A DNA stretch of 64,000 bases from Sphaerisporangium rubeum (GTDB lineage: Bacteria > Actinomycetota > Actinomycetes > Streptosporangiales > Streptosporangiaceae): the NCBI RefSeq assembly GCF_014207705.1, contig NZ_JACHIU010000001.1, forward strand, positions 5,882,501 through 5,946,500, read 5' to 3'. The notes beneath the pieces were generated by a model that was not told the DNA's origin, searched no databases, and saw only the letters and a program-made list of their open reading frames with translations. How positions within the stretch are numbered: position 1 is the first letter of the stretch; each line of letters starts with the position of its first letter. The position numbers and the translations under genes are program-made. Shown one piece after another: positions 1 to 64,000 of the stretch.

Positions 1-39
1 CGCATGTCGGGCCGTAAGAGCCGCGACGAAGACGACTAG
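1..39 (+). CDS. Possible 3' end of an upstream gene (partial)
   Basis: Frame 1 is open from the window edge and ends at a TAG at 37-39. The tail is very hydrophilic and acidic (RMSGRKSRDEDD), as is common at the C-terminus of actinobacterial proteins. Only 12 codons are visible, so neither coding status nor function can be judged. The gap to the next ATG at 111 is 71 bp. Confidence 0.25.
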   Translation, partial: RMSGRKSRDEDD

Positions 40-110
40 GAGAACCCTCGCGACGGCGCGCCGGGAGTGCGGACGCACGACCGGCCGCCTGCGGGTGAGA
101 CGGTGGACCC

Positions 111-1274
111 ATGAACCCGCATGACTTTCTCGACGTCGACCGGGACCTCTCGGACGAGGAACGCGCGATCCGCGACACCGTCAGGGACTACTCCGCCGCC
201 GAACTGCTGCCGCACGTCGCGGACTGGTACGACTCCGGCACCATCCCCGACCCCCGTGGCCTCGCCAAAGGCTTCGGCAAGCTCGGGTTGCTCGGCATGC
301 ACCTGACCGGTTACGGCTGCGCCGGCACCAGCGCGGTGAGCTACGGACTGGCGTGCCGCGAGCTGGAGGCCGTGGACAGCGGCCTGCGCAGCTTCGTGTC
401 GGTGCAGGGGTCGCTCGCGATGACCGCCATCCACCGGTACGGCACCGAGGAGCAGCGCCAGGAGTGGCTGCCGCGCATGGCGACCGGCGAGGCGCTCGGC
501 TGCTTCGGCCTCACCGAGCCCGACTCCGGCAGCGACCCCGGATCCATGCGCACCCGCGCGCGGCGGGACGGCTCAGACTGGGTGCTCGACGGCACCAAGA
601 TGTGGATCACCAACGGGTCGGTGGCCGACTGCGCCGTCGTGTGGGCCGCGACCGACGAAGGCATCCGCGGCTTCCTCGTCCCCACCTCCACCCCCGGCTT
701 CACCGCCAACGTCGTCCACGGCAAGCTGTCGCTGCGCGCGTCCATCACCTCGGAGCTGGTGCTCGACGGCGTGCGCCTCCCCTCCGACGCGCTGCTGCCA
801 GGCGCGGAAGGCCTCAAGGCGCCGCTGTCGTGCCTGTCGGAGGCGCGGTACGGCATCGTGTGGGGGGTGGCGGGGGCCGCGAGGGACTGCCTGGTCTCGG
901 CCGTCGAGTACGCCAAGGAGCGCGAGCAGTTCGGCCGGCCCATCGCGGGTTTCCAGCTCACCCAGCTCAAGATCGCCGACATGCTGGTGGACGTCAACCA
1001 CGCGATGCTCACCGCGCTGCGCATCGGCCGGCTCAAGGACGAGGGCCTCGCCAAGCACGCGCACATCAGCTTCGGCAAGCTCGCCAACGTCCGCGCCGCG
1101 CAGCGCGTCGCCGCCAAGGCGAGAAGCGTGCACGGGGCCAACGGCATCACACTGGAGTACCCGGTGATGCGGCACATGATGAACCTGGAGACCGTCGCGA
1201 CGTACGAAGGCACCGAGGAGGTCCACGCGCTCACCCTCGGCCGCGCCGTCACCGGCCTCGACGCCTTCCGCTGA
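111..1274 (+). CDS. gcdH: Glutaryl-CoA dehydrogenase (acyl-CoA dehydrogenase family)
   Basis: FAD-dependent acyl-CoA dehydrogenase of 387 aa, full length for the family. The C-terminal segment TYEGTEEVHALTLGRAVTG closely matches glutaryl-CoA dehydrogenases, and Glu366 in YEGTE is the expected catalytic base. SVQGSLAM near residue 100 matches the substrate-pocket segment of the same subfamily. The N-terminal helical domain, the beta-domain motif CFGLTEPDSGSDP and the C-terminal helical domain are in the usual order. The expected reaction is oxidative decarboxylation of glutaryl-CoA to crotonyl-CoA in lysine and tryptophan catabolism, with electrons passed to ETF. No other pathway gene is adjacent. 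The ribosome-binding site before ATG 111 is weak (GGTGAGACGG). Other short-chain acyl-CoA dehydrogenases are less likely. Confidence 0.9.
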   Translation: MNPHDFLDVDRDLSDEERAIRDTVRDYSAAELLPHVADWYDSGTIPDPRGLAKGFGKLGLLGMHLTGYGCAGTSAVSYGLACRELEAVDSGLRSFVSVQGSLAMTAIHRYGTEEQRQEWLPRMATGEALGCFGLTEPDSGSDPGSMRTRARRDGSDWVLDGTKMWITNGSVADCAVVWAATDEGIRGFLVPTSTPGFTANVVHGKLSLRASITSELVLDGVRLPSDALLPGAEGLKAPLSCLSEARYGIVWGVAGAARDCLVSAVEYAKEREQFGRPIAGFQLTQLKIADMLVDVNHAMLTALRIGRLKDEGLAKHAHISFGKLANVRAAQRVAAKARSVHGANGITLEYPVMRHMMNLETVATYEGTEEVHALTLGRAVTGLDAFR

Positions 1275-1399
1275 CGGCACGACCGGCCTCGCCGCCGTCC
1301 GCTCACGTTGCGACCGGCTCGCCCCCCAGCGTAAGGTCCTGGTTCTGCGACGTCCCCCGTCGCGTCATCCGGCGCCGTCTCAAGGACGCACGGGTGAAG

Positions 1400-1466
1400 G
1401 GTACGGCTCGCGCCAGGACTCGCACTCCTCGGGCGGGCCACGCGCTCACCCGGCGCGAGCCGTACC
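1400..1466. repeat. Long inverted repeat, 15-bp arms
   Basis: GGTACGGCTCGCGCC at 1400-1414 is perfectly complementary to GGCGCGAGCCGTACC at 1452-1466, with a 37-nt spacer. It lies in the 271-bp gap between two convergent genes. The loop is long for an intrinsic terminator, so it may be a bidirectional terminator, a protein-binding site or a decayed element end. I see nothing else in the gap. Confidence 0.5.
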
Positions 1467-1545
1467 TAGCCGCCGGAGCACGCACCGCCCGGTGATCGTG
1501 CCCCGGCGAGACCTCACAGACCCCCGAGCCGCGAGGTCGGTCTCA

Positions 1546-1992
1546 TCAGCTCGCCTGCGCGGCCTCCAGCCCCGCGACGAACCAGACGGTCTTGCCGCCT
1601 CCATCGGCCGGCACGACCCCCCAGTCGTCCGACAGCGCTCCCACGATGACGAGTCCTCGCCCGCCGGTGGCGTCAAGGTCGTCCGGCACCTCGCAAGGCA
1701 ACCCGTCTCCGGCGTCGAACACCTCTCCGTACACCCAGCGTCCATCGCTGCCGAGCCTGAGCGCGAACGCCGTGCCACCGTGCCGGATGGCGTTCGTCAC
1801 CAGCTCGCTCACGATGAGACAGCAGTCGTCGACCAATCCGGCGGTCCCCCACCGGCCCAGTTCCTCACGCACCAAGGTGCGCGCGGCACAAACACTCTGC
1901 GTGTCAGCGGACAGGATCCACTCGGCCGTCCGTACCGGCAGCACACCGAGAAAGCCGCTGGACGAGCGGTTCGCGCGGAAGGTCAGGCACAC
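1546..1992 (-). CDS. RsbW/SpoIIAB-like ATP-binding protein (anti-sigma factor kinase fold)
   Basis: Stand-alone HATPase_c_2 protein of 148 aa. The N-box is SELVTNAIRHG, the G1 box is EVFDAGDGLP, and the G2 region GGRGLVIVGALSDDWG ends the ATP lid. Streptomyces-type actinomycetes carry dozens of these. They are thought to bind or phosphorylate anti-sigma antagonists, but the individual partner is usually unknown, and no sigma factor or STAS gene is adjacent. The GTG start at 1992 is chosen because GAGGAGG lies 6 nt upstream. A perfect LacI-type palindrome begins 14 nt upstream of the start, so the gene may be controlled by a sugar-responsive repressor. Confidence 0.8.
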   Translation of the reverse strand: MCLTFRANRSSSGFLGVLPVRTAEWILSADTQSVCAARTLVREELGRWGTAGLVDDCCLIVSELVTNAIRHGGTAFALRLGSDGRWVYGEVFDAGDGLPCEVPDDLDATGGRGLVIVGALSDDWGVVPADGGGKTVWFVAGLEAAQAS

Positions 1993-2005
1993 TGCTCCTC
2001 CTCAG

Positions 2006-2021
2006 GTGGGAGCGCTCCCAC
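2006..2021. promoter_or_regulatory. CebR/CelR-type LacI operator (proximal copy)
   Basis: The 14-bp perfect palindrome TGGGAGCGCTCCCA occupies 2007-2020, and the flanking bases extend the symmetry to 16 bp. This is the operator reported for CebR in Streptomyces and CelR in Thermobifida, which repress cellulose and cellobiose genes. It sits immediately upstream of the ribosome-binding site of the minus-strand RsbW-like gene, where bound repressor would block transcription. Confidence 0.75.
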
Positions 2022-2180
2022 TCAGATTACGGCAATACGTCGGCCATGTGAATCACTCGAAACATGATTGTTTGCCCCTCCGGCAAGCCAGAACGACCCC
2101 CCCACACTTCGGACAATGCATTACCGCAGCTCAAAGCGCCACATTTCGGACCGCACCCCTATGATCACTCGCAGCGATTA

Positions 2181-2196
2181 TTGGGAGCGCTCCCAA
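2181..2196. promoter_or_regulatory. CebR/CelR-type LacI operator (distal copy)
   Basis: TTGGGAGCGCTCCCAA is a second perfect palindrome with the same 14-bp core. Its centre is 175 bp from the first copy. The 347-bp gap from 1993 to 2339 holds these two boxes in unusually A+T-rich DNA. A weak promoter-like pair (TTGAGT at 2273, TAAGAT at 2298) faces the plus strand. No further gene is visible in the gap. Confidence 0.75.
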
Positions 2197-2339
2197 CAGC
2201 GAGCCGCATCAGGTGTCCACCAAGGCCACACATCACAGAAGCCCCACGGCAGCCGATCCACTTCCCCATCTTTGAGTAATCGACCGACCACTTTAGGTAA
2301 GATCGGGTCTGCGTCTTGCGCGGGTTGCGCGCCGAGCTG

Positions 2340-2474
2340 ATGCCGGGTCTCGAAGGGATCTCGCGTGCGGCGCAACATGACCAGCGGCAGATCGACCGTG
2401 CGGTGCGTGCGCAGAGACTCTGTGCACGTGATCATCGCGAGTCGGCGACCGAGAGCTTCGAGAGGCAGGTGTGA
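2340..2474 (+). CDS. Small ORF translationally coupled to the HTH gene (uncertain)
   Basis: An open frame runs from a stop at 2298-2300 to TGA at 2472-2474. With ATG 2340 it gives 44 aa rich in Arg, Gln and Glu; TTG codons at 2316 and 2325 are alternative starts. The stop overlaps the next start as TGATG, the usual sign of translational coupling. Third positions are mostly G or C. It occupies the place where a toxin often sits before an Xre antitoxin, but I see no RelE or HigB motif. It may be a degraded toxin or non-coding. Confidence 0.35.
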   Translation: MPGLEGISRAAQHDQRQIDRAVRAQRLCARDHRESATESFERQV

Positions 2475-2782
2475 TGGCCGGCTACCACACCCGCTGGGTG
2501 CGTACCGAGGACTCGGGCGAAGATCCGGAACGGATCGCCATCCGCGAAGCCTTGGCATTCGGAAAAGCCCTGTACGACCGGCGCACGGCCCTTGGTCTCT
2601 CCGTTGAGAGCCTCGCCGAGAGAGCCGGTATGACGGTGGACGAGATCGAGTGCATCGAGGAAGGCGGAACGTCGCCGACCGTCCCGTTGCTGCGCCGTCT
2701 GGCGGCCGCCTTGGACGCGGATGTGCGGATGACCTCGGGGCACGACGTCGGATCGCTCTGGTTCGAAGCCCACGCGGCATAA
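2474..2782 (+). CDS. Xre-family helix-turn-helix protein (antitoxin-like)
   Basis: Small DNA-binding protein of 102 aa. The HTH covers about residues 35-92, with the recognition region SVESLAERAGMTVDEIECIE followed by LRRLAAALDADVRM, typical of HigA- or HipB-like antitoxins. The N-terminal 30 residues are charged and precede the HTH. GTG at 2471 is an alternative start. ATG 2474 is preferred because it overlaps the stop of the upstream small ORF. Role as an antitoxin is inferred from size and layout only. Confidence 0.75.
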   Translation: MAGYHTRWVRTEDSGEDPERIAIREALAFGKALYDRRTALGLSVESLAERAGMTVDEIECIEEGGTSPTVPLLRRLAAALDADVRMTSGHDVGSLWFEAHAA

Positions 2783-2838
2783 GGATCCCCCGCGACAGCC
2801 GCCTTCGATGTCCGCAGGGCACGGTGAGTCGTCTGATT

Positions 2839-2856
2839 TGAGTACGCCTCTACTCA
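2839..2856. promoter_or_regulatory. Palindrome upstream of the GTPase operon
   Basis: TGAGTA-CGCCTC-TACTCA is an inverted repeat with perfect 6-bp arms, about 115 bp upstream of the GTPase start codon. It is in the only A+T-leaning part of this intergenic region and could be an operator. No regulator can be assigned. Confidence 0.4.
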
Positions 2857-2968
2857 TGTGGAGGTGGTTCCGCGCCAGGAGCATTTCATCAGGAGCACAT
2901 GAATGGTGTGTGCCCGCAGGGTTTCTTCATGCTCGCGGTCTGGTCCGCAGTGCGTGGGACGGAGAGTC

Positions 2969-4231
2969 ATGCTTGGGATCGCTTTCGTGGTCGTGGTGGG
3001 AGCGATCGTGTTCGCCGTGGTGGCGCGGCGCATGAGTGAGAAGAGAACCCGGGCTCCGATAACGGTCGAGGAGAAGGTGCCGGAGTTCCAGGTCGTCGCG
3101 CTGGGGTTACAGGGGTCGGGCAAGACGTTGTTGCTGGCGAGCATGTATCACTGCCTACGCGTGCCGGCGGGCCAGTCCTATTTCCTGCACGCGCCTCACC
3201 GTGACGTCCTGCAGCTCAACCAGTGGTACGCCGAGATGGCGGACACCGGGACGGCGGACCTCTGGCCCCGGGGAACCGCCAAAGGGGAGACCCGGCATTT
3301 CCTCTTCACCGTGAAGACGACGGTCGGCGGCACACCGCGGCCGATGTTCCACCTGAAGTACCTGGAGTACGCCGGTGAGCTGCTCAGCGACCCCCAGACC
3401 GAGGGTTCCGGAAAACAGGACGAACTGTTCGCGCACATCAGAGCCGCCGACGCGCTGCTCGGCGTGATCGACGGCTACCGTCTCAGGCAGCACCTGGACG
3501 GCCACCCCGCAGGCGCCGCGCATCTGGAACGCACACTCAACGCACTGCTGCCGGCCATGATCGAGGCGTCCTGCCCCATCAGCTTCGTCATCACCAAGTG
3601 GGACCTGCTCGCCGACCGCTACCCCGACGAGACCCGCCGGCTGAGCGTCGTCCACGACCTGCTGATGTCCAACGCGCACTTCCGCACCCTCATCCACCTG
3701 CACAGCGCCACAAGGATCATGCGCCTGGTCCCGGTGAGCGCCGTAGGCCACGGCTTCGCCACCATCGACCACGACGGCGACATAGTGAAGACCGCCGCCA
3801 CCGCCGTCCACCCCACCAATGTGGACGTCCCCCTCTCGGCAGTGGTCCCCGACCTGTTCGACCAGGTAGAGGCCCGCCTGACCCGCGAGAACCTGGCAGC
3901 CCTGGACGCCGAGGCCCGCCGACGCCGCCAACAGGGCCCCCTGGAGGCCCTCGCGTCCCTGACCGCCTTCGGCGGCCAAATAGCCGGCCGCGCACTCCTG
4001 GCCGCTTTCGGCCCCACCGCCGCCGTGGCCCTCGGCGACACCCTCCTCGGCCTGTTCCTCGACTCCCGCGGCCCCGACCGCCAGGACCCCATCACCCAGG
4101 AACTGACCGCCGCCGAACGCCACCTGGACGAACTGACAACGGCCCGCCGCCGCGTCCTCCACGACATGCGCAGAAAAGTCCACATCCTCGAAGGCCGCCT
4201 CCCCCACACCCACCTCTCCCAAGAGCACTGA
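2969..4231 (+). CDS. Membrane-anchored TRAFAC-like GTPase
   Basis: P-loop NTPase of 420 aa. Residues 1-18 form a hydrophobic N-terminal anchor, followed by a basic stretch. The Walker A motif is GLQGSGKT near residue 52, the switch/Walker B region is probably KYLEYAGELLSDP, and SFVITKWDLL gives the TKxD guanine-specificity motif. The layout resembles bacterial double-GTPase-type TRAFAC proteins. The C-terminal 130 residues are helical and Ala-rich. ATG 2969 is chosen over GTG 2903 because GGACGGAGAG lies just upstream and the hydrophobic anchor starts there. The next gene starts 1 nt after the stop, so the two probably work as a pair. Role unknown. Confidence 0.75.
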   Translation: MLGIAFVVVVGAIVFAVVARRMSEKRTRAPITVEEKVPEFQVVALGLQGSGKTLLLASMYHCLRVPAGQSYFLHAPHRDVLQLNQWYAEMADTGTADLWPRGTAKGETRHFLFTVKTTVGGTPRPMFHLKYLEYAGELLSDPQTEGSGKQDELFAHIRAADALLGVIDGYRLRQHLDGHPAGAAHLERTLNALLPAMIEASCPISFVITKWDLLADRYPDETRRLSVVHDLLMSNAHFRTLIHLHSATRIMRLVPVSAVGHGFATIDHDGDIVKTAATAVHPTNVDVPLSAVVPDLFDQVEARLTRENLAALDAEARRRRQQGPLEALASLTAFGGQIAGRALLAAFGPTAAVALGDTLLGLFLDSRGPDRQDPITQELTAAERHLDELTTARRRVLHDMRRKVHILEGRLPHTHLSQEH

Positions 4232-4232
4232 C

Positions 4233-5204
4233 ATGACCCACCCCCACACCCCCGACCCGGCCCCCGAAACGGTTCCCCCCACCGAATCCGCGTCCTCTGC
4301 GACCTCCGGCACGCCGTCGAGGAACGATCATGCCACCGGCGCGGCAACGGCCACCGTCCCCGCCTGGCCGTTCCTCGTGGCCCGCGGCCGCCACCGCGGC
4401 TACCACGTGATCCTCGTTCCGGACGTCCTCGTCAACGACCACGGCGTCCTGGACGACACCGTCGTCCCGAGCCACGAGGAGGACACCCCCTCCGTCCTCC
4501 ACGTGACCACCCGCTCCGGCCGCCCCCTGACCATCGTCCACGCCACCCACGTGGTCAAAGCCATCGATCTCGCCACCCCCGGCGCCCCCCCACCCCCCAA
4601 AACCCCGAAGGACGAACACAGCCGCCCCCTCCAACTCCTGTACGGCTACCTCTGCCTCAGTCACCTCCCTGTCGCCCCCCGCCTGGAGGACCTCACCCAC
4701 GCACGCCGAACAGCCCTCACCACCTACCGGGACTTCCTGAGAAACGAGGACGACCACCCCCTGACCACATCCACGTCCTTCCAGATCCCCACCCCTCACC
4801 ACCCACCCACCACCGGCAGCCACTCCACCACCCCCACACTCCGCACCACACCCACGCTCCGCGACGATCGCCACACCGCCTCCCCGTACGACCGCCACAC
4901 CCCACCCCCCTCCGCGGTTCACCCGTCATCAGCCCCTCTCAGCACCCCCACCCGCCGCCACGTCCTCACCCTGTACGCCATCTCCGGCACCCTCGCCGTC
5001 CTGGCCCTCCTCCTCTACCTCCTCGTCCGGTCGAACCCCGCACCCCCCGAATGCCCACCCCTCCGCTCCACCGCCGCACAACACCTCTCCCCCACCACAC
5101 CCCGACAAGACGAAACCGCTCCCCCGGCCCCGAAGGCCCAAGGGAGCGGCAAGACCTCAGCGGACTGCGCCGCGAAGGACAAGGAAGACGAACTCCAACA
5201 GTAA
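4233..5204 (+). CDS. Hypothetical Pro/Thr-rich membrane protein, partner of the GTPase
   Basis: I do not recognise this 323-aa protein. Residues about 45-165 look like a compact domain (RGYHVILVPDVLVNDHG, VLHVTTRSGRPLTIVHA). They are followed by a low-complexity Pro/Thr/His linker of about 75 residues, one transmembrane helix near 247-267 (ISGTLAVLALLLYLLV) and a charged tail ending in KDKEDELQQ. The start lies 1 nt after the GTPase stop. Base composition is extreme: long C runs on the coding strand, from heavy use of CCC and ACC codons. A membrane-tethered partner or substrate of the GTPase is the simplest reading. Confidence 0.6.
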   Translation: MTHPHTPDPAPETVPPTESASSATSGTPSRNDHATGAATATVPAWPFLVARGRHRGYHVILVPDVLVNDHGVLDDTVVPSHEEDTPSVLHVTTRSGRPLTIVHATHVVKAIDLATPGAPPPPKTPKDEHSRPLQLLYGYLCLSHLPVAPRLEDLTHARRTALTTYRDFLRNEDDHPLTTSTSFQIPTPHHPPTTGSHSTTPTLRTTPTLRDDRHTASPYDRHTPPPSAVHPSSAPLSTPTRRHVLTLYAISGTLAVLALLLYLLVRSNPAPPECPPLRSTAAQHLSPTTPRQDETAPPAPKAQGSGKTSADCAAKDKEDELQQ

Positions 5205-5226
5205 CCGAGCACTCCACCGGCCGGCG

Positions 5227-5427
5227 TCAGCCACTCTTCCGGCGAAAGGACCGCTTACCCGCCGCAGGCCCATGAGCCCCGGGGATCTTCGAGCCGCCCT
5301 TCCCACGACCGGCGGCATTGGTCTCCGCCTGAGCCTGCCGCTTCCGATCCAGCGCCTCGCGGAACTTCCGCTTCAAATCCTCATCGTCCGGGGCCTCGGC
5401 CTCCGGCTCCGCTTCCTCGGCAGTCAT
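5227..5427 (-). CDS. DUF5302 family protein
   Basis: Short, very hydrophilic protein of 66 aa. It has an acidic N-terminus, a central [14 protein letters not shown] helix and a conserved basic tail [10 protein letters not shown]. This is the signature of the small actinobacterial DUF5302 family, whose function is unknown. It is convergent with the preceding membrane protein gene, which ends 22 bp away. It looks like a single-gene unit. Confidence 0.85.
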
Positions 5428-5646
5428 ACGAACCTCCTGCGTATGGACGGGTGACCACTAAGCCTCTCAGGCGCGTGCGACAGCCTGCCCAACGGCAGCC
5501 CCGAACCAGGCCCACCACAGATCCCCACGCCCCCGAATCCGGCGAAGCGGCCCCATCATCTCACGCCACCCCACCACCCCCACATCCCTCCCTGAGACGC
5601 CGAGAGTGAACATGGTGAAGCATGTGGCTCACCCCAAATCCCCCGC

Positions 5647-5811
5647 ATGACCACCTTCCGGACACGCGACCCTCTCCACCCACCCGACCTCACCAAGACC
5701 AGCTTCCGCGTCCTCAAAATCGAAGAGCTCCTCAGTGAGAACCTGGTGTCCGCGCACGCGCCGCGAGCCCGAACCCTCCGGTACGGCGTCGCGATCGCCG
5801 CATGGCGGTGA
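5647..5811 (+). CDS. Small hypothetical ORF (uncertain)
   Basis: A 54-codon frame starts at ATG 5647 and ends with TGA at 5809-5811, inside the 408-bp gap between the DUF5302 gene and the HD-domain gene. Third positions are mostly G or C, and the product (MTTFRTRDPLHPPDLTKTSF near the start, then an Arg/Ala-rich part) has protein-like composition. There is no good ribosome-binding site. It may be a remnant of a larger gene. The rest of the gap shows nothing recognisable. Confidence 0.3.
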   Translation: MTTFRTRDPLHPPDLTKTSFRVLKIEELLSENLVSAHAPRARTLRYGVAIAAWR

Positions 5812-5835
5812 CACACGGACACGATGGAGGCGGAC

Positions 5836-6417
5836 ATGGGAGACGAACTTCGAGACGTCACCGGGTTCCTGTACGAGATGGGGCTCCTCAAGCGATTCAA
5901 GCGGACAGGCTGGTCGACCGTAGGGGTGCCGCTGCCTGAGTCCATCGCCGACCACTCTTTCCGGGTGAGCGTCATCGCCTCGGTGATCGCCGCGCTCGAA
6001 GGCGCCGACCCACAGCGCGCCTCGTTCCTCGCCCTGTGGCACGACTCCCAGGAGACCCGGACCACCGACATTCCGCACCTGACCAAGCGCTACGTCGCAG
6101 TCCAGACCAACCTCAATGTCACCGCCGATCAAGTGCGTCCACTGCCTGCCTCCGTCGCCGAGACGATCAGCGCCGCCGTGGCCGAGTACGAGGCCGGCGA
6201 GACCCTCGAGGCGCGTTGCGCACGAGACGCCGACAAACTCGAATGCCTCCTCCAGGCCCGCGAGTACGAGGAGCAGGGCCACGCCAACGTGCAGTCCTGG
6301 ATCGACAGCTCCATCGGCAACCTCAACACCGGCACCGCCAAGGCCATCGCCACCGAGGCTCTCACCCAGAACACCCTGGCCTGGCTGGAGCGCGCCAAGA
6401 ATCACCATCCCGAGTAG
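5836..6417 (+). CDS. HD-domain 5'-nucleotidase (YfbR/HDDC2-like)
   Basis: HD-superfamily metal-dependent phosphohydrolase of 193 aa. The metal-binding set is visible: ADHSFRVS (first His), LALWHDSQE (the His-Asp pair) and RDADKLECLLQAREY (distal Asp). The spacing and the DADKLE motif match the YfbR/HDDC2 group, which dephosphorylates 5'-deoxyribonucleoside monophosphates. ATG 5836 is preferred over ATG 5824 because GGAGG (5826-5830) is 5 nt upstream. It is monocistronic and convergent with the DUF397 gene. Confidence 0.8.
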   Translation: MGDELRDVTGFLYEMGLLKRFKRTGWSTVGVPLPESIADHSFRVSVIASVIAALEGADPQRASFLALWHDSQETRTTDIPHLTKRYVAVQTNLNVTADQVRPLPASVAETISAAVAEYEAGETLEARCARDADKLECLLQAREYEEQGHANVQSWIDSSIGNLNTGTAKAIATEALTQNTLAWLERAKNHHPE

Positions 6418-6427
6418 GGCCACTCCA

Positions 6428-6457
6428 GCCCAGGTGGCGTGTGGAACATACCTGGGC
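6428..6457. terminator. Stem-loop between convergent genes
   Basis: GCCCAGGT (6428-6435) pairs with ACCTGGGC (6450-6457) across a 14-nt loop, just after the HD-domain stop and before the convergent DUF397 gene. There is no U-run. It could act as a terminator in either direction. Confidence 0.45.
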
Positions 6458-6513
6458 CCGCTCCGGCCCGCATGCTTCCGGACACACCAAAGGGAACAGG
6501 GTGAAGCAAATGT

Positions 6514-6717
6514 TCAGCGAAGATCTCCCCGCTTGACCGCTCCTAGATAAGCGACCCACTCCACCCGGCCAACTATCACCACCGCCTTGCCTGGCGTCTT
6601 CGAATCACGGACGGCAACCAGTTCGTCCGCCGGCGACGCGACCTCGACGCAATTCCCATTACCGCCGCTGTGTGAACTCTTCCGCCACGTCACACAGGCC
6701 AGAGTCGCGCCGGACAT
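6514..6717 (-). CDS. DUF397 protein
   Basis: Small protein of 67 aa with the DUF397 signature: TWRKSSHSGGNGNCVEVA followed by VAVRDSK. These proteins pair with DUF5753 HTH regulators in Streptomyces-type actinomycetes and are linked to developmental and antibiotic control. Some pairs have been proposed to act like toxin-antitoxin systems. Here it follows its DUF5753 partner by 25 bp on the same strand. Confidence 0.9.
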   Translation of the reverse strand: MSGATLACVTWRKSSHSGGNGNCVEVASPADELVAVRDSKTPGKAVVIVGRVEWVAYLGAVKRGDLR

Positions 6718-6742
6718 CCCAGTTCTCCCTCCACGTGAACCC

Positions 6743-7594
6743 CTACGTGAACCTCTCGGCGGCCTCTATCAGCACGTCCGCGGAATCACTCGGACTGAGC
6801 GCCGCAGCGCGCAGGTAGTCGAACACCGATCCGTACTGCCGAACATCTTCCGTGTCTTCAAGATAAAGCGCGCTCAACATGTTCTCCAGATAGACCACAT
6901 CGATCGCGCTTCGCGCGGGAAACCCCACGATGGCGAACGACCCGGTCAATGCGGGGTGCGCACCCGCACCGTACGGTAGGACCTGCACCATCACGTTCGG
7001 CCGCCGGACCGCCAGCCTCCGAAGCTGCTCCGCCATGATCTCCGCCGTACCGACGAACTGACGCGTGACCCCCTCACCGATGACCACGGAAAGTTCCAGC
7101 GGCATCTCGCCCGAGAGGCGCTTCTGCCGCTCCAACTTGACCGCGACGCGCCGATCCACCTCGTCGCGGGAGTCTCCGGGACGGAACGCCTCGATGACCG
7201 CTCGCGCGTACTCCTCCGTCTGCAGCAGCCCCGGCACCAGCGTCTGCTCGTAGTTCCTGACCGTGAGCGCCTCCGCCTCCAGCCCGATCAGGGTCGTGTA
7301 CTCGCTGTTCAGCATGGTGCCGTAGGTCTGCCACCACCCGCGGAGCTGCGATTCCCTCGACAGAGCCAGCAGGGCCTCCCGCTCGTGCGTCCCCACCTCG
7401 TACAGATCGAGGAAGTGGCGCAGATCACGCGGTCGGATCCCTCTGCGTCCCGTCTCCAGGCGGCTGAGGGACGCGGCGGTTATCTCGATGTGGTCGGCCA
7501 CTTCCTGCATGCTCATGCCCCGTTCGACTCGCAACCTCCGCAACTCGGAGGCCAAGCGGCGACGGCGGACGGTCGGACTCGCACCTGTGGCCAT
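6743..7594 (-). CDS. Xre-family regulator with DUF5753 domain
   Basis: DNA-binding regulator of 283 aa. The N-terminal HTH is at about residues 13-70 (MSMQEVADHIEITAASLSRL), followed by the DUF5753 domain from about 95 to the end (VRNYEQTLVPGLLQTEEYAR, VMVQVLPYGAGAHPALTGSF). This is the WhiJ-like class found next to DUF397 genes and often near an RsbW-like ATPase. All three components are present here, but the ATPase gene at 7742 is broken. The divergent start region (7595-7741) is relatively A+T-rich and should hold both promoters. Confidence 0.9.
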   Translation of the reverse strand: MATGASPTVRRRRLASELRRLRVERGMSMQEVADHIEITAASLSRLETGRRGIRPRDLRHFLDLYEVGTHEREALLALSRESQLRGWWQTYGTMLNSEYTTLIGLEAEALTVRNYEQTLVPGLLQTEEYARAVIEAFRPGDSRDEVDRRVAVKLERQKRLSGEMPLELSVVIGEGVTRQFVGTAEIMAEQLRRLAVRRPNVMVQVLPYGAGAHPALTGSFAIVGFPARSAIDVVYLENMLSALYLEDTEDVRQYGSVFDYLRAAALSPSDSADVLIEAAERFT

Positions 7595-7741
7595 GGGTTC
7601 TCCTTCGAATCTCCAGCCGGAATCTTCCGGCGGTAGTACAGTCCTCCTCAGTCACAATGAGTGTACAGACGATGACAGTGCGTTGGTCGGCGAATGGTCA
7701 TCTCGCATTCCTATACACCACGCCTCCGAAGGGTGAACCCC

Positions 7742-8162
7742 ATGACAGTCCCGCGCACGCAGGACAACCGGCGCCTCCTCGGCACCGTTGACCTCCCAGG
7801 AACCCCGGCTCCGTGACGAAAGCCCGGACCTACGTGCGCTCCCTCTTACCGGCCACCGCGCACCCCACCCTCAACGACATCGAACTCCTCACCGGCGAAC
7901 TCGTCGCGAACGCCGTCAAGCACTCCTACTCAGGCCGCACCCCGAACGGCCTAGTCAGACTCCACGTCTTCGACACCGGCCCCACCATCCAGGTCCTCGT
8001 CCTCGACCAGGGCCCGGCCACGCCTCTTCCTCCGATCCCCAAATCGGTCGACCCACTCAGTGAAGACGGCCGAGGCTTGTGGCTCGTCCAGGAACTGTCC
8101 TCGTCGTGGGGCTGGGAACCGCACCCCATGGGAGGATCGTATGGTTCGAGGTGAAACCGTGA
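7742..8162 (+). pseudogene. RsbW-like ATP-binding protein gene with two frameshifts
   Basis: Three frames together make one complete RsbW-like protein. Frame A from ATG 7742 encodes MTVPRTQDNRRLLGTVDLPG and stops at a TGA. Frame B carries the ATPase core: TGELVANAVKHS (N-box), VLVLDQGPATP and EDGRGLWLVQELSSSWGW (G2). Frame C supplies the family's final strand, GRIVWFEVKP, ending at 8160-8162. Each switch falls at a C4 run (7803-7806 and 8124-8127). Adding one C to each run restores a single frame reading LPGTPGSVTKAR and WEPHPHGRIVWF. AAGGG upstream of ATG 7742 is a usable ribosome-binding site. It is either a real double mutant, a slippage-controlled gene or two homopolymer sequencing errors. 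Confidence 0.8.
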
Positions 8163-8175
8163 ACGCCTGCCTCTC

Positions 8176-9033
8176 CTAGTCCCACCAGAAGGACCAGGTC
8201 GGCTTGTCGATGAGTTCGTGTGCGTAGTCGAGGAGGGTGCCGGCTCCCTGGATGATGGCGTCGGGGCAGAAGGTCCAGTGTTCGGCGGCTATGTGGAGTG
8301 CGTGCTGGGGGGTGGCGGGTGGGGCGGCCACGGAGAGTTCCAGGGTGTTGAAGCCCATGGCTACCAGGCGGGTGGCGTAGCGGTCTTCCCAGCTTCTGAC
8401 GACGGCGGCCAGGGGGACGTTCCATTCGTTGTGGTGGACGGCGCCTTGCCAGCCCATCACGGCTATGGCGTCGGCGGGTCTTGTCACGGCGGTCAGGGCC
8501 AGGGGCATGCCTTGGTCGGCCAGTACGGCGGCGTAGCGGTCGGCCAGGTCGTCGGGGTCGCAGCGTACTTGTGCGGGGTCGGCGGGGCCGGGGCAGTGGG
8601 GGCCGAAGGGGTCGAGGAGTTCCAGTTGGTCCTCGGTGGCTCGGTCGATCCAGTCGGACCAGACCTCTTCCATGAAGGCGCCTACGTGGAAGTGGTCGAT
8701 CTCGGTGGCGGCGTCGGGGGCCACCTGGCCTACGGACCAGGGCTGGACGGAGTCCTCCATCAGGACGGGCCACAGGCCTGAGGCGGGGTGTTCGCGGCGT
8801 AAGGCCGTCCACAACGCGGCGGGGACGGGGTCGTCGGTCAGCCAGAAGGCGGCTCGGCGGTTGGCGGGCCAGCGGACGTAGGTGGGGTCGGGCCAGACGA
8901 CCTCGCCCGGGGGGAGGTCGACGGACAGGACGCGGTCGTGTCCGCCGTCGTCGAAGAGCCCCCTCAGCTCTGGGGGGAGCCGCCGCGGCTGCCTTTGTGC
9001 CATCTCCGCCGGTCCGGTGCCGATCACACCCAT
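8176..9033 (-). CDS. DUF4253 domain protein
   Basis: Protein of about 285 aa whose C-terminal half has the DUF4253 pattern: HNEWNVPLAAVVRSWEDRY, then LVAMGFNTLELSVAAPP, AAEHWTFCPDAI and the terminal TWSFWWD. The family is of unknown function and common in actinobacteria and near contact-dependent toxin genes, but nothing of that kind is adjacent. The start is uncertain: ATG 9033 and ATG 9003 are in frame, and neither has a well-placed ribosome-binding site. It is convergent with the broken ATPase gene. Confidence 0.75.
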   Translation of the reverse strand: MGVIGTGPAEMAQRQPRRLPPELRGLFDDGGHDRVLSVDLPPGEVVWPDPTYVRWPANRRAAFWLTDDPVPAALWTALRREHPASGLWPVLMEDSVQPWSVGQVAPDAATEIDHFHVGAFMEEVWSDWIDRATEDQLELLDPFGPHCPGPADPAQVRCDPDDLADRYAAVLADQGMPLALTAVTRPADAIAVMGWQGAVHHNEWNVPLAAVVRSWEDRYATRLVAMGFNTLELSVAAPPATPQHALHIAAEHWTFCPDAIIQGAGTLLDYAHELIDKPTWSFWWD

Positions 9034-9223
9034 AGGATCTCGGATCGCCGAGATGGTACTGCGAGGAGGATCCACCACGTCTACGTCGTACCGCACAACC
9101 ACCCGTTCTGTCCGCACTCCCACCATGATCTCTCTTCTGCGGAGTCGAGGCGGCATGTTTACCTGCGGCGATGCAGGCAACGGCTTGGAGGGGGGAGAAC
9201 GCCATCGGTAACGGAGGGAAACC

Positions 9224-9799
9224 ATGGCGAACGTGTTCGAGGTCCTGAGAAGGGATCACGAAGAGGTCAAGGACATGATGAACGCGCTGGAGCGAGGCGT
9301 GGCGCCGGTACGAGAGGGGGAACGGCAGAGCACTCCCGGCCGCAAGCACCTGGTGGAGCAGCTCATCACCGAGGAGTCCAAGCACGAGGCCGTGGAGGAG
9401 CAGTACTTCTGGCCGGTGGTGCGGGAACTCGTGCCGAACGGGGACGAGCTGGCCGACGAGGCGATCCGGCAGGAGCAGAAGGCGAAGTTCACGCTGGAGG
9501 ACCTGATCACCTACCAGCCGGGGGAGATCCGGTACGAGGAGATGTTGCGCGGGTTCATCGCGGAGGCCAGAGCGCACATCGCGTTCGAGGAGGAACGGGT
9601 CTTCCCCGAGCTGCGGCTGGTGATCAGCCCGGAGCGTTCGAACGAACTGGGGGCCAGGCTGGAGCGCGCCAAGCGCATGGCACCGACGCGTCCGCACCCG
9701 CACACCCCGCCGGACCCACGGCTGCTGAAGGCCACCTCTCCGCTGGTCGGTGCCGCCGATCGTCTGCGCGATCTGGTGACGGGCCGCGCACGGCACTAG
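9224..9799 (+). CDS. Hemerythrin-like (HHE) domain protein
   Basis: Protein of 191 aa with an N-terminal four-helix HHE cation-binding domain (residues about 1-145). Candidate iron ligands are His12 in RRDHEEV, the His in ESKHEAVEEQYFWP, and HIAFEEERVFP. Such proteins bind a di-iron centre and are tied to oxygen, NO or redox sensing. The Pro-rich C-terminal 45 residues are not part of the fold. CGGAGGG precedes the ATG at good spacing. It stands alone and is divergent from the DUF4253 gene. Confidence 0.85.
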   Translation: MANVFEVLRRDHEEVKDMMNALERGVAPVREGERQSTPGRKHLVEQLITEESKHEAVEEQYFWPVVRELVPNGDELADEAIRQEQKAKFTLEDLITYQPGEIRYEEMLRGFIAEARAHIAFEEERVFPELRLVISPERSNELGARLERAKRMAPTRPHPHTPPDPRLLKATSPLVGAADRLRDLVTGRARH

Positions 9800-9811
9800 G
9801 GAGAGTTTCCG

Positions 9812-9839
9812 GGTGACCGGCGTGGCCGCGCCGGTCACC
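9812..9839. terminator. Strong stem-loop terminator
   Basis: GGTGACCGGCG (9812-9822) pairs perfectly with CGCCGGTCACC (9829-9839) across a 6-nt loop, 13 bp after the hemerythrin stop codon. The same stem could also serve the convergent glycerol kinase gene. Confidence 0.7.
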
Positions 9840-9942
9840 GAGGCGGGCCGGTCTTCAGGCGCGTGAAGTCGGGTACGTCGCCGGGTGGCCCGCCATGTTG
9901 GGACGTATCGCGCCGCGGAGTGCTTTCCAGGCGGTGCGTACG

Positions 9943-11460
<1,518 letters not shown>

Positions 11461-11547
11461 GGACGTCGCCTCCTCGAACGGCCCGCGTACCCGCCGTAGC
11501 ACGGTACCGCTCCTGAGGGTCGGCGCAGCGGCGGCGCGGCCGACCCG

Positions 11548-11576
11548 TTGTCATTCCAAATGCGTCGATCTAGCGT
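11548..11576 (+). promoter_or_regulatory. Putative sigma-70-type promoter of the sugar operon
   Basis: TTGTCA (11548-11553) and TAGCGT (11571-11576) are separated by exactly 17 bp, in the most A+T-rich part of the 185-bp divergent region. Transcription would start near 11583, about 60 nt before ATG 11646. An imperfect dyad (AAATGCG...AGCGTTT, 11558-11578) overlaps the -10 box and could be an operator. Confidence 0.5.
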
Positions 11577-11645
11577 TTAACCCGCCGATAACGGAACTAG
11601 TGAGCCGCGGCCTGGAGCCGCCACCCCTGAGGAGGACACATCCCG

Positions 11646-12392
11646 ATGGTGAGACCGCTCGGCGTGCAGCTGTACACGGTTCGCGACCGGATGAAGGACG
11701 GCCGGGACGAGGTGCTGAGGCGGATAGCGGACATCGGGTACGGCGCGGTGGAGCCGTACGACCCGCTGGACGACCCTCAGGGGTTCCGCCGGGTGGCCGA
11801 CGACCTCGGGCTGGTGGTGTCGGGGACGCACGCGTTCGACCTGCTGCGCAAGGACACCGGTGAGGTGCTCGACGCGGTGGCGGCGCTCGGGACGGACTCG
11901 GTGATCGTGCCGGCCGGGATCCCCGAGGAGGAGTTCACGACGCGGGACGGGGTGCGGCGGGCCGCGGAGCTGCTGAACGGGCTCGCCGAGAAGGCCTCGG
12001 CGCACGGGATGCGGCTCGGGTACCACAACCACTGGTGGGAGATCGAGCCGCGGATCGACGGCGTCCACGCCGTCGAGGTGCTCGCGGACGAGCTGGCGCC
12101 GGGGGTGTTCCTGGAGATCGACACGTACTGGGCCGCGGTGGGTGGGGCCGAGGTGCCGGGACTGCTCACGCGGCTCGGGGACCGGGTGGCGGCGTTGCAC
12201 GTGAAGGACGGGCCAGGGGTCAAGGGGGAGCCGCACACGGCGGTCGGGTCGGGGGTCATGCCGGTGCCGGAGATCCTCGCGGCGGCCCCCGCCGACGCGT
12301 GGCGGATCGTCGAGCTGGACGACTGCGCCACCGACATGCTGGACGCGCTGGCCGCCGGGTACGCCTACCTGTCCGGCCTGGAGCGGGTGTGA
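11646..12392 (+). CDS. Sugar phosphate isomerase/epimerase (xylose isomerase-like TIM barrel)
   Basis: Protein of 248 aa of the AP-endonuclease-2/xylose isomerase-like fold. Metal and substrate residues are seen in RLGYHNHWWEIEP, the following FLEIDTYWA and ALHVKDGP. IolE/IolI-type relatives act on inososes or keto-sugars. GAGGAGG precedes the ATG. Its stop overlaps the GTG of the next gene (GTGA), so it is co-translated with a Gfo/Idh/MocA dehydrogenase. Together they look like a small polyol or sugar-acid catabolic unit. Exact substrate unknown. Confidence 0.85.
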   Translation: MVRPLGVQLYTVRDRMKDGRDEVLRRIADIGYGAVEPYDPLDDPQGFRRVADDLGLVVSGTHAFDLLRKDTGEVLDAVAALGTDSVIVPAGIPEEEFTTRDGVRRAAELLNGLAEKASAHGMRLGYHNHWWEIEPRIDGVHAVEVLADELAPGVFLEIDTYWAAVGGAEVPGLLTRLGDRVAALHVKDGPGVKGEPHTAVGSGVMPVPEILAAAPADAWRIVELDDCATDMLDALAAGYAYLSGLERV

Positions 12393-13492
12393 GCGGCGCG
12401 GTCGGGGTCGCGCTGGTCGGGGCCGGGAAGATCAGCGGCGAGTACCTGCGGAACCTGACGTCGTTCCCCGACGTGCGGGTGCTCGGGGTGGCCGATCTGG
12501 ACGCCGCGCGGGCCGCCGAGGTGGCGCGGGAATGGGACGTGCCGGTCGGCGGGGACGTCGGGACGGTGCTGGAACTGCCTGAGGTGGAGATCGTCGTCAA
12601 CCTGACGATCCCGGCGGCGCACGCGGACGTGGCGATCACGGCGTTGCGCGCCGGCAAGCACGTGTACGGCGAGAAGCCGCTGGCGATGACGCCTGAGGAG
12701 GGACGGGAGGTGCTGGCCGAGGCGGGGCTGCGGAACCTGCGGGTCGGCAGCGCGCCGGACACGTTCCTCGGCGCGGGCCTCCAGTCGGCGGCGCGCGCGC
12801 TGGCGGACGGCGTGATCGGGACGCCGGTGGCGGCGACGGCGGTGATGCAGAGCCCGGGGCCCGAGTCGTGGCACCCGAACCCGGAGTTCCTGTACCAGCG
12901 GGGTGCGGGGCCGTTGTTCGACATCGGGCCGTACTACCTGACGGCGCTGGCGGCGATGCTCGGGCCGGTGTCCAAGGTCGCGGCGACGGCGCGGCAGGCG
13001 AGGGCCCGCCGGGTGATCGGGTCGGGGCCCAAAGGCGGGACGGAGTTCACGGTCGAGGTGCCGACGCACGTGATGGCGCTGATCGACTTCGTGGCGGGGC
13101 CGAGCGCCTCGTCGACGTTCAGTTTCGACTCCTCGGCGGGGCTGGCGATGATCCAGATCCTGGGGACGGAGGGGACGCTGTCCCTGCCGGACCCCAACAC
13201 GTTCGGCGGCCCGCTGCGCGTGCGGTCGGCCAAGGACGACGGCTGGCGTGACCTGCCGGTGGAGGGTGCGACGGCGGGACGGGGACTCGGGGTGCTGGAC
13301 ATGGCGCGGGCCCTGCGGTCGGGGGAGCCGCACCGGGCCACGGGCCTGCTCGGGCTGCACGTGCTGGAGGCCATGACGGCGATCACGGAGTCGGCCGAGC
13401 GTGGCGAGTTCCGGCGGATCGAGACCGACGCGCCGCCGCCTGAGCCGCTGCCGGCGCACTGGGATCCGTACGCGGCGACGCTGGAGGTGTGA
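12389..13492 (+). CDS. Gfo/Idh/MocA-family oxidoreductase
   Basis: NAD(P)-dependent dehydrogenase of 367 aa. The Rossmann motif VALVGAGKISGEYL is at the N-terminus, and GEKPLAMTPEEG holds the EKP signature whose Lys is catalytic. A C-terminal alpha/beta domain follows, with GPLFDIGPYYL typical of the family. The GTG start at 12389 overlaps the isomerase stop by 4 bp. Relatives oxidise myo-inositol, glucose-fructose or amino-sugar derivatives. The substrate here is probably the product or precursor of the adjacent isomerase. Confidence 0.85.
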   Translation: MSGAVGVALVGAGKISGEYLRNLTSFPDVRVLGVADLDAARAAEVAREWDVPVGGDVGTVLELPEVEIVVNLTIPAAHADVAITALRAGKHVYGEKPLAMTPEEGREVLAEAGLRNLRVGSAPDTFLGAGLQSAARALADGVIGTPVAATAVMQSPGPESWHPNPEFLYQRGAGPLFDIGPYYLTALAAMLGPVSKVAATARQARARRVIGSGPKGGTEFTVEVPTHVMALIDFVAGPSASSTFSFDSSAGLAMIQILGTEGTLSLPDPNTFGGPLRVRSAKDDGWRDLPVEGATAGRGLGVLDMARALRSGEPHRATGLLGLHVLEAMTAITESAERGEFRRIETDAPPPEPLPAHWDPYAATLEV

Positions 13493-13553
13493 GCGGGTCC
13501 AGGCGGGTAGGCATGAGGACGTGGGACCGTCTGAGTCGAAGGAGAGCCGCGTC

Positions 13554-13886
13554 ATGCACAAGTTCTCTTTGGTGGCCGTATCACGGGAACAGCTCGCGCG
13601 CGCCGAGCGGTCCACCGGCGGTCAGGCCGCGGACACGGTCGTCGGGGGACATGAGCGGGTCCTGCGGCAGACGGTGATCGGGCTGACCGCGGGGTCGGCG
13701 CAGGCGGACCACGAGAGCAACGGGGAGGCGACCGTGTACGTGCTGTCCGGCCGTGTCCGCGTGGTGGCCGGCGAGGTGTCCTGGGACGCGCTCGCCGGCG
13801 ACCTGGTGATCGTGCCGCAGGAACGGCACCGCGTGGAGGCCGTCGAGGACTCCTCCATCCTGCTCACGGTGGCCCTCCCCCGCTGA
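13554..13886 (+). CDS. Small cupin-domain protein
   Basis: Single-domain cupin of 110 aa. The barrel motifs are ADHESNGEATVYVLSGRVRV (motif 1; metal His appears only partly conserved) and GDLVIVPQERHRVEA (motif 2). Small cupins of this type often bind a metal and act as stress or sugar-derivative isomerases or sensors. GAAGGAG is 9 nt before ATG 13554. It lies 61 bp after the oxidoreductase and may be the last gene of that operon. Confidence 0.8.
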   Translation: MHKFSLVAVSREQLARAERSTGGQAADTVVGGHERVLRQTVIGLTAGSAQADHESNGEATVYVLSGRVRVVAGEVSWDALAGDLVIVPQERHRVEAVEDSSILLTVALPR

Positions 13887-13892
13887 CCGCCG

Positions 13893-15136
13893 TCAGGTCG
13901 TGGCCAGGGCCACGGTCGGGGACAGGCGTGCGGCGCGCATGGCGGGGTACAGCCCGGCGAGCGTGCCGATGATCAGGGTGGCGCCGAGCGCGGCACCCAC
14001 CGACCAGGCGGGGATCACCGCCGGCCAGTCCCGGGACAGCGCGTACGCCACGGTGGCGGCGGCGCCGAGCACCGCGCCGGCCGCGCCGCCGAGGGTGGAC
14101 AGCAGCAGCGACTCGGTGACGAACTGGAGCCGCACCTGGCCCCGGGTCGCACCCAGAGAGCGGCGCAGGCCGATCTCCTTGCGGCGTTCCAGCACGGAGA
14201 TGACCATGGTGTTGGCCACCCCGACTCCGCCGACCAGCAGGGCCACCGCGCCGAGGCCGAGCAGCAGGTTGGTGAAGGCACCCACGGCGGCGGCCTTGGC
14301 CTCCAGCGCGTCGGAGGGACGGCTCACCTCCACCTCGTCGGGCTGCTCGGGGTTGACGGTACGGGCCAGGACCTCGCCGACGGCCACCACGGTCTCGTCG
14401 GGGGACCGTTCGTAGATCTTGGTGGGGTGGCCGTCGAAGTCCAGGTGACGCTCGGCGGCGGGCCAGCCGACCAGCGCGGACCGTTCGATCTCGGGGGCCA
14501 GCGGCATGGCGTCCAGGATGCCGATCACGGTGAAGAAGCGGTCGCCGAGCCAGACCTGGATACCGGTGCGGGTGATGCCGAGCCGTTCGGCGGCGACGGA
14601 ACCGAGGACGACAGCCGGGGCCCGCGCGGTGGCGGCGTTCAGCCAGGTGCCAGTGCGCACCGTGCCGCGCAGGGTGGCGAGCAGGTCCTCATGGGCCGCC
14701 TGCACGGCGATGCCGCTGGTCACCGCGTCGGGGATCTTGCCGGTACGGCGCACCGTCGCGTCGACCGACCCGGTCGCCGACACCGACTCCACCGGGCCGA
14801 TGCGGCGGACCATCTCCAGTGACGTGAGCGGCAGCTTGGCGTCCTCACCGAACATGGTCTGGCCCGGCTGGACGGTCAGCATGTTGGTGCCGAGCGCGTC
14901 GAGACGGCTGAGCAGCGCGGCCCGTGAGGACGCCGAGATGCCGACGACGGCGACCATCGTGGCGATGCCGATCGCGATGCCGAGCGCCGACAGCACGACC
15001 CTGATGGGCCTGGTGCGCAGCCCCGCGGCGCCGACGCGCAGCACGTCACCCGGGCCGAGCCGCGCGGGGACCAGCCGCGGCGGGCCACCGCCGGTACGGG
15101 ACCTGCGCCGTGTCCCGTCCACGGGGGTCGTCTCGG

Positions 15137-15140
<4 letters not shown>
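13893..15140 (-). CDS. ABC transporter permease, MacB/FtsX type
   Basis: Membrane protein of 415 aa. It has one N-terminal transmembrane helix ([19 protein letters not shown]), a large extracytoplasmic MacB-PCD-like domain (about 75-275) and three C-terminal helices of the FtsX domain ([59 protein letters not shown]). The [14 protein letters not shown] coupling helix is intact. It overlaps the ATPase gene by ATGA. With the adaptor and ATPase it forms a tripartite-like exporter, probably for a peptide, lipid or antimicrobial. Confidence 0.9.
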
Positions 15141-15852
<712 letters not shown>

Positions 15853-15856
<4 letters not shown>

Positions 15857-16932
15857 CGTGCCGGCACCCTGACCTTCATGCCTTCCGTGATCCCGGAGCC
15901 GGAGATCTCGGCGCGGCCCCTGCCGTACGCGCCGGTCTCCACCGCGACGATCCGTGAGGCGCCGCCGTCGACGACCTCGACCCCGAAGCCGCCTTCGCTG
16001 AGCGCGAGCAGCGCCTCGATCGGCACCGACAGCACGTTCTCGGCGCTCTCGCTGACCAGGGTCACACTGACCGGCGCCTGGTCGAGCCGTCCGGCCTTCT
16101 TCGGCGACGACAGCGTGATCTCCACGCCGACGGTCGGCTCCGACTCGTTGCCCGGCTCGTCGCTGCCGCTGTCCACGACCGTGCCGACGCCGCTGATCTT
16201 TCCCTTGAGCTCGGCGCCGCTCGGCAGCTCGACGGTCACCGCGGCACCCTTGCGGGCCAGGGCCTGCATGTCGGCCTCCAGGTCGACGTGCACGGTGCGG
16301 CGGGTCGAGGTCACGGTGAGCACCTGCTGACCGGGGGCCGCGCGGTCCCCCACCTCGGCCTTGGCCTGCGCGACCCGCACGGGCCCCGGCAGGAACACGA
16401 CCTGGCTCGCGTCCACGGCCCCGGTCTCCGGCAGGCCGCGGTCCTCCTGCCAGTCCAGTACGGCCCGGTACGTCGCGTAGGTGAACTCGGTGTCCACCGT
16501 CATGTCGTCGCCGTACCCGAGCTTCCTGAGATTGCGTTCGAGCTGCTCGACGTCCGTGCCGTCGGACACCCCGAGCTGGAGCGTCCGGTACACCGGCAGC
16601 CAGCCGTACATCAGGACCTGCGGCCGGCGGTCCACCTTGACCAGCGACCGGCCCCGTGTCACGACCGCGCCTTCGCGAGCGACGGACGTGACCGTGCCGG
16701 AGGCACCCGCGTAGACCTTGCGTTCCCCCTCGTACGTCAGGGTGCCGTCGACCGACACGGTGTCGGTCAGGTCGCCGCGCTCGACGGTGGCCGTCGTCGC
16801 CGGCGGCGCGGTGGCGGAAGGGGTGGCGGGCCCGGCCCTGCCGCCGCCTGTCATGGTCACCGCCGCCGTCCCGGCGAGGATCGCCGTCACCGCGATCCCG
16901 GCCGCCGGCAACCCCGGCCGCCGTATCCGCAT
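15853..16932 (-). CDS. Membrane fusion/adaptor protein with peptidoglycan-binding domain
   Basis: HlyD-like periplasmic-adaptor homologue of 359 aa. An N-terminal signal anchor ([17 protein letters not shown]) is followed by a barrel-sandwich segment ([19 protein letters not shown]). A peptidoglycan-binding-1-like helical domain follows ([14 protein letters not shown] to [17 protein letters not shown]), then the second sandwich half and a C-terminal beta-barrel. This architecture is common next to MacB-type exporters in actinobacteria. GGAGGT lies 8 nt before ATG 16932; GTG 16935 is possible. A regulatory direct repeat is centred about 75 bp upstream. Confidence 0.85.
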
Positions 16933-16998
16933 CACCGTTCACCTCCGTGCCTCGGGGTCGGTCGCCCCTGGCACGGCTGATTTGTAGTCAGGTGCCGG

Positions 16999-17015
16999 TT
17001 AGCGGCGGATAAGCG
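16999..17015 (-). promoter_or_regulatory. Direct-repeat operator, copy 1 (likely response-regulator site)
   Basis: TTAGCG-GCGGA-TAAGCG, with repeat start-to-start spacing of 11 bp. It lies in the divergent region between the adaptor gene and the response regulator, 67 bp from the adaptor start codon. OmpR-family regulators typically bind such head-to-tail hexamers one helical turn apart. The same box recurs upstream of the lipoprotein gene. Confidence 0.65.
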
Positions 17016-17085
17016 GCGGCGTTTACCGGTGCCTAACACCCGTTGGACCAGGCTGGACGCCACAGCAGGCCGAAAGGACACAGGG

Positions 17086-17751
17086 ATGCGGGTGCTGGTG
17101 GTGGAGGATGAGGACCGGCTGGCCGAGGCCATCGCGCACGGGCTGCGCCGCCGGGCCATCGCGGTGGACGTCGTCTACGACGGCGCCGACGCTCTGGAGC
17201 GCACGGCCTACGTCGACTACGACGTGATCGTGCTGGACCGTGACCTGCCGGAGCTGCACGGCGACGAGGTGTGCCGCAGGCTGGCGGCGAGCGGGTCGGC
17301 CGGCCGGGTGCTGATGCTGACCGCGGCGGGTGAGGTGCTCGACCGGGTGGACGGGTTGTCGCTCGGCGCCGACGACTACCTCACCAAGCCGTTCGCGTTC
17401 ACCGAGCTGGTGGCGCGGGTCCGCACGCTGGCGCGGCGCACCGGGCCGTCCCGTCCGACGGTGCTGGAACGCGCGGACGTGCGGGTGGACCTGGCGGCCC
17501 GGCTGGTGACGCGGCAGGACAGGCCGGTGGCGCTGACCCGCAAGGAGTTCGCCGTGCTGGCCGAGCTGATGCGGACCGACGGCGTGGCGTCGGCGCGGGA
17601 GCTGGTGGCGCGGGCCTGGGACCAGAACGTCGAGTCGGGGACCGGCGCGCTACGGGTCACCATCACGACGTTGCGCAAGAAGCTCGGCCGGCCGGACGTC
17701 ATTGAGACCGTGCCGGGTGCCGGCTACCGCATCTGCGGGGAGCCGTCATGA
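17086..17751 (+). CDS. OmpR-family response regulator
   Basis: Two-domain regulator of 221 aa. The receiver domain (1-115) has the acidic pair ED at 7-8, phospho-acceptor Asp51 in IVLDRDLPELHG and the conserved Lys in DDYLTKPFAF. The winged-helix DNA-binding domain (about 125-221) ends VIETVPGAGYRI. AAAGGA precedes the ATG. Its stop overlaps the kinase start as ATGA. It is divergent from the exporter operon and probably controls it. Confidence 0.95.
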   Translation: MRVLVVEDEDRLAEAIAHGLRRRAIAVDVVYDGADALERTAYVDYDVIVLDRDLPELHGDEVCRRLAASGSAGRVLMLTAAGEVLDRVDGLSLGADDYLTKPFAFTELVARVRTLARRTGPSRPTVLERADVRVDLAARLVTRQDRPVALTRKEFAVLAELMRTDGVASARELVARAWDQNVESGTGALRVTITTLRKKLGRPDVIETVPGAGYRICGEPS

Positions 17752-18944
17752 GAGGTGTGGCGGTACGGGAACTGCTGGCGCGTGCGCGGCGGGGGCCGGG
17801 GCTGCGTGCGCGGCTCACCCTCATCTACAGCGGCCTGTTCCTCGTGGCGGGATCGGTGCTGCTGTGGGCCACGTACCTGTTGACGGCCAACGCGCTGAAC
17901 CGCGAGTTCTACGTGGCGGGGGCCACGATGCCGGGCCCCGACGTGCTGATACGCGAACCGGTCGCGCCGGGGGAGGGACCCAAGGTCGCCATCCTGGCCA
18001 AGACCCTGGTGGAGCGGTACGACAGCGCCAAGGAGCAGGTGCTGATCGACCTGCTGAACAACTCGGTGCTCATCATGCTGGCCGTCGTCGCGCTGGCCAT
18101 CGTGCTCGGCCACCTGGTCGCGAGCCGCGCGCTGCGTCCCCTGCACCGGGTGACCGCGACCGCGCGGCGCCTGTCGGAGAGCACCCTGCACGAACGCATC
18201 GCGCTGTCCGGTCCGAACGACGACGTCAAGCGCCTCGCCGACACCTTCGACGGGATGCTCGACCGGTTGCAGCGCGCGTTCGACACCCAGCGCCGCTTCA
18301 CCGTGAACGCCTCGCACGAGCTGCGCACCCCGCTCGCGATCAACCGGACGCTGCTGGAGGTGGCGCTGGAGGAACCCGACCCGCCGGAGGAGATGGTACG
18401 GCTCGGCAAGGCGCTGCTCAGCACCAACGCGCGCCACGAACGGCTGATCGAGGGTCTGCTGCTGCTCTCGCGGTCCGAGCAGGAGGTGATCACCCGCAAG
18501 CCCGTGCCGGTGGACGAGCTGGCCGGCTCGGTCGCCGACGAGCTGGCGGCGACGGCGCGGCGCCGCCGCGTCCAGGTGACGCGGCGGCTGAGCCCCGCGG
18601 TGGCGGCGGGTGATCCGGTGCTCATCGAGCGGTGTGTGTTCAATCTCCTGGAGAACGCGCTCAAGTACAACGTCAAAGGCGGCACCGTCGAGCTGGCCGT
18701 GACGGCGGAGACCGAGGCGGTCGTGGTGCGGGTCGAGAACACCGGGCCGGCGATCCCGGGGTACGAGGTCGGTGAGCTGTTCGAGCCGTTCCGCAGGCTG
18801 CAGAACCGGGTGGGTGGCGCGCAGGGCTCCGGTCTCGGGCTGTCGATCGTCCGTGCGATCGTGACCGCGCACCAAGGTGAGGTGGAGGCCGCCGCGCGCG
18901 CCGAAGGCGGCCTCGTGGTCACCATGCGGCTCCCCGTCCCCTGA
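17748..18944 (+). CDS. Sensor histidine kinase
   Basis: Membrane kinase of 398 aa. Transmembrane helices lie near 22-46 and 105-125, enclosing a short extracellular sensor loop of about 60 residues. A HAMP domain follows at 126-178, then the HisKA domain with His190 in NASHELRTPL. The HATPase has N-box NLLENALKYN and G2 GSGLGLSIV. The short sensor suggests intramembrane or lipid-level sensing, as in kinases paired with peptide exporters. It forms an operon with the response regulator. Confidence 0.95.
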   Translation: MRGVAVRELLARARRGPGLRARLTLIYSGLFLVAGSVLLWATYLLTANALNREFYVAGATMPGPDVLIREPVAPGEGPKVAILAKTLVERYDSAKEQVLIDLLNNSVLIMLAVVALAIVLGHLVASRALRPLHRVTATARRLSESTLHERIALSGPNDDVKRLADTFDGMLDRLQRAFDTQRRFTVNASHELRTPLAINRTLLEVALEEPDPPEEMVRLGKALLSTNARHERLIEGLLLLSRSEQEVITRKPVPVDELAGSVADELAATARRRRVQVTRRLSPAVAAGDPVLIERCVFNLLENALKYNVKGGTVELAVTAETEAVVVRVENTGPAIPGYEVGELFEPFRRLQNRVGGAQGSGLGLSIVRAIVTAHQGEVEAAARAEGGLVVTMRLPVP

Positions 18945-18948
18945 GCCG

Positions 18949-19497
18949 TCAGTTCCTCTCGGTCTGGCTGGGTCCGCTTTCCCCGACCTGGCTGGGTCCG
19001 CGGCCCGGCAGCAGGTTCTCGCACGCCTTGTGCGCCTTCTCGACGACCTTGTCGTCGGCGTTCTTGTCCTTGCGGATCATGATGCCGCCACCGGGCTTGG
19101 GGTCGTCCATGTGGACGCCGTGCTCGCGCATGCACTGCGCGAACTTCAGCATCGCGTCCCGCATCGCCGGGTCCTCGGGGCCCTTGCCGCCGAGCATGCC
19201 GCCTTGCATGTACTTGCCGCACGCCTTCTGGGCCTTCTCCATCTTCGACCGGTCACCCTTGATTCTGGCGGTGATCCCGCCGCCAGGCTCGGGGTCCTTC
19301 ATGTCGACGCCGTGCTCACGCATGCACTGCGCGAACTTCAGCGGGTCGCTCGACGTGGCCGGGCTCGCCGTCGCTGACGCCGACGCCTCGGCCGCCGGGG
19401 TGCCGGCCGACGCCACCCCCGGGGGCTTCTGTGCCGCGCCGCACGCGGTGAGCGCGAGCAGCGTTCCCGCGGCGAGCGCCACGGACCGGAGCCTCAT
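18949..19497 (-). CDS. Lipoprotein with an internal tandem duplication
   Basis: Secreted lipoprotein of 182 aa. The signal peptide ends at lipobox LTAC (Cys19). A Ser/Ala/Thr linker is followed by two copies of a unit of about 70 residues, KFAQCMREHGVDMKDPEPGG and KFAQCMREHGVHMDDPKPGG. Each unit ends in a KAxKAC motif, so each has a pair of Cys likely to be disulfide-bonded. GGAGGAGG lies 6 nt before ATG 19497. The family often accompanies MacB-like exporters and two-component systems in actinomycetes. Its function is unknown; a substrate-binding or sensing accessory is plausible. Confidence 0.85.
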   Translation of the reverse strand: MRLRSVALAAGTLLALTACGAAQKPPGVASAGTPAAEASASATASPATSSDPLKFAQCMREHGVDMKDPEPGGGITARIKGDRSKMEKAQKACGKYMQGGMLGGKGPEDPAMRDAMLKFAQCMREHGVHMDDPKPGGGIMIRKDKNADDKVVEKAHKACENLLPGRGPSQVGESGPSQTERN

Positions 19498-19561
19498 CTC
19501 GTCCTCCTCCTGCGCCGGGCCACGCACCCGGCGACAGGCACCATGTCTACGGAGACACGGA

Positions 19562-19578
19562 TTAGCGAGGAGTAAGCG
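19562..19578 (-). promoter_or_regulatory. Direct-repeat operator, copy 2
   Basis: TTAGCG-AGGAG-TAAGCG, the same hexamers and 5-nt spacer as copy 1 at 16999. It lies 65 bp from the lipoprotein start codon, almost the same distance as copy 1 is from the adaptor start, and in the same orientation relative to the gene. This points to shared control by the adjacent response regulator. Confidence 0.65.
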
Positions 19579-20175
19579 TCACGACGTCTCGGGGTTGGCG
19601 CCGCGGGTCTTGCCGGCGACGGCGAGCCAGGCGACGTCCCACTCGGCGTACCTGCGGCGGTCGAGCGAGCGGCGGACGAGCGCGAAACAGCCGAGCAGCA
19701 GGCCGCCTGCGACGGTGACCGCGCCGGTCGCGCCGGCGAGCGCGCGGGCCACCGTCATGGCGCGGTCGGGCTGCGTGCCGCCTGGCCGGCCCTTGGCGTC
19801 CAGCCACACCCGGACCGTCGTGCCGGCCTTGGTGCCGAGGAACACCGGCGCGTCGGCGATGACCTGACGGTTGTGGGTGTCGACCCACGAGACCGGGGTG
19901 CGCAGTTCGGTGCGCACGGTGTCGATGGAGGTGCGCGGCACCGGCGCGTCACGTAGGACGCGCGCCGCGACCCACTGGCCGGACCGCTCGGCGGCGAGGC
20001 CGTCGCGGTACAGCGCGTTACCGGTGAGGAACGCCAGCGCCAGGCTCGCGGTGAACATCAGGACGCACGCCAGCGCGGCGAGGGCCTCGACGCGGTCGGT
20101 GCGCCGGCGCAGGGGATTGCCGTCCGGCCGGTACAGCCGCACGCGGCACATCACCCATCGGCCCACGTCCCGCAT
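19579..20175 (-). CDS. Rv1733c-like membrane protein
   Basis: Membrane protein of 198 aa. NPLRRRTDRVEALAAL marks the Rv1733c family. Two transmembrane helices (about 33-52 and 156-176) flank an extracytoplasmic domain of about 100 residues that includes TVRVWLDAKGRPG. The M. tuberculosis member is a dormancy-regulon membrane antigen; the biochemical role is unknown. AGGAGGT is 7 nt before ATG 20175, which is preferred to GTG 20184. It may belong to the neighbouring two-component regulon, but no box is seen immediately upstream of it. Confidence 0.8.
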   Translation of the reverse strand: MRDVGRWVMCRVRLYRPDGNPLRRRTDRVEALAALACVLMFTASLALAFLTGNALYRDGLAAERSGQWVAARVLRDAPVPRTSIDTVRTELRTPVSWVDTHNRQVIADAPVFLGTKAGTTVRVWLDAKGRPGGTQPDRAMTVARALAGATGAVTVAGGLLLGCFALVRRSLDRRRYAEWDVAWLAVAGKTRGANPETS

Positions 20176-20304
20176 CGGGACCACCTCCTACCTGCGGTCT
20201 TTCGCGTTTCAGCCTGTCCCCTTCCCCGATCGGCGGCATTGCCACGCCGAAACGGCAACCTCCCCTTGAAGTGCTGTTCCGGGCCGCCTCTGACGAACCC
20301 GGGA

Positions 20305-21219
20305 CTATCTCGTCCAAAGGGTTTCCTGAACGGCGTGAACCAGGGTGGTGACCTCGGCCGACGCACGGCCGGCGGGCCACGCGAGGCCGAAGGTCAGTCG
20401 CAGATCCCCCGCGTCGAACGGCACATATCTGACATCGGGCCGCCGGATGGACGCGGTGAGCAGGCGAGGCGCCGGCAGCAGACCGATCCCGGCGGCCACC
20501 AGGTCGAGCAGCGCGGCGAAGTCGTCGACGTCGTCGGCCACCTCGTGGTGCTGGTACGTGCCGCGCAACGTGACGGCGAGACGGGCCCACATGCCGCCGG
20601 GTGGCCGTACGCGCGGCAGGAGGATCTTGTGGCGGCCGAGCAGGGCCGGGGTGACGCGAGGCAGCGCGGCGAGCGGGTCACCGGCCGGCACGGCCAGATG
20701 CGCGACGGTCACGTGGAAACGCGCGCCGGTGGCGCAGCCGACGGGGAACGGTGCACTGAGCAGCGCGGCGGGGATCTCCCCGCGCACCAGGCCCTCGGTG
20801 GCGGCCCGCCACCCGAGCGGACGCAGCTCGACGTCGATGGCGGGTTCCCGTCCCGCCAGCCGCCGGGCCGCTCGCGCGGCGAGACCGCCGACCAGCGGTG
20901 CATAAGCGAGCTGGATGGACGGCCGGGGTGGCGCGGCCAGCCTGGCGGCCTCGGCGGTGAACGCGGCGGCGGTCTCCATCACCGTGTCGGCGTACGGCAG
21001 CAGCGCGGCGCCGGCGGGGGTGAGCCGCACCGCGCGGCTGGTGCGTGCGAACAGCATGACGCCGAGCTGCCGTTCCAGACGGCCGACGGACTGGCTCACC
21101 GCGGGTTGCGACATGCCGAGCTCCGCCGCGGCGCGGGAGAAGCCGAGGTGCCTCGCGACGACGGCGAAGCATTCGATGTCACGCAGGGTCGGGACCACGC
21201 TCCAGTATGACCCGGTCAT
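20305..21219 (-). CDS. LysR-family transcriptional regulator
   Basis: LTTR of up to 304 aa. The winged HTH lies at about 11-70 (FSRAAAELGMSQPAVSQSVG), followed by a periplasmic-binding-protein-like effector domain. It is divergent from metE with 92 bp between, so it may regulate methionine synthesis as MetR does in enterobacteria, although sequence-level kinship to MetR cannot be judged by eye. ATG 21219 lies inside a 13-bp palindrome. GTG 21198 would put the palindrome in the promoter instead and fits the usual LTTR start better relative to the HTH. Confidence 0.85.
   Translation of the reverse strand: MTGSYWSVVPTLRDIECFAVVARHLGFSRAAAELGMSQPAVSQSVGRLERQLGVMLFARTSRAVRLTPAGAALLPYADTVMETAAAFTAEAARLAAPPRPSIQLAYAPLVGGLAARAARRLAGREPAIDVELRPLGWRAATEGLVRGEIPAALLSAPFPVGCATGARFHVTVAHLAVPAGDPLAALPRVTPALLGRHKILLPRVRPPGGMWARLAVTLRGTYQHHEVADDVDDFAALLDLVAAGIGLLPAPRLLTASIRRPDVRYVPFDAGDLRLTFGLAWPAGRASAEVTTLVHAVQETLWTR
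21207..21219. promoter_or_regulatory. Palindrome in the LysR/metE divergent region
   Basis: ATGACC-C-GGTCAT has perfect 6-bp arms. It overlaps the annotated LysR start and lies about 95 bp upstream of the metE ATG. It is a candidate autoregulatory or metE-activating site. No SAM or cobalamin riboswitch is visible in the short leader. Confidence 0.4.
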
Positions 21220-21311
21220 TCATAAGCGCTGTCGATAGATGTCATCGGCTGCTGATCGTCTCCAGGCACGATGCCGTGGTCACGTTCCGCCTCACGTCGC
21301 AGGGAGTCCGC

Positions 21312-23552
21312 ATGACCACGCCACGCATCTCGCCGTTCCCGGCCGCCACGGTGCTCGGTTACCCGAGGATCGGCCGCCGCCGCGAGCTGAAGCGCGCGCT
21401 GGAGGCGTACTGGGACGGCCGCGCCACCGCCGACGAGCTGCGGCGCACCGGACGGGAACTGCGGCGCGACGCGTGGACCCGGCTCGCGGAGCTGGGGCTC
21501 GACCGGCCGCCGTCCAACACGTTCTCGGCGTACGACCACGTGCTGGACACGGCCGTGATGCTCGGCGCGGTGCCGCGGCGGTACCGGGACGCCGCCCCCG
21601 GCGAGGTGTACTTCGCGATGGCGCGCGGCACCGGCGATGTGGCGCCGCTGCGCATGACCAAGTGGTTCGACACCAACTACCACTACATCGTGCCGGAGAT
21701 CGGGCCGGACACCGTCTTCACGGCCGACCCCGGCAAGCCGGTCGCCGAGCTGCGCGAGGCCCGCGACCTCGGCGTCGCGACCCGGCCGGTGCTGGTCGGC
21801 CCGGTGACGTTCCTGCTGCTCGCCGAAGGCATGGACGTGCCTTTGGACCGGCTCGACGACGTGCTCGGCGCTTACGAGACCGTGCTCACCGCGCTCGCCG
21901 CCGAAGGCGCCGACTGGGTGCAGCTCGACGAGCCGGCGCTCGCGGCCGACCGCACCGAGGCCGAGCTCGACGCGGTACGGCACGCGTACCGGCGCCTCGG
22001 CGCGCTCACCGGACGTCCCGGCCTGTTCGTGGCGACGTACTTCGGTGGCATCGGCCCGGCGCTGCCGGTGCTGGCCGGCACCCCGGTGGAGGCCATCGGG
22101 CTCGACCTGGTGCGCGGCGACGACCACCTCGGCGACCTGCCTGAGGCGCTGGCCGGCAAGACCGTCGTCGCCGGTGTGGTGTCCGGCCGGGACGTGTGGC
22201 GCACCGACGCCGACACCGCGCTCGCCACCCTCGCCGGCCTGCGCGAACGCGCCGCACAGGTGAGCGTGAGCACGTCCTGCTCGCTGCTGCACGTGCCGTA
22301 CGACCTGGACGCCGAGACCGATCTTTCCCCCGAGCTGGTACGCCGGCTGGCGTTCGCCGACCAGAAGGTCGCCGAGGTCGTGGACCTCGCGGCCCGCCTC
22401 GCCGTCCTGCCGTCCGGCGCCGTCCCGGCCGTGCCGCGCGTGACCGCGCCGCCGGCCGCCACGCCGGCCCCCGCACCCGCCGTCCGCACCCCCTACGAGA
22501 CGCGTGCCGCCGCGCAGGCCCGCCACCTGCGCCTGCCGCCGCTCCCCACCACCACGATCGGCTCCTTCCCGCAGACCGGCGAACTGCGCGCCGCGCGCGC
22601 CGAGCTGACCGCCGGCCGCCTGGACGAGGCCGCCTACGACGAGCGGGTGCGCGCCGAGATCGAGCAGGTCGTCCGCCTGCAGGAACGCCTGGGCCTGGAC
22701 GTCCTGGTCCACGGCGAGCCCGAGCGCAACGACATGGTCCAGTACTTCGCCGAACACCTCGACGGCTTCGCCGTCACCCGCCACGGCTGGGTCCAGTCGT
22801 ACGGCTCACGGTGCACCCGGCCCCCCATCCTGCACGGCGACGTCCGCCGTCCGGCCCCCATCACCGTGCGCTGGGCCTCGTACGCCGACTCCCTCACCCC
22901 CAAACCGGTCAAAGGCATGCTCACCGGCCCGGTGACCATCGTCGCCTGGTCCTTCGTCCGCCGCGACATCCCCCTGCGCGACGTCACCATGCAGGTGGCG
23001 GAAGCCGTACGCGAAGAGGTCCGCGACCTGGAGCAGGCAGGCATCTCGATCATCCAGGTGGACGAGCCCGCCTTGAGGGAACTCCTTCCCCTCCGCACGG
23101 CCGACCAGCGGAAATACCTCACCTGGGCCGTGGAGTCCTACCGCCACGCCACCTCGTCCGCCGCCGACCACACCCAGATCCACACCCACCTGTGCTACTC
23201 CCAGGCCGACCAGATCCTCACCGCGATAGAAGCCTTGGACGCCGACGTCACCACCATCGAATCGGCCCGCTCCGCCGGCAGGATCCTCCCCACCCTGCGA
23301 ACCTTCCCCAGAGCCCTCGGCCCCGGCGTCTACGACATCCACTCCCCCCGCGTCCCCACCTCCGCAGAGATCGAGAAATCCCTCCGGGCCATCCTGGACG
23401 TCCTCCCCGCCGACCGCGTCTGGTCCAACCCCGACTGCGGCCTCAAGACCCGCACCTACCCCCAGGTCGAAGAGGCCCTCACCAACCTCGTCACCGCCAC
23501 CCACCACCTGCGTGACGCCATCGAAGGAGAGACAAGCCGGTCCCGCGGCTGA
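21312..23552 (+). CDS. metE: Cobalamin-independent methionine synthase
   Basis: MetE of 746 aa, close to the family's usual length. It transfers the methyl group of 5-methyl-tetrahydropteroyl-polyglutamate to homocysteine. The N-terminal barrel begins TVLGYPRIGRRRELK. The linker lies near 380-410. The catalytic C-terminal barrel has TTIGSFPQT, SIIQVDEPALRE, the zinc-site HTHLCYSQ and SNPDCGLKTR with the zinc Cys. All metal ligands appear intact. AGGGAG precedes ATG 21312. The 3' third uses C-ending codons far more than the 5' part. Confidence 0.95.
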   Translation: MTTPRISPFPAATVLGYPRIGRRRELKRALEAYWDGRATADELRRTGRELRRDAWTRLAELGLDRPPSNTFSAYDHVLDTAVMLGAVPRRYRDAAPGEVYFAMARGTGDVAPLRMTKWFDTNYHYIVPEIGPDTVFTADPGKPVAELREARDLGVATRPVLVGPVTFLLLAEGMDVPLDRLDDVLGAYETVLTALAAEGADWVQLDEPALAADRTEAELDAVRHAYRRLGALTGRPGLFVATYFGGIGPALPVLAGTPVEAIGLDLVRGDDHLGDLPEALAGKTVVAGVVSGRDVWRTDADTALATLAGLRERAAQVSVSTSCSLLHVPYDLDAETDLSPELVRRLAFADQKVAEVVDLAARLAVLPSGAVPAVPRVTAPPAATPAPAPAVRTPYETRAAAQARHLRLPPLPTTTIGSFPQTGELRAARAELTAGRLDEAAYDERVRAEIEQVVRLQERLGLDVLVHGEPERNDMVQYFAEHLDGFAVTRHGWVQSYGSRCTRPPILHGDVRRPAPITVRWASYADSLTPKPVKGMLTGPVTIVAWSFVRRDIPLRDVTMQVAEAVREEVRDLEQAGISIIQVDEPALRELLPLRTADQRKYLTWAVESYRHATSSAADHTQIHTHLCYSQADQILTAIEALDADVTTIESARSAGRILPTLRTFPRALGPGVYDIHSPRVPTSAEIEKSLRAILDVLPADRVWSNPDCGLKTRTYPQVEEALTNLVTATHHLRDAIEGETSRSRG

Positions 23553-23581
23553 GCCGGTCCACAGTGGGTCCGCCGATCCGT

Positions 23582-23596
23582 TGCATGTAAAATGCA
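23582..23596 (+). promoter_or_regulatory. Operator and -10 element of the vapBC-type operon
   Basis: TGCAT-GTAAA-ATGCA is a perfect inverted repeat. The sequence TAAAAT inside it (23588-23593) is a good -10 hexamer, and its spacing puts transcription start at about 23600, the A of the antitoxin ATG. This predicts a leaderless mRNA and direct autorepression by the antitoxin. Confidence 0.55.
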
Positions 23597-23599
23597 TGC

Positions 23600-23848
23600 A
23601 TGGTGGCATTGCAGATCAGGGACGTGCCCGAGAGCGTACGGGACGCTCTCGCGGCACAGGCCCGAGCGCGTGGGTTGTCATTGCAAGGGTTGCTGCTGGA
23701 GTTGGTCACCACAGAGGCCCGGCGAGCGCAGAACCTCGCCGTCCTGGCCCGCGCCAGGCGGCGGGCCGGAGGTCACGTGGCGCGTCCGGGTGACGTCGTC
23801 GCGGAACTCGACGACATCAGGCGGGAACGTCCCGGCGGCGGCGAGTGA
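23600..23848 (+). CDS. FitA/VapB-like ribbon-helix-helix antitoxin
   Basis: Antitoxin of 82 aa. The N-terminal ribbon-helix-helix VALQIRDVPESVRDALAAQA and SLQGLLLELV are typical of FitA-type antitoxins. The C-terminal 35 residues, rich in Arg, Glu and Asp, would wrap the toxin. The GTGA overlap with the PIN toxin gene indicates coupled translation. No ribosome-binding site is present, consistent with a leaderless transcript. Confidence 0.85.
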   Translation: MVALQIRDVPESVRDALAAQARARGLSLQGLLLELVTTEARRAQNLAVLARARRRAGGHVARPGDVVAELDDIRRERPGGGE

Positions 23849-24243
23849 TCGTCGTCGACGCCTCCGTCCTCGCCGAGGCGCTGACGGGATCCGGGCCGGT
23901 GGCCGAAGCCGCGTGGGACGTGTTGGAGCGTGACTCGCGTTGGGCGGGGCCGCCGATGCTCAAGACCGAAGTTCTGTCGGTGATACGAGGCCGGCTGCTC
24001 GGCAAGAAGATCACGCAGGAGGCCGCGGACGAGGCCGTCGCCGACCTGATCGCGATGGTCGTGGACACGATCGCCGAGGACTGCCTGATACCACGGGCAT
24101 GGGAGCTTCGCGGCAACCTGACGGCCTACGACGCCACCTACGTGGCCGCCGCGGAAGCCCTCGGGTGCCCTCTGGTGACCATGGATGTGCGGCTGAGCCG
24201 GGCGATCGGCCCACGGTGCGCTGTCCATGTCATCGAGCCGTAG
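23845..24243 (+). CDS. PIN-domain toxin (VapC family)
   Basis: Ribonuclease toxin of 132 aa, normal for VapC. The four acidic metal ligands are seen as Asp5 (VVDASVLAE), Glu42 (LKTEVLSV), Asp96 (TAYDATYVAAAE) and Asp114 (LVTMDVRLSRA). It cuts RNA and is neutralised by the upstream antitoxin. GTG 23845 overlaps the antitoxin stop. All catalytic residues are intact, so the module should be active. Confidence 0.9.
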   Translation: MIVVDASVLAEALTGSGPVAEAAWDVLERDSRWAGPPMLKTEVLSVIRGRLLGKKITQEAADEAVADLIAMVVDTIAEDCLIPRAWELRGNLTAYDATYVAAAEALGCPLVTMDVRLSRAIGPRCAVHVIEP

Positions 24244-24246
24244 ATC

Positions 24247-26472
24247 TCAGGTGAAGCGGCGGAGGCGGAGGCTGTTGGTGACGACGAAGACCGAGGAGAG
24301 GGCCATGGCGGCGCCGGCGATCATGGGGGTGAGGAGGCCCGCGGCGGCCAGGGGGAGAGCGGCGACGTTGTAGGCGAAGGCCCAGAAGAGGTTGCTCTTG
24401 ATGATGGCCAGGGTGCGGCGGGACAGACGGATGGCGTCGGCGGCCACTGTGAGGTCGCCTCTCACCAGGGTCAGGTCGGAGGCCTCTATGGCGGCGTCGG
24501 TGCCGGTCCCCATGGCGAGGCCGAGGTCGGCCTGGGCCAGTGCGGCGGCGTCGTTGACGCCGTCGCCGATCATGGCGACGGTGCGGCCTTCGGACTGGAG
24601 GCGTTTGACGGCGTCCATCTTGTCGGCGGGAAGGACCTCGGCGATGACGTGGCCGGCGGGGATGCCTACCGCCGCGGCGACGGTGCGGGCCGCGGTCTCG
24701 TTGTCGCCGGTGAGGAGGTACGGGGTGAGGCCGAGGGAGCGCAGAGAGGCGACGGCTTCGGCGGAGGTGGGTTTGACGGTGTCGGCGACGACGAGCACGC
24801 CGCGGGCCCGGCCGTCCCAGCCGACGGCGACGGCGGTGCGTGCGGTGGCGTGGGCCTGTGCGACGGCGCGCTCCAGCTCAGGCGGGAAGGGCTGTGACCA
24901 CTCGGCGAGCAGGCGGGGACGGCCGGCCAGGACGGCGTGGCCGTCGACCACGCCTTGGACGCCTAGGCCCTCGACATTGGTGAAGTCCTCGGGGACGGGG
25001 AGCGGTCCGGCGTCGGCGGCGGCGCGGGCCACGGCCTGCGCGATGGGGTGCTCGGAGGCGTGTTCCAGCGCGCCGGCCAGCCGGAGGATCTCGGCGGGGT
25101 CCTCGCCGGCGGCGGGGACGGTCTCGACGAGGGTCATGCGGCCCTCGGTGACGGTGCCGGTCTTGTCGAGGACGACGGTGTCGACGCGGCGGGTGGACTC
25201 CAGGACCTCCGGGCCCTTGATGAGGATGCCGAGGGTGGCGCCGCGGCCGGTGCCGACCAGCAGGGCGGTCGGGGTGGCGAGGCCGAGTGCGCAGGGGCAG
25301 GCGATGATGAGGACGGCGACGGCCGCGGTGAACGCCGCGGCGGCGCCGGCCCCGGCACCGAGCCAGTAGCCGAGCGTGCCGACGGCCAGCGCGATCACGA
25401 CCGGCACGAACACACCGGACACCCGGTCGGCGAGCCGCTGCACCTGCGCCTTCCCCGACTGGGCCTCCTCCACGAGCCGCGCCATCTGCGCCAGCCGCGT
25501 GTCGGCGCCGACCCGGGTGGCGCGCACCACCAGGCGTCCGCCGGAGTTGACGGTGGCGCCGGTGACCGCGTCACCCGGCCCCACCTCGACGGGGACCGGC
25601 TCGCCGGTGAGCATCGAGGTGTCCACCGCCGAGGATCCGTCCTCGACGACGCCGTCGGTGGCGATCTTCTCACCGGGACGCACCACGAACCGGTCGCCGG
25701 CCACGAGCAGGTCGCTCGGCACGCGGGTCTCGGCGCCGTCACGCAGCACCGCGACGTCCTTGGCGCCGAGGTCGAGCAGCGCGCGCAGCGCGGAACCGGC
25801 GCGCCGTTTGGCGCGGGCCTCGAAGTAGCGGCCGGCCAGGATGAACGCGGTGACGCCTGCCGCGGCCTCCAGGTAGATGTTGGAGCCCCCCGACAGGCGC
25901 TCGGCGGTGAACTCGAAGCCGTGGGTCATGCCGGGCAGGCCGGCGTCGCCGAGGAACAGGGCCCACAGCGACCAGCCGAACGCGGCGAGCGTGCCGAGCG
26001 ACACCAGCGTGTCCATGGTGGCGGCGCCGTGCCGCAGGTTGGTCCACGCCGCACGGTGGAACGGCCACCCGCCGTACACGACCACCGGCGCGGCGAGCGT
26101 GAGGGAGAGCCACTGCCAGTAGGTGAACTGCAGCGGCGGGATCATCGCCATGGCGATCACGGGGACGGAAAGGATCAGGGAGACGATCAGGCGCTGCCGC
26201 AGCGGCCGCAGCTCGTCCTCCGGCTCCCCCGGTTCGCCGGTCCTCTCCGGCGGCGCGGGAAGGGTGGCGGTGTACCCGGCCTTCTCGACCTCGGCGATCA
26301 GGTCGCGCGGGTCGAGCCCGCCGGGGTACTCGACCCTGGCCTTCTCGGTGGCGTAGTTGACCGTGGCCGTGACGCCGTCGAGCCTGTTGAGCTTGCGCTC
26401 GATGCGGTTGGCGCACGACGCGCAGGTCATGCCGCCGATCGCCAGCTCCACCGTGCCGGGGTCCCCCGCCAT
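24247..26472 (-). CDS. copA: Copper-exporting P1B-type ATPase
   Basis: Heavy-metal ATPase of 741 aa. It has one N-terminal metal-binding domain with GMTCASC (Cys17, Cys20), membrane helices, the TGEPVPVE actuator motif, the CPC metal site in [13 protein letters not shown], phosphorylation motif [19 protein letters not shown] with the SEHP motif, and [10 protein letters not shown]. The CPC motif and YN/MxxSS-type residues in the last helices ([18 protein letters not shown]) indicate Cu(I). ATG 26472 has GGGAGG 8 nt upstream and is preferred to ATG 26502, which overlaps the copZ stop. Confidence 0.95.
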
Positions 26473-26498
26473 CCTCGTCACCTCCCGCGCCGCTTCCC

Positions 26499-26708
26499 TC
26501 ATGACCGGTCTACCACCTGGTAGCCGGCCTCCTCGACGGCGGCCGTGATCGCGGCATGGTCGTCCGCCGCGTCCCCTTCCACGACGACCATGCCGGTCGC
26601 GAGATCGACCCGCACACCGGTCACACCGGGGACGGCGCCGACCTCCTCCTGCACCGAGCTGACACAGTGACCACAGGTCATTCCCTTGACGGTGTACGTG
26701 GCGGTCAT
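26499..26708 (-). CDS. copZ: Copper chaperone CopZ
   Basis: Ferredoxin-like HMA domain protein of 69 aa with the metal motif GMTCGHC near the N-terminus and the usual beta-alpha-beta pattern. It delivers Cu(I) to CopA. It is immediately upstream of copA and co-transcribed with it. Confidence 0.9.
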
Positions 26709-26743
26709 CGGGGATCATTCCTTCCATCGGCTGTCTCACCACC

Positions 26744-26769
26744 ATACACCCTACCCCCCCTAGGTATAT
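26744..26769 (-). promoter_or_regulatory. Putative copper-responsive operator (CsoR-like)
   Basis: An imperfect inverted repeat, ATACACCCTA (26744-26753) and TAGGTATAT (26761-26769), flanks a C-rich centre 36 bp upstream of copZ. It resembles the ATACC...GGTAT pattern of CsoR sites in copZA promoters. No csoR gene is in the window, so the regulator would act in trans. Confidence 0.5.
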
Positions 26770-26818
26770 CGACCGGAGGGGCCGGCGTCCCCGGAACAGC
26801 GATGCGACCGTACGCGCC

Positions 26819-27292
26819 TCAGCGCACGACGCGCTCCAGATGCAGCGCCAGCCCCTCGGCCGCCGCCTCCACCATGCGCAGGACCTCGACGAACCCCTCG
26901 GGCCCGCCGTAGTACGGGTCCGGCACCTCTGCGTCCCTCGGGGCCGCGGGATCGAAGGACCGGAACAGCCGCAGGTCGGCCCCGACGGGAGCGATCCGGC
27001 GAAGCGCGCGGAGGTTCTCGGCGTCCATGGCCAGCACCAGATCGGTGCGCGCGAACCAGCCCGCCTCGAACCGCCGCGCACGATGCGACGACCCGTCGTA
27101 CCCATGGCGCGACAGCACCGCCGCGGCCCGCTCGTCCATGGGCCGCCCCGCGTGCCACCCCTCGGTCCCCGCGCTGTCCACGGTGACCACCTCACCCAGG
27201 CCGCGCTCCTCAAGCACCCTGCGTACGACCACCTCGGCGATGGGTGATCGGCAGATGTTCCCCAGGCACACCAGGCAGACACGATGACTCAT
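26819..27292 (-). CDS. Low-molecular-weight protein-tyrosine phosphatase
   Basis: LMW-PTP of 157 aa. The catalytic P-loop CLGNICRS (Cys9, Arg15) is at the N-terminus and the general acid is in VPDPYYGG near residue 121. The family dephosphorylates tyrosine or arginine residues on proteins. It starts only 4 bp after the stop of an acetyltransferase gene, so the two are an operon. Confidence 0.9.
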
Positions 27293-27296
27293 GCAC

Positions 27297-27875
27297 TCAA
27301 GTCTGCTGCAACGTCCATTCCTCCCGGTCCAGCGCGTACTCCACGTCGCCGTGCTCGGCGCCTTCGATGTACTCCGGCCACTCCTCGAAGAAGGTCCTGA
27401 CCAGTCTGAGGCCCGCCTTCTCCAGCGCGCGGCGGGAGGCGTGGTTGACCGTCATGGTGGTGGCCACGACGCGATCGGCGTCCAGAGCGGTGAAGGCCTC
27501 GCGTACCAGGGCCCGTGCGCCTTCCGCGGCGAAACCGCGACCCCATGCGGCGGGGAGGAGACGGAAACCCAGCTCGGTGCCGTCGTGCAGGCCGCGGGTC
27601 GTGGCGGGACGCAGCGAGAACCAGCCGAGGAAATCGCCGGTCGTCTTCTCCACGGCGGCCAGGCAGCCGAGCCGGGGAGGTCGTTCCCGGTATTCGCGCA
27701 GGAGTGCGGGGAGGGTCTCCGACAGCACGACGTGGCGGGGGACGGGACGGCCGTCGTCGATGTGGCGCATCACGCGGGGGTCGCCGTGCAAGGCGGCGAG
27801 CGCCTCCGCGTCGGCCTCGGTGAGGCGGCGCAGGCGCAGTCGCGCGGTTTCCAGGTACGCGGTCACGTCGTGCAT
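27297..27875 (-). CDS. GNAT-family N-acetyltransferase (RimJ/RimL-like)
   Basis: Acetyltransferase of 192 aa. The opening TARLRLRRLTEADAEALAAL is typical of the RimJ/RimL group. The acetyl-CoA loop is in RLLPAAWGRGFAAEGARAL, and MTVNHASRRALEKAGLR is the conserved Asn-containing helix. The acceptor (N-terminal amino group or small molecule) is unknown. It precedes the tyrosine phosphatase in the same operon. Confidence 0.85.
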   Translation of the reverse strand: MHDVTAYLETARLRLRRLTEADAEALAALHGDPRVMRHIDDGRPVPRHVVLSETLPALLREYRERPPRLGCLAAVEKTTGDFLGWFSLRPATTRGLHDGTELGFRLLPAAWGRGFAAEGARALVREAFTALDADRVVATTMTVNHASRRALEKAGLRLVRTFFEEWPEYIEGAEHGDVEYALDREEWTLQQT

Positions 27876-27933
27876 CCGACCATCGGCGACGTGGGGACCG
27901 CAAACGTTTTCCCGGTACGCGGCAGGCGCTGGG

Positions 27934-28488
27934 TCAGCTGAGGCAGTCCTCGTCGAGGCAGCCCTCCGAGGCGGTGATGACGGCGCGCATGTTGCGTTCC
28001 ATCATGCGCAGCGCGGCGTCGGCGAGGTCCGGGTGGATGTGGGCCACGCAGTCCTGGGGGATCATGATCGAGTAGTGGCGCACGTAGGCGTCGAGCGCCG
28101 TGTACAGGACGCACTGCTCGGTGACCTGGCCGGTCAGGATGATCGTCTCGACCTCGCGGTGGTGGAGCAGGTACTCCAGGGATGTGCCGAAGAAGGCGCT
28201 GTGCCTGACTTTCGGGAGGAAAGGACAGTCGGCCGGCGGCAGCAACGGCTCCACCAGGTCGGGCCGTTCCCCTTCGCGCGCACGGTCGGTGATCTCGTCG
28301 CGGGACGCGGTGAAGTCGCCGTGGTTGTCGTTGACGTAGATCAGATCGATGTCGTCCCGGTCGTGGGCCTGCCGCACCAGCCGCGCGAGCGGCGGCACGA
28401 CCCGCTCGGCGCTCTTCACGAGCAGGTCCACGTCCTCGTGGTCGTACGGGTTGAGCATGTCCACGACGATCAGCGCTGTCGCCCCCAT
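27934..28488 (-). CDS. Cysteine hydrolase (isochorismatase-like)
   Basis: Hydrolase of 184 aa. The presumed catalytic triad is Asp in LIVVDMLNPYDH, Lys in LPKVRHSAFFG and Cys in GQVTEQCVLYTAL. The family includes isochorismatases, nicotinamidases and amidases. Nothing nearby suggests siderophore or NAD metabolism. AAGGGG precedes ATG 28488, which is preferred to 28572 because the family fold starts at residue 4. Confidence 0.85.
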   Translation of the reverse strand: MGATALIVVDMLNPYDHEDVDLLVKSAERVVPPLARLVRQAHDRDDIDLIYVNDNHGDFTASRDEITDRAREGERPDLVEPLLPPADCPFLPKVRHSAFFGTSLEYLLHHREVETIILTGQVTEQCVLYTALDAYVRHYSIMIPQDCVAHIHPDLADAALRMMERNMRAVITASEGCLDEDCLS

Positions 28489-28568
28489 GCTCAGCCCCTT
28501 ACCCGAAGTCCCGGACGTCTCACCCGGGGCCCGGCCGCCTGCCGCGGCCGGAACCCCGAGAGACCCCA

Positions 28569-28715
28569 TCACTTCTCGGTGAGCGCGTCCACCAGTTCGC
28601 CGACGGGCCGGTCGGGAAGCGCGCGCGCCACATCGGCGAGCGCGACGATGCCGACGAGCTTGTGGCCGTCGATGACGGGAAGCCGGCGCACCTGGTGCGC
28701 AGGATCACACCGCTG
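28569..28715 (-). pseudogene. Truncated CBS-domain protein (C-terminal remnant)
   Basis: In one minus-strand frame the sequence reads AHQVRRLPVIDGHKLVGIVA, then LADVARALPDRPVGELVDAL, and stops at 28569-28571. This is the second half of a CBS domain plus the tail typical of actinobacterial CBS-pair proteins. The N-terminal 90 or so residues are gone: the frame starts directly after the VOC-gene stop codon, in the same frame. The remnant has no start codon or ribosome-binding site. Confidence 0.7.
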
Positions 28716-29078
28716 TCAGGTACGCGGCGGGCACACGCAGAACAGATGTCCCTCCGGATCGGCCAGCACGACCCAGGCCCCGTCCCCCGGCTGGAAGTCC
28801 GGCCTGGTCGCGCCGAGCCCGACGTAGTCACGCACCGCCTGCTCCACGTCCGGCACCCGGAAGTCCAGGTGGAACTGCTTGTCCGGCCCCGGCCACGCGG
28901 CCGGCTTGCGCTCGTCCACCCGCTGGAAGCCGATGGCGTGCGTCTCGTCCCCGATGTAGGCGTAGTCGTCGGAGGCGTACTGGGTCTCGTATCCGGTGAT
29001 CGCGGCGTAGAACCCGGCCAGTTCCTTCGGAGAGGCACAGTCCAGGGTCACCGCGACGAAGGTCGCTCTAGTCGTCAT
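28716..29078 (-). CDS. VOC-family (glyoxalase/bleomycin-resistance-like) protein
   Basis: Protein of 120 aa with two beta-alpha-beta-beta-beta modules. ATFVAVTLDCASPKELAGFY opens module 1 and FHLDFRVPDVEQAVRDYVGL opens module 2, ending VVLADPEGHLFCVCP. One or two metal ligands (His in FHLDF, Glu in DPEGH) remain. Function is unknown beyond a VOC fold. ATG 29078 has GAGGA 8 nt upstream. The gene abuts a CBS-domain remnant at its 3' end. Confidence 0.8.
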   Translation of the reverse strand: MTTRATFVAVTLDCASPKELAGFYAAITGYETQYASDDYAYIGDETHAIGFQRVDERKPAAWPGPDKQFHLDFRVPDVEQAVRDYVGLGATRPDFQPGDGAWVVLADPEGHLFCVCPPRT

Positions 29079-29220
29079 ACGAGCATCCTCACTGACGTAC
29101 CTGTCAGGGGCTGTCAGGTTCACCTTGGTGGCTTGAATGGCCACATAAGGTCATTTCATTGTTTTGTGGAGCGATCCAACGCGACGATCGGAGTTCACCC
29201 GGAACCCCGAGGAGATGTTC

Positions 29221-29946
29221 ATGGCCGAGAACTCCTTCGCCAACGCCAAGCAGCAACGCATGGCGGCCGTCCAGGAGGCGTTGAAGAGGACGAAAATGGT
29301 CACGGCCAAGGTCTGGAACCCCTGGCCGGACGGCGTCGCCGACAAGGATGTCGACCTCGCGGCCATCACGGCCCCGGTGGGGTCCTCAAGCGTCCCCGAG
29401 GTCCTTCCCGACAACCAGGTCTTCTCCGAGCTGAAGCGCGCGCAACTCATCAGCCTGGGAGCGGCCGCCGGTCTCGGCGGCGCGGTGACCGCGGAGAACC
29501 TGGCCGAGGCGAAGAAGGCGCTCAGGAAGAAGTACGTCCAGGTCGGCCGCGCCAACTACCGCAGCCTGGAAAGCGCCAACTGCACCCTCTTCGCCTGCTG
29601 CGTCATCGGCATGCTGGCCGACCAGCCCAATCTCCTCGGCCGCGATGTGAAGGTCGAGCTTCTCAACCTCCCCGACCTCGGCGGCGGCGGCCACGCCTAC
29701 GTGGTGGTCGGCCGCGCCGACGGCGACTACAAGAACCTGAAGACCTACGGCCCGGACTGCTTCGTCATCGACGTCTGGTACGCACGTCAGCAGTCGAAAG
29801 CCCCCGGCACCTCCCCCGTCAAGGACCTCTCGGCGGATTCGGACAGCCCCTTCTGGGACCTGAACTTCTACGCCTTCCTCGACGACGGCTACAACTTCCT
29901 GCACAAGTACACCTTCGTCAGCCACGAACTCGCCGAGCTCCGCTAG
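29221..29946 (+). CDS. Hypothetical protein with a candidate Cys-His-Asp catalytic triad
   Basis: I do not recognise this 241-aa protein as a named family. Residues 111-190 carry SANCTLFACCVIGML (Cys121), GGGGHAYVVVGR (His158) and CFVIDVWYARQ (Asp184). This C...HAxVVV...DxW order is what papain-fold or transglutaminase-like bacterial effectors show. Residues 1-60 are charged and helical and may be a leader or adaptor region. There is no signal peptide. ATG 29221 is chosen because GAGGAG is 6 nt upstream. It is convergent with the sigma/CHAT operon and may be part of that module. Confidence 0.55.
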   Translation: MAENSFANAKQQRMAAVQEALKRTKMVTAKVWNPWPDGVADKDVDLAAITAPVGSSSVPEVLPDNQVFSELKRAQLISLGAAAGLGGAVTAENLAEAKKALRKKYVQVGRANYRSLESANCTLFACCVIGMLADQPNLLGRDVKVELLNLPDLGGGGHAYVVVGRADGDYKNLKTYGPDCFVIDVWYARQQSKAPGTSPVKDLSADSDSPFWDLNFYAFLDDGYNFLHKYTFVSHELAELR

Positions 29947-29982
29947 TCCGCAAGCTCGACCGGCAGACTCGGTCACCGACCT

Positions 29983-30567
29983 TCAGAGCACCAGTGCCGG
30001 GCTCACCGCCGCAGGGGCCTCGTCGCCGAGGTCGTGGACGGTGAGCTGGGCCGGTCCTCGGGGGGTGTGTTCGAAGAGGAATCGGCCGTGGGGGTCGGCT
30101 GTGGTGGTGAGGGTTTCGGTGGGGGTGCGCAAGGTCAGGTGGCAGGGGGTGGCGGGGGCGATCCAGCCGTCGAGGCGTGCGGTGGTGGGGGTCAGGGGGG
30201 CGATGGTCAAGGCGATGGTGAGGGTGGAGGTTTCGAAGGTGAGGGTGCGCAGGTCGTTCGGACCGCGTACGGCGGCGGCCGGGAGGGGGAGGGACTCGCG
30301 GGGACGGAGGAGGTCGGCGTCGGCGGGGTGGGGGTCCACGGCGAAGCGGCTGAGGTCGGCCAGGTCCGGGGGGACGGGGTCGGCGGCGGTGTAGAGGCGG
30401 CGTATCTCGTCGAGGAGAAGGACGTCGTCGATGTCCGGAGAGGTGCCGGGGACGGGGCCAGGGTCGGCGGGTGGGTCGCGGTCGTCGCGCGGGGAGGGGT
30501 CGCAGGAGATGTCGTCGCGAGGAGCGTCATCGCCGGGGTGGTCAGGGGTGGGGTCGTGAGGAGTCAT
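29983..30567 (-). CDS. Small protein downstream of the ECF sigma factor, C-terminal beta domain
   Basis: Protein of 194 aa with no recognised family. Residues 1-45 are Asp/Pro-rich and disordered. Residues 47-75 contain a helical DDVLLLDEIRRLYTAADPVP segment. From about 100 to the end the sequence is beta-rich (TLTFETSTLTIALTIAPL, LDGWIAPATPCHLTL, GRFLFEHTPRGPAQL), like carboxypeptidase-regulatory or Ig-like domains. It overlaps the sigma-factor stop by ATGA. It is a possible anti-sigma or effector-sensing partner. No transmembrane helix is present, so it is unlike classical anti-sigma factors. Confidence 0.6.
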   Translation of the reverse strand: MTPHDPTPDHPGDDAPRDDISCDPSPRDDRDPPADPGPVPGTSPDIDDVLLLDEIRRLYTAADPVPPDLADLSRFAVDPHPADADLLRPRESLPLPAAAVRGPNDLRTLTFETSTLTIALTIAPLTPTTARLDGWIAPATPCHLTLRTPTETLTTTADPHGRFLFEHTPRGPAQLTVHDLGDEAPAAVSPALVL

Positions 30568-31238
30568 GACGCGGTCCAGCGGGGGTCCTCGGTGAGGAGT
30601 GTGCGGAGTTTGGTGAGGCAGCGGGATCGGGTGGGGCCGATGCTGCCGCGTGGCATGTCGAGAGCCGTGGAGACGGCGTCGTAGTCGGGACGGTGGACGA
30701 AGGCGACGACGCGGAGCAGGTCGCGGCAGCGTGCGGGGAGGCGGGAGACGGCGGACCACAGGAGCCGGTCGCGTTCGTCACGCAGGAGGTGGTGATCGGG
30801 GGACTCGGCGGGGTCGGGGATCGCGGCGAAGACGGCGTCACCGGTCAGTTCGGTCTCCCGGCTCGCCGAGCGCAGGTGCCAGGCCTCGCGGCGGGCCGTC
30901 GTGACGAGCCATTCGACGAGCGCGGCGGGGGTCCTGATGGTGTGCAGGTGGCGGACCAGGGCCAGCCAGGTGAGCTGTACGGCGTCCTGCGCCTGCTGGT
31001 AGGTCAGGCCCTGGGCTCGGACGGTGTGCCACAGAACCGGGGTGAGTTCGGTGACGATGTGGCCGAGTGCGTCGCGGTCGCCGTCCCTGGCCTGGGTGAG
31101 CAGGTCCGCGAGGCGGGTACGGCGCTCGGCGCCGCGACCGGCGGTCCCGGCCGGCATGGTGGGGGTGCCGTCCATCACTTCACCGATACGCCTGCCGCAT
31201 AACGGGGAGGTCACGGCCTCGCCGCCGTCCACGATCAT
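30564..31238 (-). CDS. ECF-type RNA polymerase sigma factor
   Basis: Sigma-70-family protein of 224 aa. Region 2 is seen as YQQAQDAVQLTWLALVRHLH with VEWLVTTARREAWHL, and region 4 as LPARCRDLLRVVAF with MPRGSIGPTRSRCLTKLR (4.2 HTH). The N-terminal 40 residues are extra. ATG 31238 has AAGGAG 9 nt upstream and is preferred to ATG 31259. It is downstream of the CHAT gene by 132 bp and translationally coupled to the small beta-domain protein, so signal input, protease and transcription output may be linked. Confidence 0.85.
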   Translation of the reverse strand: MIVDGGEAVTSPLCGRRIGEVMDGTPTMPAGTAGRGAERRTRLADLLTQARDGDRDALGHIVTELTPVLWHTVRAQGLTYQQAQDAVQLTWLALVRHLHTIRTPAALVEWLVTTARREAWHLRSASRETELTGDAVFAAIPDPAESPDHHLLRDERDRLLWSAVSRLPARCRDLLRVVAFVHRPDYDAVSTALDMPRGSIGPTRSRCLTKLRTLLTEDPRWTAS

Positions 31239-31370
31239 CACGTTCGACTCCTTCGTCATAGAAGGAGAGAAGGGGCCCCGTCCTGGGATACGTCCGTGGT
31301 CCGGCCGGCCGTCGCGGGAAACGCTTCACCGGCGTCGCCGGTACGTCCGGCCGTCCCGCGGAACGGCTCG

Positions 31371-34052
31371 TCATCCGGCGCCGAGTGCGGCGAACGACCA
31401 GGCGGTGACGTGGTCGACGGCGTTCTCGGAGGTCGTGTTCCTGGCACGGTGGAGGGCGGCAGGCATGGAGAGGCCTTCTCTCAGTGCGTCGTGCAAGGCG
31501 ATCATCAGGGGGACGGTGGCGGCGTCGTTCACCGGGACCACCGGGGAGATCACACCGGCGGTGCCGAGTGGCAGCAGGGCCGCGGTGAGGCCGAGGAGTT
31601 CGTCGGCGCCGGCGCGTGCGAGGCGGCCGGAGTCACAGCACGGCAGGACCAGGCGGTACGGGGCCTGGCCGAGGCGTTCCAGGTCGTGCGCGATCAGCGG
31701 GCCGTCGTCGAGACGCAGGGACGAGAACAGGGGGCTGTCGGCGCGGAAGTCCCCGTGAGCGGCGATGTGGGTGAGCCAGGTGCCCTCGATGGCCCGCAGC
31801 ACCAGGGACGAGGTGGCTTTGCCGTCGCCGAGCACGGTGGCGTGGCCGTACGCCTCGGCGATGCGGTCCACCTCGGCGCCGCGGGTGGAAAGACCCGGCC
31901 CGCGCACCAGGACGACGTCCCGGTTGGCGGGTGGCGGCGTGCGCCTGGCGCGCATCCACGCCAGGGCCGACGGCGCGGCGCTGACGACGCGGTCGCGCAG
32001 CGCCGGAAGCATGGGCCACGGCACGCCGTCGAGGCTGCTCGGCGGCACGAGCACCACGGGACCGTCGCCGAGGTGCCGTACGGCGCCGCCGAGCAGCAGC
32101 GTCTGCAGGCGGCCCGCGGCACTGTCGAGGAGACGCAGCTCGTGCACCCGCGTACGGGACGCGCCGTCGTACGCCAGCCGGGTCAGGCCGAGCCTCGCGA
32201 ACCTCAGCTCGTGCTCGGCGTCGGCGAGCGGCCCCGCGACGGTGTGGCGGACCCGTCCGCCGCCGCACACCAGTACGTGCAGCACGCCGTCGACATCGGT
32301 CAGCTCGACGAGGGTCGCCTCGCCGAGTTCGCGCAGCAGCGCGCCGGGGTCGAGGCGGCGGGGGCCGTCGCGTGGGTCGCCGCGCAGCTTCAGCAGGCGT
32401 GCGCGGATGCGTTGCTGCAGGCGGCGCCGGTCGCGTTCCAGGACGGTGGCGGTCGCGCCGCCGGCTCGCGCGGCGTCCGCCAGGCAGGCGACCTCGCGGA
32501 AGGCGGCGAGGTCGGCGCGCAGTTCGGGGTAGTCGGGGGGACGCGCGGCGGGGGTGGTGAGCGCGGTGGCCCGCCAGCGTTCGCTCCACGCCAGTAAGGC
32601 GCGGGGACGGCCGGAGCGGGCCGCCGCGCGCAACGCGATCGCGGCCAGCTCGGTGCCGTGCAGGGTGGCGCCGGCCCGCAGCTCGGCCGAGCCGAAGGTG
32701 AGGCGGTGCGCGTCGAGCAGGTCCAGGCCGCGGCGGCACGCGGCCAGCGTGCGGCGGGTGCCGCCACCGGCACGCAGCGCCTCGGCGAGCCAGCCGCCGG
32801 CCCGTGCGAGCGGCGGGCCGGCGGCGCGGCCGCGCGCGGCGGTCGCGAGGTACCGGTCGGCCTCGGCGTCACGACCGGCCGCGAGCGCCACACGTCCCGC
32901 GAGCAGGTACGCCTGCACCGCGTCCGGCGACCCGGCGGCGGCGAGCCGCTCCCCGAGCGCCGCGGCCGCACGCGCCATGCGTGGAGTGACCGCGGTGCCC
33001 CCGCCGCAGGTCATCGCGAAGCGGGACTGGTAGGTGAGGAGGCGTGCGTGCAGGGACCACCATTCGCGTCGCTGGCGGGTGAAGAGGCGGGTGGCGGCGG
33101 TGGCGTGGTGGAGCGCGGCGGCGGGGTCGCCGGCGGCGAGCGCGGCGCGGCCGGCGGCGAGGCGCAGTTCGGCGAGCTTGGTCGCCTGGCCGTTCTCGCG
33201 GTCGAGCACGCGCACGGCCTCGGCGGAGCCTTCGGCGGCTTCGCGGGTCAGGCCGGCGGCGAGCAGGACGGCGCACCGGTCGATGGCGAGATCCGGCATC
33301 GGGGTGTGCAGCGCCTGGTAGCGGCGACCGGCCTCGTCCAGGTGGTCGAGAGCCGACGGCAGGTCCCCGGCGCGGAACGCCACGAGGCCCCGGTTGTGCA
33401 CGGCGAACGCCGCCTCGAGTTCCTGGCCGGTGGCGGCGAGCAGTGCGTCGGCGACCAGCAGGTCGGCGTCGGCGCGGCCGGTGGCGCCGAGCGCGAGGTT
33501 GATCAGCGCGCGGGCCGTGAGCGCGCGGGCCGTCCACAGCCCGTCCCCCGCCGCTTCGAGCGCGACCGCGGAACGGCTGAGGTCGGCGAGCGCCTCGCGG
33601 TGCCGTCCGAGGACGCGCAACACGTAACCGCGCCGGTACAGCGCACGCGCGGCCGTGTGTCCGCCGCCGGTGGCCACGGCCGCGTCGAGCGCGGCGAGCC
33701 CGCCGGCGGTGTCGCCGGAGGCGGTGAGCGCGACGCCGAGGGTGGCCAGCACGTCGGCTTCGCGGTCGGGGCAGTGTGCGGCGCGGGCCAGTCGTAAAGC
33801 GCGTCGGATTTCTTTCGCGGCGGCGCGTGAATCGCCGAACTCACGCAGCACGATGCCGATCGCCTGGTGCGCGATGGACGCGTCATAAGGGCCGGGAAGG
33901 GTGCCGAGGAACGACCGCGCGGCTGACAGCGCCTCCCGTGGACGTGAATAGGCGAGAGTCAGTAATTTCTCCGCAGTCACACCGATCCCACTGATATTAA
34001 TATTTGTCCCCGACACCACGCCATGGTATGACTTTGAATCCTGAGCGTCCAC
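31371..34052 (-). CDS. TPR-CHAT protein (caspase-like protease of the CHAT clade)
   Basis: Large protein of about 893 aa. The first 550 residues are a TPR superhelix (AHQAIGIVLREFGDSRAA, EADVLATLGVALTASGD and repeated Ala/Leu-rich pairs). The last 330 form the CHAT domain with the catalytic His in THIAAHG (His766) and Cys in LPCCDSG (Cys806). CHAT proteases relate to separase and caspases; in known systems the TPR part senses a partner and the CHAT part cuts a target. The start is uncertain: GTG 34052 has AAAGGCGGG upstream, while GTG 34019 or a near-leaderless GTG 33980 would fit the family start better. It is divergent from a subtilase gene only 34 bp away. Confidence 0.8.
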   Translation of the reverse strand: MDAQDSKSYHGVVSGTNINISGIGVTAEKLLTLAYSRPREALSAARSFLGTLPGPYDASIAHQAIGIVLREFGDSRAAAKEIRRALRLARAAHCPDREADVLATLGVALTASGDTAGGLAALDAAVATGGGHTAARALYRRGYVLRVLGRHREALADLSRSAVALEAAGDGLWTARALTARALINLALGATGRADADLLVADALLAATGQELEAAFAVHNRGLVAFRAGDLPSALDHLDEAGRRYQALHTPMPDLAIDRCAVLLAAGLTREAAEGSAEAVRVLDRENGQATKLAELRLAAGRAALAAGDPAAALHHATAATRLFTRQRREWWSLHARLLTYQSRFAMTCGGGTAVTPRMARAAAALGERLAAAGSPDAVQAYLLAGRVALAAGRDAEADRYLATAARGRAAGPPLARAGGWLAEALRAGGGTRRTLAACRRGLDLLDAHRLTFGSAELRAGATLHGTELAAIALRAAARSGRPRALLAWSERWRATALTTPAARPPDYPELRADLAAFREVACLADAARAGGATATVLERDRRRLQQRIRARLLKLRGDPRDGPRRLDPGALLRELGEATLVELTDVDGVLHVLVCGGGRVRHTVAGPLADAEHELRFARLGLTRLAYDGASRTRVHELRLLDSAAGRLQTLLLGGAVRHLGDGPVVLVPPSSLDGVPWPMLPALRDRVVSAAPSALAWMRARRTPPPANRDVVLVRGPGLSTRGAEVDRIAEAYGHATVLGDGKATSSLVLRAIEGTWLTHIAAHGDFRADSPLFSSLRLDDGPLIAHDLERLGQAPYRLVLPCCDSGRLARAGADELLGLTAALLPLGTAGVISPVVPVNDAATVPLMIALHDALREGLSMPAALHRARNTTSENAVDHVTAWSFAALGAG
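34004..34032 (+). promoter_or_regulatory. Putative promoter of the subtilase gene
   Basis: TTGTCC (34004-34009), a 17-bp spacer and TATGAC (34027-34032) face the subtilase gene, with transcription predicted near 34040. The region around 33990-34040 is the only A+T-rich stretch for several kb and must also hold the opposing CHAT promoter. Confidence 0.4.
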
Positions 34053-34086
34053 ATGAATTTCCCGCCTTTCCGGTTGCGAGGCGCAC

Positions 34087-35475
34087 ATGGCACACCCCCT
34101 GGACCCCGCCGAGGCGCGATTGAAGGCACAGGTCGAGACAATCCGAACAGCGTTCGGCGAGGACCACGTCGGCATCGCCACGAACGGGTCCGGCAAGGCC
34201 ACATTCCTGTACGAGCCGGGTCATCTGCTCACCCGGCGCATCGACCTGCCTCAGGTCCGCAGGGCCCTGCAGGAGATCTACCGGTCCGACGACGTCCCCC
34301 GGCAGGACCGGCTCGACGAGGTCCTCACCCCGGACTCCGCGGAGCGCACGGTGGTGCGCATGCGCGTCCACGGCGATGTGCTGTACCTCCTCAAGCGGCT
34401 GGACACGCTCATCGGGGCCGGGAAGGCGACCCCGAACCACATCTTCTCGATCTCCCCCGTGGCCGCCTGTCCCTCCGGTGAACCGCAGGTCGTGTGCGGA
34501 TGTCCGGACCCGCTGCCGGAGTGGAACTGCGACCGGTGCGCCGGAGAGGGTGTCACCGTGCTCATCATCGACACCGGTCTCGTGGACGGCTACGAACGCG
34601 AGCACCCATGGCTGAAAGGCGGCCCGGATCCCTGGCTGTCGCTCGACGACCCGCGACCCGGGATCCAGCAGTACGAAGGCCACGGCACCTTCATCGCCGG
34701 AGTGCTGCGCTGCGTGGCGCCACGCGTCAAGTTCGGCGTGTCCAACGCGCTGCTCAACGCCGGAGGCATCTGCGAGGACAACCTGGTGGACATACTGCTT
34801 CCCACGCTCGCCGGATGGCAGCTCGCGCACAACGACGCATGGCCCGACATCGTCAATCTCTCATGGGGTTCCCCGACGCGATTGTCACTTCCTCCTCTTG
34901 GGCTGGAGAGGTTTATCCAGGAACTGGAGAAACACCCCGACACGGTATTGGTGGCCGCCGCGGGGAACGACGGAAGCACCAACCTCTTCTGGCCTGCCGC
35001 CTATGCAGCGCAATATCCGCAAGTGATAGCGGTGGGTGCCTTGCGGAGATATGCCGTCGGACGTCAGCAGCGAACATGTTTCACGAATTACGGAGACTGG
35101 GTAACGGTTTTCGCCCCCGGCGAATGGCTGGTCAACGCCTTCGGCTGGGGCCGGTACGCGTACAAGGAGCCGTACAGCGACCATTGCCTCCATCTCCGGC
35201 CTCCGGTCCCGTCCTACGCCGGCTGCACCTGCGTGGAGTCCCCCGGCCAGTACACGCAGACCACATTCGACGGCATGGCCAGGTGGAGCGGCACGTCCTT
35301 CGCGGCACCCGTCGTCGCCGGCCTCATCGCCGCCACCATGTCCCGTACCTCCGGCATGTCCGCCGTCAAGGCCGTCAACGAGCTTCTCGCCAAGGCCGAG
35401 GCCCCCGGCCGGCGCGCCGCCACAGGCGAACCGGTGCTCCTCCCACCCGGCTGGCCGGCCGCCGGCTCTCCCTGA
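34087..35475 (+). CDS. S8-family (subtilisin-like) serine protease, probably intracellular
   Basis: Protease of 462 aa. The catalytic residues are Asp162 (VLIIDTGLVD), His199 (YEGHGTFIAG) and Ser404 (WSGTSFAAPVV), with oxyanion Asn294 (AAGNDG). There is no signal peptide or membrane anchor. The N-terminal 125 residues are a charged domain unlike the I9 propeptide. A Cys cluster at 128-151 (CGCPDPLPEWNCDRC) precedes the catalytic domain and could bind metal. It is divergent from the CHAT gene and followed by a small beta-rich protein. Such pairs with CHAT proteins and sigma factors recur in actinomycetes. Confidence 0.9.
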   Translation: MAHPLDPAEARLKAQVETIRTAFGEDHVGIATNGSGKATFLYEPGHLLTRRIDLPQVRRALQEIYRSDDVPRQDRLDEVLTPDSAERTVVRMRVHGDVLYLLKRLDTLIGAGKATPNHIFSISPVAACPSGEPQVVCGCPDPLPEWNCDRCAGEGVTVLIIDTGLVDGYEREHPWLKGGPDPWLSLDDPRPGIQQYEGHGTFIAGVLRCVAPRVKFGVSNALLNAGGICEDNLVDILLPTLAGWQLAHNDAWPDIVNLSWGSPTRLSLPPLGLERFIQELEKHPDTVLVAAAGNDGSTNLFWPAAYAAQYPQVIAVGALRRYAVGRQQRTCFTNYGDWVTVFAPGEWLVNAFGWGRYAYKEPYSDHCLHLRPPVPSYAGCTCVESPGQYTQTTFDGMARWSGTSFAAPVVAGLIAATMSRTSGMSAVKAVNELLAKAEAPGRRAATGEPVLLPPGWPAAGSP

Positions 35476-35583
35476 CCCCGGGGTGACGGTCGCCAGGGGT
35501 TTCCCCGGGACCACACCCGGTCCGCGCCACTGACCTGCCTCGTTACCGTCGAACCGTTCGATCGCGACAAGGAGGAGAAGGTC

Positions 35584-36024
35584 ATGGCAACAGGCAGTTT
35601 CCAGATCCCGCCGGGCTTCGCCCCCACGGCGCTGTCCGGGATCATCGAGGCACAGGTGGTGGACACCAACGGCAACCCGCCGACCGACGTCATCCAGGCC
35701 AACCAGCCCTTCGGGGTGCGGTACCGCTGGGAACTCAGCGGAGGCGCGGTTTCGATGATCACCGGTCGTTGGGTGCTGCGGGTCCTGTTCGACGAGATCG
35801 GCGGGCCGAACGACGGTTTCGTCCCCTCGCCGCCGCTGCAGGTCCCCCTCACCCCGGCCAACGGCACCTACAGCAGCACGATCAACTTCCCCGCCGGTCT
35901 GCCCGCCTCGCCTGGCGGCAGCTCGTACCAGATCGTCGCGTCGCTGAGCTACCTGAACGCGGCCGGCGCACCGGGAGGCATGGGAGGCAACGTCAACTGC
36001 GGCCTGGTCGCCATCCAGCAGTGA
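35584..36024 (+). CDS. Small beta-rich protein downstream of the subtilase
   Basis: Unrecognised 146-aa protein with no signal peptide. The sequence alternates beta strands and turns (GIIEAQVVDTNGNPP, FGVRYRWELSGG, GRWVLRVLFDEIGG, SSYQIVASLSYLN), as in Ig-like or jelly-roll domains. It is Gly/Pro-rich and nearly Cys-free. AAGGAGG is well placed before the ATG. It is 108 bp after the subtilase and ends at a strong terminator, so the two form one transcript. It may be the protease's substrate, inhibitor or cofactor. Confidence 0.65.
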   Translation: MATGSFQIPPGFAPTALSGIIEAQVVDTNGNPPTDVIQANQPFGVRYRWELSGGAVSMITGRWVLRVLFDEIGGPNDGFVPSPPLQVPLTPANGTYSSTINFPAGLPASPGGSSYQIVASLSYLNAAGAPGGMGGNVNCGLVAIQQ

Positions 36025-36040
36025 CGTGACCGCGCACCAA

Positions 36041-36076
36041 GGAGGCGGGTGGCCGGCAGGACGGCCACCCGCCTCC
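36041..36076 (+). terminator. Strong intrinsic-type terminator stem
   Basis: GGAGGCGGGTGGCCG (36041-36055) pairs perfectly with CGGCCACCCGCCTCC (36062-36076) across a 6-nt loop, 17 bp after the stop of the small beta-rich protein. It closes the subtilase operon. Confidence 0.8.
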
Positions 36077-36141
36077 CGCGTCTCCTGGCCGGATCCGGCA
36101 CGGCATGTATCAGGACGGGCCCTCGTCCCTCGTAATGAAGC

Positions 36142-38190
36142 GTGACAATCACCACCCAGGTATTCGTGGGACGCGGCCCGGAGATCGCCGCGATCACAGC
36201 GGAGACGGACCTGGCCCGGACCGGCCGGCCCCGGCTCGTGCTGGTGGAGGGACCACCCGGCATCGGGAAGTCCGCTCTGGTGCGGCGCGCTCTGGACGGG
36301 GCGGCCGGCTTCCGCGTGCTGCGTGCCGGCGGGGACGAGACCGAGAAGGCGATCGCCTACGGCGTCGCGTCGCAGCTCACGGACACGCCGTTCCCCACGG
36401 AGGCGGGAGCGGCGGCGGTGGGGACGGCGCTGCTCGGCGCGCTCGGCGCGACCGGGGAGCACGGGGAGCACGCACCGGTGGCCGTGGTCGTGGACGACGC
36501 GCAGTGGGCCGACAGCACGTCCCTGCAGGCGCTGACCTTCGCGCTGCGTCGCCTGCGCACCGGCCGCGTCCTCACGGTCGTCGTCGTGCCGGAGGCTGCC
36601 GACCTGCCGGAGGGACCACGGCGTCTGTTCACCCGCGAGGCGTCGCTGCGGATCAGGCCGGCCGGGCTGACCACGGACGAGCTCGGGGAACTCGGCGCGC
36701 TGCTCGGCCACGGCCGCCTCGACGCTTCGGCGCTGGCGCGGCTGCGTTCGCACACCGGGGGCAACCCGCTGTACGCCACCGCCGTGCTGCGGCAGACCCC
36801 GCCGGACGTGCTCGCCGACCCCGATGCGGACCTGCCGGCACCTGACGCGTACGCGCGTGCCGTGCTGGCCGCGCTCGGCGCCGCCGGTGAGGACGCTCGG
36901 CGGCTGGTGCGCGCGGCGAGCGTGTTCGGTGAGTCGTGCGCGTTGCGGGACGCCGCGTGGGTAGCGGGCCTGCGCGATCCGATGGACGCGGTTGAGGAAG
37001 CCGTCGCACGAGGGCTGCTGACCTGCGGGTACGCCGGAGGTGAGACGCGTGCCGGGTTCCCGCATCCACTGGTGCGGGCCTCGGTGCGCCAGTCGCTCGG
37101 GCCACGGGAACGGTCACGGGCCCACTGGGTGGCGGCGGCGCTGACCGGACGGGGTGGGCCGCGACCATGGGGTGACGACCTGGTGGAGGCACGGCGCGAA
37201 CTCGCGGAGACCGTCGCGCGCGAGCGCTCGGTGCCGCACCGGCTGCTCGCCACGGCGCTGCTGTCGGCGACCGAGTACCGCCTCGGCCGCTGGGACGAGG
37301 CGATCGCGCTCGGTGCGGCCGTGCTGTCGGCCGAGGAGGACCACGACCAGGTCTGGCTCACGCCGTACGTCCACGCGACCCGCGCGCTGCCGTACGCGGC
37401 GCGAGGAGAACTAGGCCCGGCCCGGGCCGAGGTGGAGGCCGCGAGACGGCACCCGCTGACGGTCGCGGCGGCCTGGTTCGTCGCGCACGCGGAGGGCTGG
37501 ATCGCCACGGTGGCGGGTGACCCGGAGGCCGTGGTCGCCGTCCTCGCTCCGCTCACCGAGACGAACGGGCCCGCGGAGCTCATGGACGCGGAGGTGATCC
37601 CATGGCGGGGGTTGCTCGCCGACGCGCTGACCGCGCTCGGACGGTACGACGAGGCGGAGGCGGTGCTGGTCGCGTACGAGAAGGCGGGACGCGACCAGCC
37701 GCCGGCCGGTGCCGCACGGGCTCGCGGCACGTGGTTCGCCGCGCGGGGCCGCACCGCGGACGCGGTGGCGTCGTTCGAGCAGGCGCTCGACCACATCGGC
37801 CGCACGGCGATGCCGTTCGAGCGCGCCTGGATCGAGCTGACGTACGGGGAGTTCCTGCGGCGCACGCACGGCAGGAACGGCGCGGCGGCACGGCTGGCGT
37901 CCGCGCGGAGCACACTGGAACGGCTCGGCGCCGTACCGTTCCTCGATCGGTGCGACCGCGAACTGGCCGCGTGCGGCCGCGCCGGTCCCGTTCCCGGGCC
38001 GGTCGCGGCGCTCACCCCGCAGGAACGCGCCGTCGCGGGGTTCGTGCTCACCGGGATGGCGAACAAGCAGATCGCGCGGACGATGGGGCTCAGCGTGAAG
38101 ACGATCGAGTACCACCTCGGCCACGTCTACGCCAAGCTCGGCGTCAACTCGCGCACGGCGCTCGCGGCCCGCCTGCGGAAGCAGCCTTAG
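36142..38190 (+). CDS. LuxR-family regulator with N-terminal AAA/STAND ATPase
   Basis: Protein of 682 aa. Walker A is EGPPGIGKSALV near residue 38 and Walker B is VAVVVDDAQWADS, typical of the AAA_16/LAL-like group. A TPR-like Ala-rich helical region spans about 330-600. The C-terminal LuxR HTH is LTPQERAVAGFVLTGMANKQ and IARTMGLSVKTIEYHLG. It is smaller than classical LAL regulators (about 900 aa). The GTG start at 36142 has a poor ribosome-binding site. Targets are unknown; it may control the subtilase/CHAT genes or the convergent metabolic cluster. Confidence 0.85.
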   Translation: MTITTQVFVGRGPEIAAITAETDLARTGRPRLVLVEGPPGIGKSALVRRALDGAAGFRVLRAGGDETEKAIAYGVASQLTDTPFPTEAGAAAVGTALLGALGATGEHGEHAPVAVVVDDAQWADSTSLQALTFALRRLRTGRVLTVVVVPEAADLPEGPRRLFTREASLRIRPAGLTTDELGELGALLGHGRLDASALARLRSHTGGNPLYATAVLRQTPPDVLADPDADLPAPDAYARAVLAALGAAGEDARRLVRAASVFGESCALRDAAWVAGLRDPMDAVEEAVARGLLTCGYAGGETRAGFPHPLVRASVRQSLGPRERSRAHWVAAALTGRGGPRPWGDDLVEARRELAETVARERSVPHRLLATALLSATEYRLGRWDEAIALGAAVLSAEEDHDQVWLTPYVHATRALPYAARGELGPARAEVEAARRHPLTVAAAWFVAHAEGWIATVAGDPEAVVAVLAPLTETNGPAELMDAEVIPWRGLLADALTALGRYDEAEAVLVAYEKAGRDQPPAGAARARGTWFAARGRTADAVASFEQALDHIGRTAMPFERAWIELTYGEFLRRTHGRNGAAARLASARSTLERLGAVPFLDRCDRELAACGRAGPVPGPVAALTPQERAVAGFVLTGMANKQIARTMGLSVKTIEYHLGHVYAKLGVNSRTALAARLRKQP

Positions 38191-38984
38191 GACGCCGCCG
38201 CGGCCTCGCGCAGCACGTCCATGAGGGTGTCGCGCAGGCCGGGGCAGACGGCGATGGTCGCGGCGGAGGCGGTGGTGTGCGGGGTGCCGTCGAGGTCGAG
38301 GGTCAGGCCGCCGGCCTCGCGGACCAGCAGAGCGCCGGCCATGGTGTCCCACGGCAGGTTGGACAGGATGACGCAGGCCTCCAGCTTGCCGTGCGCGACC
38401 CATGTCAGGTCGATGGCGGCGCTGCCGAACATGCGGACGCGCTGAGCGCGCTCGCCGAGACGGGCCAGCAGCGCCAGCCGCAGCCGGTTCTTGGGGCCGG
38501 CGCCGGGGCCGACGGCGAAGTCCCCGACCGAGACCATGGCGTCGATCAGCTCCGTGGCGCCGGAGACGGCGATGCGCTCGTCGCCGGCGTACGCGCCGCC
38601 GCCGGTGACCGCGCTGTAGGAGGTGCCGACGAACGGCAGGTCGAGTGCGGCGAGGACTCCCTGGTCGCCTTCCACCAGGGCCAGCGACACCCCGCACAGC
38701 GGGCTGCCGTGGGAGAGGTTGGCGGTGCCGTCCACCGGGTCGAGGGCCCACCACAGCGCGTCGCCGCCGGTGCGGCCCCGCTCCTCGCCGAGGATGCCGA
38801 CGCCGGGGGTCTCGACGGTCAGGAAGTCCCGGACCGCCTCCTCGACCCGCAGGTCGACGTCGGTGACCATGTCGCGGTCGCCTTTGGTCATCACCGTGTC
38901 GGGGACGCGGCTCACGATGATGCGGCGCGCTATGGCGACGGCTTCGCGTGCGATCGGCAGCAGGTCGGCGTACGTCTCAGCCAC
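38187..38984 (-). CDS. Inositol-monophosphatase-family phosphatase
   Basis: Mg-dependent phosphatase of 265 aa. Metal motifs are GEERG, WWALDPVDGTANLSHG and LPWDTMAGALLVREAGG. Members dephosphorylate inositol phosphate, histidinol phosphate or nucleotide-like phosphates. The start overlaps the end of the GTP cyclohydrolase II gene by 8 bp, so it probably removes a phosphate from an intermediate of that pathway. It is convergent with the LuxR gene, overlapping by 4 bp. Confidence 0.85.
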   Translation of the reverse strand: MAETYADLLPIAREAVAIARRIIVSRVPDTVMTKGDRDMVTDVDLRVEEAVRDFLTVETPGVGILGEERGRTGGDALWWALDPVDGTANLSHGSPLCGVSLALVEGDQGVLAALDLPFVGTSYSAVTGGGAYAGDERIAVSGATELIDAMVSVGDFAVGPGAGPKNRLRLALLARLGERAQRVRMFGSAAIDLTWVAHGKLEACVILSNLPWDTMAGALLVREAGGLTLDLDGTPHTTASAATIAVCPGLRDTLMDVLREAAAAS

Positions 38985-39678
38985 CGGCGCCGCCGGCGCG
39001 TGCGGGAAGGTGCGGCAGGTCGTGGCCGAGGCGGTCGCGTTTGGCGGTCAGGTAGCGGATGTTGTGGTCGGTGGCCTGCACGAGCAGCGGCACCCGGGAA
39101 CTCACCTCGACGCCGTGCTCCTCAAGGGAACGGATCTTGTCGGCGTTGTTGGACATCAGCCGGACCGACGTGACGCCGAGGTACTTCAGCACCACGGCCG
39201 CCGGAGCGAAGTCGCGGACGTCCACGGGGAAGCCGAGCACGGTCGCCGAGTCCACCGTGTCGAGCCCCTGGTCGTCCTGCAGCACGTGGGTGCGGACCTT
39301 GGCGACCAGGCCGATCCCCCGGCCCTCGTGGCCGCGCAGGTACACGAGCACCCCGGCGCCTTCGCGGACGATGGACGTCAGCGCGGCGTCGAGCTGGTCG
39401 CCGCACTCGCAGCGCATCGCGGCGAAGATGTCGCCGGTCACGCATTCGGAGTGCACCCTCACCAGCACGTCACGCCGCCGCGCGACGTCGCCGTACACCA
39501 TGGCGAGGTGCTCATGGCCGCCGGAACGGAACGCCACAGTGCGGAACGTGCCGCGGCGGGTCACCAGGTCGGCCTCCGCGACGTCCTCGGGGGCCAGGCC
39601 GTGTCCCGCCGTGCCGTCCTCGCCGTCGTCCGTCTCGTCCGCCAGGTGTTCGCCGCGTCTCGTCACGTCCACGCTCAC
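38977..39678 (-). CDS. GTP cyclohydrolase II homologue, probably FAPy-forming
   Basis: Stand-alone GCH II of 233 aa without a DHBP synthase domain. The zinc site is HSECVTGDIFAAMRCECG and the catalytic loop is YLRGHEGRGIGL. In E. coli RibA the segment after this loop is KIRAYALQDQ with Tyr105; here it reads KVRTHVLQDDQG, so His131 occupies the Tyr position. In S. coelicolor SCO6655 a Met at the equivalent position was reported to stop the reaction at the formylated product FAPy. By analogy this enzyme may convert GTP to FAPy rather than feed riboflavin synthesis. No other rib gene is nearby. The GTG start has a weak upstream AGGGAA. Confidence 0.8.
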   Translation of the reverse strand: MSVDVTRRGEHLADETDDGEDGTAGHGLAPEDVAEADLVTRRGTFRTVAFRSGGHEHLAMVYGDVARRRDVLVRVHSECVTGDIFAAMRCECGDQLDAALTSIVREGAGVLVYLRGHEGRGIGLVAKVRTHVLQDDQGLDTVDSATVLGFPVDVRDFAPAAVVLKYLGVTSVRLMSNNADKIRSLEEHGVEVSSRVPLLVQATDHNIRYLTAKRDRLGHDLPHLPARAGGAGG

Positions 39679-39734
39679 TTCCCTGCGGCTTCCTGGTTTG
39701 CGTGTTCGAGCGCGACGCCGCAGGCTGGCGCACT

Positions 39735-40463
39735 ATGAACGACTCCGTTTATCCGCTGCCGCCGACCACGACCGCCGACGAACGGGAGAGGGACGCACGT
39801 GTGGCGCTGCTGCCGGTCGGCAGCTTCGAGCAGCACGGGCCTTTCCTCCCCCTGGCGACCGACACCGTCGTCGCGTGCACGATCGCCGGTGCGCTCGCCA
39901 CCGCGTATCCGGGCCTGCGGCCGTTGCCACCCGTGACCATCTCGTGCTCGCAGGAGCACGAGCACGCCGCGTGGCCCGGAACGGTCAGCATCTCTGCCAC
40001 GACACTTTACGCCGTCATTTATGACATTGCGGACTCGCTTGCCAGATCCGGGATCAACCGGCTGTTCATCATCAATGGTCACGGCGGGAACTATGTGCTC
40101 GGAAACGCCGTGCAGGAGGCCGCCGGGAAGGGCCGCCGCATGGGCCTGTTCCCGGGGCCCGTCGACTGGGAGACCGCGCGCGCGGCGGCGGGCCTCGAGA
40201 CCTCGTCGTGGACCGACATGCACGCCGGTGAGCTGGAGACGTCCCTGTTGCTGCACGCGCATCCCCACCTGGTGCGGCCCGGCCAGGAGACGGCCGACCA
40301 CGTCGCCGACGACCGGCCTCATCTGCTCACCCTCGGCATGGCCCCGTACACCGAGTCCGGCGTCATCGGCCGGCCGTCACTCGCCACGGCGCGCAAGGGT
40401 GAGCACGTCCTCGCGTCCCTGGTCGCGTCCTTCGGCAGTCACCTCGCCGTCCTTTCGGCCTGA
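39735..40463 (+). CDS. Creatininase-family amidohydrolase (FAPy deformylase-like)
   Basis: Protein of 242 aa with the full creatininase metal set: Glu32 and His34 (GSFEQHG), Asp43 (LATDTVV), His116 (INGHGGN) and Glu168 (AGELETS). The superfamily includes creatininase, MftE of the mycofactocin pathway and archaeal ArfB, which deformylates FAPy. Beside a FAPy-type GTP cyclohydrolase, the ArfB-like reaction is the best guess. No mycofactocin precursor or radical SAM gene is present. It is divergent from the cyclohydrolase (56 bp). Its last 87 bp overlap the convergent membrane-protein gene. Confidence 0.75.
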   Translation: MNDSVYPLPPTTTADERERDARVALLPVGSFEQHGPFLPLATDTVVACTIAGALATAYPGLRPLPPVTISCSQEHEHAAWPGTVSISATTLYAVIYDIADSLARSGINRLFIINGHGGNYVLGNAVQEAAGKGRRMGLFPGPVDWETARAAAGLETSSWTDMHAGELETSLLLHAHPHLVRPGQETADHVADDRPHLLTLGMAPYTESGVIGRPSLATARKGEHVLASLVASFGSHLAVLSA

Positions 40464-41444
40464 CCCGCCTCGGCGCAGCACCAGCACCACGCCGCCGGGG
40501 AGGGCCGCGATCAGGGTGAGCAGGCCGTACACCACGGCGGCCGTGAGGCCCTGCTGCGCGCCGAGCCCGACGGCGCCGAACGCCGCCGCGGAGAACGCCT
40601 CGCGCGGCCCGAAGCCGCCGACGTTCAGCGGCAGCGCCATCACCAGCAGCGCGAGCAACAGCAACGGCAGCAGCTCACCGACCGGCGCGGCCGAGCCCGC
40701 GGCCCGCACGGCGACGAGGAACAGCGTCACGTACCCGGCGAGCGCCGCCGCCGACAGGGCCAGCACCCCCGGCCAGGCGTCCCGCGCGAGCAGGCCGCGG
40801 CGCACGTCCACCAGGGACGCGGTGAGCGCGCGGGCCGCGCGGCCACCGGAGTGGACCACCAGCGCGACCACCGCCACGGCCACCGCGAGCGCGGCCGTCA
40901 CGACCGCGGCGCCGGGTGCGAGGCCGCCGAGCACGGAATCGGCCAGCGACGGCTCGGCGACCAGCGTGACCAGACCCGCCGCGACCAGCACGATCTGGCC
41001 GCCGGTGCGTTCCAGCACCACCGCGCGTACGGCACGCGCGACGTCGCCGGCGCTCCTGCCGTGCGTCACCGCGCGGTGCGCGTCGCCGAGCACCCCCGCA
41101 GGCAGGACCGCGTTGAGGAACAGCGAACAGTAGTAGTCGCCGAGCGCCGTGGTCAGCGGCAGCGGCAGGCCGAGCCTGCGGGTCACCAGGGACCACCGCC
41201 ACACGCTGAGCACGGTGGTGAACAGGCCGATGCCGAGCGCCGCGAGCACCTGTGGCACGCCGATCAGGCCGAACGCGTTCACGAAGGCCCCGGTGCCGAG
41301 CCGCGCCACGAGCACGACGAGGATGCCGGCCCCCGCGACGGCCCGCACCCACGGCCGCAGCGACGGCCAGGCGCGCCGCCACATCGCGGGGAGGCGCGGG
41401 GCCGGCGGGATCTCCCACCGGTGCAGTACGGCGAGCCGGGTCAT
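40377..41444 (-). CDS. Lysylphosphatidylglycerol synthase-TM (UPF0104) family membrane protein
   Basis: Polytopic membrane protein of 355 aa with about eight transmembrane helices and the family motifs VWRWSLVTRRLGLPLPLTTA, FLNAVLPAGVLGDAHRAV and LPLNVGGFGPREAFSAAAFG. Members flip or transfer lipid-linked groups (AglD-like, MprF membrane part). The start overlaps the methyltransferase stop (ATGA). The hydrophilic last 30 residues are encoded antisense to the creatininase 3' end. In this cluster it may flip or modify a lipid-linked product. Confidence 0.85.
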   Translation of the reverse strand: MTRLAVLHRWEIPPAPRLPAMWRRAWPSLRPWVRAVAGAGILVVLVARLGTGAFVNAFGLIGVPQVLAALGIGLFTTVLSVWRWSLVTRRLGLPLPLTTALGDYYCSLFLNAVLPAGVLGDAHRAVTHGRSAGDVARAVRAVVLERTGGQIVLVAAGLVTLVAEPSLADSVLGGLAPGAAVVTAALAVAVAVVALVVHSGGRAARALTASLVDVRRGLLARDAWPGVLALSAAALAGYVTLFLVAVRAAGSAAPVGELLPLLLLALLVMALPLNVGGFGPREAFSAAAFGAVGLGAQQGLTAAVVYGLLTLIAALPGGVVLVLRRGGSGRKDGEVTAEGRDQGREDVLTLARRGE

Positions 41445-42250
41445 GCGCGCACCTCCGGCAGTGCGAGCAGGTCGTCGTGGTGGACGACGACCCGCGTGGC
41501 GGTGCCGAGCCTGCGGCGCAGGTAGTCCTCGGTGTGCGGCGCGAGATCCCGGTCCTGTTCGACGGCGGCGGCGACCCAGCCGCGCAGCCACTCCGCCGTG
41601 AGTCCCCGCTGCTCGGGGCCGAGCCGCCACGGACTCGGCTGCGTGCGCACGTTCGCACCGCGCACCGTGAAGGCCCTGATGGCGGCGGCGACCGCGTCCG
41701 GGCCGAGCAGACGGCGGCCGTCGACGGTACGGCGCTGGTGTTCGTTGAACGCGGCCATGACGTCGTCGTCGAGCGGGTCGTACGGGTCCAGCTCCACGCG
41801 GCCCGCCACCGAGAGGGTCAGCAGCGCGGCGCACCCCGCGCCGGCGCAGGCGGCGGCGAGAGCGTCCATCTCGGCGGCGGTGAGCAGGTCGAGCAGCGCG
41901 GACGCGGTGACCAGGGACGTCCCGGCGAGGTCGTCGGCACGCAGCGCCGTGACGTCCCCCTGCTCGGGGGTCACGGCGACGCCGGACCCCCGCAGGCTCG
42001 CGGCGGCCAGGCCCAGAAGGTGCGGGTCGCGGTCGTGCAGGACCCAGTGCTGCGGCGCGGGAAGGCGGGGGGACAGCCAGCGGCCCATGGCGCCGGTGCC
42101 ACAGCCGAGGTCGCGCACCACCAGCGGACCGGCGGGGAGAGCCGCGAGCAGCGGAGGCAGCAGGTCCGTCGCGCGAGCGGCGGCGTCGGCGGGCTCACGC
42201 AGAGCCAGCCATTCCGGCGGGTAGCGGGTCTCGGCCGCGGCGGCGGTCAT
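41441..42250 (-). CDS. Class I SAM-dependent methyltransferase
   Basis: Methyltransferase of 269 aa. SAM motif I is VVRDLGCGTGAMGRWL, and motif II acidic residues are in HWVLHDRDPHLL. GDVTALRADDLAGTSLVTA and ALLDLLTAAEMDAL continue the Rossmann fold. The acceptor is unknown. ATG 42250 is preferred to GTG 42268 because GGGGTGG precedes it and it overlaps the stop of a 26-codon ORF. It lies between the glycosyltransferase and the LPG-synthase-like gene in one transcript. Confidence 0.85.
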   Translation of the reverse strand: MTAAAAETRYPPEWLALREPADAAARATDLLPPLLAALPAGPLVVRDLGCGTGAMGRWLSPRLPAPQHWVLHDRDPHLLGLAAASLRGSGVAVTPEQGDVTALRADDLAGTSLVTASALLDLLTAAEMDALAAACAGAGCAALLTLSVAGRVELDPYDPLDDDVMAAFNEHQRRTVDGRRLLGPDAVAAAIRAFTVRGANVRTQPSPWRLGPEQRGLTAEWLRGWVAAAVEQDRDLAPHTEDYLRRRLGTATRVVVHHDDLLALPEVRA

Positions 42251-42327
42251 CGCGCCACCCCCGAACACGAGATCTTTTTCACGACAGCGCCACCTCGCGG
42301 GTACGAGCCTCCCGCGGCGTCCGTCAT
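42247..42327 (-). CDS. 26-codon ORF wedged between glycosyltransferase and methyltransferase
   Basis: The ATG at 42327 overlaps the glycosyltransferase stop (ATGA), and the TGA at 42247 overlaps the methyltransferase start (ATGA). The product of 26 aa begins [16 protein letters not shown] and ends KKISCSGVAR. Exact 4-bp overlaps on both sides are what real genes in this operon show. It might be a small peptide gene, a relay that keeps ribosomes coupled, or a chance frame. It does not match a precursor-peptide family I know. Confidence 0.4.
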   Translation of the reverse strand: MTDAAGGSYPRGGAVVKKISCSGVAR

Positions 42328-43397
42328 CGCCGTACCAGCCCGTGCAGGACGTCCGCGAGGAGTCGTGAGGTGGTCTCCCAGGTGGTCAACATGGCACGCC
42401 TTTCTTCCGCCGCCGTCCGCAGACGCCGGCGCAGGTCTGGTTCGTCGAGCCAGCGGCGCAGCGCGCCGGCCAGTGCCGCCGGGTCCCCCGGGGGGACCAG
42501 CAGGCCTGGCGGTTCGCCGCCGGGGGCCCGGCCGAGGGTTTCCGGCAGTGCGCCGGCGGTGGTGGTGAGCACGGGGACGCCACGTGCGAGCGCCTCGGTG
42601 ACGACCATGCCGAAGGTCTCCTGCCGGGACGGCAGGACCAGCAGGTCGGCGGAGCCGTACTTGGCGGCGAGCGCGGCGCCTGAACGCGGGCCGGTGAGCA
42701 CGACACGCCTTTCCAGGCCGAGGCTCGCGATGAGGCCCCGCAGGTGCGCCACGAAGCCGGGGTCCCGGTCGTACGCGCCGACGCAGTGACACGTCCAGGG
42801 CCAGTCCGCGAGCGCGCCGAGGGCCCGTACCAGCAGGTCGTGGCCCTTGCGTGGCGTGACGGCCGCGACGCACAGCAACCGTGAGGCGCCGTCGGTGCCA
42901 CGCGCCGGCGGCGCGGGATCGGTGCCGGGGGGCGCGACGTGCACCTGCGGCAGGCCATGCCGCGCGGCCAGGTCGCGGGCCGCGTGCGGGCTCGTGGCGA
43001 TCACGGCGGCGGCGGCGCGCAACGTGTCACGTTCCGCGGCGTCCATCGCGGCGGCCACCTCTGGCCGCAGGCCCGTCTCGTCGGCCAGCGGCAGATGCAC
43101 GAGCACCGCGACCCGCAGCCGCTTGGCCTCCGGCACCACGACCTCCGGCATCGCGCACGCGACCAGGCCGTCGAGCAGCACCACCGTGCCGTCCGGCAGC
43201 GCGGCGAGCGAGCGAGCCAGCCCGCCGGGGTCCCCCGGCAGCGGCCACGCGGCCGGCAGCGGGACCTGCCGCACCGTCCAGCCGAGCGCGCCGAGCCCCT
43301 GACAGGCCCGCCGGTCGTAGACGTTGCCGCCGCTCGGCACCCGGTCGTCGTCCACGTCGCCGGGCAGCACGACGTGCACCGCCCCGGCGTCCGTCAC
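42324..43397 (-). CDS. Glycosyltransferase family 4-type protein
   Basis: GT-B glycosyltransferase of 357 aa. The N-terminal half starts [19 protein letters not shown]. The C-terminal half has [20 protein letters not shown], the donor-site [19 protein letters not shown] with the EX7E motif, and [14 protein letters not shown]. It should transfer a sugar from a nucleotide donor. It overlaps the PTPS-like gene upstream (ATGA), which ties sugar transfer to the pterin-like enzyme. The acceptor may be the lipid made by the divergent CDP-alcohol phosphatidyltransferase. Confidence 0.9.
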
Positions 43398-43792
43398 AGG
43401 TCGCGCTCGTAGGAGGCCCAGGCGACATGCGACTCGTGCAGGGTGACCATAAGGCCGGTCAGGCCGCGTGCCTGCTCGCCGAGATACCCGGCCTGGATCC
43501 TGGTGGCGAGCCGGTCGGCGATCGTCTGTGCGAGGAACTCCGTGGTGGTGTTCACCCCCGCGAAGTCCGGTTCGTCGTCCAGGTTGCGGTAGTTCAGCGC
43601 GGCGAGCACGGCGGACAGCTCACGGGTGGCCAGCCCGATGTCCACCACGATGCCGTCGGAGTCCAGTTCGGGACGACGGAACGTCGCGTCCACGACGAAC
43701 GTCGCGCCGTGCAGGCGTTGCGCGGGGCCGAACACCTCGCCACGGAAGCTGTGCGCCACCATCAGGTGATCGCGGACGGTGATGCCGAACAA
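43394..43792 (-). CDS. 6-pyruvoyltetrahydropterin synthase/QueD homologue with degenerate zinc site
   Basis: T-fold protein of 132 aa. [20 protein letters not shown] corresponds to the metal region, [10 protein letters not shown] and [20 protein letters not shown] to the pterin-binding region, and [12 protein letters not shown] to the C-terminal catalytic stretch. Zinc ligands His14 and His28 are present, but the third His (usual HGH) is Ala30, and the catalytic Cys that normally precedes LHGH is missing. It may act on a pyrimidine or pterin intermediate by different chemistry. It overlaps the glycosyltransferase gene. Confidence 0.8.
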
Positions 43793-43798
43793 ATTCGG

Positions 43799-44779
43799 TC
43801 AACCTCCAGCAGGGTCGTACAGGACGCGGTGGCACAGGCCAGGCATGCCCCCACCGGTCATACGCGCCAGAACGGCGGGCAGTTCATCGAAAGGTGACTC
43901 GCCGGTGACCAGCGCGTCATACGCCGGGTCGGCCAGCAGCCGCAGCGCCAGCGCCATGCGCTCGGCGTACGTGCGCCGGCGCGCCGGGGACACCGTGCCG
44001 ACCTGGCTGGCCCGGATGGTCAGCCGCCGCGAGTGGAACACCTCCCCGAGCGGCACGGCGGGACGGCGGTCGCCGTACCAGCTCAGCTCGATCACCGTGC
44101 CTTCCGGGGCCAGCAGCTCCAGCGACCTGGCAAGGCCCGCCTCGCTCGCGCTGGCGTGCACCACCAGGTCACACTCCCCCTCCGCGGCGTCCGGCGTGGC
44201 GAATCCCACCCCGAGCGCGTCCGCGACCCCGGCCCTACCGGGGTCCACGTCCACGAGTTGCACACGTGTACCCGGCACACCCGCCAGCAAACGAGCCACG
44301 CAACACCCGACCATGCCGGCCCCCACCACCGCGACCCGGTCCCCCACCAGCGGCGCCGCGTCCCACATCGCGTTCACCGCCGTCTCCACCGTCCCCGCGA
44401 GGATCGCACGCGCCGCAGGCACGTCCCCCGGCACCGGCGTCACCGCGCTCACCGGCACCACGTACCGTGTCTGATGCGGATAGAGGCAGAACACGACCCG
44501 TCCGGGCCACCCCGGCGGTCCCTCCTCGACGACCCCCACATTGAGATACCCGTACTTCACCGGCGCCGGGAACTTCCCGTCCTGGAACGGCGCACGCATC
44601 ACCTCGTACTGGCTCTCCGGCACGCCACCGCCGAACACCAGCGTCTCCGTACCCCGGCTGACCCCGGAGAACAGGGTACGGACCCGCACGTCATCGTCTC
44701 CTGGCGGCGGCACGGCGACCGTCCGGATCTCCCCGGCGCCGGTTTCGCGCAACCAGAAAGCGCGTGCCTCGCGCTCCAT
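43799..44779 (-). CDS. Zinc-type alcohol dehydrogenase-like (MDR) oxidoreductase
   Basis: MDR-family protein of 326 aa. FSGVSRGTETLVFGG and PVKYGYLNVGVVEE form the GroES-like part, and VAVVGAGMVGCCVARLL is the Rossmann dinucleotide-binding motif. The structural-zinc Cys cluster is absent, as in BchC-like and threonine-dehydrogenase-like members. GAGGACTG precedes ATG 44779. It is the first gene of the minus-strand operon and probably oxidises an alcohol intermediate of the cluster's product. Confidence 0.85.
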   Translation of the reverse strand: MEREARAFWLRETGAGEIRTVAVPPPGDDDVRVRTLFSGVSRGTETLVFGGGVPESQYEVMRAPFQDGKFPAPVKYGYLNVGVVEEGPPGWPGRVVFCLYPHQTRYVVPVSAVTPVPGDVPAARAILAGTVETAVNAMWDAAPLVGDRVAVVGAGMVGCCVARLLAGVPGTRVQLVDVDPGRAGVADALGVGFATPDAAEGECDLVVHASASEAGLARSLELLAPEGTVIELSWYGDRRPAVPLGEVFHSRRLTIRASQVGTVSPARRRTYAERMALALRLLADPAYDALVTGESPFDELPAVLARMTGGGMPGLCHRVLYDPAGG

Positions 44780-44889
44780 GGGCAGTCCTCGGCAATCATG
44801 AGTTTCTCGGAAATCACCCAATTTCGGGCAGGTCTCCGGCAATGATATGGGCCACGCCTGGACCGGGGCGTGTGCGACTGGAGGTGCGG

Positions 44890-45609
44890 ATGGCGACACT
44901 CGACTGGCGCGACACAAGCATCACGTTCAAGGAACCCGCCATCGGCCTGGCCACCCAGGTGGTCCTCCTAGGCGCTCTCTACATCGCCGTAGGCCTCGGC
45001 CCCGCCGCCTGGGTGGCCGGCACCACGTACGCCGTCATCCTCTCCGCCATCCTCACCTACGCGCTCCTCCGCTCCCGCACCCGCACCCTCGGCCCCGCCG
45101 GCCTGGTGACGCTGGCCCGCGCCGAACTGGTAGGCGCCGTAACAGCCCTGGTCACCATGTCCTACCTGGGAAACCCCACCCCCGCGGCCCTCCTGGTGAC
45201 CCTCGCCACCGTGGCCCTGATCCTCGACGCCGTGGACGGCCACGTGGCCCGCCGCACCGGCACCGCGTCCCCCCTAGGCGCACGCTTCGACATGGAAGTG
45301 GACGCCTTCCTCATCCTCGTCCTGAGCATCCACCTGGCCGCCACCGCCGGCCCCTGGGTCCTGGCCATCGGCCTGATGCGCTACGCCTTCGTCGCCGCCT
45401 CCTGGACAGCCCCCTGGCTCAAATCCCCCCTCCCCCCGAGCATGGCCAGAAAAACCGTGGCGGCCCTCCAAGGCATCCTCCTGGTGACCGCCGCCTCCGA
45501 GGTGCTCCCCGCCACAACCCTCCTCCTGGCCACAGCCCTCGCAACCCTCACCTGGTCCTTCACCCGCGACATCCTCTGGCTGTACCGCAACCGTCCGGCG
45601 ACCCCCTGA
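44890..45609 (+). CDS. CDP-alcohol phosphatidyltransferase
   Basis: Integral membrane enzyme of 239 aa with about six transmembrane helices. The diagnostic motif ILDAVDGHVARR followed by GTASPLGARFDMEVD gives D-x2-D-G-x2-A-R-x8-G-x3-D-x3-D intact. It joins a CDP-activated lipid or alcohol to an alcohol acceptor with loss of CMP. GGAGGTGCGG precedes ATG 44890. It is divergent from the dehydrogenase. In this context the acceptor could be the polar product of the GTP-derived pathway, giving a lipid-linked metabolite. Confidence 0.9.
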   Translation: MATLDWRDTSITFKEPAIGLATQVVLLGALYIAVGLGPAAWVAGTTYAVILSAILTYALLRSRTRTLGPAGLVTLARAELVGAVTALVTMSYLGNPTPAALLVTLATVALILDAVDGHVARRTGTASPLGARFDMEVDAFLILVLSIHLAATAGPWVLAIGLMRYAFVAASWTAPWLKSPLPPSMARKTVAALQGILLVTAASEVLPATTLLLATALATLTWSFTRDILWLYRNRPATP

Positions 45610-45638
45610 CCTCTCAGGGAACAGTCACCCGACGCGCC

Positions 45639-46049
45639 TCACCGCTCGTCCCCCAGCACCGGCTTGACGTCCACCACCGGCGTCCCGTCCAGCGCCTCAA
45701 GCCCGCTCACCCGCACCCTCCCCGCCTCCACAGCCAGCACCGTCACCCGATGCACCCCGATCGGATTGGGCCGGTCAGGCGACCGCGTGCTGAAAACCCC
45801 CGTAGGCGGCCGCGAAGCGTCCCCCCGAGGCCGCACCACCAGCACATCCCGCTGTCCCCGATCCAGCCACGTCAACAGCAAGACATCGTCCCCCACCCGA
45901 AGATCCCGCGCGGCCTCCACCACCTCTGGCGAGAACACCACCCAGGCGTCCGGAGCCCCCTCGTCCCCCTGCCGAGGCGCCTCGGCCCGATCCGCCAACT
46001 CCGACTCGACCCACCCCACCGGCCGAACCTCGAACCCCGCACCGTCCAC
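45639..46049 (-). CDS. TrmO/TsaA-family tRNA methyltransferase-like protein
   Basis: Protein of 136 aa. The family signature SPDRPNPIGVHRVTVLAVE is complete, followed by VSGLEALDGTPVVDVKPV. TrmO methylates the N6-threonylcarbamoyl group of tRNA using SAM. GTG 46049 is chosen as start because GGAGGAGGAG lies immediately upstream and the fold begins FEVRPVGWVES; in-frame upstream codons look like non-coding extension. Confidence 0.85.
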   Translation of the reverse strand: MDGAGFEVRPVGWVESELADRAEAPRQGDEGAPDAWVVFSPEVVEAARDLRVGDDVLLLTWLDRGQRDVLVVRPRGDASRPPTGVFSTRSPDRPNPIGVHRVTVLAVEAGRVRVSGLEALDGTPVVDVKPVLGDER

Positions 46050-46146
46050 GTCTCCTCCTCCACCGCGCCGACCTCGAACAGACGAATACTGTCGCACGCT
46101 GTGCGCCGGTTCGCCGGCCGGATGAGCGGACATCGGAGGCTGGTCG

Positions 46147-47607
46147 TCAGTCGGAGCCGGCGGCGGACCAGTCGGTGTAGGTGTAGGGGTTGTCGTGGAC
46201 GGTCACCTTGGGGACCTCGGGGTTCATGCCGGTGGTCCAGGCTTCCTCTCCCATGGTGGTCATCAGGTAGTCGACGGTGTCGCCGACGGCCTGGCGTGCG
46301 GGGGTGAGGTCGATGTTCACCAGGTGGTGGTCGTGTTTGACCACGCGGCCGTTCACCAGGACGGTGTGGACGTCGGCGCGCTGGGCCTGGAAGACGACGT
46401 GGCCGTAGGGGTTGAGCAAGGGGAACATGGCGGGGTTCTGGTCGTTCTTGATGAGGATGACGTCGGCTTTCCTGCCTGGTTGCAGGCTGCCGGTGACCGA
46501 GTCGAGGCCCAGGGCCTTGGCGCCGCCTCTTGTGGCCCAGTCGACGACGTCTTCCGCTCTGAGGACGCAGTGGGTGACGGTCTCGGTTCTGGCGTGGGCT
46601 TCGAGGTGTTCTCTTGAGCGGTCGGCGCTGAGGGTGGAGCGCATGGCGGAGAAGAGGTCGCCGCTCCACCAGACGCTGGTGTCCATCGACAGGGACGCGG
46701 GGATGCCGTGGCGGCGGAGTCGCCAGCTCGGGGGGTAGCCCTGGCCGGCGCTTTGTTCGCTTTCTGTGGAGATGGATACCGAGCCGCCGGTGGCGGCTAT
46801 CCGGTTGTAGGAGTCGGGGGTGAGGGTGGCGGCGTGGACGTAGATGGTGGAGGGGGTCATGAAGCCGTGTTCGTGCATCAGGCGGATGCCGTCGTCGTTG
46901 GTGGCTCCCCAGACGCCGGCGTGGGTCGTCACGGGGGCTCCTAGGTCGCGGGCCGCTTCGAAGGCGGCTTTCTCCGGGAAGGCGGGGTCGCCGGTCACGT
47001 CGAAGGCCAGTTGGAAGCCGAGCATGTCGCCTTTGCCGTGGAGGCGGCGGGTGACGAAGTCGCGGAAGTCCGGGGAGGCGGACCATTCCCACGGAGCGGC
47101 CTGGATGTTGCCGTAGGCGAAGACGTGGCGGCCGGGGACGGATTCCAGTGCGTCCAGCGCGGCGTCGGCGTGGTCGATGGTGCGCAGGCCGTGAGACCAG
47201 TCGACGAGGGTGGTGACGCCGGCGTCGAGGGCTTCTATGGCGGAGAGCAGGTTGCCGGCGTGGATGTCCTCGGGACGGAAGATCTTGCCCCATTCGAGGT
47301 AGTACCAGACGAAGTACTGGGTGAGGGTCCAGTCGGCGCCGTAGCCGCGCATGGCGGTCTGCCAGAGGTGGCGGTGGGTGTCGATCATGCCTGGCATGAC
47401 GATGCCGCCGGTGGCGTCGATGACGAGCGCGTCGTCCGGAGCGGACAGGTTGTGGCCGACTGCTTCGACGCGTTCGCCGATGACCAGGACGTCGGCGTCG
47501 CGCAGGACGGTGTGGCTGTCGTCCATGGTGAGCACGGTGCCGTGGCGGAACAGGACCGGCCTGCCGGGGCCGAGGTTCTCGGGGTCAGGGGTCGTCGCAG
47601 CGCTCAT
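46147..47607 (-). CDS. TRZ/ATZ-type amidohydrolase (aminohydrolase family)
   Basis: Metal-dependent hydrolase of 486 aa. The metal motif is GMIDTHRHLWQTAMRG (HxH), with THAGVWGATND and YVHAATLTPD supplying further His residues and SMDTSVWWSGDLF the catalytic Asp region. GSLQPGRKADVILI is the typical C-terminal return to the beta-sandwich. Members deaminate or dechlorinate s-triazines, cytosine, guanine or related N-heterocycles. It is divergent from an IclR regulator, with an inverted-repeat operator 19 bp before its start, suggesting it opens a catabolic pathway for an N-containing ring compound. Confidence 0.85.
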   Translation of the reverse strand: MSAATTPDPENLGPGRPVLFRHGTVLTMDDSHTVLRDADVLVIGERVEAVGHNLSAPDDALVIDATGGIVMPGMIDTHRHLWQTAMRGYGADWTLTQYFVWYYLEWGKIFRPEDIHAGNLLSAIEALDAGVTTLVDWSHGLRTIDHADAALDALESVPGRHVFAYGNIQAAPWEWSASPDFRDFVTRRLHGKGDMLGFQLAFDVTGDPAFPEKAAFEAARDLGAPVTTHAGVWGATNDDGIRLMHEHGFMTPSTIYVHAATLTPDSYNRIAATGGSVSISTESEQSAGQGYPPSWRLRRHGIPASLSMDTSVWWSGDLFSAMRSTLSADRSREHLEAHARTETVTHCVLRAEDVVDWATRGGAKALGLDSVTGSLQPGRKADVILIKNDQNPAMFPLLNPYGHVVFQAQRADVHTVLVNGRVVKHDHHLVNIDLTPARQAVGDTVDYLMTTMGEEAWTTGMNPEVPKVTVHDNPYTYTDWSAAGSD

Positions 47608-47625
47608 GCCGCCCCACGCTCCTCA

Positions 47626-47641
47626 ACGGACATACGTCCGT
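47626..47641. promoter_or_regulatory. Putative IclR operator, copy 1
   Basis: ACGGAC-ATAC-GTCCGT is an inverted repeat with 6-bp arms, 19 bp upstream of the amidohydrolase start and in the IclR divergent region. An identical-arm box precedes the CoA-transferase operon. Confidence 0.65.
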
Positions 47642-47791
47642 ACAGCGGTCAAGAAATGGTGATGTAACAATGAGGCGGGGGGATTTGTCTGTCAAGGGTC
47701 ATCTACCCACGTCCTGCCGCCGTGCGGACATCCGGCCGTCGGCGAATTAGAGTCGTACGCGTCCCACCCCCGAGTGAACGAGAGAGCCGCC

Positions 47792-48601
47792 ATGGCGCGC
47801 CAGCAGACCGGGCCCGACTTCATCGAGGCGCTCGCGCGTGGGCTCGACGTGATCAGGGCCTTCGAGGCGGGACGGCCGGTGATGTCGCTGACCGAGGTGG
47901 CGACGGCGGCGGGGCTCGCGCGGCCTACGGCGCGGCGCATTCTGCTGACGTTGCAGGAGCTCGGGTACGCGCGGGCCGAGCGTGGGGGGTACGCGCTGAC
48001 GCCTCGTGTGCTGGAGCTCGGGGTCGCGTACGTGCGGTCGATGAGCTTGTGGGAGGTGGCGCGGCCGCACATGGAGCGGCTGGTGGAGCGGACCGGGGAG
48101 TCGTCCTCGATCGCGCAGCTCGACGGGTCGGACATCGTGTACGTGGCCCGGGTGGCGGTGCCGAAGATCGTGACGTTGTCGGTGGGGATCGGCACGCGGT
48201 TCCCCGCGTTGCAGACGTCGCTCGGCAAGGTGCTGCTGGCGGGGCTGCCGCCGGCGGAGGTGGAGCGGGTGCTCGCCGAGCCGAGCCGGTCGGGGGTCGC
48301 GCCGCGCCGCGCGCCGTGCGCGGAGGAGCGGGACGCGGCGCTGCGCGAGGTGCGGGCCCGGGGGTGGGCCATCACCGACCAGGAGCTGGCGCTCGGGATC
48401 AGGTCGGTGGCGGCGCCGCTGCGGGACGGGGACGGCCGGGTGGTCGCGGCGCTGAACGTCAACGCGCACGCCGCGGAGACGACGGTCGAGAAGTTGCACG
48501 ACGAGCACCTGCCGCTGCTGCTCCAGACGGCGGGGGCCATCAGCGCCGACTGGACGCGCCACCAGTCGGTACCGCAGGTCACGATGGGGACGGCCTCCTG
48601 A
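47792..48601 (+). CDS. IclR-family transcriptional regulator
   Basis: Regulator of 269 aa. The winged HTH (about 10-75) includes MSLTEVATAAGLARPTARRI, followed by the IclR effector-binding domain (SMSLWEVARPHMERLVERTG, LQTSLGKVLLAGLPP, WAITDQELALGIRSVAAPL). The last pattern is typical of PcaR/PobR-type regulators of aromatic catabolism. It is flanked by the amidohydrolase and the CoA-transferase/dioxygenase operon, each preceded by the same inverted repeat. ATG 47792 is preferred to GTG 47774. Confidence 0.9.
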   Translation: MARQQTGPDFIEALARGLDVIRAFEAGRPVMSLTEVATAAGLARPTARRILLTLQELGYARAERGGYALTPRVLELGVAYVRSMSLWEVARPHMERLVERTGESSSIAQLDGSDIVYVARVAVPKIVTLSVGIGTRFPALQTSLGKVLLAGLPPAEVERVLAEPSRSGVAPRRAPCAEERDAALREVRARGWAITDQELALGIRSVAAPLRDGDGRVVAALNVNAHAAETTVEKLHDEHLPLLLQTAGAISADWTRHQSVPQVTMGTAS

Positions 48602-48670
48602 GCCGACCGAGGTGAACGAGGTCCGAGGTGCGCTTGACATCGGTGCGTCGGCGGCAAGAGACTGCCGGAA

Positions 48671-48686
48671 ACGGACTACTGTCCGT
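48671..48686. promoter_or_regulatory. Putative IclR operator, copy 2
   Basis: ACGGAC-TACT-GTCCGT has the same arms and 4-nt spacer as the box at 47626. It lies 29 bp upstream of the CoA-transferase start, where a bound regulator would control the whole downstream operon. Confidence 0.65.
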
Positions 48687-48715
48687 CTGGTGGACGAGAG
48701 GAAGCGGCAGCCACG

Positions 48716-49903
48716 ATGACCTCCCTCGGCGAGAGCGGTGACGGTACGCCACGCGGGCCCTTGGCGGGGCTGCTTGTGGCGGATTTCTCCAGGGTGCTCG
48801 CCGGGCCGTACGCCACGATGCTGCTGGCCGATCTCGGGGCCGAGGTGGTCAAGGTGGAGAGTCCCGGTGGGGACGACACGCGGACCTGGATGCCTCCGGT
48901 GCGGGACGGGGTGTCGACGTACTACCTCGGGGTCAATCGCAACAAGCGGTCGATCGCGCTGGATCTGACCGATGCCGCCGATGTGGAGGTGGCGCGGGAG
49001 CTGGCGCGGCGTGCGGACATCGTGCTGGAGAACTTCAAGCCTGGCGGGTTGCGCAAGTACGGGCTGGACTACGACACGGTGCGCGAAGGCAACCCCGCCG
49101 TGGTGTACGCCTCGATCAGTGGTTTCGGGTCGGGGGACGGTGCGTCCATACCGGGGTACGACCTGATCGTGCAGGCGATGTCCGGCCTGATGAGCCTCAC
49201 CGGGGATCCCGAGGGGCCGCCGTACCGGGCCGGGATATCGGTGTTCGACGTCATGACCGGCATGCACGCCACCATCGGTGTGCTGGCCGCGCTGCACCAC
49301 AGGGCCGCGACGGGTGAGGGTCAGCACGTCGAGGTCAATCTGTTCTCGTCGGCGCTGTCGGGGCTGGTCAACCAGACCAGTGCGGTCGCCGCGGGTGGCG
49401 TGGTGCCGTTCCGGATGGGGAACGCGCATCCCAGTCTGTTCCCGTACGAGCCGTTGCCGGCCGCCGACGGCGATCTGATCGTCACGGCGGGGAACGACGG
49501 CCAGTTCCGCAGGTTGTGCGGGGTGCTCGGGATGCCTGAGCTGGTGGACAACCCGAGGTTCGCGCGCAACCAGGACCGTACGGCCAACCGTGAGGAGCTG
49601 CGTCCGCTGCTGGTGGAGCGGCTGCGGACGCGGCCCAAGATGGAGTGGTTCCGCGAGCTGATCGCGGCCGGTGTCCCGTGCGGGCCGATCAACACGGTGG
49701 ACGCGGGGGTCGCGTTCGGCGAGGAGATCGGTCTCGAACCGGTGGTCGAGGTCGGGGACGGCGACCGCATGGTCCCGTCGATCCGCAACCCGATCCGCTT
49801 CTCGGTGACCGAGGCGCGGTACGACCTGCCACCGCCGCGGCTCGGCGAGCACGGCGCGGAGATCAGGGAGTGGCTGGCCGGGCCGGTAGGAGAGACCTCA
49901 TGA
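48716..49903 (+). CDS. CaiB/BaiF-family (class III) CoA transferase
   Basis: CoA transferase of 395 aa. LLVADFSRVLAGPYATMLLA and DLGAEVVKVESPGGDDTR open the fold. The catalytic Asp is expected in ISVFDVMTGMHA, and GEGQHVEVNLFSSAL is typical. It moves CoA between carboxylic acids. Its stop overlaps the citryl-CoA lyase start by ATGA. The pair suggests activation of a hydroxy-dicarboxylic or tricarboxylic acid to its CoA thioester followed by C-C cleavage. Confidence 0.9.
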   Translation: MTSLGESGDGTPRGPLAGLLVADFSRVLAGPYATMLLADLGAEVVKVESPGGDDTRTWMPPVRDGVSTYYLGVNRNKRSIALDLTDAADVEVARELARRADIVLENFKPGGLRKYGLDYDTVREGNPAVVYASISGFGSGDGASIPGYDLIVQAMSGLMSLTGDPEGPPYRAGISVFDVMTGMHATIGVLAALHHRAATGEGQHVEVNLFSSALSGLVNQTSAVAAGGVVPFRMGNAHPSLFPYEPLPAADGDLIVTAGNDGQFRRLCGVLGMPELVDNPRFARNQDRTANREELRPLLVERLRTRPKMEWFRELIAAGVPCGPINTVDAGVAFGEEIGLEPVVEVGDGDRMVPSIRNPIRFSVTEARYDLPPPRLGEHGAEIREWLAGPVGETS

Positions 49904-50718
49904 GTGGCGAAGGACTGAGTTTCCCCACGTCCATCGGGACGTCCGACCGGGATTCGATCCGGCTGCTCGGACAGGATCTCGCGGCCGATCTCATGGGGAA
50001 GGTCGGGTTCGGTGAGCTGGCGTTCTGGCTGGTGGCGGGACGGCGGCCGACTCCGCGGGAGACGCGGGTGTTCGAGGCCGTGCTGGTGGCGCTGGCCGAT
50101 CATGGGTTCACGCCGACGGCGGTGGCGGCGCGGCTGACGTATCTCAGTGCGCCTGATTCGGTGCAGGGGGCCCTCGCGGCGGGGCTGCTCGGCGGGGGGT
50201 CGCGATTTCTCGGGGTCACCGAGGACTGTGGCCGGTTCCTCGCGGGGGTGCTCGCGGCGCACGACGGGCCGCCTCCGGGGGACGACGAGGGGTACGACGC
50301 GCTTGCGCTCAAAGCCGTCACCGAGGCGCGTGCGGCGCGTTCGTTCGTGCCTGGTCTCGGTCATCCTGTGCACAAGGAGCGGGATCCGCGTACGCCGGTG
50401 CTGCTGGAGATCGCCGAGCAGGAAGGGCTGCGCGGGCCTCACCTGCGGCTTTTCGAGGCGGTCGGCCGGGTGCATCCGCAGGTGCTCGGCCGTGCGCTGC
50501 CGCTGAACGGCGCGGGGGTGTGCGGTGCGGCGCTCGCCGATCTCGGACTGCCGGTGGATCTGCTGCGCGGGTTCGCGCTGCTGGCCCGCGCGGCGGGGCT
50601 GCTCGGTCACATCGCGGAGGAACGGCGCCGGCCGATCGGCATGGACGTGTACCTCGCGGTGGACCGCAACGCCGTGTACACCGCCGATCCCGGCACCTCT
50701 CCGCACACCGCGTCCTAG
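49900..50718 (+). CDS. Citryl-CoA lyase/citrate-synthase-fold protein
   Basis: Protein of 272 aa, much shorter than true citrate synthase (about 430). It retains the catalytic core: FVPGLGHPVHKERDPRTPVL with the active-site His, PLNGAGVCGAALADLGLP, and RRPIGMDVYLAVD near the end. Such short homologues are annotated as citryl-CoA lyases and are often paired with CoA transferases in aromatic degradation. It probably cleaves a citryl-CoA-like thioester. ATG 49900 overlaps the CoA-transferase stop. Confidence 0.8.
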   Translation: MSGEGLSFPTSIGTSDRDSIRLLGQDLAADLMGKVGFGELAFWLVAGRRPTPRETRVFEAVLVALADHGFTPTAVAARLTYLSAPDSVQGALAAGLLGGGSRFLGVTEDCGRFLAGVLAAHDGPPPGDDEGYDALALKAVTEARAARSFVPGLGHPVHKERDPRTPVLLEIAEQEGLRGPHLRLFEAVGRVHPQVLGRALPLNGAGVCGAALADLGLPVDLLRGFALLARAAGLLGHIAEERRRPIGMDVYLAVDRNAVYTADPGTSPHTAS

Positions 50719-50795
50719 ACCGGCATCTTTCAGACACCAAGGCCTAGACCGGAACCTCTCCGTACACCACATCCCAGACCGGCACGTCCCCGGCC
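50686..50795 (+). repeat. Degenerate tandem repeat of about 30 bp across a stop codon
   Basis: Three to four imperfect copies start at 50686, 50718, 50747 and 50777, each beginning GACCGG or GATCCC. The first and third share GGCACCTCTCCG/GGAACCTCTCCG and CACACC/TACACC cores. The first copy encodes the last residues of the citryl-CoA lyase homologue; the others fill the gap to the dioxygenase gene. This looks like duplication of the gene's 3' end. Confidence 0.5.
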
Positions 50796-50808
50796 TTCCG
50801 GAGGTCCG

Positions 50809-51672
50809 ATGGCAACACTCGCCGCGGTGATCGCGTCGACGCATCACCCGTTCTACTACAAGGCCAGCACGGCGCCACCCGAGGAACGGCCTCCGTTCGC
50901 CGACGAGTGGGTGGCCAAGATCATGGCGTTCCGTGAGACGCTCACGCGTGCGCGGCCCGACGTGCTGGTGATGGTGGGTTCGGACCATTTCCACCAGCTG
51001 TGGCTGGACAACATGCCGCAGTTCCTCATCGGCAAGGCGCCGTTCTACGACGCCGGCTACTACAACGAGGAACGTGAGTTCGGCCTGCCGCGCATGCTGC
51101 TGCGCGGCCAGGAGGACCTGTCGGCCCACATGTTGCGCGGCGGCATCGACGGGGGGTTCGACCTGGCGTTCAGCAACGAGCTGCGCATCGACCACAGCAT
51201 CACGTGTCCCATCATCACGCTGCGGCCGGAGGCGGACCTGCCGATCGTGCCGGTGTACACCAACATCTTCGCGCCGCCGTTGCCGCAGCCGAAACGCTTC
51301 GTGCAGCTCGGCCGCATGATCCGCGAGCTGGTGGAGTCGTGGCCGAGCGACCTGCGGGTGGCGGTGGTCGGCACCGGTCATCTGTCGCTGGAGCTCGGCG
51401 GGCCGCGTCAGTTCGGGCCGCACGGCCCTGATCCGGAGTTCGACCGCAAGGCGGTGGAGTGGATCGCGAGCGGCGACATCGAGGCGAGCCTCGCCGAGGT
51501 GACGCTGGACAGCCTGTGGACGCCGGGGAACGCCACGCACGGCTTCATGGACTTCATGCTGATGATGGGGGTCGCGGGTGAGGGGGCCAAGGCCGACCAC
51601 GTGGACACGCTCGACCTGTTCCACACCATGGAGGCGTACTTCACCTGGTATCCCGCAGGAGCGCCGGAATGA
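50809..51672 (+). CDS. LigB-type extradiol ring-cleavage dioxygenase, catalytic subunit
   Basis: Protein of 287 aa of the class III extradiol dioxygenase family. Candidate iron ligands are in ASTHHPFYY (His12/13) and VGSDHFHQLW (His60/62), with a Glu later in the sequence. GTGHLSLELGG is the conserved catalytic His region. Relatives are protocatechuate 4,5-dioxygenase beta (LigB), gallate and related dioxygenases. It overlaps the alpha-subunit gene by ATGA. The ring substrate is unknown. Confidence 0.85.
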   Translation: MATLAAVIASTHHPFYYKASTAPPEERPPFADEWVAKIMAFRETLTRARPDVLVMVGSDHFHQLWLDNMPQFLIGKAPFYDAGYYNEEREFGLPRMLLRGQEDLSAHMLRGGIDGGFDLAFSNELRIDHSITCPIITLRPEADLPIVPVYTNIFAPPLPQPKRFVQLGRMIRELVESWPSDLRVAVVGTGHLSLELGGPRQFGPHGPDPEFDRKAVEWIASGDIEASLAEVTLDSLWTPGNATHGFMDFMLMMGVAGEGAKADHVDTLDLFHTMEAYFTWYPAGAPE

Positions 51673-52031
51673 GCAAGTACCTGATCGACAAGTTCCTGTT
51701 CACCGTGGACCGCGACCCCGACCTGGTGGAGCGGTACCGCGAGGACCCGCGCGGCACCGTCACCTGGTGGGAGGCCGAACGAGCCAACTCGATCCTGAAC
51801 TGTCACAGCGGCGAGGCCAGCACGTGGCTGAAGTTCGAGGACGACGAGCGTGAGGCACTGGCCGCGCACGACTACGTCAAGTTGTTCGAGCTCGGCGCAC
51901 ACCCGTTCCTGACGCTGACGCTGTTCATCGCGATGTTCGAGCGCGACTACGACGAGCCGCTCGGTTTCCAGCTCGCGTACGCCGCGCGGCTCGCGCACTT
52001 CGACCTGCCGTACCCGGACATCGCCACCTGA
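51669..52031 (+). CDS. LigA-type dioxygenase small subunit
   Basis: Protein of 120 aa of the protocatechuate 4,5-dioxygenase alpha-subunit family. It is all-helical: DPDLVERYREDPRGTV is followed by LAAHDYVKLFELGAHPFLT, the LigA motif that caps the LigB active site. It is translationally coupled to the LigB gene and should form the heteromer with it. Confidence 0.85.
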   Translation: MSKYLIDKFLFTVDRDPDLVERYREDPRGTVTWWEAERANSILNCHSGEASTWLKFEDDEREALAAHDYVKLFELGAHPFLTLTLFIAMFERDYDEPLGFQLAYAARLAHFDLPYPDIAT

Positions 52032-52041
52032 AGGAGCCGGC

Positions 52042-53016
52042 ATGCGGGCCGCGTTCATCGAGGAGTGCGGACGGCCGCCGCGGGTCGCCGCGCACCGGGC
52101 CGTACGCCGTGACGGGGACGCCGTCGTCGCGGTGACGGCCGCGCCGATCACGCCGCTCGACGTCCTGTGCGCCACCGGCACGTCGTACCTCGGCCGGCCC
52201 GCGCTGCCGTACGTGCCGGGTGCGCAGGGGGTCGGCGTCGTCGAGGAGGCCAGGGGGCTCGCTCCCGGCACGCGGGTGTGGTTCCCCACGGACGCCGGGA
52301 TGCGTCCGGGGGACGGCAGCATGGCCGGCCGGTGCGCGGTGCCGGAGAGCGACCTCGTGGTGCTGCCGGCCGAGGTGGACGACCGGCTGACCGCCGCGCT
52401 CGGCCTGTCGGCCGTGGCCGCGTGGGCCGCGCTGACCTGGCGTGCCGGGTTCCGGCGCGGTGAGCAGGTGGTGGTGCTCGGTGCGGGTGGCGTGGTGGGT
52501 CAGGTCGCGGCGCAGGCGGCGCGGCTGCTCGGCGCACGGCGGGTGGTCTGCGTGTGCCGTCCCGGGGCCGCCGCGGAACGCGCCACGGCGGCCGGCGCGG
52601 ACGCCGTGGTGACCCTCGTCCCCGGCGAGGACGCCTCGGCGCTGGCCGAGCGCCTGTCGCGTGAGCTGGACGGCGGCGCCGACGTGGTGGTGGACCCGGT
52701 GTTCGGCGTCCCCGCCACGGCCGCCGCACGGCTGCTCGCGCCGCACGGCCGGCTGGTCAACCTCGGCGGCTCCGCCGGGGACGGCGCGACGTTCGAGTCC
52801 TCCGTGCTGCGCGGCAGAGCCGCCGCCGTGCTCGGCTACACCAACAACGACCTGACGGCGGCACGCAAAGGCGAGGTGCTGCGCGAGGTCCTCACCCACG
52901 CCGCCGCCGGCCGGCTGCGGGTGGCGTTCGAGGCCGTACCGCTCGACGACGTCGCCGACGCCTGGTCACGGCAGGCGCGCGGCGAGGCGGAAAGCCGCCT
53001 GGTCGTCGTCCCCTGA
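52042..53016 (+). CDS. Quinone oxidoreductase-like MDR protein
   Basis: NADP-dependent MDR protein of 324 aa. The GroES-like domain includes ITPLDVLCATGTSYLG and LPYVPGAQGVGVVEE. The Rossmann motif is VVVLGAGGVVGQVAAQAAR, and DGGADVVVDPVFG and GRLVNLGGSAG are typical of quinone or enoyl reductases. No zinc ligands are seen. It is the last gene of the catabolic operon, 10 bp after the LigA gene, and may reduce an unsaturated cleavage product. Confidence 0.85.
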   Translation: MRAAFIEECGRPPRVAAHRAVRRDGDAVVAVTAAPITPLDVLCATGTSYLGRPALPYVPGAQGVGVVEEARGLAPGTRVWFPTDAGMRPGDGSMAGRCAVPESDLVVLPAEVDDRLTAALGLSAVAAWAALTWRAGFRRGEQVVVLGAGGVVGQVAAQAARLLGARRVVCVCRPGAAAERATAAGADAVVTLVPGEDASALAERLSRELDGGADVVVDPVFGVPATAAARLLAPHGRLVNLGGSAGDGATFESSVLRGRAAAVLGYTNNDLTAARKGEVLREVLTHAAAGRLRVAFEAVPLDDVADAWSRQARGEAESRLVVVP

Positions 53017-53060
53017 CGGCGAGCGCGGCGGCCCCCGGTGGCGCCGGCGCTCCCCGGTCC

Positions 53061-54281
53061 TCACGGAAGCCGCGTGACCGTGTCGCGCCTGCGGCGCAGG
53101 AAGCCCCGCTCGGCGGTGTTGGCGGTGAGGGTCATCGCGGTGTCGTAGGCCCGCGCCGCCTCCTCCGCGCGGCCGAGGCGGCGCAGCAGGTCGGCACGCA
53201 CGGCGTGCCACACGTGGTAGCCGTCGAGACCGAGCCCTTCGGTGACCGCCAGGCCCGCGGCCGGGCCGTCCACCTCCGCCACCGCGACCGCGCGGTTGAG
53301 CGCCACCACCGGGGTCGGGGTCAGGGACAGCAGCAGGTCGTACAGCCGCAGGATCTGATCCCAGTCGGTGGCCGCGGCGATCGGCGCGTCGGCGTGCACC
53401 GCGTTGATCGCGGCCTGCACCTGGTACGGCCCCGGCCGGTCGCGCCGCAGGCACCGGCGCACCAGGTCCTGGCCTTCGGCGACGAGCGCGCCGTCCCACC
53501 GGGCCCGGTCCTGCTCGGCGAGCGGCACGAGCGCGCCGTCCGGGCCGGTGCGCGCGGCACGGCGCGCCTCGACGAGCAGCATGAGGGCCAGCAGCCCGAG
53601 CGCCTCCGGTTCGTCCGGCATCAGTTCCACCAGCACCCTGCCGAGCCGCACGGCCTCCGCGCACAGCTCGGCCCGGGTGAGGTCGTCACCGGAACCGGCC
53701 ACGTACCCCTCGTTGAAGATCAGGTAGATGACGGCGAGCACGGCGCGCAGCCGGTCAGGCAGGTCGGCCTCCGCCGGCACGCGGTACGGGATGCGCGCGT
53801 CGCGGATCTTGGCTTTGGCGCGGACCAGGCGCTGCGCCATGGTCGGCTCAGGCACGAGGAAGGCCCGCGCGATCTGCGCGGTGGTGAGCCCGCCGAGCAG
53901 GCGGAGCGTCAGCGCCACCCTGGCCGCGGGTGCGAGCGCGGGGTGACAGCAGGTGAAGATCAGCCGGAGCCGGTCGTCGCGCACGGGGCCCTCCTCCAGC
54001 GGTTCCTCCCCGGCGTGCAGCAGCGCGGCCTCGGCGTGCCGGTCGTCGCGGGTCGCCTCGCGGCGCAGCCGGTCGATCGCGCGGTTGCGTGCCGTGGTGA
54101 TGATCCAGCCGGCCGGGCTCGGCGGGGTGCCGGTGGCCGGCCAGGTGCGCAGGGCCGTCGCGAAGGCGTCCTGGACCGCCTCCTCGGCGAGGTGGATGTC
54201 GCCGAGGACGCGGACCAGGACGGCCACCGCGCGGCCGTACTCGGCGCGGAAGACCCGGCCGATCTCGGAGGTGACCTCCAC
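53061..54281 (-). CDS. ECF42-type sigma factor with C-terminal TPR-like domain
   Basis: Sigma factor of 406 aa. Region 2 is [20 protein letters not shown] with [16 protein letters not shown], and region 4 is [20 protein letters not shown] with [16 protein letters not shown]. The long C-terminal extension (about 180-406, [20 protein letters not shown] and [15 protein letters not shown]) is the SnoaL-independent TPR-like domain of the ECF42 group. Members lack classical anti-sigma factors and are linked to adjacent DGPF genes. The GTG start directly follows the DGPF stop (TGA-GTG). Confidence 0.95.
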
Positions 54282-54641
54282 TCAGCCGCCGGCGCGCAGC
54301 ATGGGCCGTACCTCGACCGGCAGCAGGCCGATCGCCTCGGTCAGCCTGCGACCCCAGGCGAGGGCCTCGTCCAGGTCGGCCGCCTGGATGACCGTGAAGC
54401 CGCCGATGTGCTCCTTGCCTTCGGTGTACGGCCCGTCGGTCATCAGCACCTCGCCTTCCTCGGGCCGCAGCACGGTGGCGGTGCCGGGGTCGTGCAGCGC
54501 GGCGGTGAAGACCCAGACGCCGGCGTCCTTCATCTCGGCGTTCAGCGTGTCCAGCCGCCGCATGACGGGGCCGAGCACCTCGGGGCCGGGGGCCGGGCCG
54601 TCGGGCTGGTAGATGGTGAGCATGTAGTACTGCGTGTCCAC
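54282..54641 (-). CDS. YCII-related (DGPF) domain protein
   Basis: Protein of 119 aa. The motif TDGPYTEGKEHIGGFTVIQA is the DGPF signature, and DLDEALAWGRRL follows. DGPF genes are the usual partners and presumed targets of ECF42 sigma factors. GTG 54641 is chosen because GGAGGGAAC precedes it and the domain starts at once. It is co-transcribed with the sigma factor. Confidence 0.9.
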   Translation of the reverse strand: MDTQYYMLTIYQPDGPAPGPEVLGPVMRRLDTLNAEMKDAGVWVFTAALHDPGTATVLRPEEGEVLMTDGPYTEGKEHIGGFTVIQAADLDEALAWGRRLTEAIGLLPVEVRPMLRAGG

Positions 54642-54722
54642 GTTCCCTCCACGGGTGCGAGGTGTGTCTTCACCTCCTACACGAACGGGAGACGGCCGCA
54701 TCGACAGCCGCGCGGCGGAAAT

Positions 54723-57587
54723 CTATCGCGCCACGCCTTCCAGATAGTGGGCCAGTGCGGCCAGGGTGGGGAGACGGTACAGCGTGGCGAGCGGTATCGG
54801 ACGGCCGAGCCAGCCGGTCAGCTCGGTGTGCAGTTCGGCCAGCACCAGGGAGTCCAGGCCGTGCTCGTCGATGGGACGGTCGGGGTCAACCTCACGAGCG
54901 GGACAGTTGAGGTGCCCGGCCACGTGGGACACCAGCCACGCGCTGATCTCGTCGGCGGACGGATGGGACGCCACGGCCGCCGCCTGATCGACCGGAGAGA
55001 CCCGCGCCGCCGGCGAGCAGACCTGTCCGTCAAGCGGCTCGGACGCCGCCGGGCCGTCCGCCTCGGCGACGATGTCCTGCTCGGCCCGCAGGTCCCGTAT
55101 GACGCAGTCGACGGTGACGTTCCTGTCGTGCCCGGCCCCCATCTCCCACCGGATGCCGTCCCCCCGGACCTCTCCCGGGGTCCTGGCGGGGTCGTGGCCG
55201 GTGACGGGCTTCTGCCGTCCGGGGCCGCCGGTGAACGGTTGCGCCGCCGGCCGCTCCTGCGGGGTGAAGAAACGGCGGACCAGGTCGCGCGCGTACGCGA
55301 TGTTCGTCTCGATCAGCTCGGCCGCGACCAGGCTGCCGGCGTGGTAGGTGTGCTCGGCCCCCTGCGACCGCTCGATCCTGTCCATGATCCCGGACGCGAG
55401 GTCGGCGGGGCCGAAGTGCGGCATGTAGTCCCAGCGGCACACCTGGAGCACCTCGTCGACGCGGCCGTTGAGCCGTTCCATGCTCTCCGCCGTGAGGACC
55501 GCCGGCGCGTCGTCGTCCATGCCTTCGGCGCCGTAGCAGTAACAGGTGCAGACGTCCTGGTCGGGATACCTGCTGTGGTAGGCGCTGAGGCCCCGCGCCG
55601 GGCCGGGGAACATGTAGAAGCCGTGCCGCGGGACGCCGGAGACGCGGCACACGACCGTGCGGAAGTCGATCGTGCGGATCCGCGCGGCGACGTCGCGTTC
55701 CAGGTCGGTGGGTCGCAGCAGGTGGAGCACGCGGTCGAGTGCCACGGTGAGCAGCAGGTCGTCGGCCTCGACGGGTCCTGAGCCGGCGATGTTCACGGTG
55801 ACGCCGTCCGGCCGGCGTTCGATCGACTCGATCCGCACACCGGTCCGCACGTCGGACAGCTCCTCGGCGACCCGTCGCCACAGCCTGGCGAAGCCGCCTT
55901 TGATCGTGAAGGTGCCTGAGCGGCGGTGCAGGGAGCGGTTCACCGGGATCAGGCCGGTGTGCTCGGCGAACTTGAGGAAGTACAGCGCCGGCATCTCGTC
56001 GAGCGAGCCGTATCCGCAGCTGGTGTAGCCGACGCCGAGTGCCGTCGCGAGGCCGGTGACGCCGAGTTCGTTCAGCAGCTCGGACGTGGGACGGGCCAGC
56101 GCGGCGGCGCTGTGCGCGAGGCCGGGCCTCGCCACCTCGGGGAAGAACTCCGCGCGCAGATGGTGGTAGCGGCTGATCACCTCAGGCGGCGGCAGCGGCA
56201 TGGGTTCCACGTGGCAGTTCGGGATGTCGTACACGAACGCCGGTGTGGTGGGCTCGGTCTCGACGCCGAGTTCGCAGGCCAGGCTGAGCAGTTCGGTGTA
56301 CCGGGTCGTGCAGATGTGCGCGCCGAGGTCGTACACCCGGCCGTCGATCCGCACCGAGGCGGACTTGCCCGCGACCTCGTCCGCGCTCTCCAGCACCACG
56401 ACCCGGTGGCCGAGGCGTTCCAGCTCACGGGCCGCGGTGAGACCGCTCGGCCCCGCGCCGACCACGCACACCGTGCGCCGTTCCTGTGCCCCCTCCGCCG
56501 CGGGCTCGCGCACCGTGACGGGGGTGTGGCGCGGACGTCCATCGGTGAGGCCGGAACGCGCCTCGTGGGCCGGGCCGTAGACGAGGGCCCGCAGATGGTT
56601 GATGGAGGCGGGCTCGTACGGGGTGCGGGCGAGCGCGATGCCGAGGCCTTCCGGGGCCACGGCGGGGTCGAACAGCAACTGCTCGGCGGTGACGCCGTCC
56701 AGCAGGCCGTGGAAGCGCAGCGTCGCGAGGGTCCGGTACGCGTACCGGTGCGGAAGCCACGGAAGTGACGCGTCGAGCGCGGACCGGTTGGCGTCCGCGT
56801 CGTCCCCCAGCGGGTGGCGTTGCGCCTGGAGCAGCAGCGTGAAGCCGCCTTCGGCGACCCTGGACCGCAGATCGTTCCACAGCAGCGACGGCGGCCGGTC
56901 GTCCGCCGGGTCGCGTTCCAAGGAGTCAGGCGGGGCCGGCGGGAAGCGGCGGCCGTGCGGGTCGTGGAACCCGACGTCCATGGCGTGCTCGGAGATCACG
57001 ACCCGGTACCGGATCAGTTCGGGGCCCTCGCCGGTCACGTGCAGGCGCGGCGCCTTGGAGTAGTAGTGGTAGGCCGCGTACGACACCGGCTCGCGCACGC
57101 CGTCCCACACGGCGTCCCGCATGCCGGGGAACTCCCTGGCCAGTTCCTCGCGCGCCTCGTCGCCGCCGACCATGTAGCGGGTGTACGCCGCGGCGTGCGG
57201 CACGAACAGCAGCCGGCCGGTGCTCATGGTGAGGTTGAACGGCGACCGCGACGGGTCGTGCGGGGCCTGCGGGTCGAGGAGCATCAGCGACATGCCGCGT
57301 GTGTCCGGCGCGACGTCGTCGGAGGACGCCGAGTTGCTGAACCGCGTGTACACCGGGTAAGTGCCGGTGAGGAACGGGTGCGGCGACGCGCCTGGCGTGA
57401 ATTCGATCTCCCCCTGGACGCCGACCGCGTCCGCGTACATGACGCGGCGTCCCGTGATCCGGCTGTGCCTGATCGCCGCGCCGTACCGGCCGATCAGCCG
57501 GCCGAACTCCTCGTCCACCGCATGCAGTTCCGGGTCGCCGGGGCCGGTCGACCCGCGCACCCCCGGTGCAACGTCCCGGCCCGCCAT
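54723..57587 (-). CDS. Catalase-related heme domain / PUFA-isomerase-like flavoprotein / acyl carrier fusion
   Basis: Fusion protein of 954 aa. Residues 1-350 resemble catalase-related hemoproteins: YPVYTRFSNSASSDDVAPDT, a SINHLRALVY segment giving the proximal RxxxY heme motif (Arg333, Tyr337), but VMYADAVGVQGE with Tyr51 where catalases have the distal His. Residues 370-840 are a flavin domain (TVCVVGAGPSGLTAARELER) whose SCGYGSLDEMPALYFLKF and ARDLVRRFF segments match, from memory, the Propionibacterium polyunsaturated fatty acid isomerase. Residues 877-954 are an acyl carrier domain with Ser913 in GLDSLVLAEL. The ATG overlaps the FAAL stop (TGATG). The likely role is oxidation or isomerisation of an ACP-bound fatty acid. 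Confidence 0.85.
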   Translation of the reverse strand: MAGRDVAPGVRGSTGPGDPELHAVDEEFGRLIGRYGAAIRHSRITGRRVMYADAVGVQGEIEFTPGASPHPFLTGTYPVYTRFSNSASSDDVAPDTRGMSLMLLDPQAPHDPSRSPFNLTMSTGRLLFVPHAAAYTRYMVGGDEAREELAREFPGMRDAVWDGVREPVSYAAYHYYSKAPRLHVTGEGPELIRYRVVISEHAMDVGFHDPHGRRFPPAPPDSLERDPADDRPPSLLWNDLRSRVAEGGFTLLLQAQRHPLGDDADANRSALDASLPWLPHRYAYRTLATLRFHGLLDGVTAEQLLFDPAVAPEGLGIALARTPYEPASINHLRALVYGPAHEARSGLTDGRPRHTPVTVREPAAEGAQERRTVCVVGAGPSGLTAARELERLGHRVVVLESADEVAGKSASVRIDGRVYDLGAHICTTRYTELLSLACELGVETEPTTPAFVYDIPNCHVEPMPLPPPEVISRYHHLRAEFFPEVARPGLAHSAAALARPTSELLNELGVTGLATALGVGYTSCGYGSLDEMPALYFLKFAEHTGLIPVNRSLHRRSGTFTIKGGFARLWRRVAEELSDVRTGVRIESIERRPDGVTVNIAGSGPVEADDLLLTVALDRVLHLLRPTDLERDVAARIRTIDFRTVVCRVSGVPRHGFYMFPGPARGLSAYHSRYPDQDVCTCYCYGAEGMDDDAPAVLTAESMERLNGRVDEVLQVCRWDYMPHFGPADLASGIMDRIERSQGAEHTYHAGSLVAAELIETNIAYARDLVRRFFTPQERPAAQPFTGGPGRQKPVTGHDPARTPGEVRGDGIRWEMGAGHDRNVTVDCVIRDLRAEQDIVAEADGPAASEPLDGQVCSPAARVSPVDQAAAVASHPSADEISAWLVSHVAGHLNCPAREVDPDRPIDEHGLDSLVLAELHTELTGWLGRPIPLATLYRLPTLAALAHYLEGVAR

Positions 57588-59398
57588 CAGGTGTCACGCT
57601 CCTCGGGGGTCACCGGCCAGACGGCGGCCTCGCCTTTCAGGTACGCCTCGCGGCAGGCGGAGCGGCGGATCTTCCCGCTGGTGGTCTTGAGCACCAGCCC
57701 GCGTGGGCCGAGCACGACCTCGGCGGCGACGCCGTGGTCACGGCTCACCACGCCGCGGACGGCGCGGGTGATCTCGGCGGCCTCCTCGAGGGACGGCGCG
57801 TCGCCGTTGGTCTCGGCGAACACGACGATCCGTTCCCCGGCGGCCTCGTCCCGCGGGGCCGGCACCGAGAACGCGGCCACGCCGCCGGGACGGATCACCG
57901 GGTGCGCGTCGCGCAGGCTGTCCTCGATGTCCTGCGGGTAGTGGTTGTGGCCCCTGATGATGATGAGGTCCTTGTAGCGGCCGGTGACGAACAGTTCGCC
58001 GTCGTGGACGAACCCGAGGTCGCCGGTGCGCAGGTACCGCCGCGGGTCGCCGTCGGCCACCACGGCGCGGAACGTCGCCTCGGTCTCCTCAGGCAGGCCC
58101 CAGTACCCGCGGGCCTTCGTGACGGAGTCCACCCAGATCTCGCCGACCTCCTCCGGGCCGCACGGCTCCATGGTGCGGGGGTCGACGATCCGCAGCCGTG
58201 CGCCTGGCTTGGTCACCCACCCGCAGGCGTGGTACGCCACCGCCGGACGGCCGTCGTCGTCCGCCAGCGGCACGGCCTTCCCCTTCTCGATCGCCTCGGC
58301 GTCCACCCGAAGCGGCCCGCTGCCTCCCATGGTGATGCTCAAGGTGTGCTCGGCCATGCCGTACGTCGGGTAGAAGGCCCGCGGCGGGAACCCGGAGGGG
58401 GTGAACGCCTCCAGGAACCGGCTGACGGTGCCGGGCCGGATCAGTTCGCCTGACGAGCCGACGACCCGCAGCGACCGCAGATCCAGCCGCGCGCGCCGTT
58501 CTGGGGTGGTCTTGCGGACGACCAGGTCGAACGCGAAGTTCGGCGCCGCGGTGTGCGTGGCGCGCACCCGTGAGATCACCTCCAGCCACAGCGCGGGATC
58601 ACGCAGGAAGGTCAGCGGCGACATGACGTAGGTGCGCGAGGAGAACCCGACGACGGTGTCGAGCAGGAAGCTGACCAGCCCGAGATCGTGGAAGTGCGGC
58701 ACCCACGTCACCGCGACGGTGTCGTCGCCGAGGCCGAGGTCGCGCGCGATGGCGATCAGCTCGTGGTGGATGTTGCGGTGGCTGACCACCACCCCTTTGG
58801 GGGTCCCGGTGGACCCGGAGGTGTACTGCAGGAACACCGGCTCGTCGAGGTCCGCCGGCTCGTACCACCGGCCGAACACCTCGTCGGTGGCGGCCTCGGC
58901 CGCGGTTCCCGGGTGGGTGGACACCCAGGGGACGGCGGGCCACCGGCTGTCCGGTGTGACGAGCGAGCGGTAGTCGTCGTGGGTGAGCAGGGCCGCCGCT
59001 GCGGAACCCGCGACCACGGCGGACAGGACCTCGGCGTCGTATCCCGGCCGGAACGGGTTCGGCGGCGCCACCGGGACCGGTACGACGCCTGCGGCGAGGC
59101 AGCCGAGGAACGCGCTCACGAAGTCCAGCGACGGCAGGTACAGCAGCACCGCGCGGTCACCCTGCCGCAGCCCGTGATCGAGCAGCAGGCCGCGGATCCG
59201 CTCGGTCTCGGCCACCAGGCCCGTGACGTCGAGCGAGCCGGCGTCCCGTCCTGCCTCGTCGACGTACACCAGGAGCACCCGCCGGGGGACCCGCTCGTAC
59301 AGCGCGCGCAACGCCGCGAGCAGCGTCCACTCCCCTGGTGGCATCCCCGGCACCACCCCTGCCGCCTGACTTCTCGCCATCCCCCCGGAAGCGGTCAC
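57587..59398 (-). CDS. Fatty acyl-AMP ligase (FAAL)
   Basis: Adenylating enzyme of 603 aa. The phosphate-binding motif is QYTSGSTGTPKGVVVSH. FHDLGLVSFLLD, YPTYGMAEHTLSITMGG, the ATP-ribose Asp in YLRTGDLGF and IIIRGHNHYPQDIEDSL are typical of FAALs, which load fatty acids onto carrier proteins instead of making acyl-CoA. The catalytic Lys is near the end in KTTSGKIRRS. GTG 59398 follows GAGGGGG; ATG 59380 is also in frame. It is translationally coupled to the ACP-containing fusion, its obvious acceptor. Confidence 0.92.
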   Translation of the reverse strand: MTASGGMARSQAAGVVPGMPPGEWTLLAALRALYERVPRRVLLVYVDEAGRDAGSLDVTGLVAETERIRGLLLDHGLRQGDRAVLLYLPSLDFVSAFLGCLAAGVVPVPVAPPNPFRPGYDAEVLSAVVAGSAAAALLTHDDYRSLVTPDSRWPAVPWVSTHPGTAAEAATDEVFGRWYEPADLDEPVFLQYTSGSTGTPKGVVVSHRNIHHELIAIARDLGLGDDTVAVTWVPHFHDLGLVSFLLDTVVGFSSRTYVMSPLTFLRDPALWLEVISRVRATHTAAPNFAFDLVVRKTTPERRARLDLRSLRVVGSSGELIRPGTVSRFLEAFTPSGFPPRAFYPTYGMAEHTLSITMGGSGPLRVDAEAIEKGKAVPLADDDGRPAVAYHACGWVTKPGARLRIVDPRTMEPCGPEEVGEIWVDSVTKARGYWGLPEETEATFRAVVADGDPRRYLRTGDLGFVHDGELFVTGRYKDLIIIRGHNHYPQDIEDSLRDAHPVIRPGGVAAFSVPAPRDEAAGERIVVFAETNGDAPSLEEAAEITRAVRGVVSRDHGVAAEVVLGPRGLVLKTTSGKIRRSACREAYLKGEAAVWPVTPEERDT

Positions 59399-59503
59399 CG
59401 GCTACGTCCCCCTCAGTCAGCCCCCTGATGAATCGGACATTTAGCTACATACTTCCATACACCTCCGAGGCGGCCACTCCGAGGTGGGAGGCTCCGGCAC
59501 GAC

Positions 59504-59540
59504 TCCGCGCCGGCCCCCTGACATCAGGGGCCGGCGCGGA
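59504..59540 (-). terminator. Terminator stem between aldo/keto reductase and FAAL genes
   Basis: TCCGCGCCGGCCCC (59504-59517) pairs perfectly with GGGGCCGGCGCGGA (59527-59540) across a 9-nt loop, 8 bp past the aldo/keto reductase stop. It separates that gene from the downstream FAAL operon on the same strand. The FAAL promoter must lie between 59399 and 59503, which contains an A+T-rich patch near 59438-59460. Confidence 0.85.
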
Positions 59541-59548
59541 GCGGCGCG

Positions 59549-60409
59549 TCAGCCCGCGTCGAGACGCGACAGCTCCTCCGGGGAGAGCCGCAGGTCGGCG
59601 GCCTTGGCCGAGTCCTGGATGGTCTCGGGACGCGAGGAGCCGGGGATGGGGATGACCACGGGGGCCTTGGCCAGCATCCAGGCCAGGCAGACCTGCTGGG
59701 GACTGACACCGTGGTCGCGGGCCACCTCGGTGAAGGCGGCGAAACGGTCGCCGAGGTCGCCGGCCCGCGTGATGCCGCCGAGCGGGCTCCACGGCAGGAA
59801 CGCGATGTCCATCTCGGCGCACAGCTCCAGCTCGGGCTCGCTGGACCGGAAGGCCGGCGAGAACTGGTTCTGCACGCTCACCAGACGGCCGCCGAGGATC
59901 TCGTTCGCGAGGCGGATCTGCTCGGGGTTCGCGTTGGAGATGCCGGCGAAGCGGATCTTCCCGGCGTCCAGCAGGTCCCTGATCGCCCCCACCGAGTCGG
60001 CGTACGGGACCTTGGGGTCGGGCCGGTGGAACTGGTACAGGCCGATCGTCTCCACGCCGAGGCGCTTGAGCGAGGCGTCGCAGGCCTGCTTGAGGTAGTC
60101 CGGCGAGCCGTTCAACGTCCAGGAGCCGTCCCCGGGACGCAGGTGGCCGCCTTTGGTGGCGACCAGCACACCGGAGGTGTCCTCGCCGTACTGGGCCAGC
60201 GCCTGCGCGATCAGCACCTCGTTGTGGCCGATGTCGTCGGAGTACAGGTGATAGGCGTCCGCGGTGTCGATCAGGGTGATCCCCGAGTCGAGCGCCGCGT
60301 GGATCGTCCGGATCGACCGCGTCTCGTCCGGTCGTCCCTCGATGGACATCGGCATACCGCCGAGTCCGATCGCCCCCACCTGCACGTCACCGATACGGCG
60401 TGTCTGCAT
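59549..60409 (-). CDS. Aldo/keto reductase
   Basis: NADPH-dependent TIM-barrel oxidoreductase of 286 aa. The catalytic Asp-Tyr pair is in LIDTADAYHLYSDDIG, the Lys in VLVATKGGHLRPG and the His in LYQFHRPDPKVPYAD. AWMLAKAPVVIPIPGSSRPE is the cofactor-binding segment. Physiological substrate is unknown. GAGGAGG precedes ATG 60409. A terminator follows its stop, so it is probably monocistronic. Confidence 0.9.
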   Translation of the reverse strand: MQTRRIGDVQVGAIGLGGMPMSIEGRPDETRSIRTIHAALDSGITLIDTADAYHLYSDDIGHNEVLIAQALAQYGEDTSGVLVATKGGHLRPGDGSWTLNGSPDYLKQACDASLKRLGVETIGLYQFHRPDPKVPYADSVGAIRDLLDAGKIRFAGISNANPEQIRLANEILGGRLVSVQNQFSPAFRSSEPELELCAEMDIAFLPWSPLGGITRAGDLGDRFAAFTEVARDHGVSPQQVCLAWMLAKAPVVIPIPGSSRPETIQDSAKAADLRLSPEELSRLDAG

Positions 60410-60776
60410 GACGAATCCTCCTCAAAGCCATCATCAGAAGCCACCCATAACCAGCGAACAGGTCCTTACGCCACCAGCGCCGGGTTTGTTCTTTTTTCAC
60501 CCTAAGCGGGTGGGGAGCGCACGCCGCACGGGCCCCTCGGCCAGGAGGAGGCGGTGGGGAACGTGCAAGCGATGTGCAAGCGAAGCCGCGCAGAATGCGG
60601 CGTGAGGAGGCGGCGGACGCGCGCGGCGGCGACTGCCGAAAGCATAAGATATTACCAGTGGTGACGATACGGTTACTTCGCACTCCGGAACGGTTTCCCG
60701 TGGTTACGGTGGCCTTCGTTCACCGGCCGTGGCCTGCCGGCGACGGGGCCGGTGACCGCGAACGGGTGAGGGGTGT
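60410..60776. other. Intergenic region, divergent promoters
   Basis: These 367 bp separate the aldo/keto reductase (minus) from the surface protein gene (plus). An A+T-rich patch near 60640-60660 (GCATAAGATATTACC) looks like a -10 region for the plus-strand gene. A short dyad CACCC-TAAGC-GGGTG at about 60500 is next to a T-run, in the wrong order to be a terminator for either gene. I see no ORF or RNA gene. Confidence 0.4.
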
Positions 60777-62351
60777 ATGTATCCGGAGCAGGGGCCTGGC
60801 AGGTTATCCCCGAAGCGGGGGCGGCGGGAGCAGTTGATCCTGGCGGGCAAGTTCGTCGTCGGCGCGATCACGTTCGCGATCACCGTGGTGGCGTTCTACT
60901 TCGCGCTCGTCGACCGGCCGGCCAAGCCCACCGTCGAGGAGTGGAAGGCCAAGGCCGGCGCGGCCTGCGAGCGCAACTTCGGCAGCGCGCAGGTGTCGCT
61001 GCACACGGCGCTCCTGCAGGTGGCGCCGCTGGTCAAGTCGCCGCCGCCGGCGGGTAAGCAGGACCCCGCGCTCACCAACGTGCTCCACTCGATCGACCAG
61101 ATCGCCTCGGCGTTCCGCGTCCTGAACGCCGACATCCGGGAGATCCCGGTGCCTGAGGAGGCCAGCAAGGCCGACATCGACGCGTTGCTCTCCGCCAACC
61201 AGGACGTGGCGGCCACGTTCAGCGCCATCTCCACGACGCTCGTCAACTACCAGGTGGGGCAGGTCAGCACCGGCGACCTGCAGAAGACCACCTCGACGAT
61301 GCAGAAGCTGACCGCCACCACACTGCCCTCGTGGATCGCCGGCGCGCGGCGGCTCGGCCTCACCCCGTGCCTCGTGATCATGGGAGGCGACCTGCCGTCC
61401 ACCCCGTCGTCCGCGCCTCCGGCGACCCCGGCCCCGCCGAGCGCCGAGCCGACCCCCGAGCCGACGCCGTCCCCCTCGGGTACCGGCCTCACCGAGCCGG
61501 AGCAGGCGCTGGTCGCGATGCTGAGCACCAACGTCATGATCGACTGTGACCCGGCGCGTGACGAGGAGACCGACGAGATCGTCGCGGCGGTCAACTGCAC
61601 CGCCGCGCGCAACGGCCCGTCCAAACGGCCGCTGGTGATGCGGTTCGCCGACAAGGACGCCTTGAACAGGTGGATCCGCACGCGTTCGGTGGGCCTGCCG
61701 GACCGCGGCTGCGGCAACGGCGACTCCACCGGCGACTGGCAGCACGACAAGGTCGACGTCGGCATCCTCACCTGCAAGCCCGGCAACGACGACAACTACC
61801 TGGCGTTGTGGACGTTCCCCGACGACAACATCGGCGTCATCGCCGAGGCCGCCGACCGCAAGACCATCTGGAAGTGGTGGACCAAGAACGCCTACCTCGT
61901 GACGCGTCCCGTCCCGTCCCCCACCGCCTTCTCCCCCGCCGAGCAGGCCCTGGTCGGCCGGTTGAAGACCAGCGTCCTGAAGAGCTGCGACCCGCGGCCC
62001 GACGAGGAGAACGACGGCGTGATCGCCGCCGTCAACTGCACCGCCACCCGCACCGGCCCGGCCAAGCGTCCCCTGGTGATGCGATTCTCCTCCGACGACT
62101 CCCTGAAGACCTGGCTCGACGGCCACACCAAGGGCCTGTCCGACGCGGGCTGCAGCAACGGCGACTCCGCCGCGGCCTGGAACCACGAAGGCACCGTCAA
62201 GGGCACGCTCGTCTGCAAGCCCGGTGACGACGACAACTACCTGGCCATCTGGACCTTCGACTCCGAGCGCATCGCCGTCATCGCCGAGGCCGCCGATCGT
62301 GGGACCATCCGCGCCTGGTGGGCCAAGAACGCCAACCTGATCGTCGGCTGA
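60777..62351 (+). CDS. Membrane-anchored surface protein with two duplicated Cys-rich domains
   Basis: Protein of 524 aa. A basic cytoplasmic tail is followed by one transmembrane helix (about 24-44), a helical extracellular region with two Cys (60-200) and a Pro/Ser/Thr linker (210-240). Two copies of a domain of about 115 residues complete it: one with IVAAVNCTAARNGP, KRPLVMRF, CGNGDSTGDW, TCKPGNDDNYLALWTF and WKWWTKN; the other with the matching VIAAVNCTATRTGP, CSNGDSAAAW and VCKPGDDDNYLAIWTF. Four Cys in each copy are conserved. Similar domains occur outside the membrane on actinobacterial Ser/Thr kinases, but no kinase domain is present here. Role unknown. Confidence 0.75.
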   Translation: MYPEQGPGRLSPKRGRREQLILAGKFVVGAITFAITVVAFYFALVDRPAKPTVEEWKAKAGAACERNFGSAQVSLHTALLQVAPLVKSPPPAGKQDPALTNVLHSIDQIASAFRVLNADIREIPVPEEASKADIDALLSANQDVAATFSAISTTLVNYQVGQVSTGDLQKTTSTMQKLTATTLPSWIAGARRLGLTPCLVIMGGDLPSTPSSAPPATPAPPSAEPTPEPTPSPSGTGLTEPEQALVAMLSTNVMIDCDPARDEETDEIVAAVNCTAARNGPSKRPLVMRFADKDALNRWIRTRSVGLPDRGCGNGDSTGDWQHDKVDVGILTCKPGNDDNYLALWTFPDDNIGVIAEAADRKTIWKWWTKNAYLVTRPVPSPTAFSPAEQALVGRLKTSVLKSCDPRPDEENDGVIAAVNCTATRTGPAKRPLVMRFSSDDSLKTWLDGHTKGLSDAGCSNGDSAAAWNHEGTVKGTLVCKPGDDDNYLAIWTFDSERIAVIAEAADRGTIRAWWAKNANLIVG

Positions 62352-62380
62352 CCCGCGCGGCCCGGTCGTCCCGGTTGCCA

Positions 62381-62415
62381 CCGGCCCTTCCCCGGCCCCG
62401 CCGGGGAAGGGCCGG
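62381..62415 (+). terminator. Strong terminator stem
   Basis: CCGGCCCTTCCCCGG (62381-62395) pairs perfectly with CCGGGGAAGGGCCGG (62401-62415) around a 5-nt loop, 29 bp after the surface protein stop and followed by ACTTT. Confidence 0.85.
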
Positions 62416-62427
62416 ACTTTCCGGATA

Positions 62428-62437
62428 GTTTCGAAAC
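62428..62437. promoter_or_regulatory. Short palindrome, possible LacI-type half of a looped operator
   Basis: GTTTCGAAAC is a perfect 10-bp palindrome. It shares the TTTCG/CGAAA core with the larger inverted repeat 200 bp downstream, in front of a sugar operon. The 391-bp gap 62352-62742 holds this, the terminator and the second operator; no other gene is visible. Confidence 0.4.
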
Positions 62438-62636
62438 ACCGGGCTTCCGCACCCGACCTGATGGCGCGCTGGCCGGCTGTGGCGAACCGGTTGTCCGAAA
62501 GTCGCCGAAATACCGCGGTGTCCGGTTTCAGGGCCGGTACGGTGCTGAGGAGCGACGACACCACTCACGCGGCGGTCGGGAGGCGCGTGACCTTGACGCC
62601 GGAGAGCCGTCGTTCTACCTTGGCAACAGACCTCTG

Positions 62637-62661
62637 AAGTTTCGGATATTTTCCGAAACTT
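62637..62661 (+). promoter_or_regulatory. Inverted-repeat operator of the SMP-30/GH3 operon
   Basis: AAGTTTCGGA (62637-62646) pairs perfectly with TCCGAAACTT (62652-62661) around TATTT. The CGAAA/TTTCG core is typical of operators in front of actinobacterial glycosidase genes controlled by LacI- or ROK-type repressors. The start codon is about 80 bp downstream. Confidence 0.6.
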
Positions 62662-62742
62662 TCAAGCCCTTTTCTGTCTGCTGAGGAGTCCGCCGGTGGC
62701 GCGTGTCGACCTGGAACGTTCACCCGCAGGGCGGGCCGGCGG

Positions 62743-63624
62743 ATGACGGTCGACCTGCGGGCCGAGGTGTGGCTGGAGGTCTCCGGCGTTCACCTCGAAG
62801 GGGTGGTGTGGGACGGCGACGCGGGGCTCGTACGGTTCGTCGACATACCCAAAGGTCGGGTCTTTCATGCCGACCCGGCCACCGCCGAGGCCGGCCACGC
62901 CGACCTGCCGGCTCCGATCACCGCCGTGCACCCCACCACGCGACCCGGCACCCTGCTCGTCGCGGACGGTGACGGCATGGCCCTCGCCTCCGGCGGCGAG
63001 CTCACCGAGCGGCTCGCCGCGCCGCTGGCCGGCCGGCCCGAGATCCGGATGAACGACGGCAACGTGGACCCGGCGGGACGTTACCTGGCCGGTTCCATGG
63101 CGTACGACTCCACGCCGGGAGCCGCCTGCCTGTACCGGCTGGACCCGGACCGTTCCCTGCACACGCTGCTGACCGGCCTGACGGTGAGCAACGGCATCGA
63201 CTGGTCCCCCGACGGCGCCTTGTGCTACTTCATCGACACCCCGACCCGCCGCGTGGACGTCTTCGACTACGACGTGACCACCGGAGCCCTGTCGGGCCGC
63301 CGCGTGTTCGCCGACACCTCTGACGGACCCGGCATGCCGGACGGCATGACGGTGGACGCCGACGGCGGGGTGTGGGTGGCGTTCTGGGGAGGTTCCCGCG
63401 TGGTCCGCTACGCGCCGGACGGCACTGCCGACCTGGTCGTGCGCCTGCCGGTGACGCAGGTGACGTCCTGCGCGTTCGGCGGCCCCGGCCTCGACCAGCT
63501 CTACATCACCACCTCCACAGAGGGCCTGTCACCGGGTGAGCTGAGCGAACAGCCCGCCGCCGGTGCGCTCTTCCGTGCCGAACCCGGCCACCGTGGCCGA
63601 CCCTCGAACAGGTTCGCCGCATGA
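62743..63624 (+). CDS. SMP-30/gluconolactonase-family protein
   Basis: Six-bladed beta-propeller of 293 aa. Metal ligands are Glu in HLEGVVWD, Asn in RMNDGNVDPAGRY, Asn in LTVSNGIDWSPDG and Asp in GMPDGMTVDADGGVW. Members hydrolyse sugar lactones in pentose or aldonate catabolism. The GGGCGGG stretch upstream is a loose ribosome-binding site. It is followed 13 bp later by a GH3 glycosidase, so the operon probably releases and then oxidises a plant-derived sugar. Confidence 0.85.
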   Translation: MTVDLRAEVWLEVSGVHLEGVVWDGDAGLVRFVDIPKGRVFHADPATAEAGHADLPAPITAVHPTTRPGTLLVADGDGMALASGGELTERLAAPLAGRPEIRMNDGNVDPAGRYLAGSMAYDSTPGAACLYRLDPDRSLHTLLTGLTVSNGIDWSPDGALCYFIDTPTRRVDVFDYDVTTGALSGRRVFADTSDGPGMPDGMTVDADGGVWVAFWGGSRVVRYAPDGTADLVVRLPVTQVTSCAFGGPGLDQLYITTSTEGLSPGELSEQPAAGALFRAEPGHRGRPSNRFAA

Positions 63625-63637
63625 AACGGAGTGACAC

Positions 63638-64000
63638 ATGACCACCGTGAGCACCGCCGCGCCGGAGGTCTGGAGGGACGCGGGCCGGTCCCCCGAGGAG
63701 CGGGTCGAGGCGCTCGCGGCCCGCATGAGCCTCGCGGAGAAGATCGCTCAGCTGTACGGCGTGTGGGTCGGCATCGACGACGGTGACGGCGAGATGGCGC
63801 CGCACCAGCACGAGTTCACCGCGCTCCCCATGGAGTGGGACGAGCTGGTCAAGAGCGGCCTCGGCCAGCTCACCCGGCCGTTCGGCACCAGGCCGGTGGA
63901 CGTCGCGCGCGGCGCCGCGACCCTCGCCGCCGCGCAGCGCGCCATCGTCACGGCCGGCCGGTGGGGTGTCCCGGCGCTGGTGCACGAAGAGATCCTGACC
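63638..64000 (+). CDS. GH3-family glycosidase, N-terminal part (runs off the window)
   Basis: The first 121 codons of a GH3 beta-glucosidase or beta-xylosidase. It opens VWRDAGRSPEERVEALAARM and SLAEKIAQLYGVWVG, then QLTRPFGTRPVDVARGAA and WGVPALVHEEILT, matching the start of the GH3 catalytic barrel. No signal peptide is seen, so the enzyme is probably cytoplasmic. GGAG lies 7 nt before ATG 63638. The catalytic Asp and the C-terminal domain are beyond the window. Confidence 0.85.
   Translation, partial: MTTVSTAAPEVWRDAGRSPEERVEALAARMSLAEKIAQLYGVWVGIDDGDGEMAPHQHEFTALPMEWDELVKSGLGQLTRPFGTRPVDVARGAATLAAAQRAIVTAGRWGVPALVHEEILT

Follow-up and report, generated by a model that had tools for sequence, protein, structure and literature searches.

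The window, i.e. the entire stretch of 64,000 nucleotides analysed here, carries two overlapping genes on the minus strand, and an ORF check recovered both reading frames where an earlier note on this DNA had placed them. The first encodes a fatty acyl-AMP ligase (FAAL) of 603 aa with a GTG start (57587..59398 (-)); the second (54723..57587 (-)) encodes a fusion protein of 954 aa, composed of a heme domain similar to coral allene oxide synthase (cAOS), a flavin domain similar to polyunsaturated fatty acid (PUFA) isomerase (PAI), and an acyl carrier domain. The junction of both genes reads ...GACACCTGATGGCGG, where the TGA stop and the ATG start share one base (TGATG, 57585..57589 (-)); this confirms the overlap and the fusion length given earlier, and suggests translational coupling. 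The FAAL gene has a third-position G+C of 0.93, the fusion gene one of 0.92. Genes for an aldo-keto reductase, a YCII protein and a sigma factor are the nearest neighbours in the window, and a scan of 16 further window ORFs found no adjacent membrane desaturase.

This arrangement of a FAAL and a three-domain fusion is real and not a product of chance, because it recurs in other genomes, where a check of co-occurrence had been recommended. A locus of Lentzea flava displays the identical TGATG overlap, and a GTGA overlap is present at the FAAL/fusion junction of L013, L014 and L015. We compared 13 loci, 7 with carrier-fused flavin genes (window included) and 6 with unfused relatives (L018, L022, L031-L034). 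A FAAL adjoins 6 of the 7 carrier-fused genes (window, L013, L014, L015, L016, L019) and none of the 6 unfused ones within the fetched flanks of 7.1-9.7 kb per side. FAAL and fusion are a conserved cassette, and this distribution supports, at the level of sequence, the earlier proposal that the FAAL would serve the built-in carrier.

The seventh carrier-fused locus (L017, genome G152) sits within a cluster of PfaA/PfaC/PfaD/PfaB-like PUFA synthase genes. The fatty-acid logic of the cassette is strengthened by this relative, since it is located inside such a cluster; the chains of PUFA synthase systems are described, in the available parts of the literature, as staying ACP-bound. The link rests on one locus, because of 8 genomes from this genus, 1 has the arrangement. 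Likeness of the cassette to PfaABCD PUFA synthases and secondary lipid synthases consists in this single relative; the window genome differs in displaying no match to PfaD_N, and the literature on pfa gene sets, as far as its accessible text extends, names no such fusion. A segment of 275 aa between the G152 heme and flavin domains could not be matched convincingly to any PDB chain or Pfam family.

Assignment of the ligase to the FAAL class is based on an AMP-binding match (E 2.2e-58) and on the ranking of FAALs over acyl-CoA ligases. Among the best 25 of 104 NCBIfam models, the top one is fatty-acid--AMP ligase PRK05850 (357 bits), models named as CoA ligases score lower (PRK07768 269 bits, PRK06187 142 bits), and none of these 25 reaches its curated cut-off. 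In a PDB search, 18 chains scored E<=1e-40, and those at the head of the list are FAALs or FAAL domains that go by other names. A FAAL-specific insertion is named as a feature of the class in the accessible part of a review (PMC11837247).

The acyl carrier domain (residues 882-950, 54738..54944 (-)) follows an interdomain linker, delimited by alignment, that is the longest in the set (residues 777-881, 54945..55259 (-)). It displays a PP-binding match at residues 884-949 (E 7.3e-13) and, as previously reported, an intact GLDSL motif (910-914), in which Ser913 (54849..54851 (-)) is the predicted site of phosphopantetheine attachment. This serine is conserved in 7/7 carrier-fused proteins, including L014, whose carrier scores below the Pfam cut-off (16.6 vs 20.8 bits). 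Structure prediction of flavin domain plus carrier with one relative reached a mean pLDDT of 38.9, the carrier part alone being reasonable, and was likewise too poor for a fold search.

The flavin domain (residues 370-776, 55260..56480 (-)) contains a GAGPSG dinucleotide-binding motif. Residues 372-774 of the fusion match the Propionibacterium acnes PUFA isomerase 2b9w (E 3.3e-25), and the flavin profile covers 2b9w at full length (E 3.6e-61), above other flavoproteins of known structure. The runner-up (2.2e-24), an amine oxidase, aligns with positions 3-250 of the 417 in the profile. Identity as an amine oxidase or phytoene desaturase, named beforehand as the outcome that would speak against a PAI-like domain, was rejected, as such chains of known structure yield partial-domain matches with scores far weaker than PAI. 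PAI itself is a single-domain protein acting on free fatty acid. The resemblance claimed earlier holds for full-length homology, the dinucleotide-binding motif and a GYG motif. Over 394 columns, the window domain shares 24.9% identity with PAI; it lacks Arg88, Phe168 and Phe193, which we take to be gate and pocket residues, with Arg88 as the carboxylate gate. In the window these columns read Pro, Cys and His, the latter in a gapped region. Phe168 and Phe193 are kept in none of the 13 family proteins, the Phe193 column falling in this region. In the Arg88 column, which lies beside a short alignment gap, the window copy has Pro449 (56241..56243 (-)), and proline is found in 7/7 carrier-fused proteins; of the 6 unfused relatives, 4 have arginine, L018 has proline and L034 glutamine. 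Proline at this column would be expected if the substrate of the carrier-fused proteins is a thioester; the residues of L018 and L034 speak against this.

The N-terminal domain (residues 19-350, 56538..57533 (-)) is cAOS-like. The fusion itself matches coral cAOS 1u5u over residues 47-339 (E 2.6e-10), and a profile of 5 sequences matches cAOS with E 1.6e-40 vs 1.5e-8 for true catalases. The domain had been described as catalase-related; the heme type stands, but it is of the cAOS type instead of a generic catalase, for which the Pfam gathering score (Catalase, PF00199) is reached by 0/5 domains. Two of the five, L014 (E 0.006) and L017 (E 0.0013), have PF00199 listed below cut-off. The window domain has no Pfam family at E<=1, hence ordinary annotation misses it. 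Prediction of the heme domain alone gave a mean pLDDT of 33.9, too poor for a fold search. Heme and flavin domains share one chain in 5/7 carrier-fused proteins, L016 and L019 being without a heme domain of cAOS type.

Heme residues were compared by alignment with those of cAOS given in the accessible part of PMC5617202. Tyr337 (56577..56579 (-)), at the position of the proximal heme ligand (cAOS Tyr353), is invariant in 5/5 domains, and Arg48, Arg82 and Arg344, at heme-coordinating positions, are likewise kept in the window copy. The distal side has changed. The positions of cAOS Thr66-His67 are occupied by Met50-Tyr51 (57435..57440 (-)) and that of Asn137 by Ser122 (57222..57224 (-)); the four relatives with a heme domain all have histidine at the His67 position, three have asparagine at the Asn137 position (L017 has valine), and none has threonine at the Thr66 position. 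The action on a peroxide or hydroperoxide suggested for this domain is doubtful for the window copy, because Tyr and Ser stand in place of the distal His and Asn; it may hold for relatives that keep the distal residues.

A thioesterase is located beside or fused to 5/7 carrier-fused loci and belongs to two unrelated folds: a 4HBT_3 hotdog protein in L013-L015, and an alpha/beta-hydrolase that adjoins L017 and is fused, together with a P450, in L019. Neither of these two thioesterases has a BLAST match in the window or in L016.

Based on this dataset, we consider it fairly probable that the gene pair is a self-contained cassette modifying a carrier-tethered fatty acid. A free unsaturated fatty acid would be adenylated by the FAAL and passed to the fusion protein, onto the phosphopantetheine carried by Ser913. 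The PAI-like domain might then move a hydride from the tethered acyl chain to FAD and back, or perform a net dehydrogenation, so that double bonds would be shifted or added to yield a conjugated polyene acyl-ACP. In orthologues with the distal residues, the cAOS-like heme could oxidise the chain by hydroperoxide rearrangement or peroxygenation, and a thioesterase would free the product. For the window protein, an altered or lost heme step is probable, because the distal catalytic residues are replaced though the heme ligand is kept, and release would have to be done by another enzyme. The earlier interpretation as a whole is partly supported.

The heme domain of the window copy may be a vestige that folds and perhaps binds heme, yet is unreactive to peroxides, leaving FAAL, flavin domain and carrier to work alone. 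We regard this as a serious possibility, albeit short of probable. The replaced positions (His67, Asn137 and Thr66 to Tyr, Ser and Met) are in line with it, as are two sisters of the window protein in the flavin tree (L016 and L018) that are without a heme domain; however, the proximal Tyr and the three Arg are retained, and the window branch measures 0.49 in the heme-domain tree, not above the 0.54 of the flavin domain, which argues against simple decay of the heme domain. NG86 dN/dS in the closest pair, L014/L015, comes to about 0.43 for the heme and 0.54 for the flavin domain; the ratio is usable for this pair alone, the remaining pairs being too diverged.

A different source of reactivity would follow if the flavin domain were an acyl-ACP oxidase or desaturase delivering electrons to O2, with the fused heme using the resulting H2O2 as a peroxygenase or destroying it. 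Members of the amine-oxidase superfamily, to which the flavin domain belongs, commonly make hydrogen peroxide, and the sharing of one chain with the heme domain in the five fusions would fit. Lipoxygenase (PF00305) has no match in 8/8 genomes, a result to be read beside the 14 control genomes, which gave no match either, and a working heme would need another peroxide source. On the other hand, the nearest solved relative is named as an isomerase in the available text of PMC13365329, two of the seven carrier-fused proteins (L016, L019) do without the heme domain, and there is no distal His in the heme pocket of the window copy; this reading appears rather unlikely. Similarly tentative, and of low probability, is an extension of the tethered-chain scheme to a lipoxygenase-free oxylipin assembly line, in which the flavin domain would conjugate or desaturate a carrier-held PUFA and make peroxide in place, the catalase-fold heme on the same chain would convert it to a product (epoxide, allene oxide or cleavage product), and a thioesterase would release this.

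The fate of the acyl chain could also be different, if the cassette supplied a starter unit to a distant polyketide or peptide synthase instead of a free product. Units of FAAL and carrier often feed such synthases, according to the accessible sections of a review (PMC11837247), and the missing BLAST matches to the relatives' thioesterases in the window agree with this; but thioesterases accompany five of the seven carrier-fused loci and the genes adjoining the window cassette (aldo-keto reductase, YCII, sigma factor) are not synthase genes, so that we think it improbable. A non-lipid substrate for the flavin domain, which its relatives in sugar-type loci may have, is very improbable: the unfused L022 and L031-L033 (49-50% identical) adjoin genes for Gfo/Idh/MocA oxidoreductases and a sugar-type ABC transporter (with Pfam support in L031 and L033), which indicates that fatty acids are not obligatory for the subfamily, but the carrier-fused proteins are linked with FAAL, PUFA synthase and thioesterases.

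Tailoring of carrier-tethered fatty acids is best known for desaturases making alkynes. The jamABC alkyne and polyyne cassettes contain a FAAL, one or more desaturases and an ACP, to which polyyne systems add a thioesterase and a rubredoxin, or a P450 (PMC8406139, PMC11837247, as far as their text was available). The window cassette likewise contains a FAAL and an acyl carrier; in the known systems the FAAL loads a fatty acid that is then modified on the carrier, with a thioesterase or P450 among the companion genes (accessible text of PMC8406139 and PMC11837247), so the parallel drawn earlier is borne out and can now be widened by the thioesterases. It differs in having no desaturase among the scanned neighbours and in carrying PAI-like and cAOS-like domains fused to the carrier. 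The coral catalase-related enzymes cAOS and cHPL, a hydroperoxide lyase (1u5u, 3dy5), provide the best structural match for the heme domain, with the proximal Tyr and three heme Arg kept, and in both cases an N-terminal heme domain is fused to a lipid-modifying enzyme. In the coral proteins the partner is a lipoxygenase supplying the hydroperoxide (PMC5617202, in its accessible part), whereas in the window the partners are a flavin domain and a carrier and other residues take the place of the distal His and Asn.

The cassette may be a new form of FAAL–ACP tailoring cassette; we did not find a flavin domain, a catalase-fold heme domain and a carrier described together in one protein. If this holds true, flavin and catalase-fold heme chemistry would join the toolkit for carrier-tethered fatty acids, and the genes would offer a genetic handle on bacterial lipids of unknown structure that are conjugated or oxygenated. 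The loci form a natural series, in which the heme domain has its distal residues, is altered, is absent, or gives way to a fused P450, and which could serve to test what a cAOS-type heme contributes where no lipoxygenase is evident.

Further relatives were sought in other sources. In viral contigs, 66 stretches fitted a pattern and 0 were confirmed as relatives. A search of genome contigs with a single protein as query found one locus, and a plasmid search found one distant PAI-like protein, from Photobacterium, whose unannotated neighbours were uninformative and which was left out of the 13 loci.

The window encodes a fatty acyl-AMP ligase (FAAL) of 603 aa (57587–59398, minus strand) and a fusion protein of 954 aa (54723–57587, minus strand), and the two genes share one base in a TGATG overlap. 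The flavin part of the fusion matches Pfam Amino_oxidase at residues 381–646 (E 3e-28) as well as other dinucleotide-binding families, and the carrier matches PP-binding at 884–949 (E 7.3e-13); the N-terminal third displays no Pfam match. For the heme-type and flavin domains, profiles built from relatives gave sharper matches. The heme-type profile (5 sequences) matches coral allene oxide synthase (cAOS) at E 1.6e-40, the uncharacterised protein 3e4w, which we take to be a minimal catalase relative from a mycobacterium, at E 1.3e-12, and true catalases at E 1.5e-8 or weaker. The flavin profile (9 sequences) matches the polyunsaturated fatty acid (PUFA) isomerase of Propionibacterium acnes (PAI) at E 3.6e-61, while the second-best chain, an amine oxidase (E 2.2e-24), covers profile positions 3–250 of 417 only; the window domain itself shares 24.9% identity with PAI across 394 columns. 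For the FAAL, the top model is a fatty-acid--AMP ligase (357 bits), ahead of two models named as CoA ligases (269 and 142 bits), with none of the best 25 models shown reaching its cut-off; the closest solved structures are FAALs or, presumably in some cases, FAAL domains. In the Sphaerisporangium rubeum genome, a single contig of 7.5 Mb, the complete fusion occurs once, and the three additional matches are confined to short stretches where the flavin-binding part begins.

Overlapping genome samples were searched with the 954-aa fusion as query. Counting the window genome each time, matches came from 7 of 297 genomes at family level (E ≤ 1e-30), 5 of 200 at order level (E ≤ 1e-30; none new beyond the family sample), 3 of 216 at class level (E ≤ 1e-25) and 1 of 178 at phylum level (E ≤ 1e-15). 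A sample from another order within the class contributed 5 of 147 (E ≤ 1e-20). Pooled, these are 12 distinct genomes, to which a scan of named genomes adds Lentzea flava (1 confirmed among 47 pattern-matching stretches). The protein of genome G152, used as query against 8 genomes of its genus, was present in G152 only. The resulting 13 loci are not independent, as four unfused ones are closely related. In seven of them the flavin domain shares its chain with a carrier (window, L013, L014, L015, L016, L017, L019); the other six are unfused (L018, L022, L031, L032, L033, L034). Five of the seven carrier-fused proteins include the cAOS-like domain (window, L013, L014, L015, L017).

A FAAL gene lies directly upstream in 6 of 7 carrier-fused loci, overlapping by TGATG in the window and L019, by GTGA in L013, L014 and L015, and separated by a short gap in L016; none was found in the stretches read around the gene of L017, which is the G152 locus, nor within 7.1–9.7 kb on either side of the six unfused genes (BLAST, E limit 1e-4). 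Thioesterases of two unrelated folds occur in 5 of 7 carrier-fused loci: a 4HBT_3 hotdog enzyme immediately after the fusion in L013, L014 and L015, and alpha/beta-hydrolase types preceding the fusion in L017 and on the flavin-carrier chain itself in L019. This last protein, of the Lentzea flava locus (9935–13555, after the FAAL), has 1207 aa in the order flavin, carrier, thioesterase, cytochrome P450, and its P450 may substitute for the catalase-fold heme domain. A divergent P450 gene lies near the fusion in L014 (Pfam), with an 80% identical counterpart in L015. BLAST matched neither thioesterase type in the window or L016.

All seven carrier-fused proteins retain the serine of the carrier, although the carrier of L014 scores under the Pfam cut-off. 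At the positions of PAI Arg88, Phe168 and Phe193, which we take to be gate and pocket residues, the window protein has Pro, Cys and His; short gaps interrupt the alignment at the Arg88 and Phe193 positions. In the Arg88 column, Pro is shared by all seven carrier-fused proteins and by L018, which as an unfused protein is the exception to this rule; L022 and L031–L033 have Arg, and L034 and a distant Photobacterium protein have Gln. If Arg88 binds a free carboxylate, its loss would fit a thioester substrate.

The heme domain was compared with the cAOS heme-site residues described for the coral enzyme (PMC5617202). Proximal Tyr337 and three heme arginines (48, 82, 344) are kept in the window, as in all four relatives with the domain. 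Distal residues are replaced: at the cAOS His67 position the window has Tyr51, where all four relatives have His; at that of Asn137 it has Ser122, with Asn in three relatives and Val in L017; and at that of Thr66 it has Met50, with Phe in three relatives and Ala in one. In the flavin tree, the window protein groups with L016 and L018 (support 96/95), both of which lack a heme domain. Given the replaced distal residues and these sister proteins, the heme step of the window copy is probably altered or lost. The domain itself appears to be still maintained: the window branch is 0.49 for the heme and 0.54 for the flavin domain, and hence gives no sign of unconstrained decay. In L017, a 275-aa segment (9356–10180) without convincing Pfam or PDB match lies between the heme and flavin domains.

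Most likely, the FAAL would activate a fatty acid and load it onto Ser913 of the fusion, and the flavin domain would shift double bonds of the bound chain or introduce new ones. In relatives, oxidation by the heme domain and release by a thioesterase would follow. A polyunsaturated chain is the best guess for the substrate because of a link to PUFA synthases at one locus, that of G152. There the fusion sits in a PUFA-synthase-like cluster with a PfaA-like protein (KS-AT-ACP, then a KR domain), a PfaC-like protein (KS and two FabA domains), a PfaD-like protein (FabD_helical_ins 1.6e-34, PfaD_N weak), a PfaB-like acyltransferase protein and the thioesterase, whose stop overlaps the fusion start (GTGA). 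A PfaD_N search of 8 genomes matched only G152 and G081, and not the window genome; in G081 the match is on a contig other than that of the FAAL pair. G081, of the window's genus, carries a PUFA synthase locus (L036, 8236–19878) besides its FAAL and flavin-carrier pair.

Homology to PAI alone does not fix the substrate, since unfused relatives 49–50% identical to the window flavin domain (L022, 9161–10729; L031, 7123–8520; L032, 7630–9192; L033, 7285–8682) share a similar recurring neighbourhood of Gfo/Idh/MocA oxidoreductase and sugar-type ABC transporter genes (assigned with Pfam for 8 neighbours across L031 and L033, and by reading the sequence for L022 and L032). The more distant unfused protein L034 (6261–9128) adjoins a ketosynthase gene in genome G550. 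A lipoxygenase search matched none of 8 genomes, and none of 14 control genomes either. If lipoxygenase is truly absent, peroxide for the heme domain must come from elsewhere, and the fused flavin domain would, in a bold reading, be the obvious candidate.

In its logic the cassette matches those for alkynes and polyynes, in which a fatty acid is placed on an ACP by a FAAL and modified there by desaturases (PMC8406139; PMC11837247). Polyyne clusters additionally carry a thioesterase and rubredoxin, for which 10 actinobacterial genomes have a P450 instead (PMC8406139). The words catalase, isomerase, flavin and heme are absent from the main text of the FAAL review (PMC11837247), and catalase, flavin and FAAL from two papers of 2026 that deal with hybrids of PUFA synthases (PMC12964715; PMC13291983). 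No description of the domain combination was found in titles and abstract openings among the matches listed for the open-access literature, subscription literature being mostly outside this scope; such silence is weak evidence of novelty.

On the same strand, 21 bases past the fusion, lie genes of a YCII-domain protein and a sigma factor with a DUF6596 region (53061–54701, minus strand), presumably resembling the ECF42/DGPF pair. They could regulate the cassette or belong to its operon; BLAST found neither near the relatives. Further along, 47774–53016 (plus strand) looks like an aromatic-compound degradation cluster, encoding an IclR regulator, a CoA-transferase III, a citrate-synthase-like C-terminal part, a LigB-type ring-cleavage dioxygenase, a 120-aa protein without Pfam match and a zinc alcohol dehydrogenase. 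On the other side, a 524-aa protein without Pfam match (60777–62351, plus strand) seemingly has, judged by reading, two similar C-terminal repeats.
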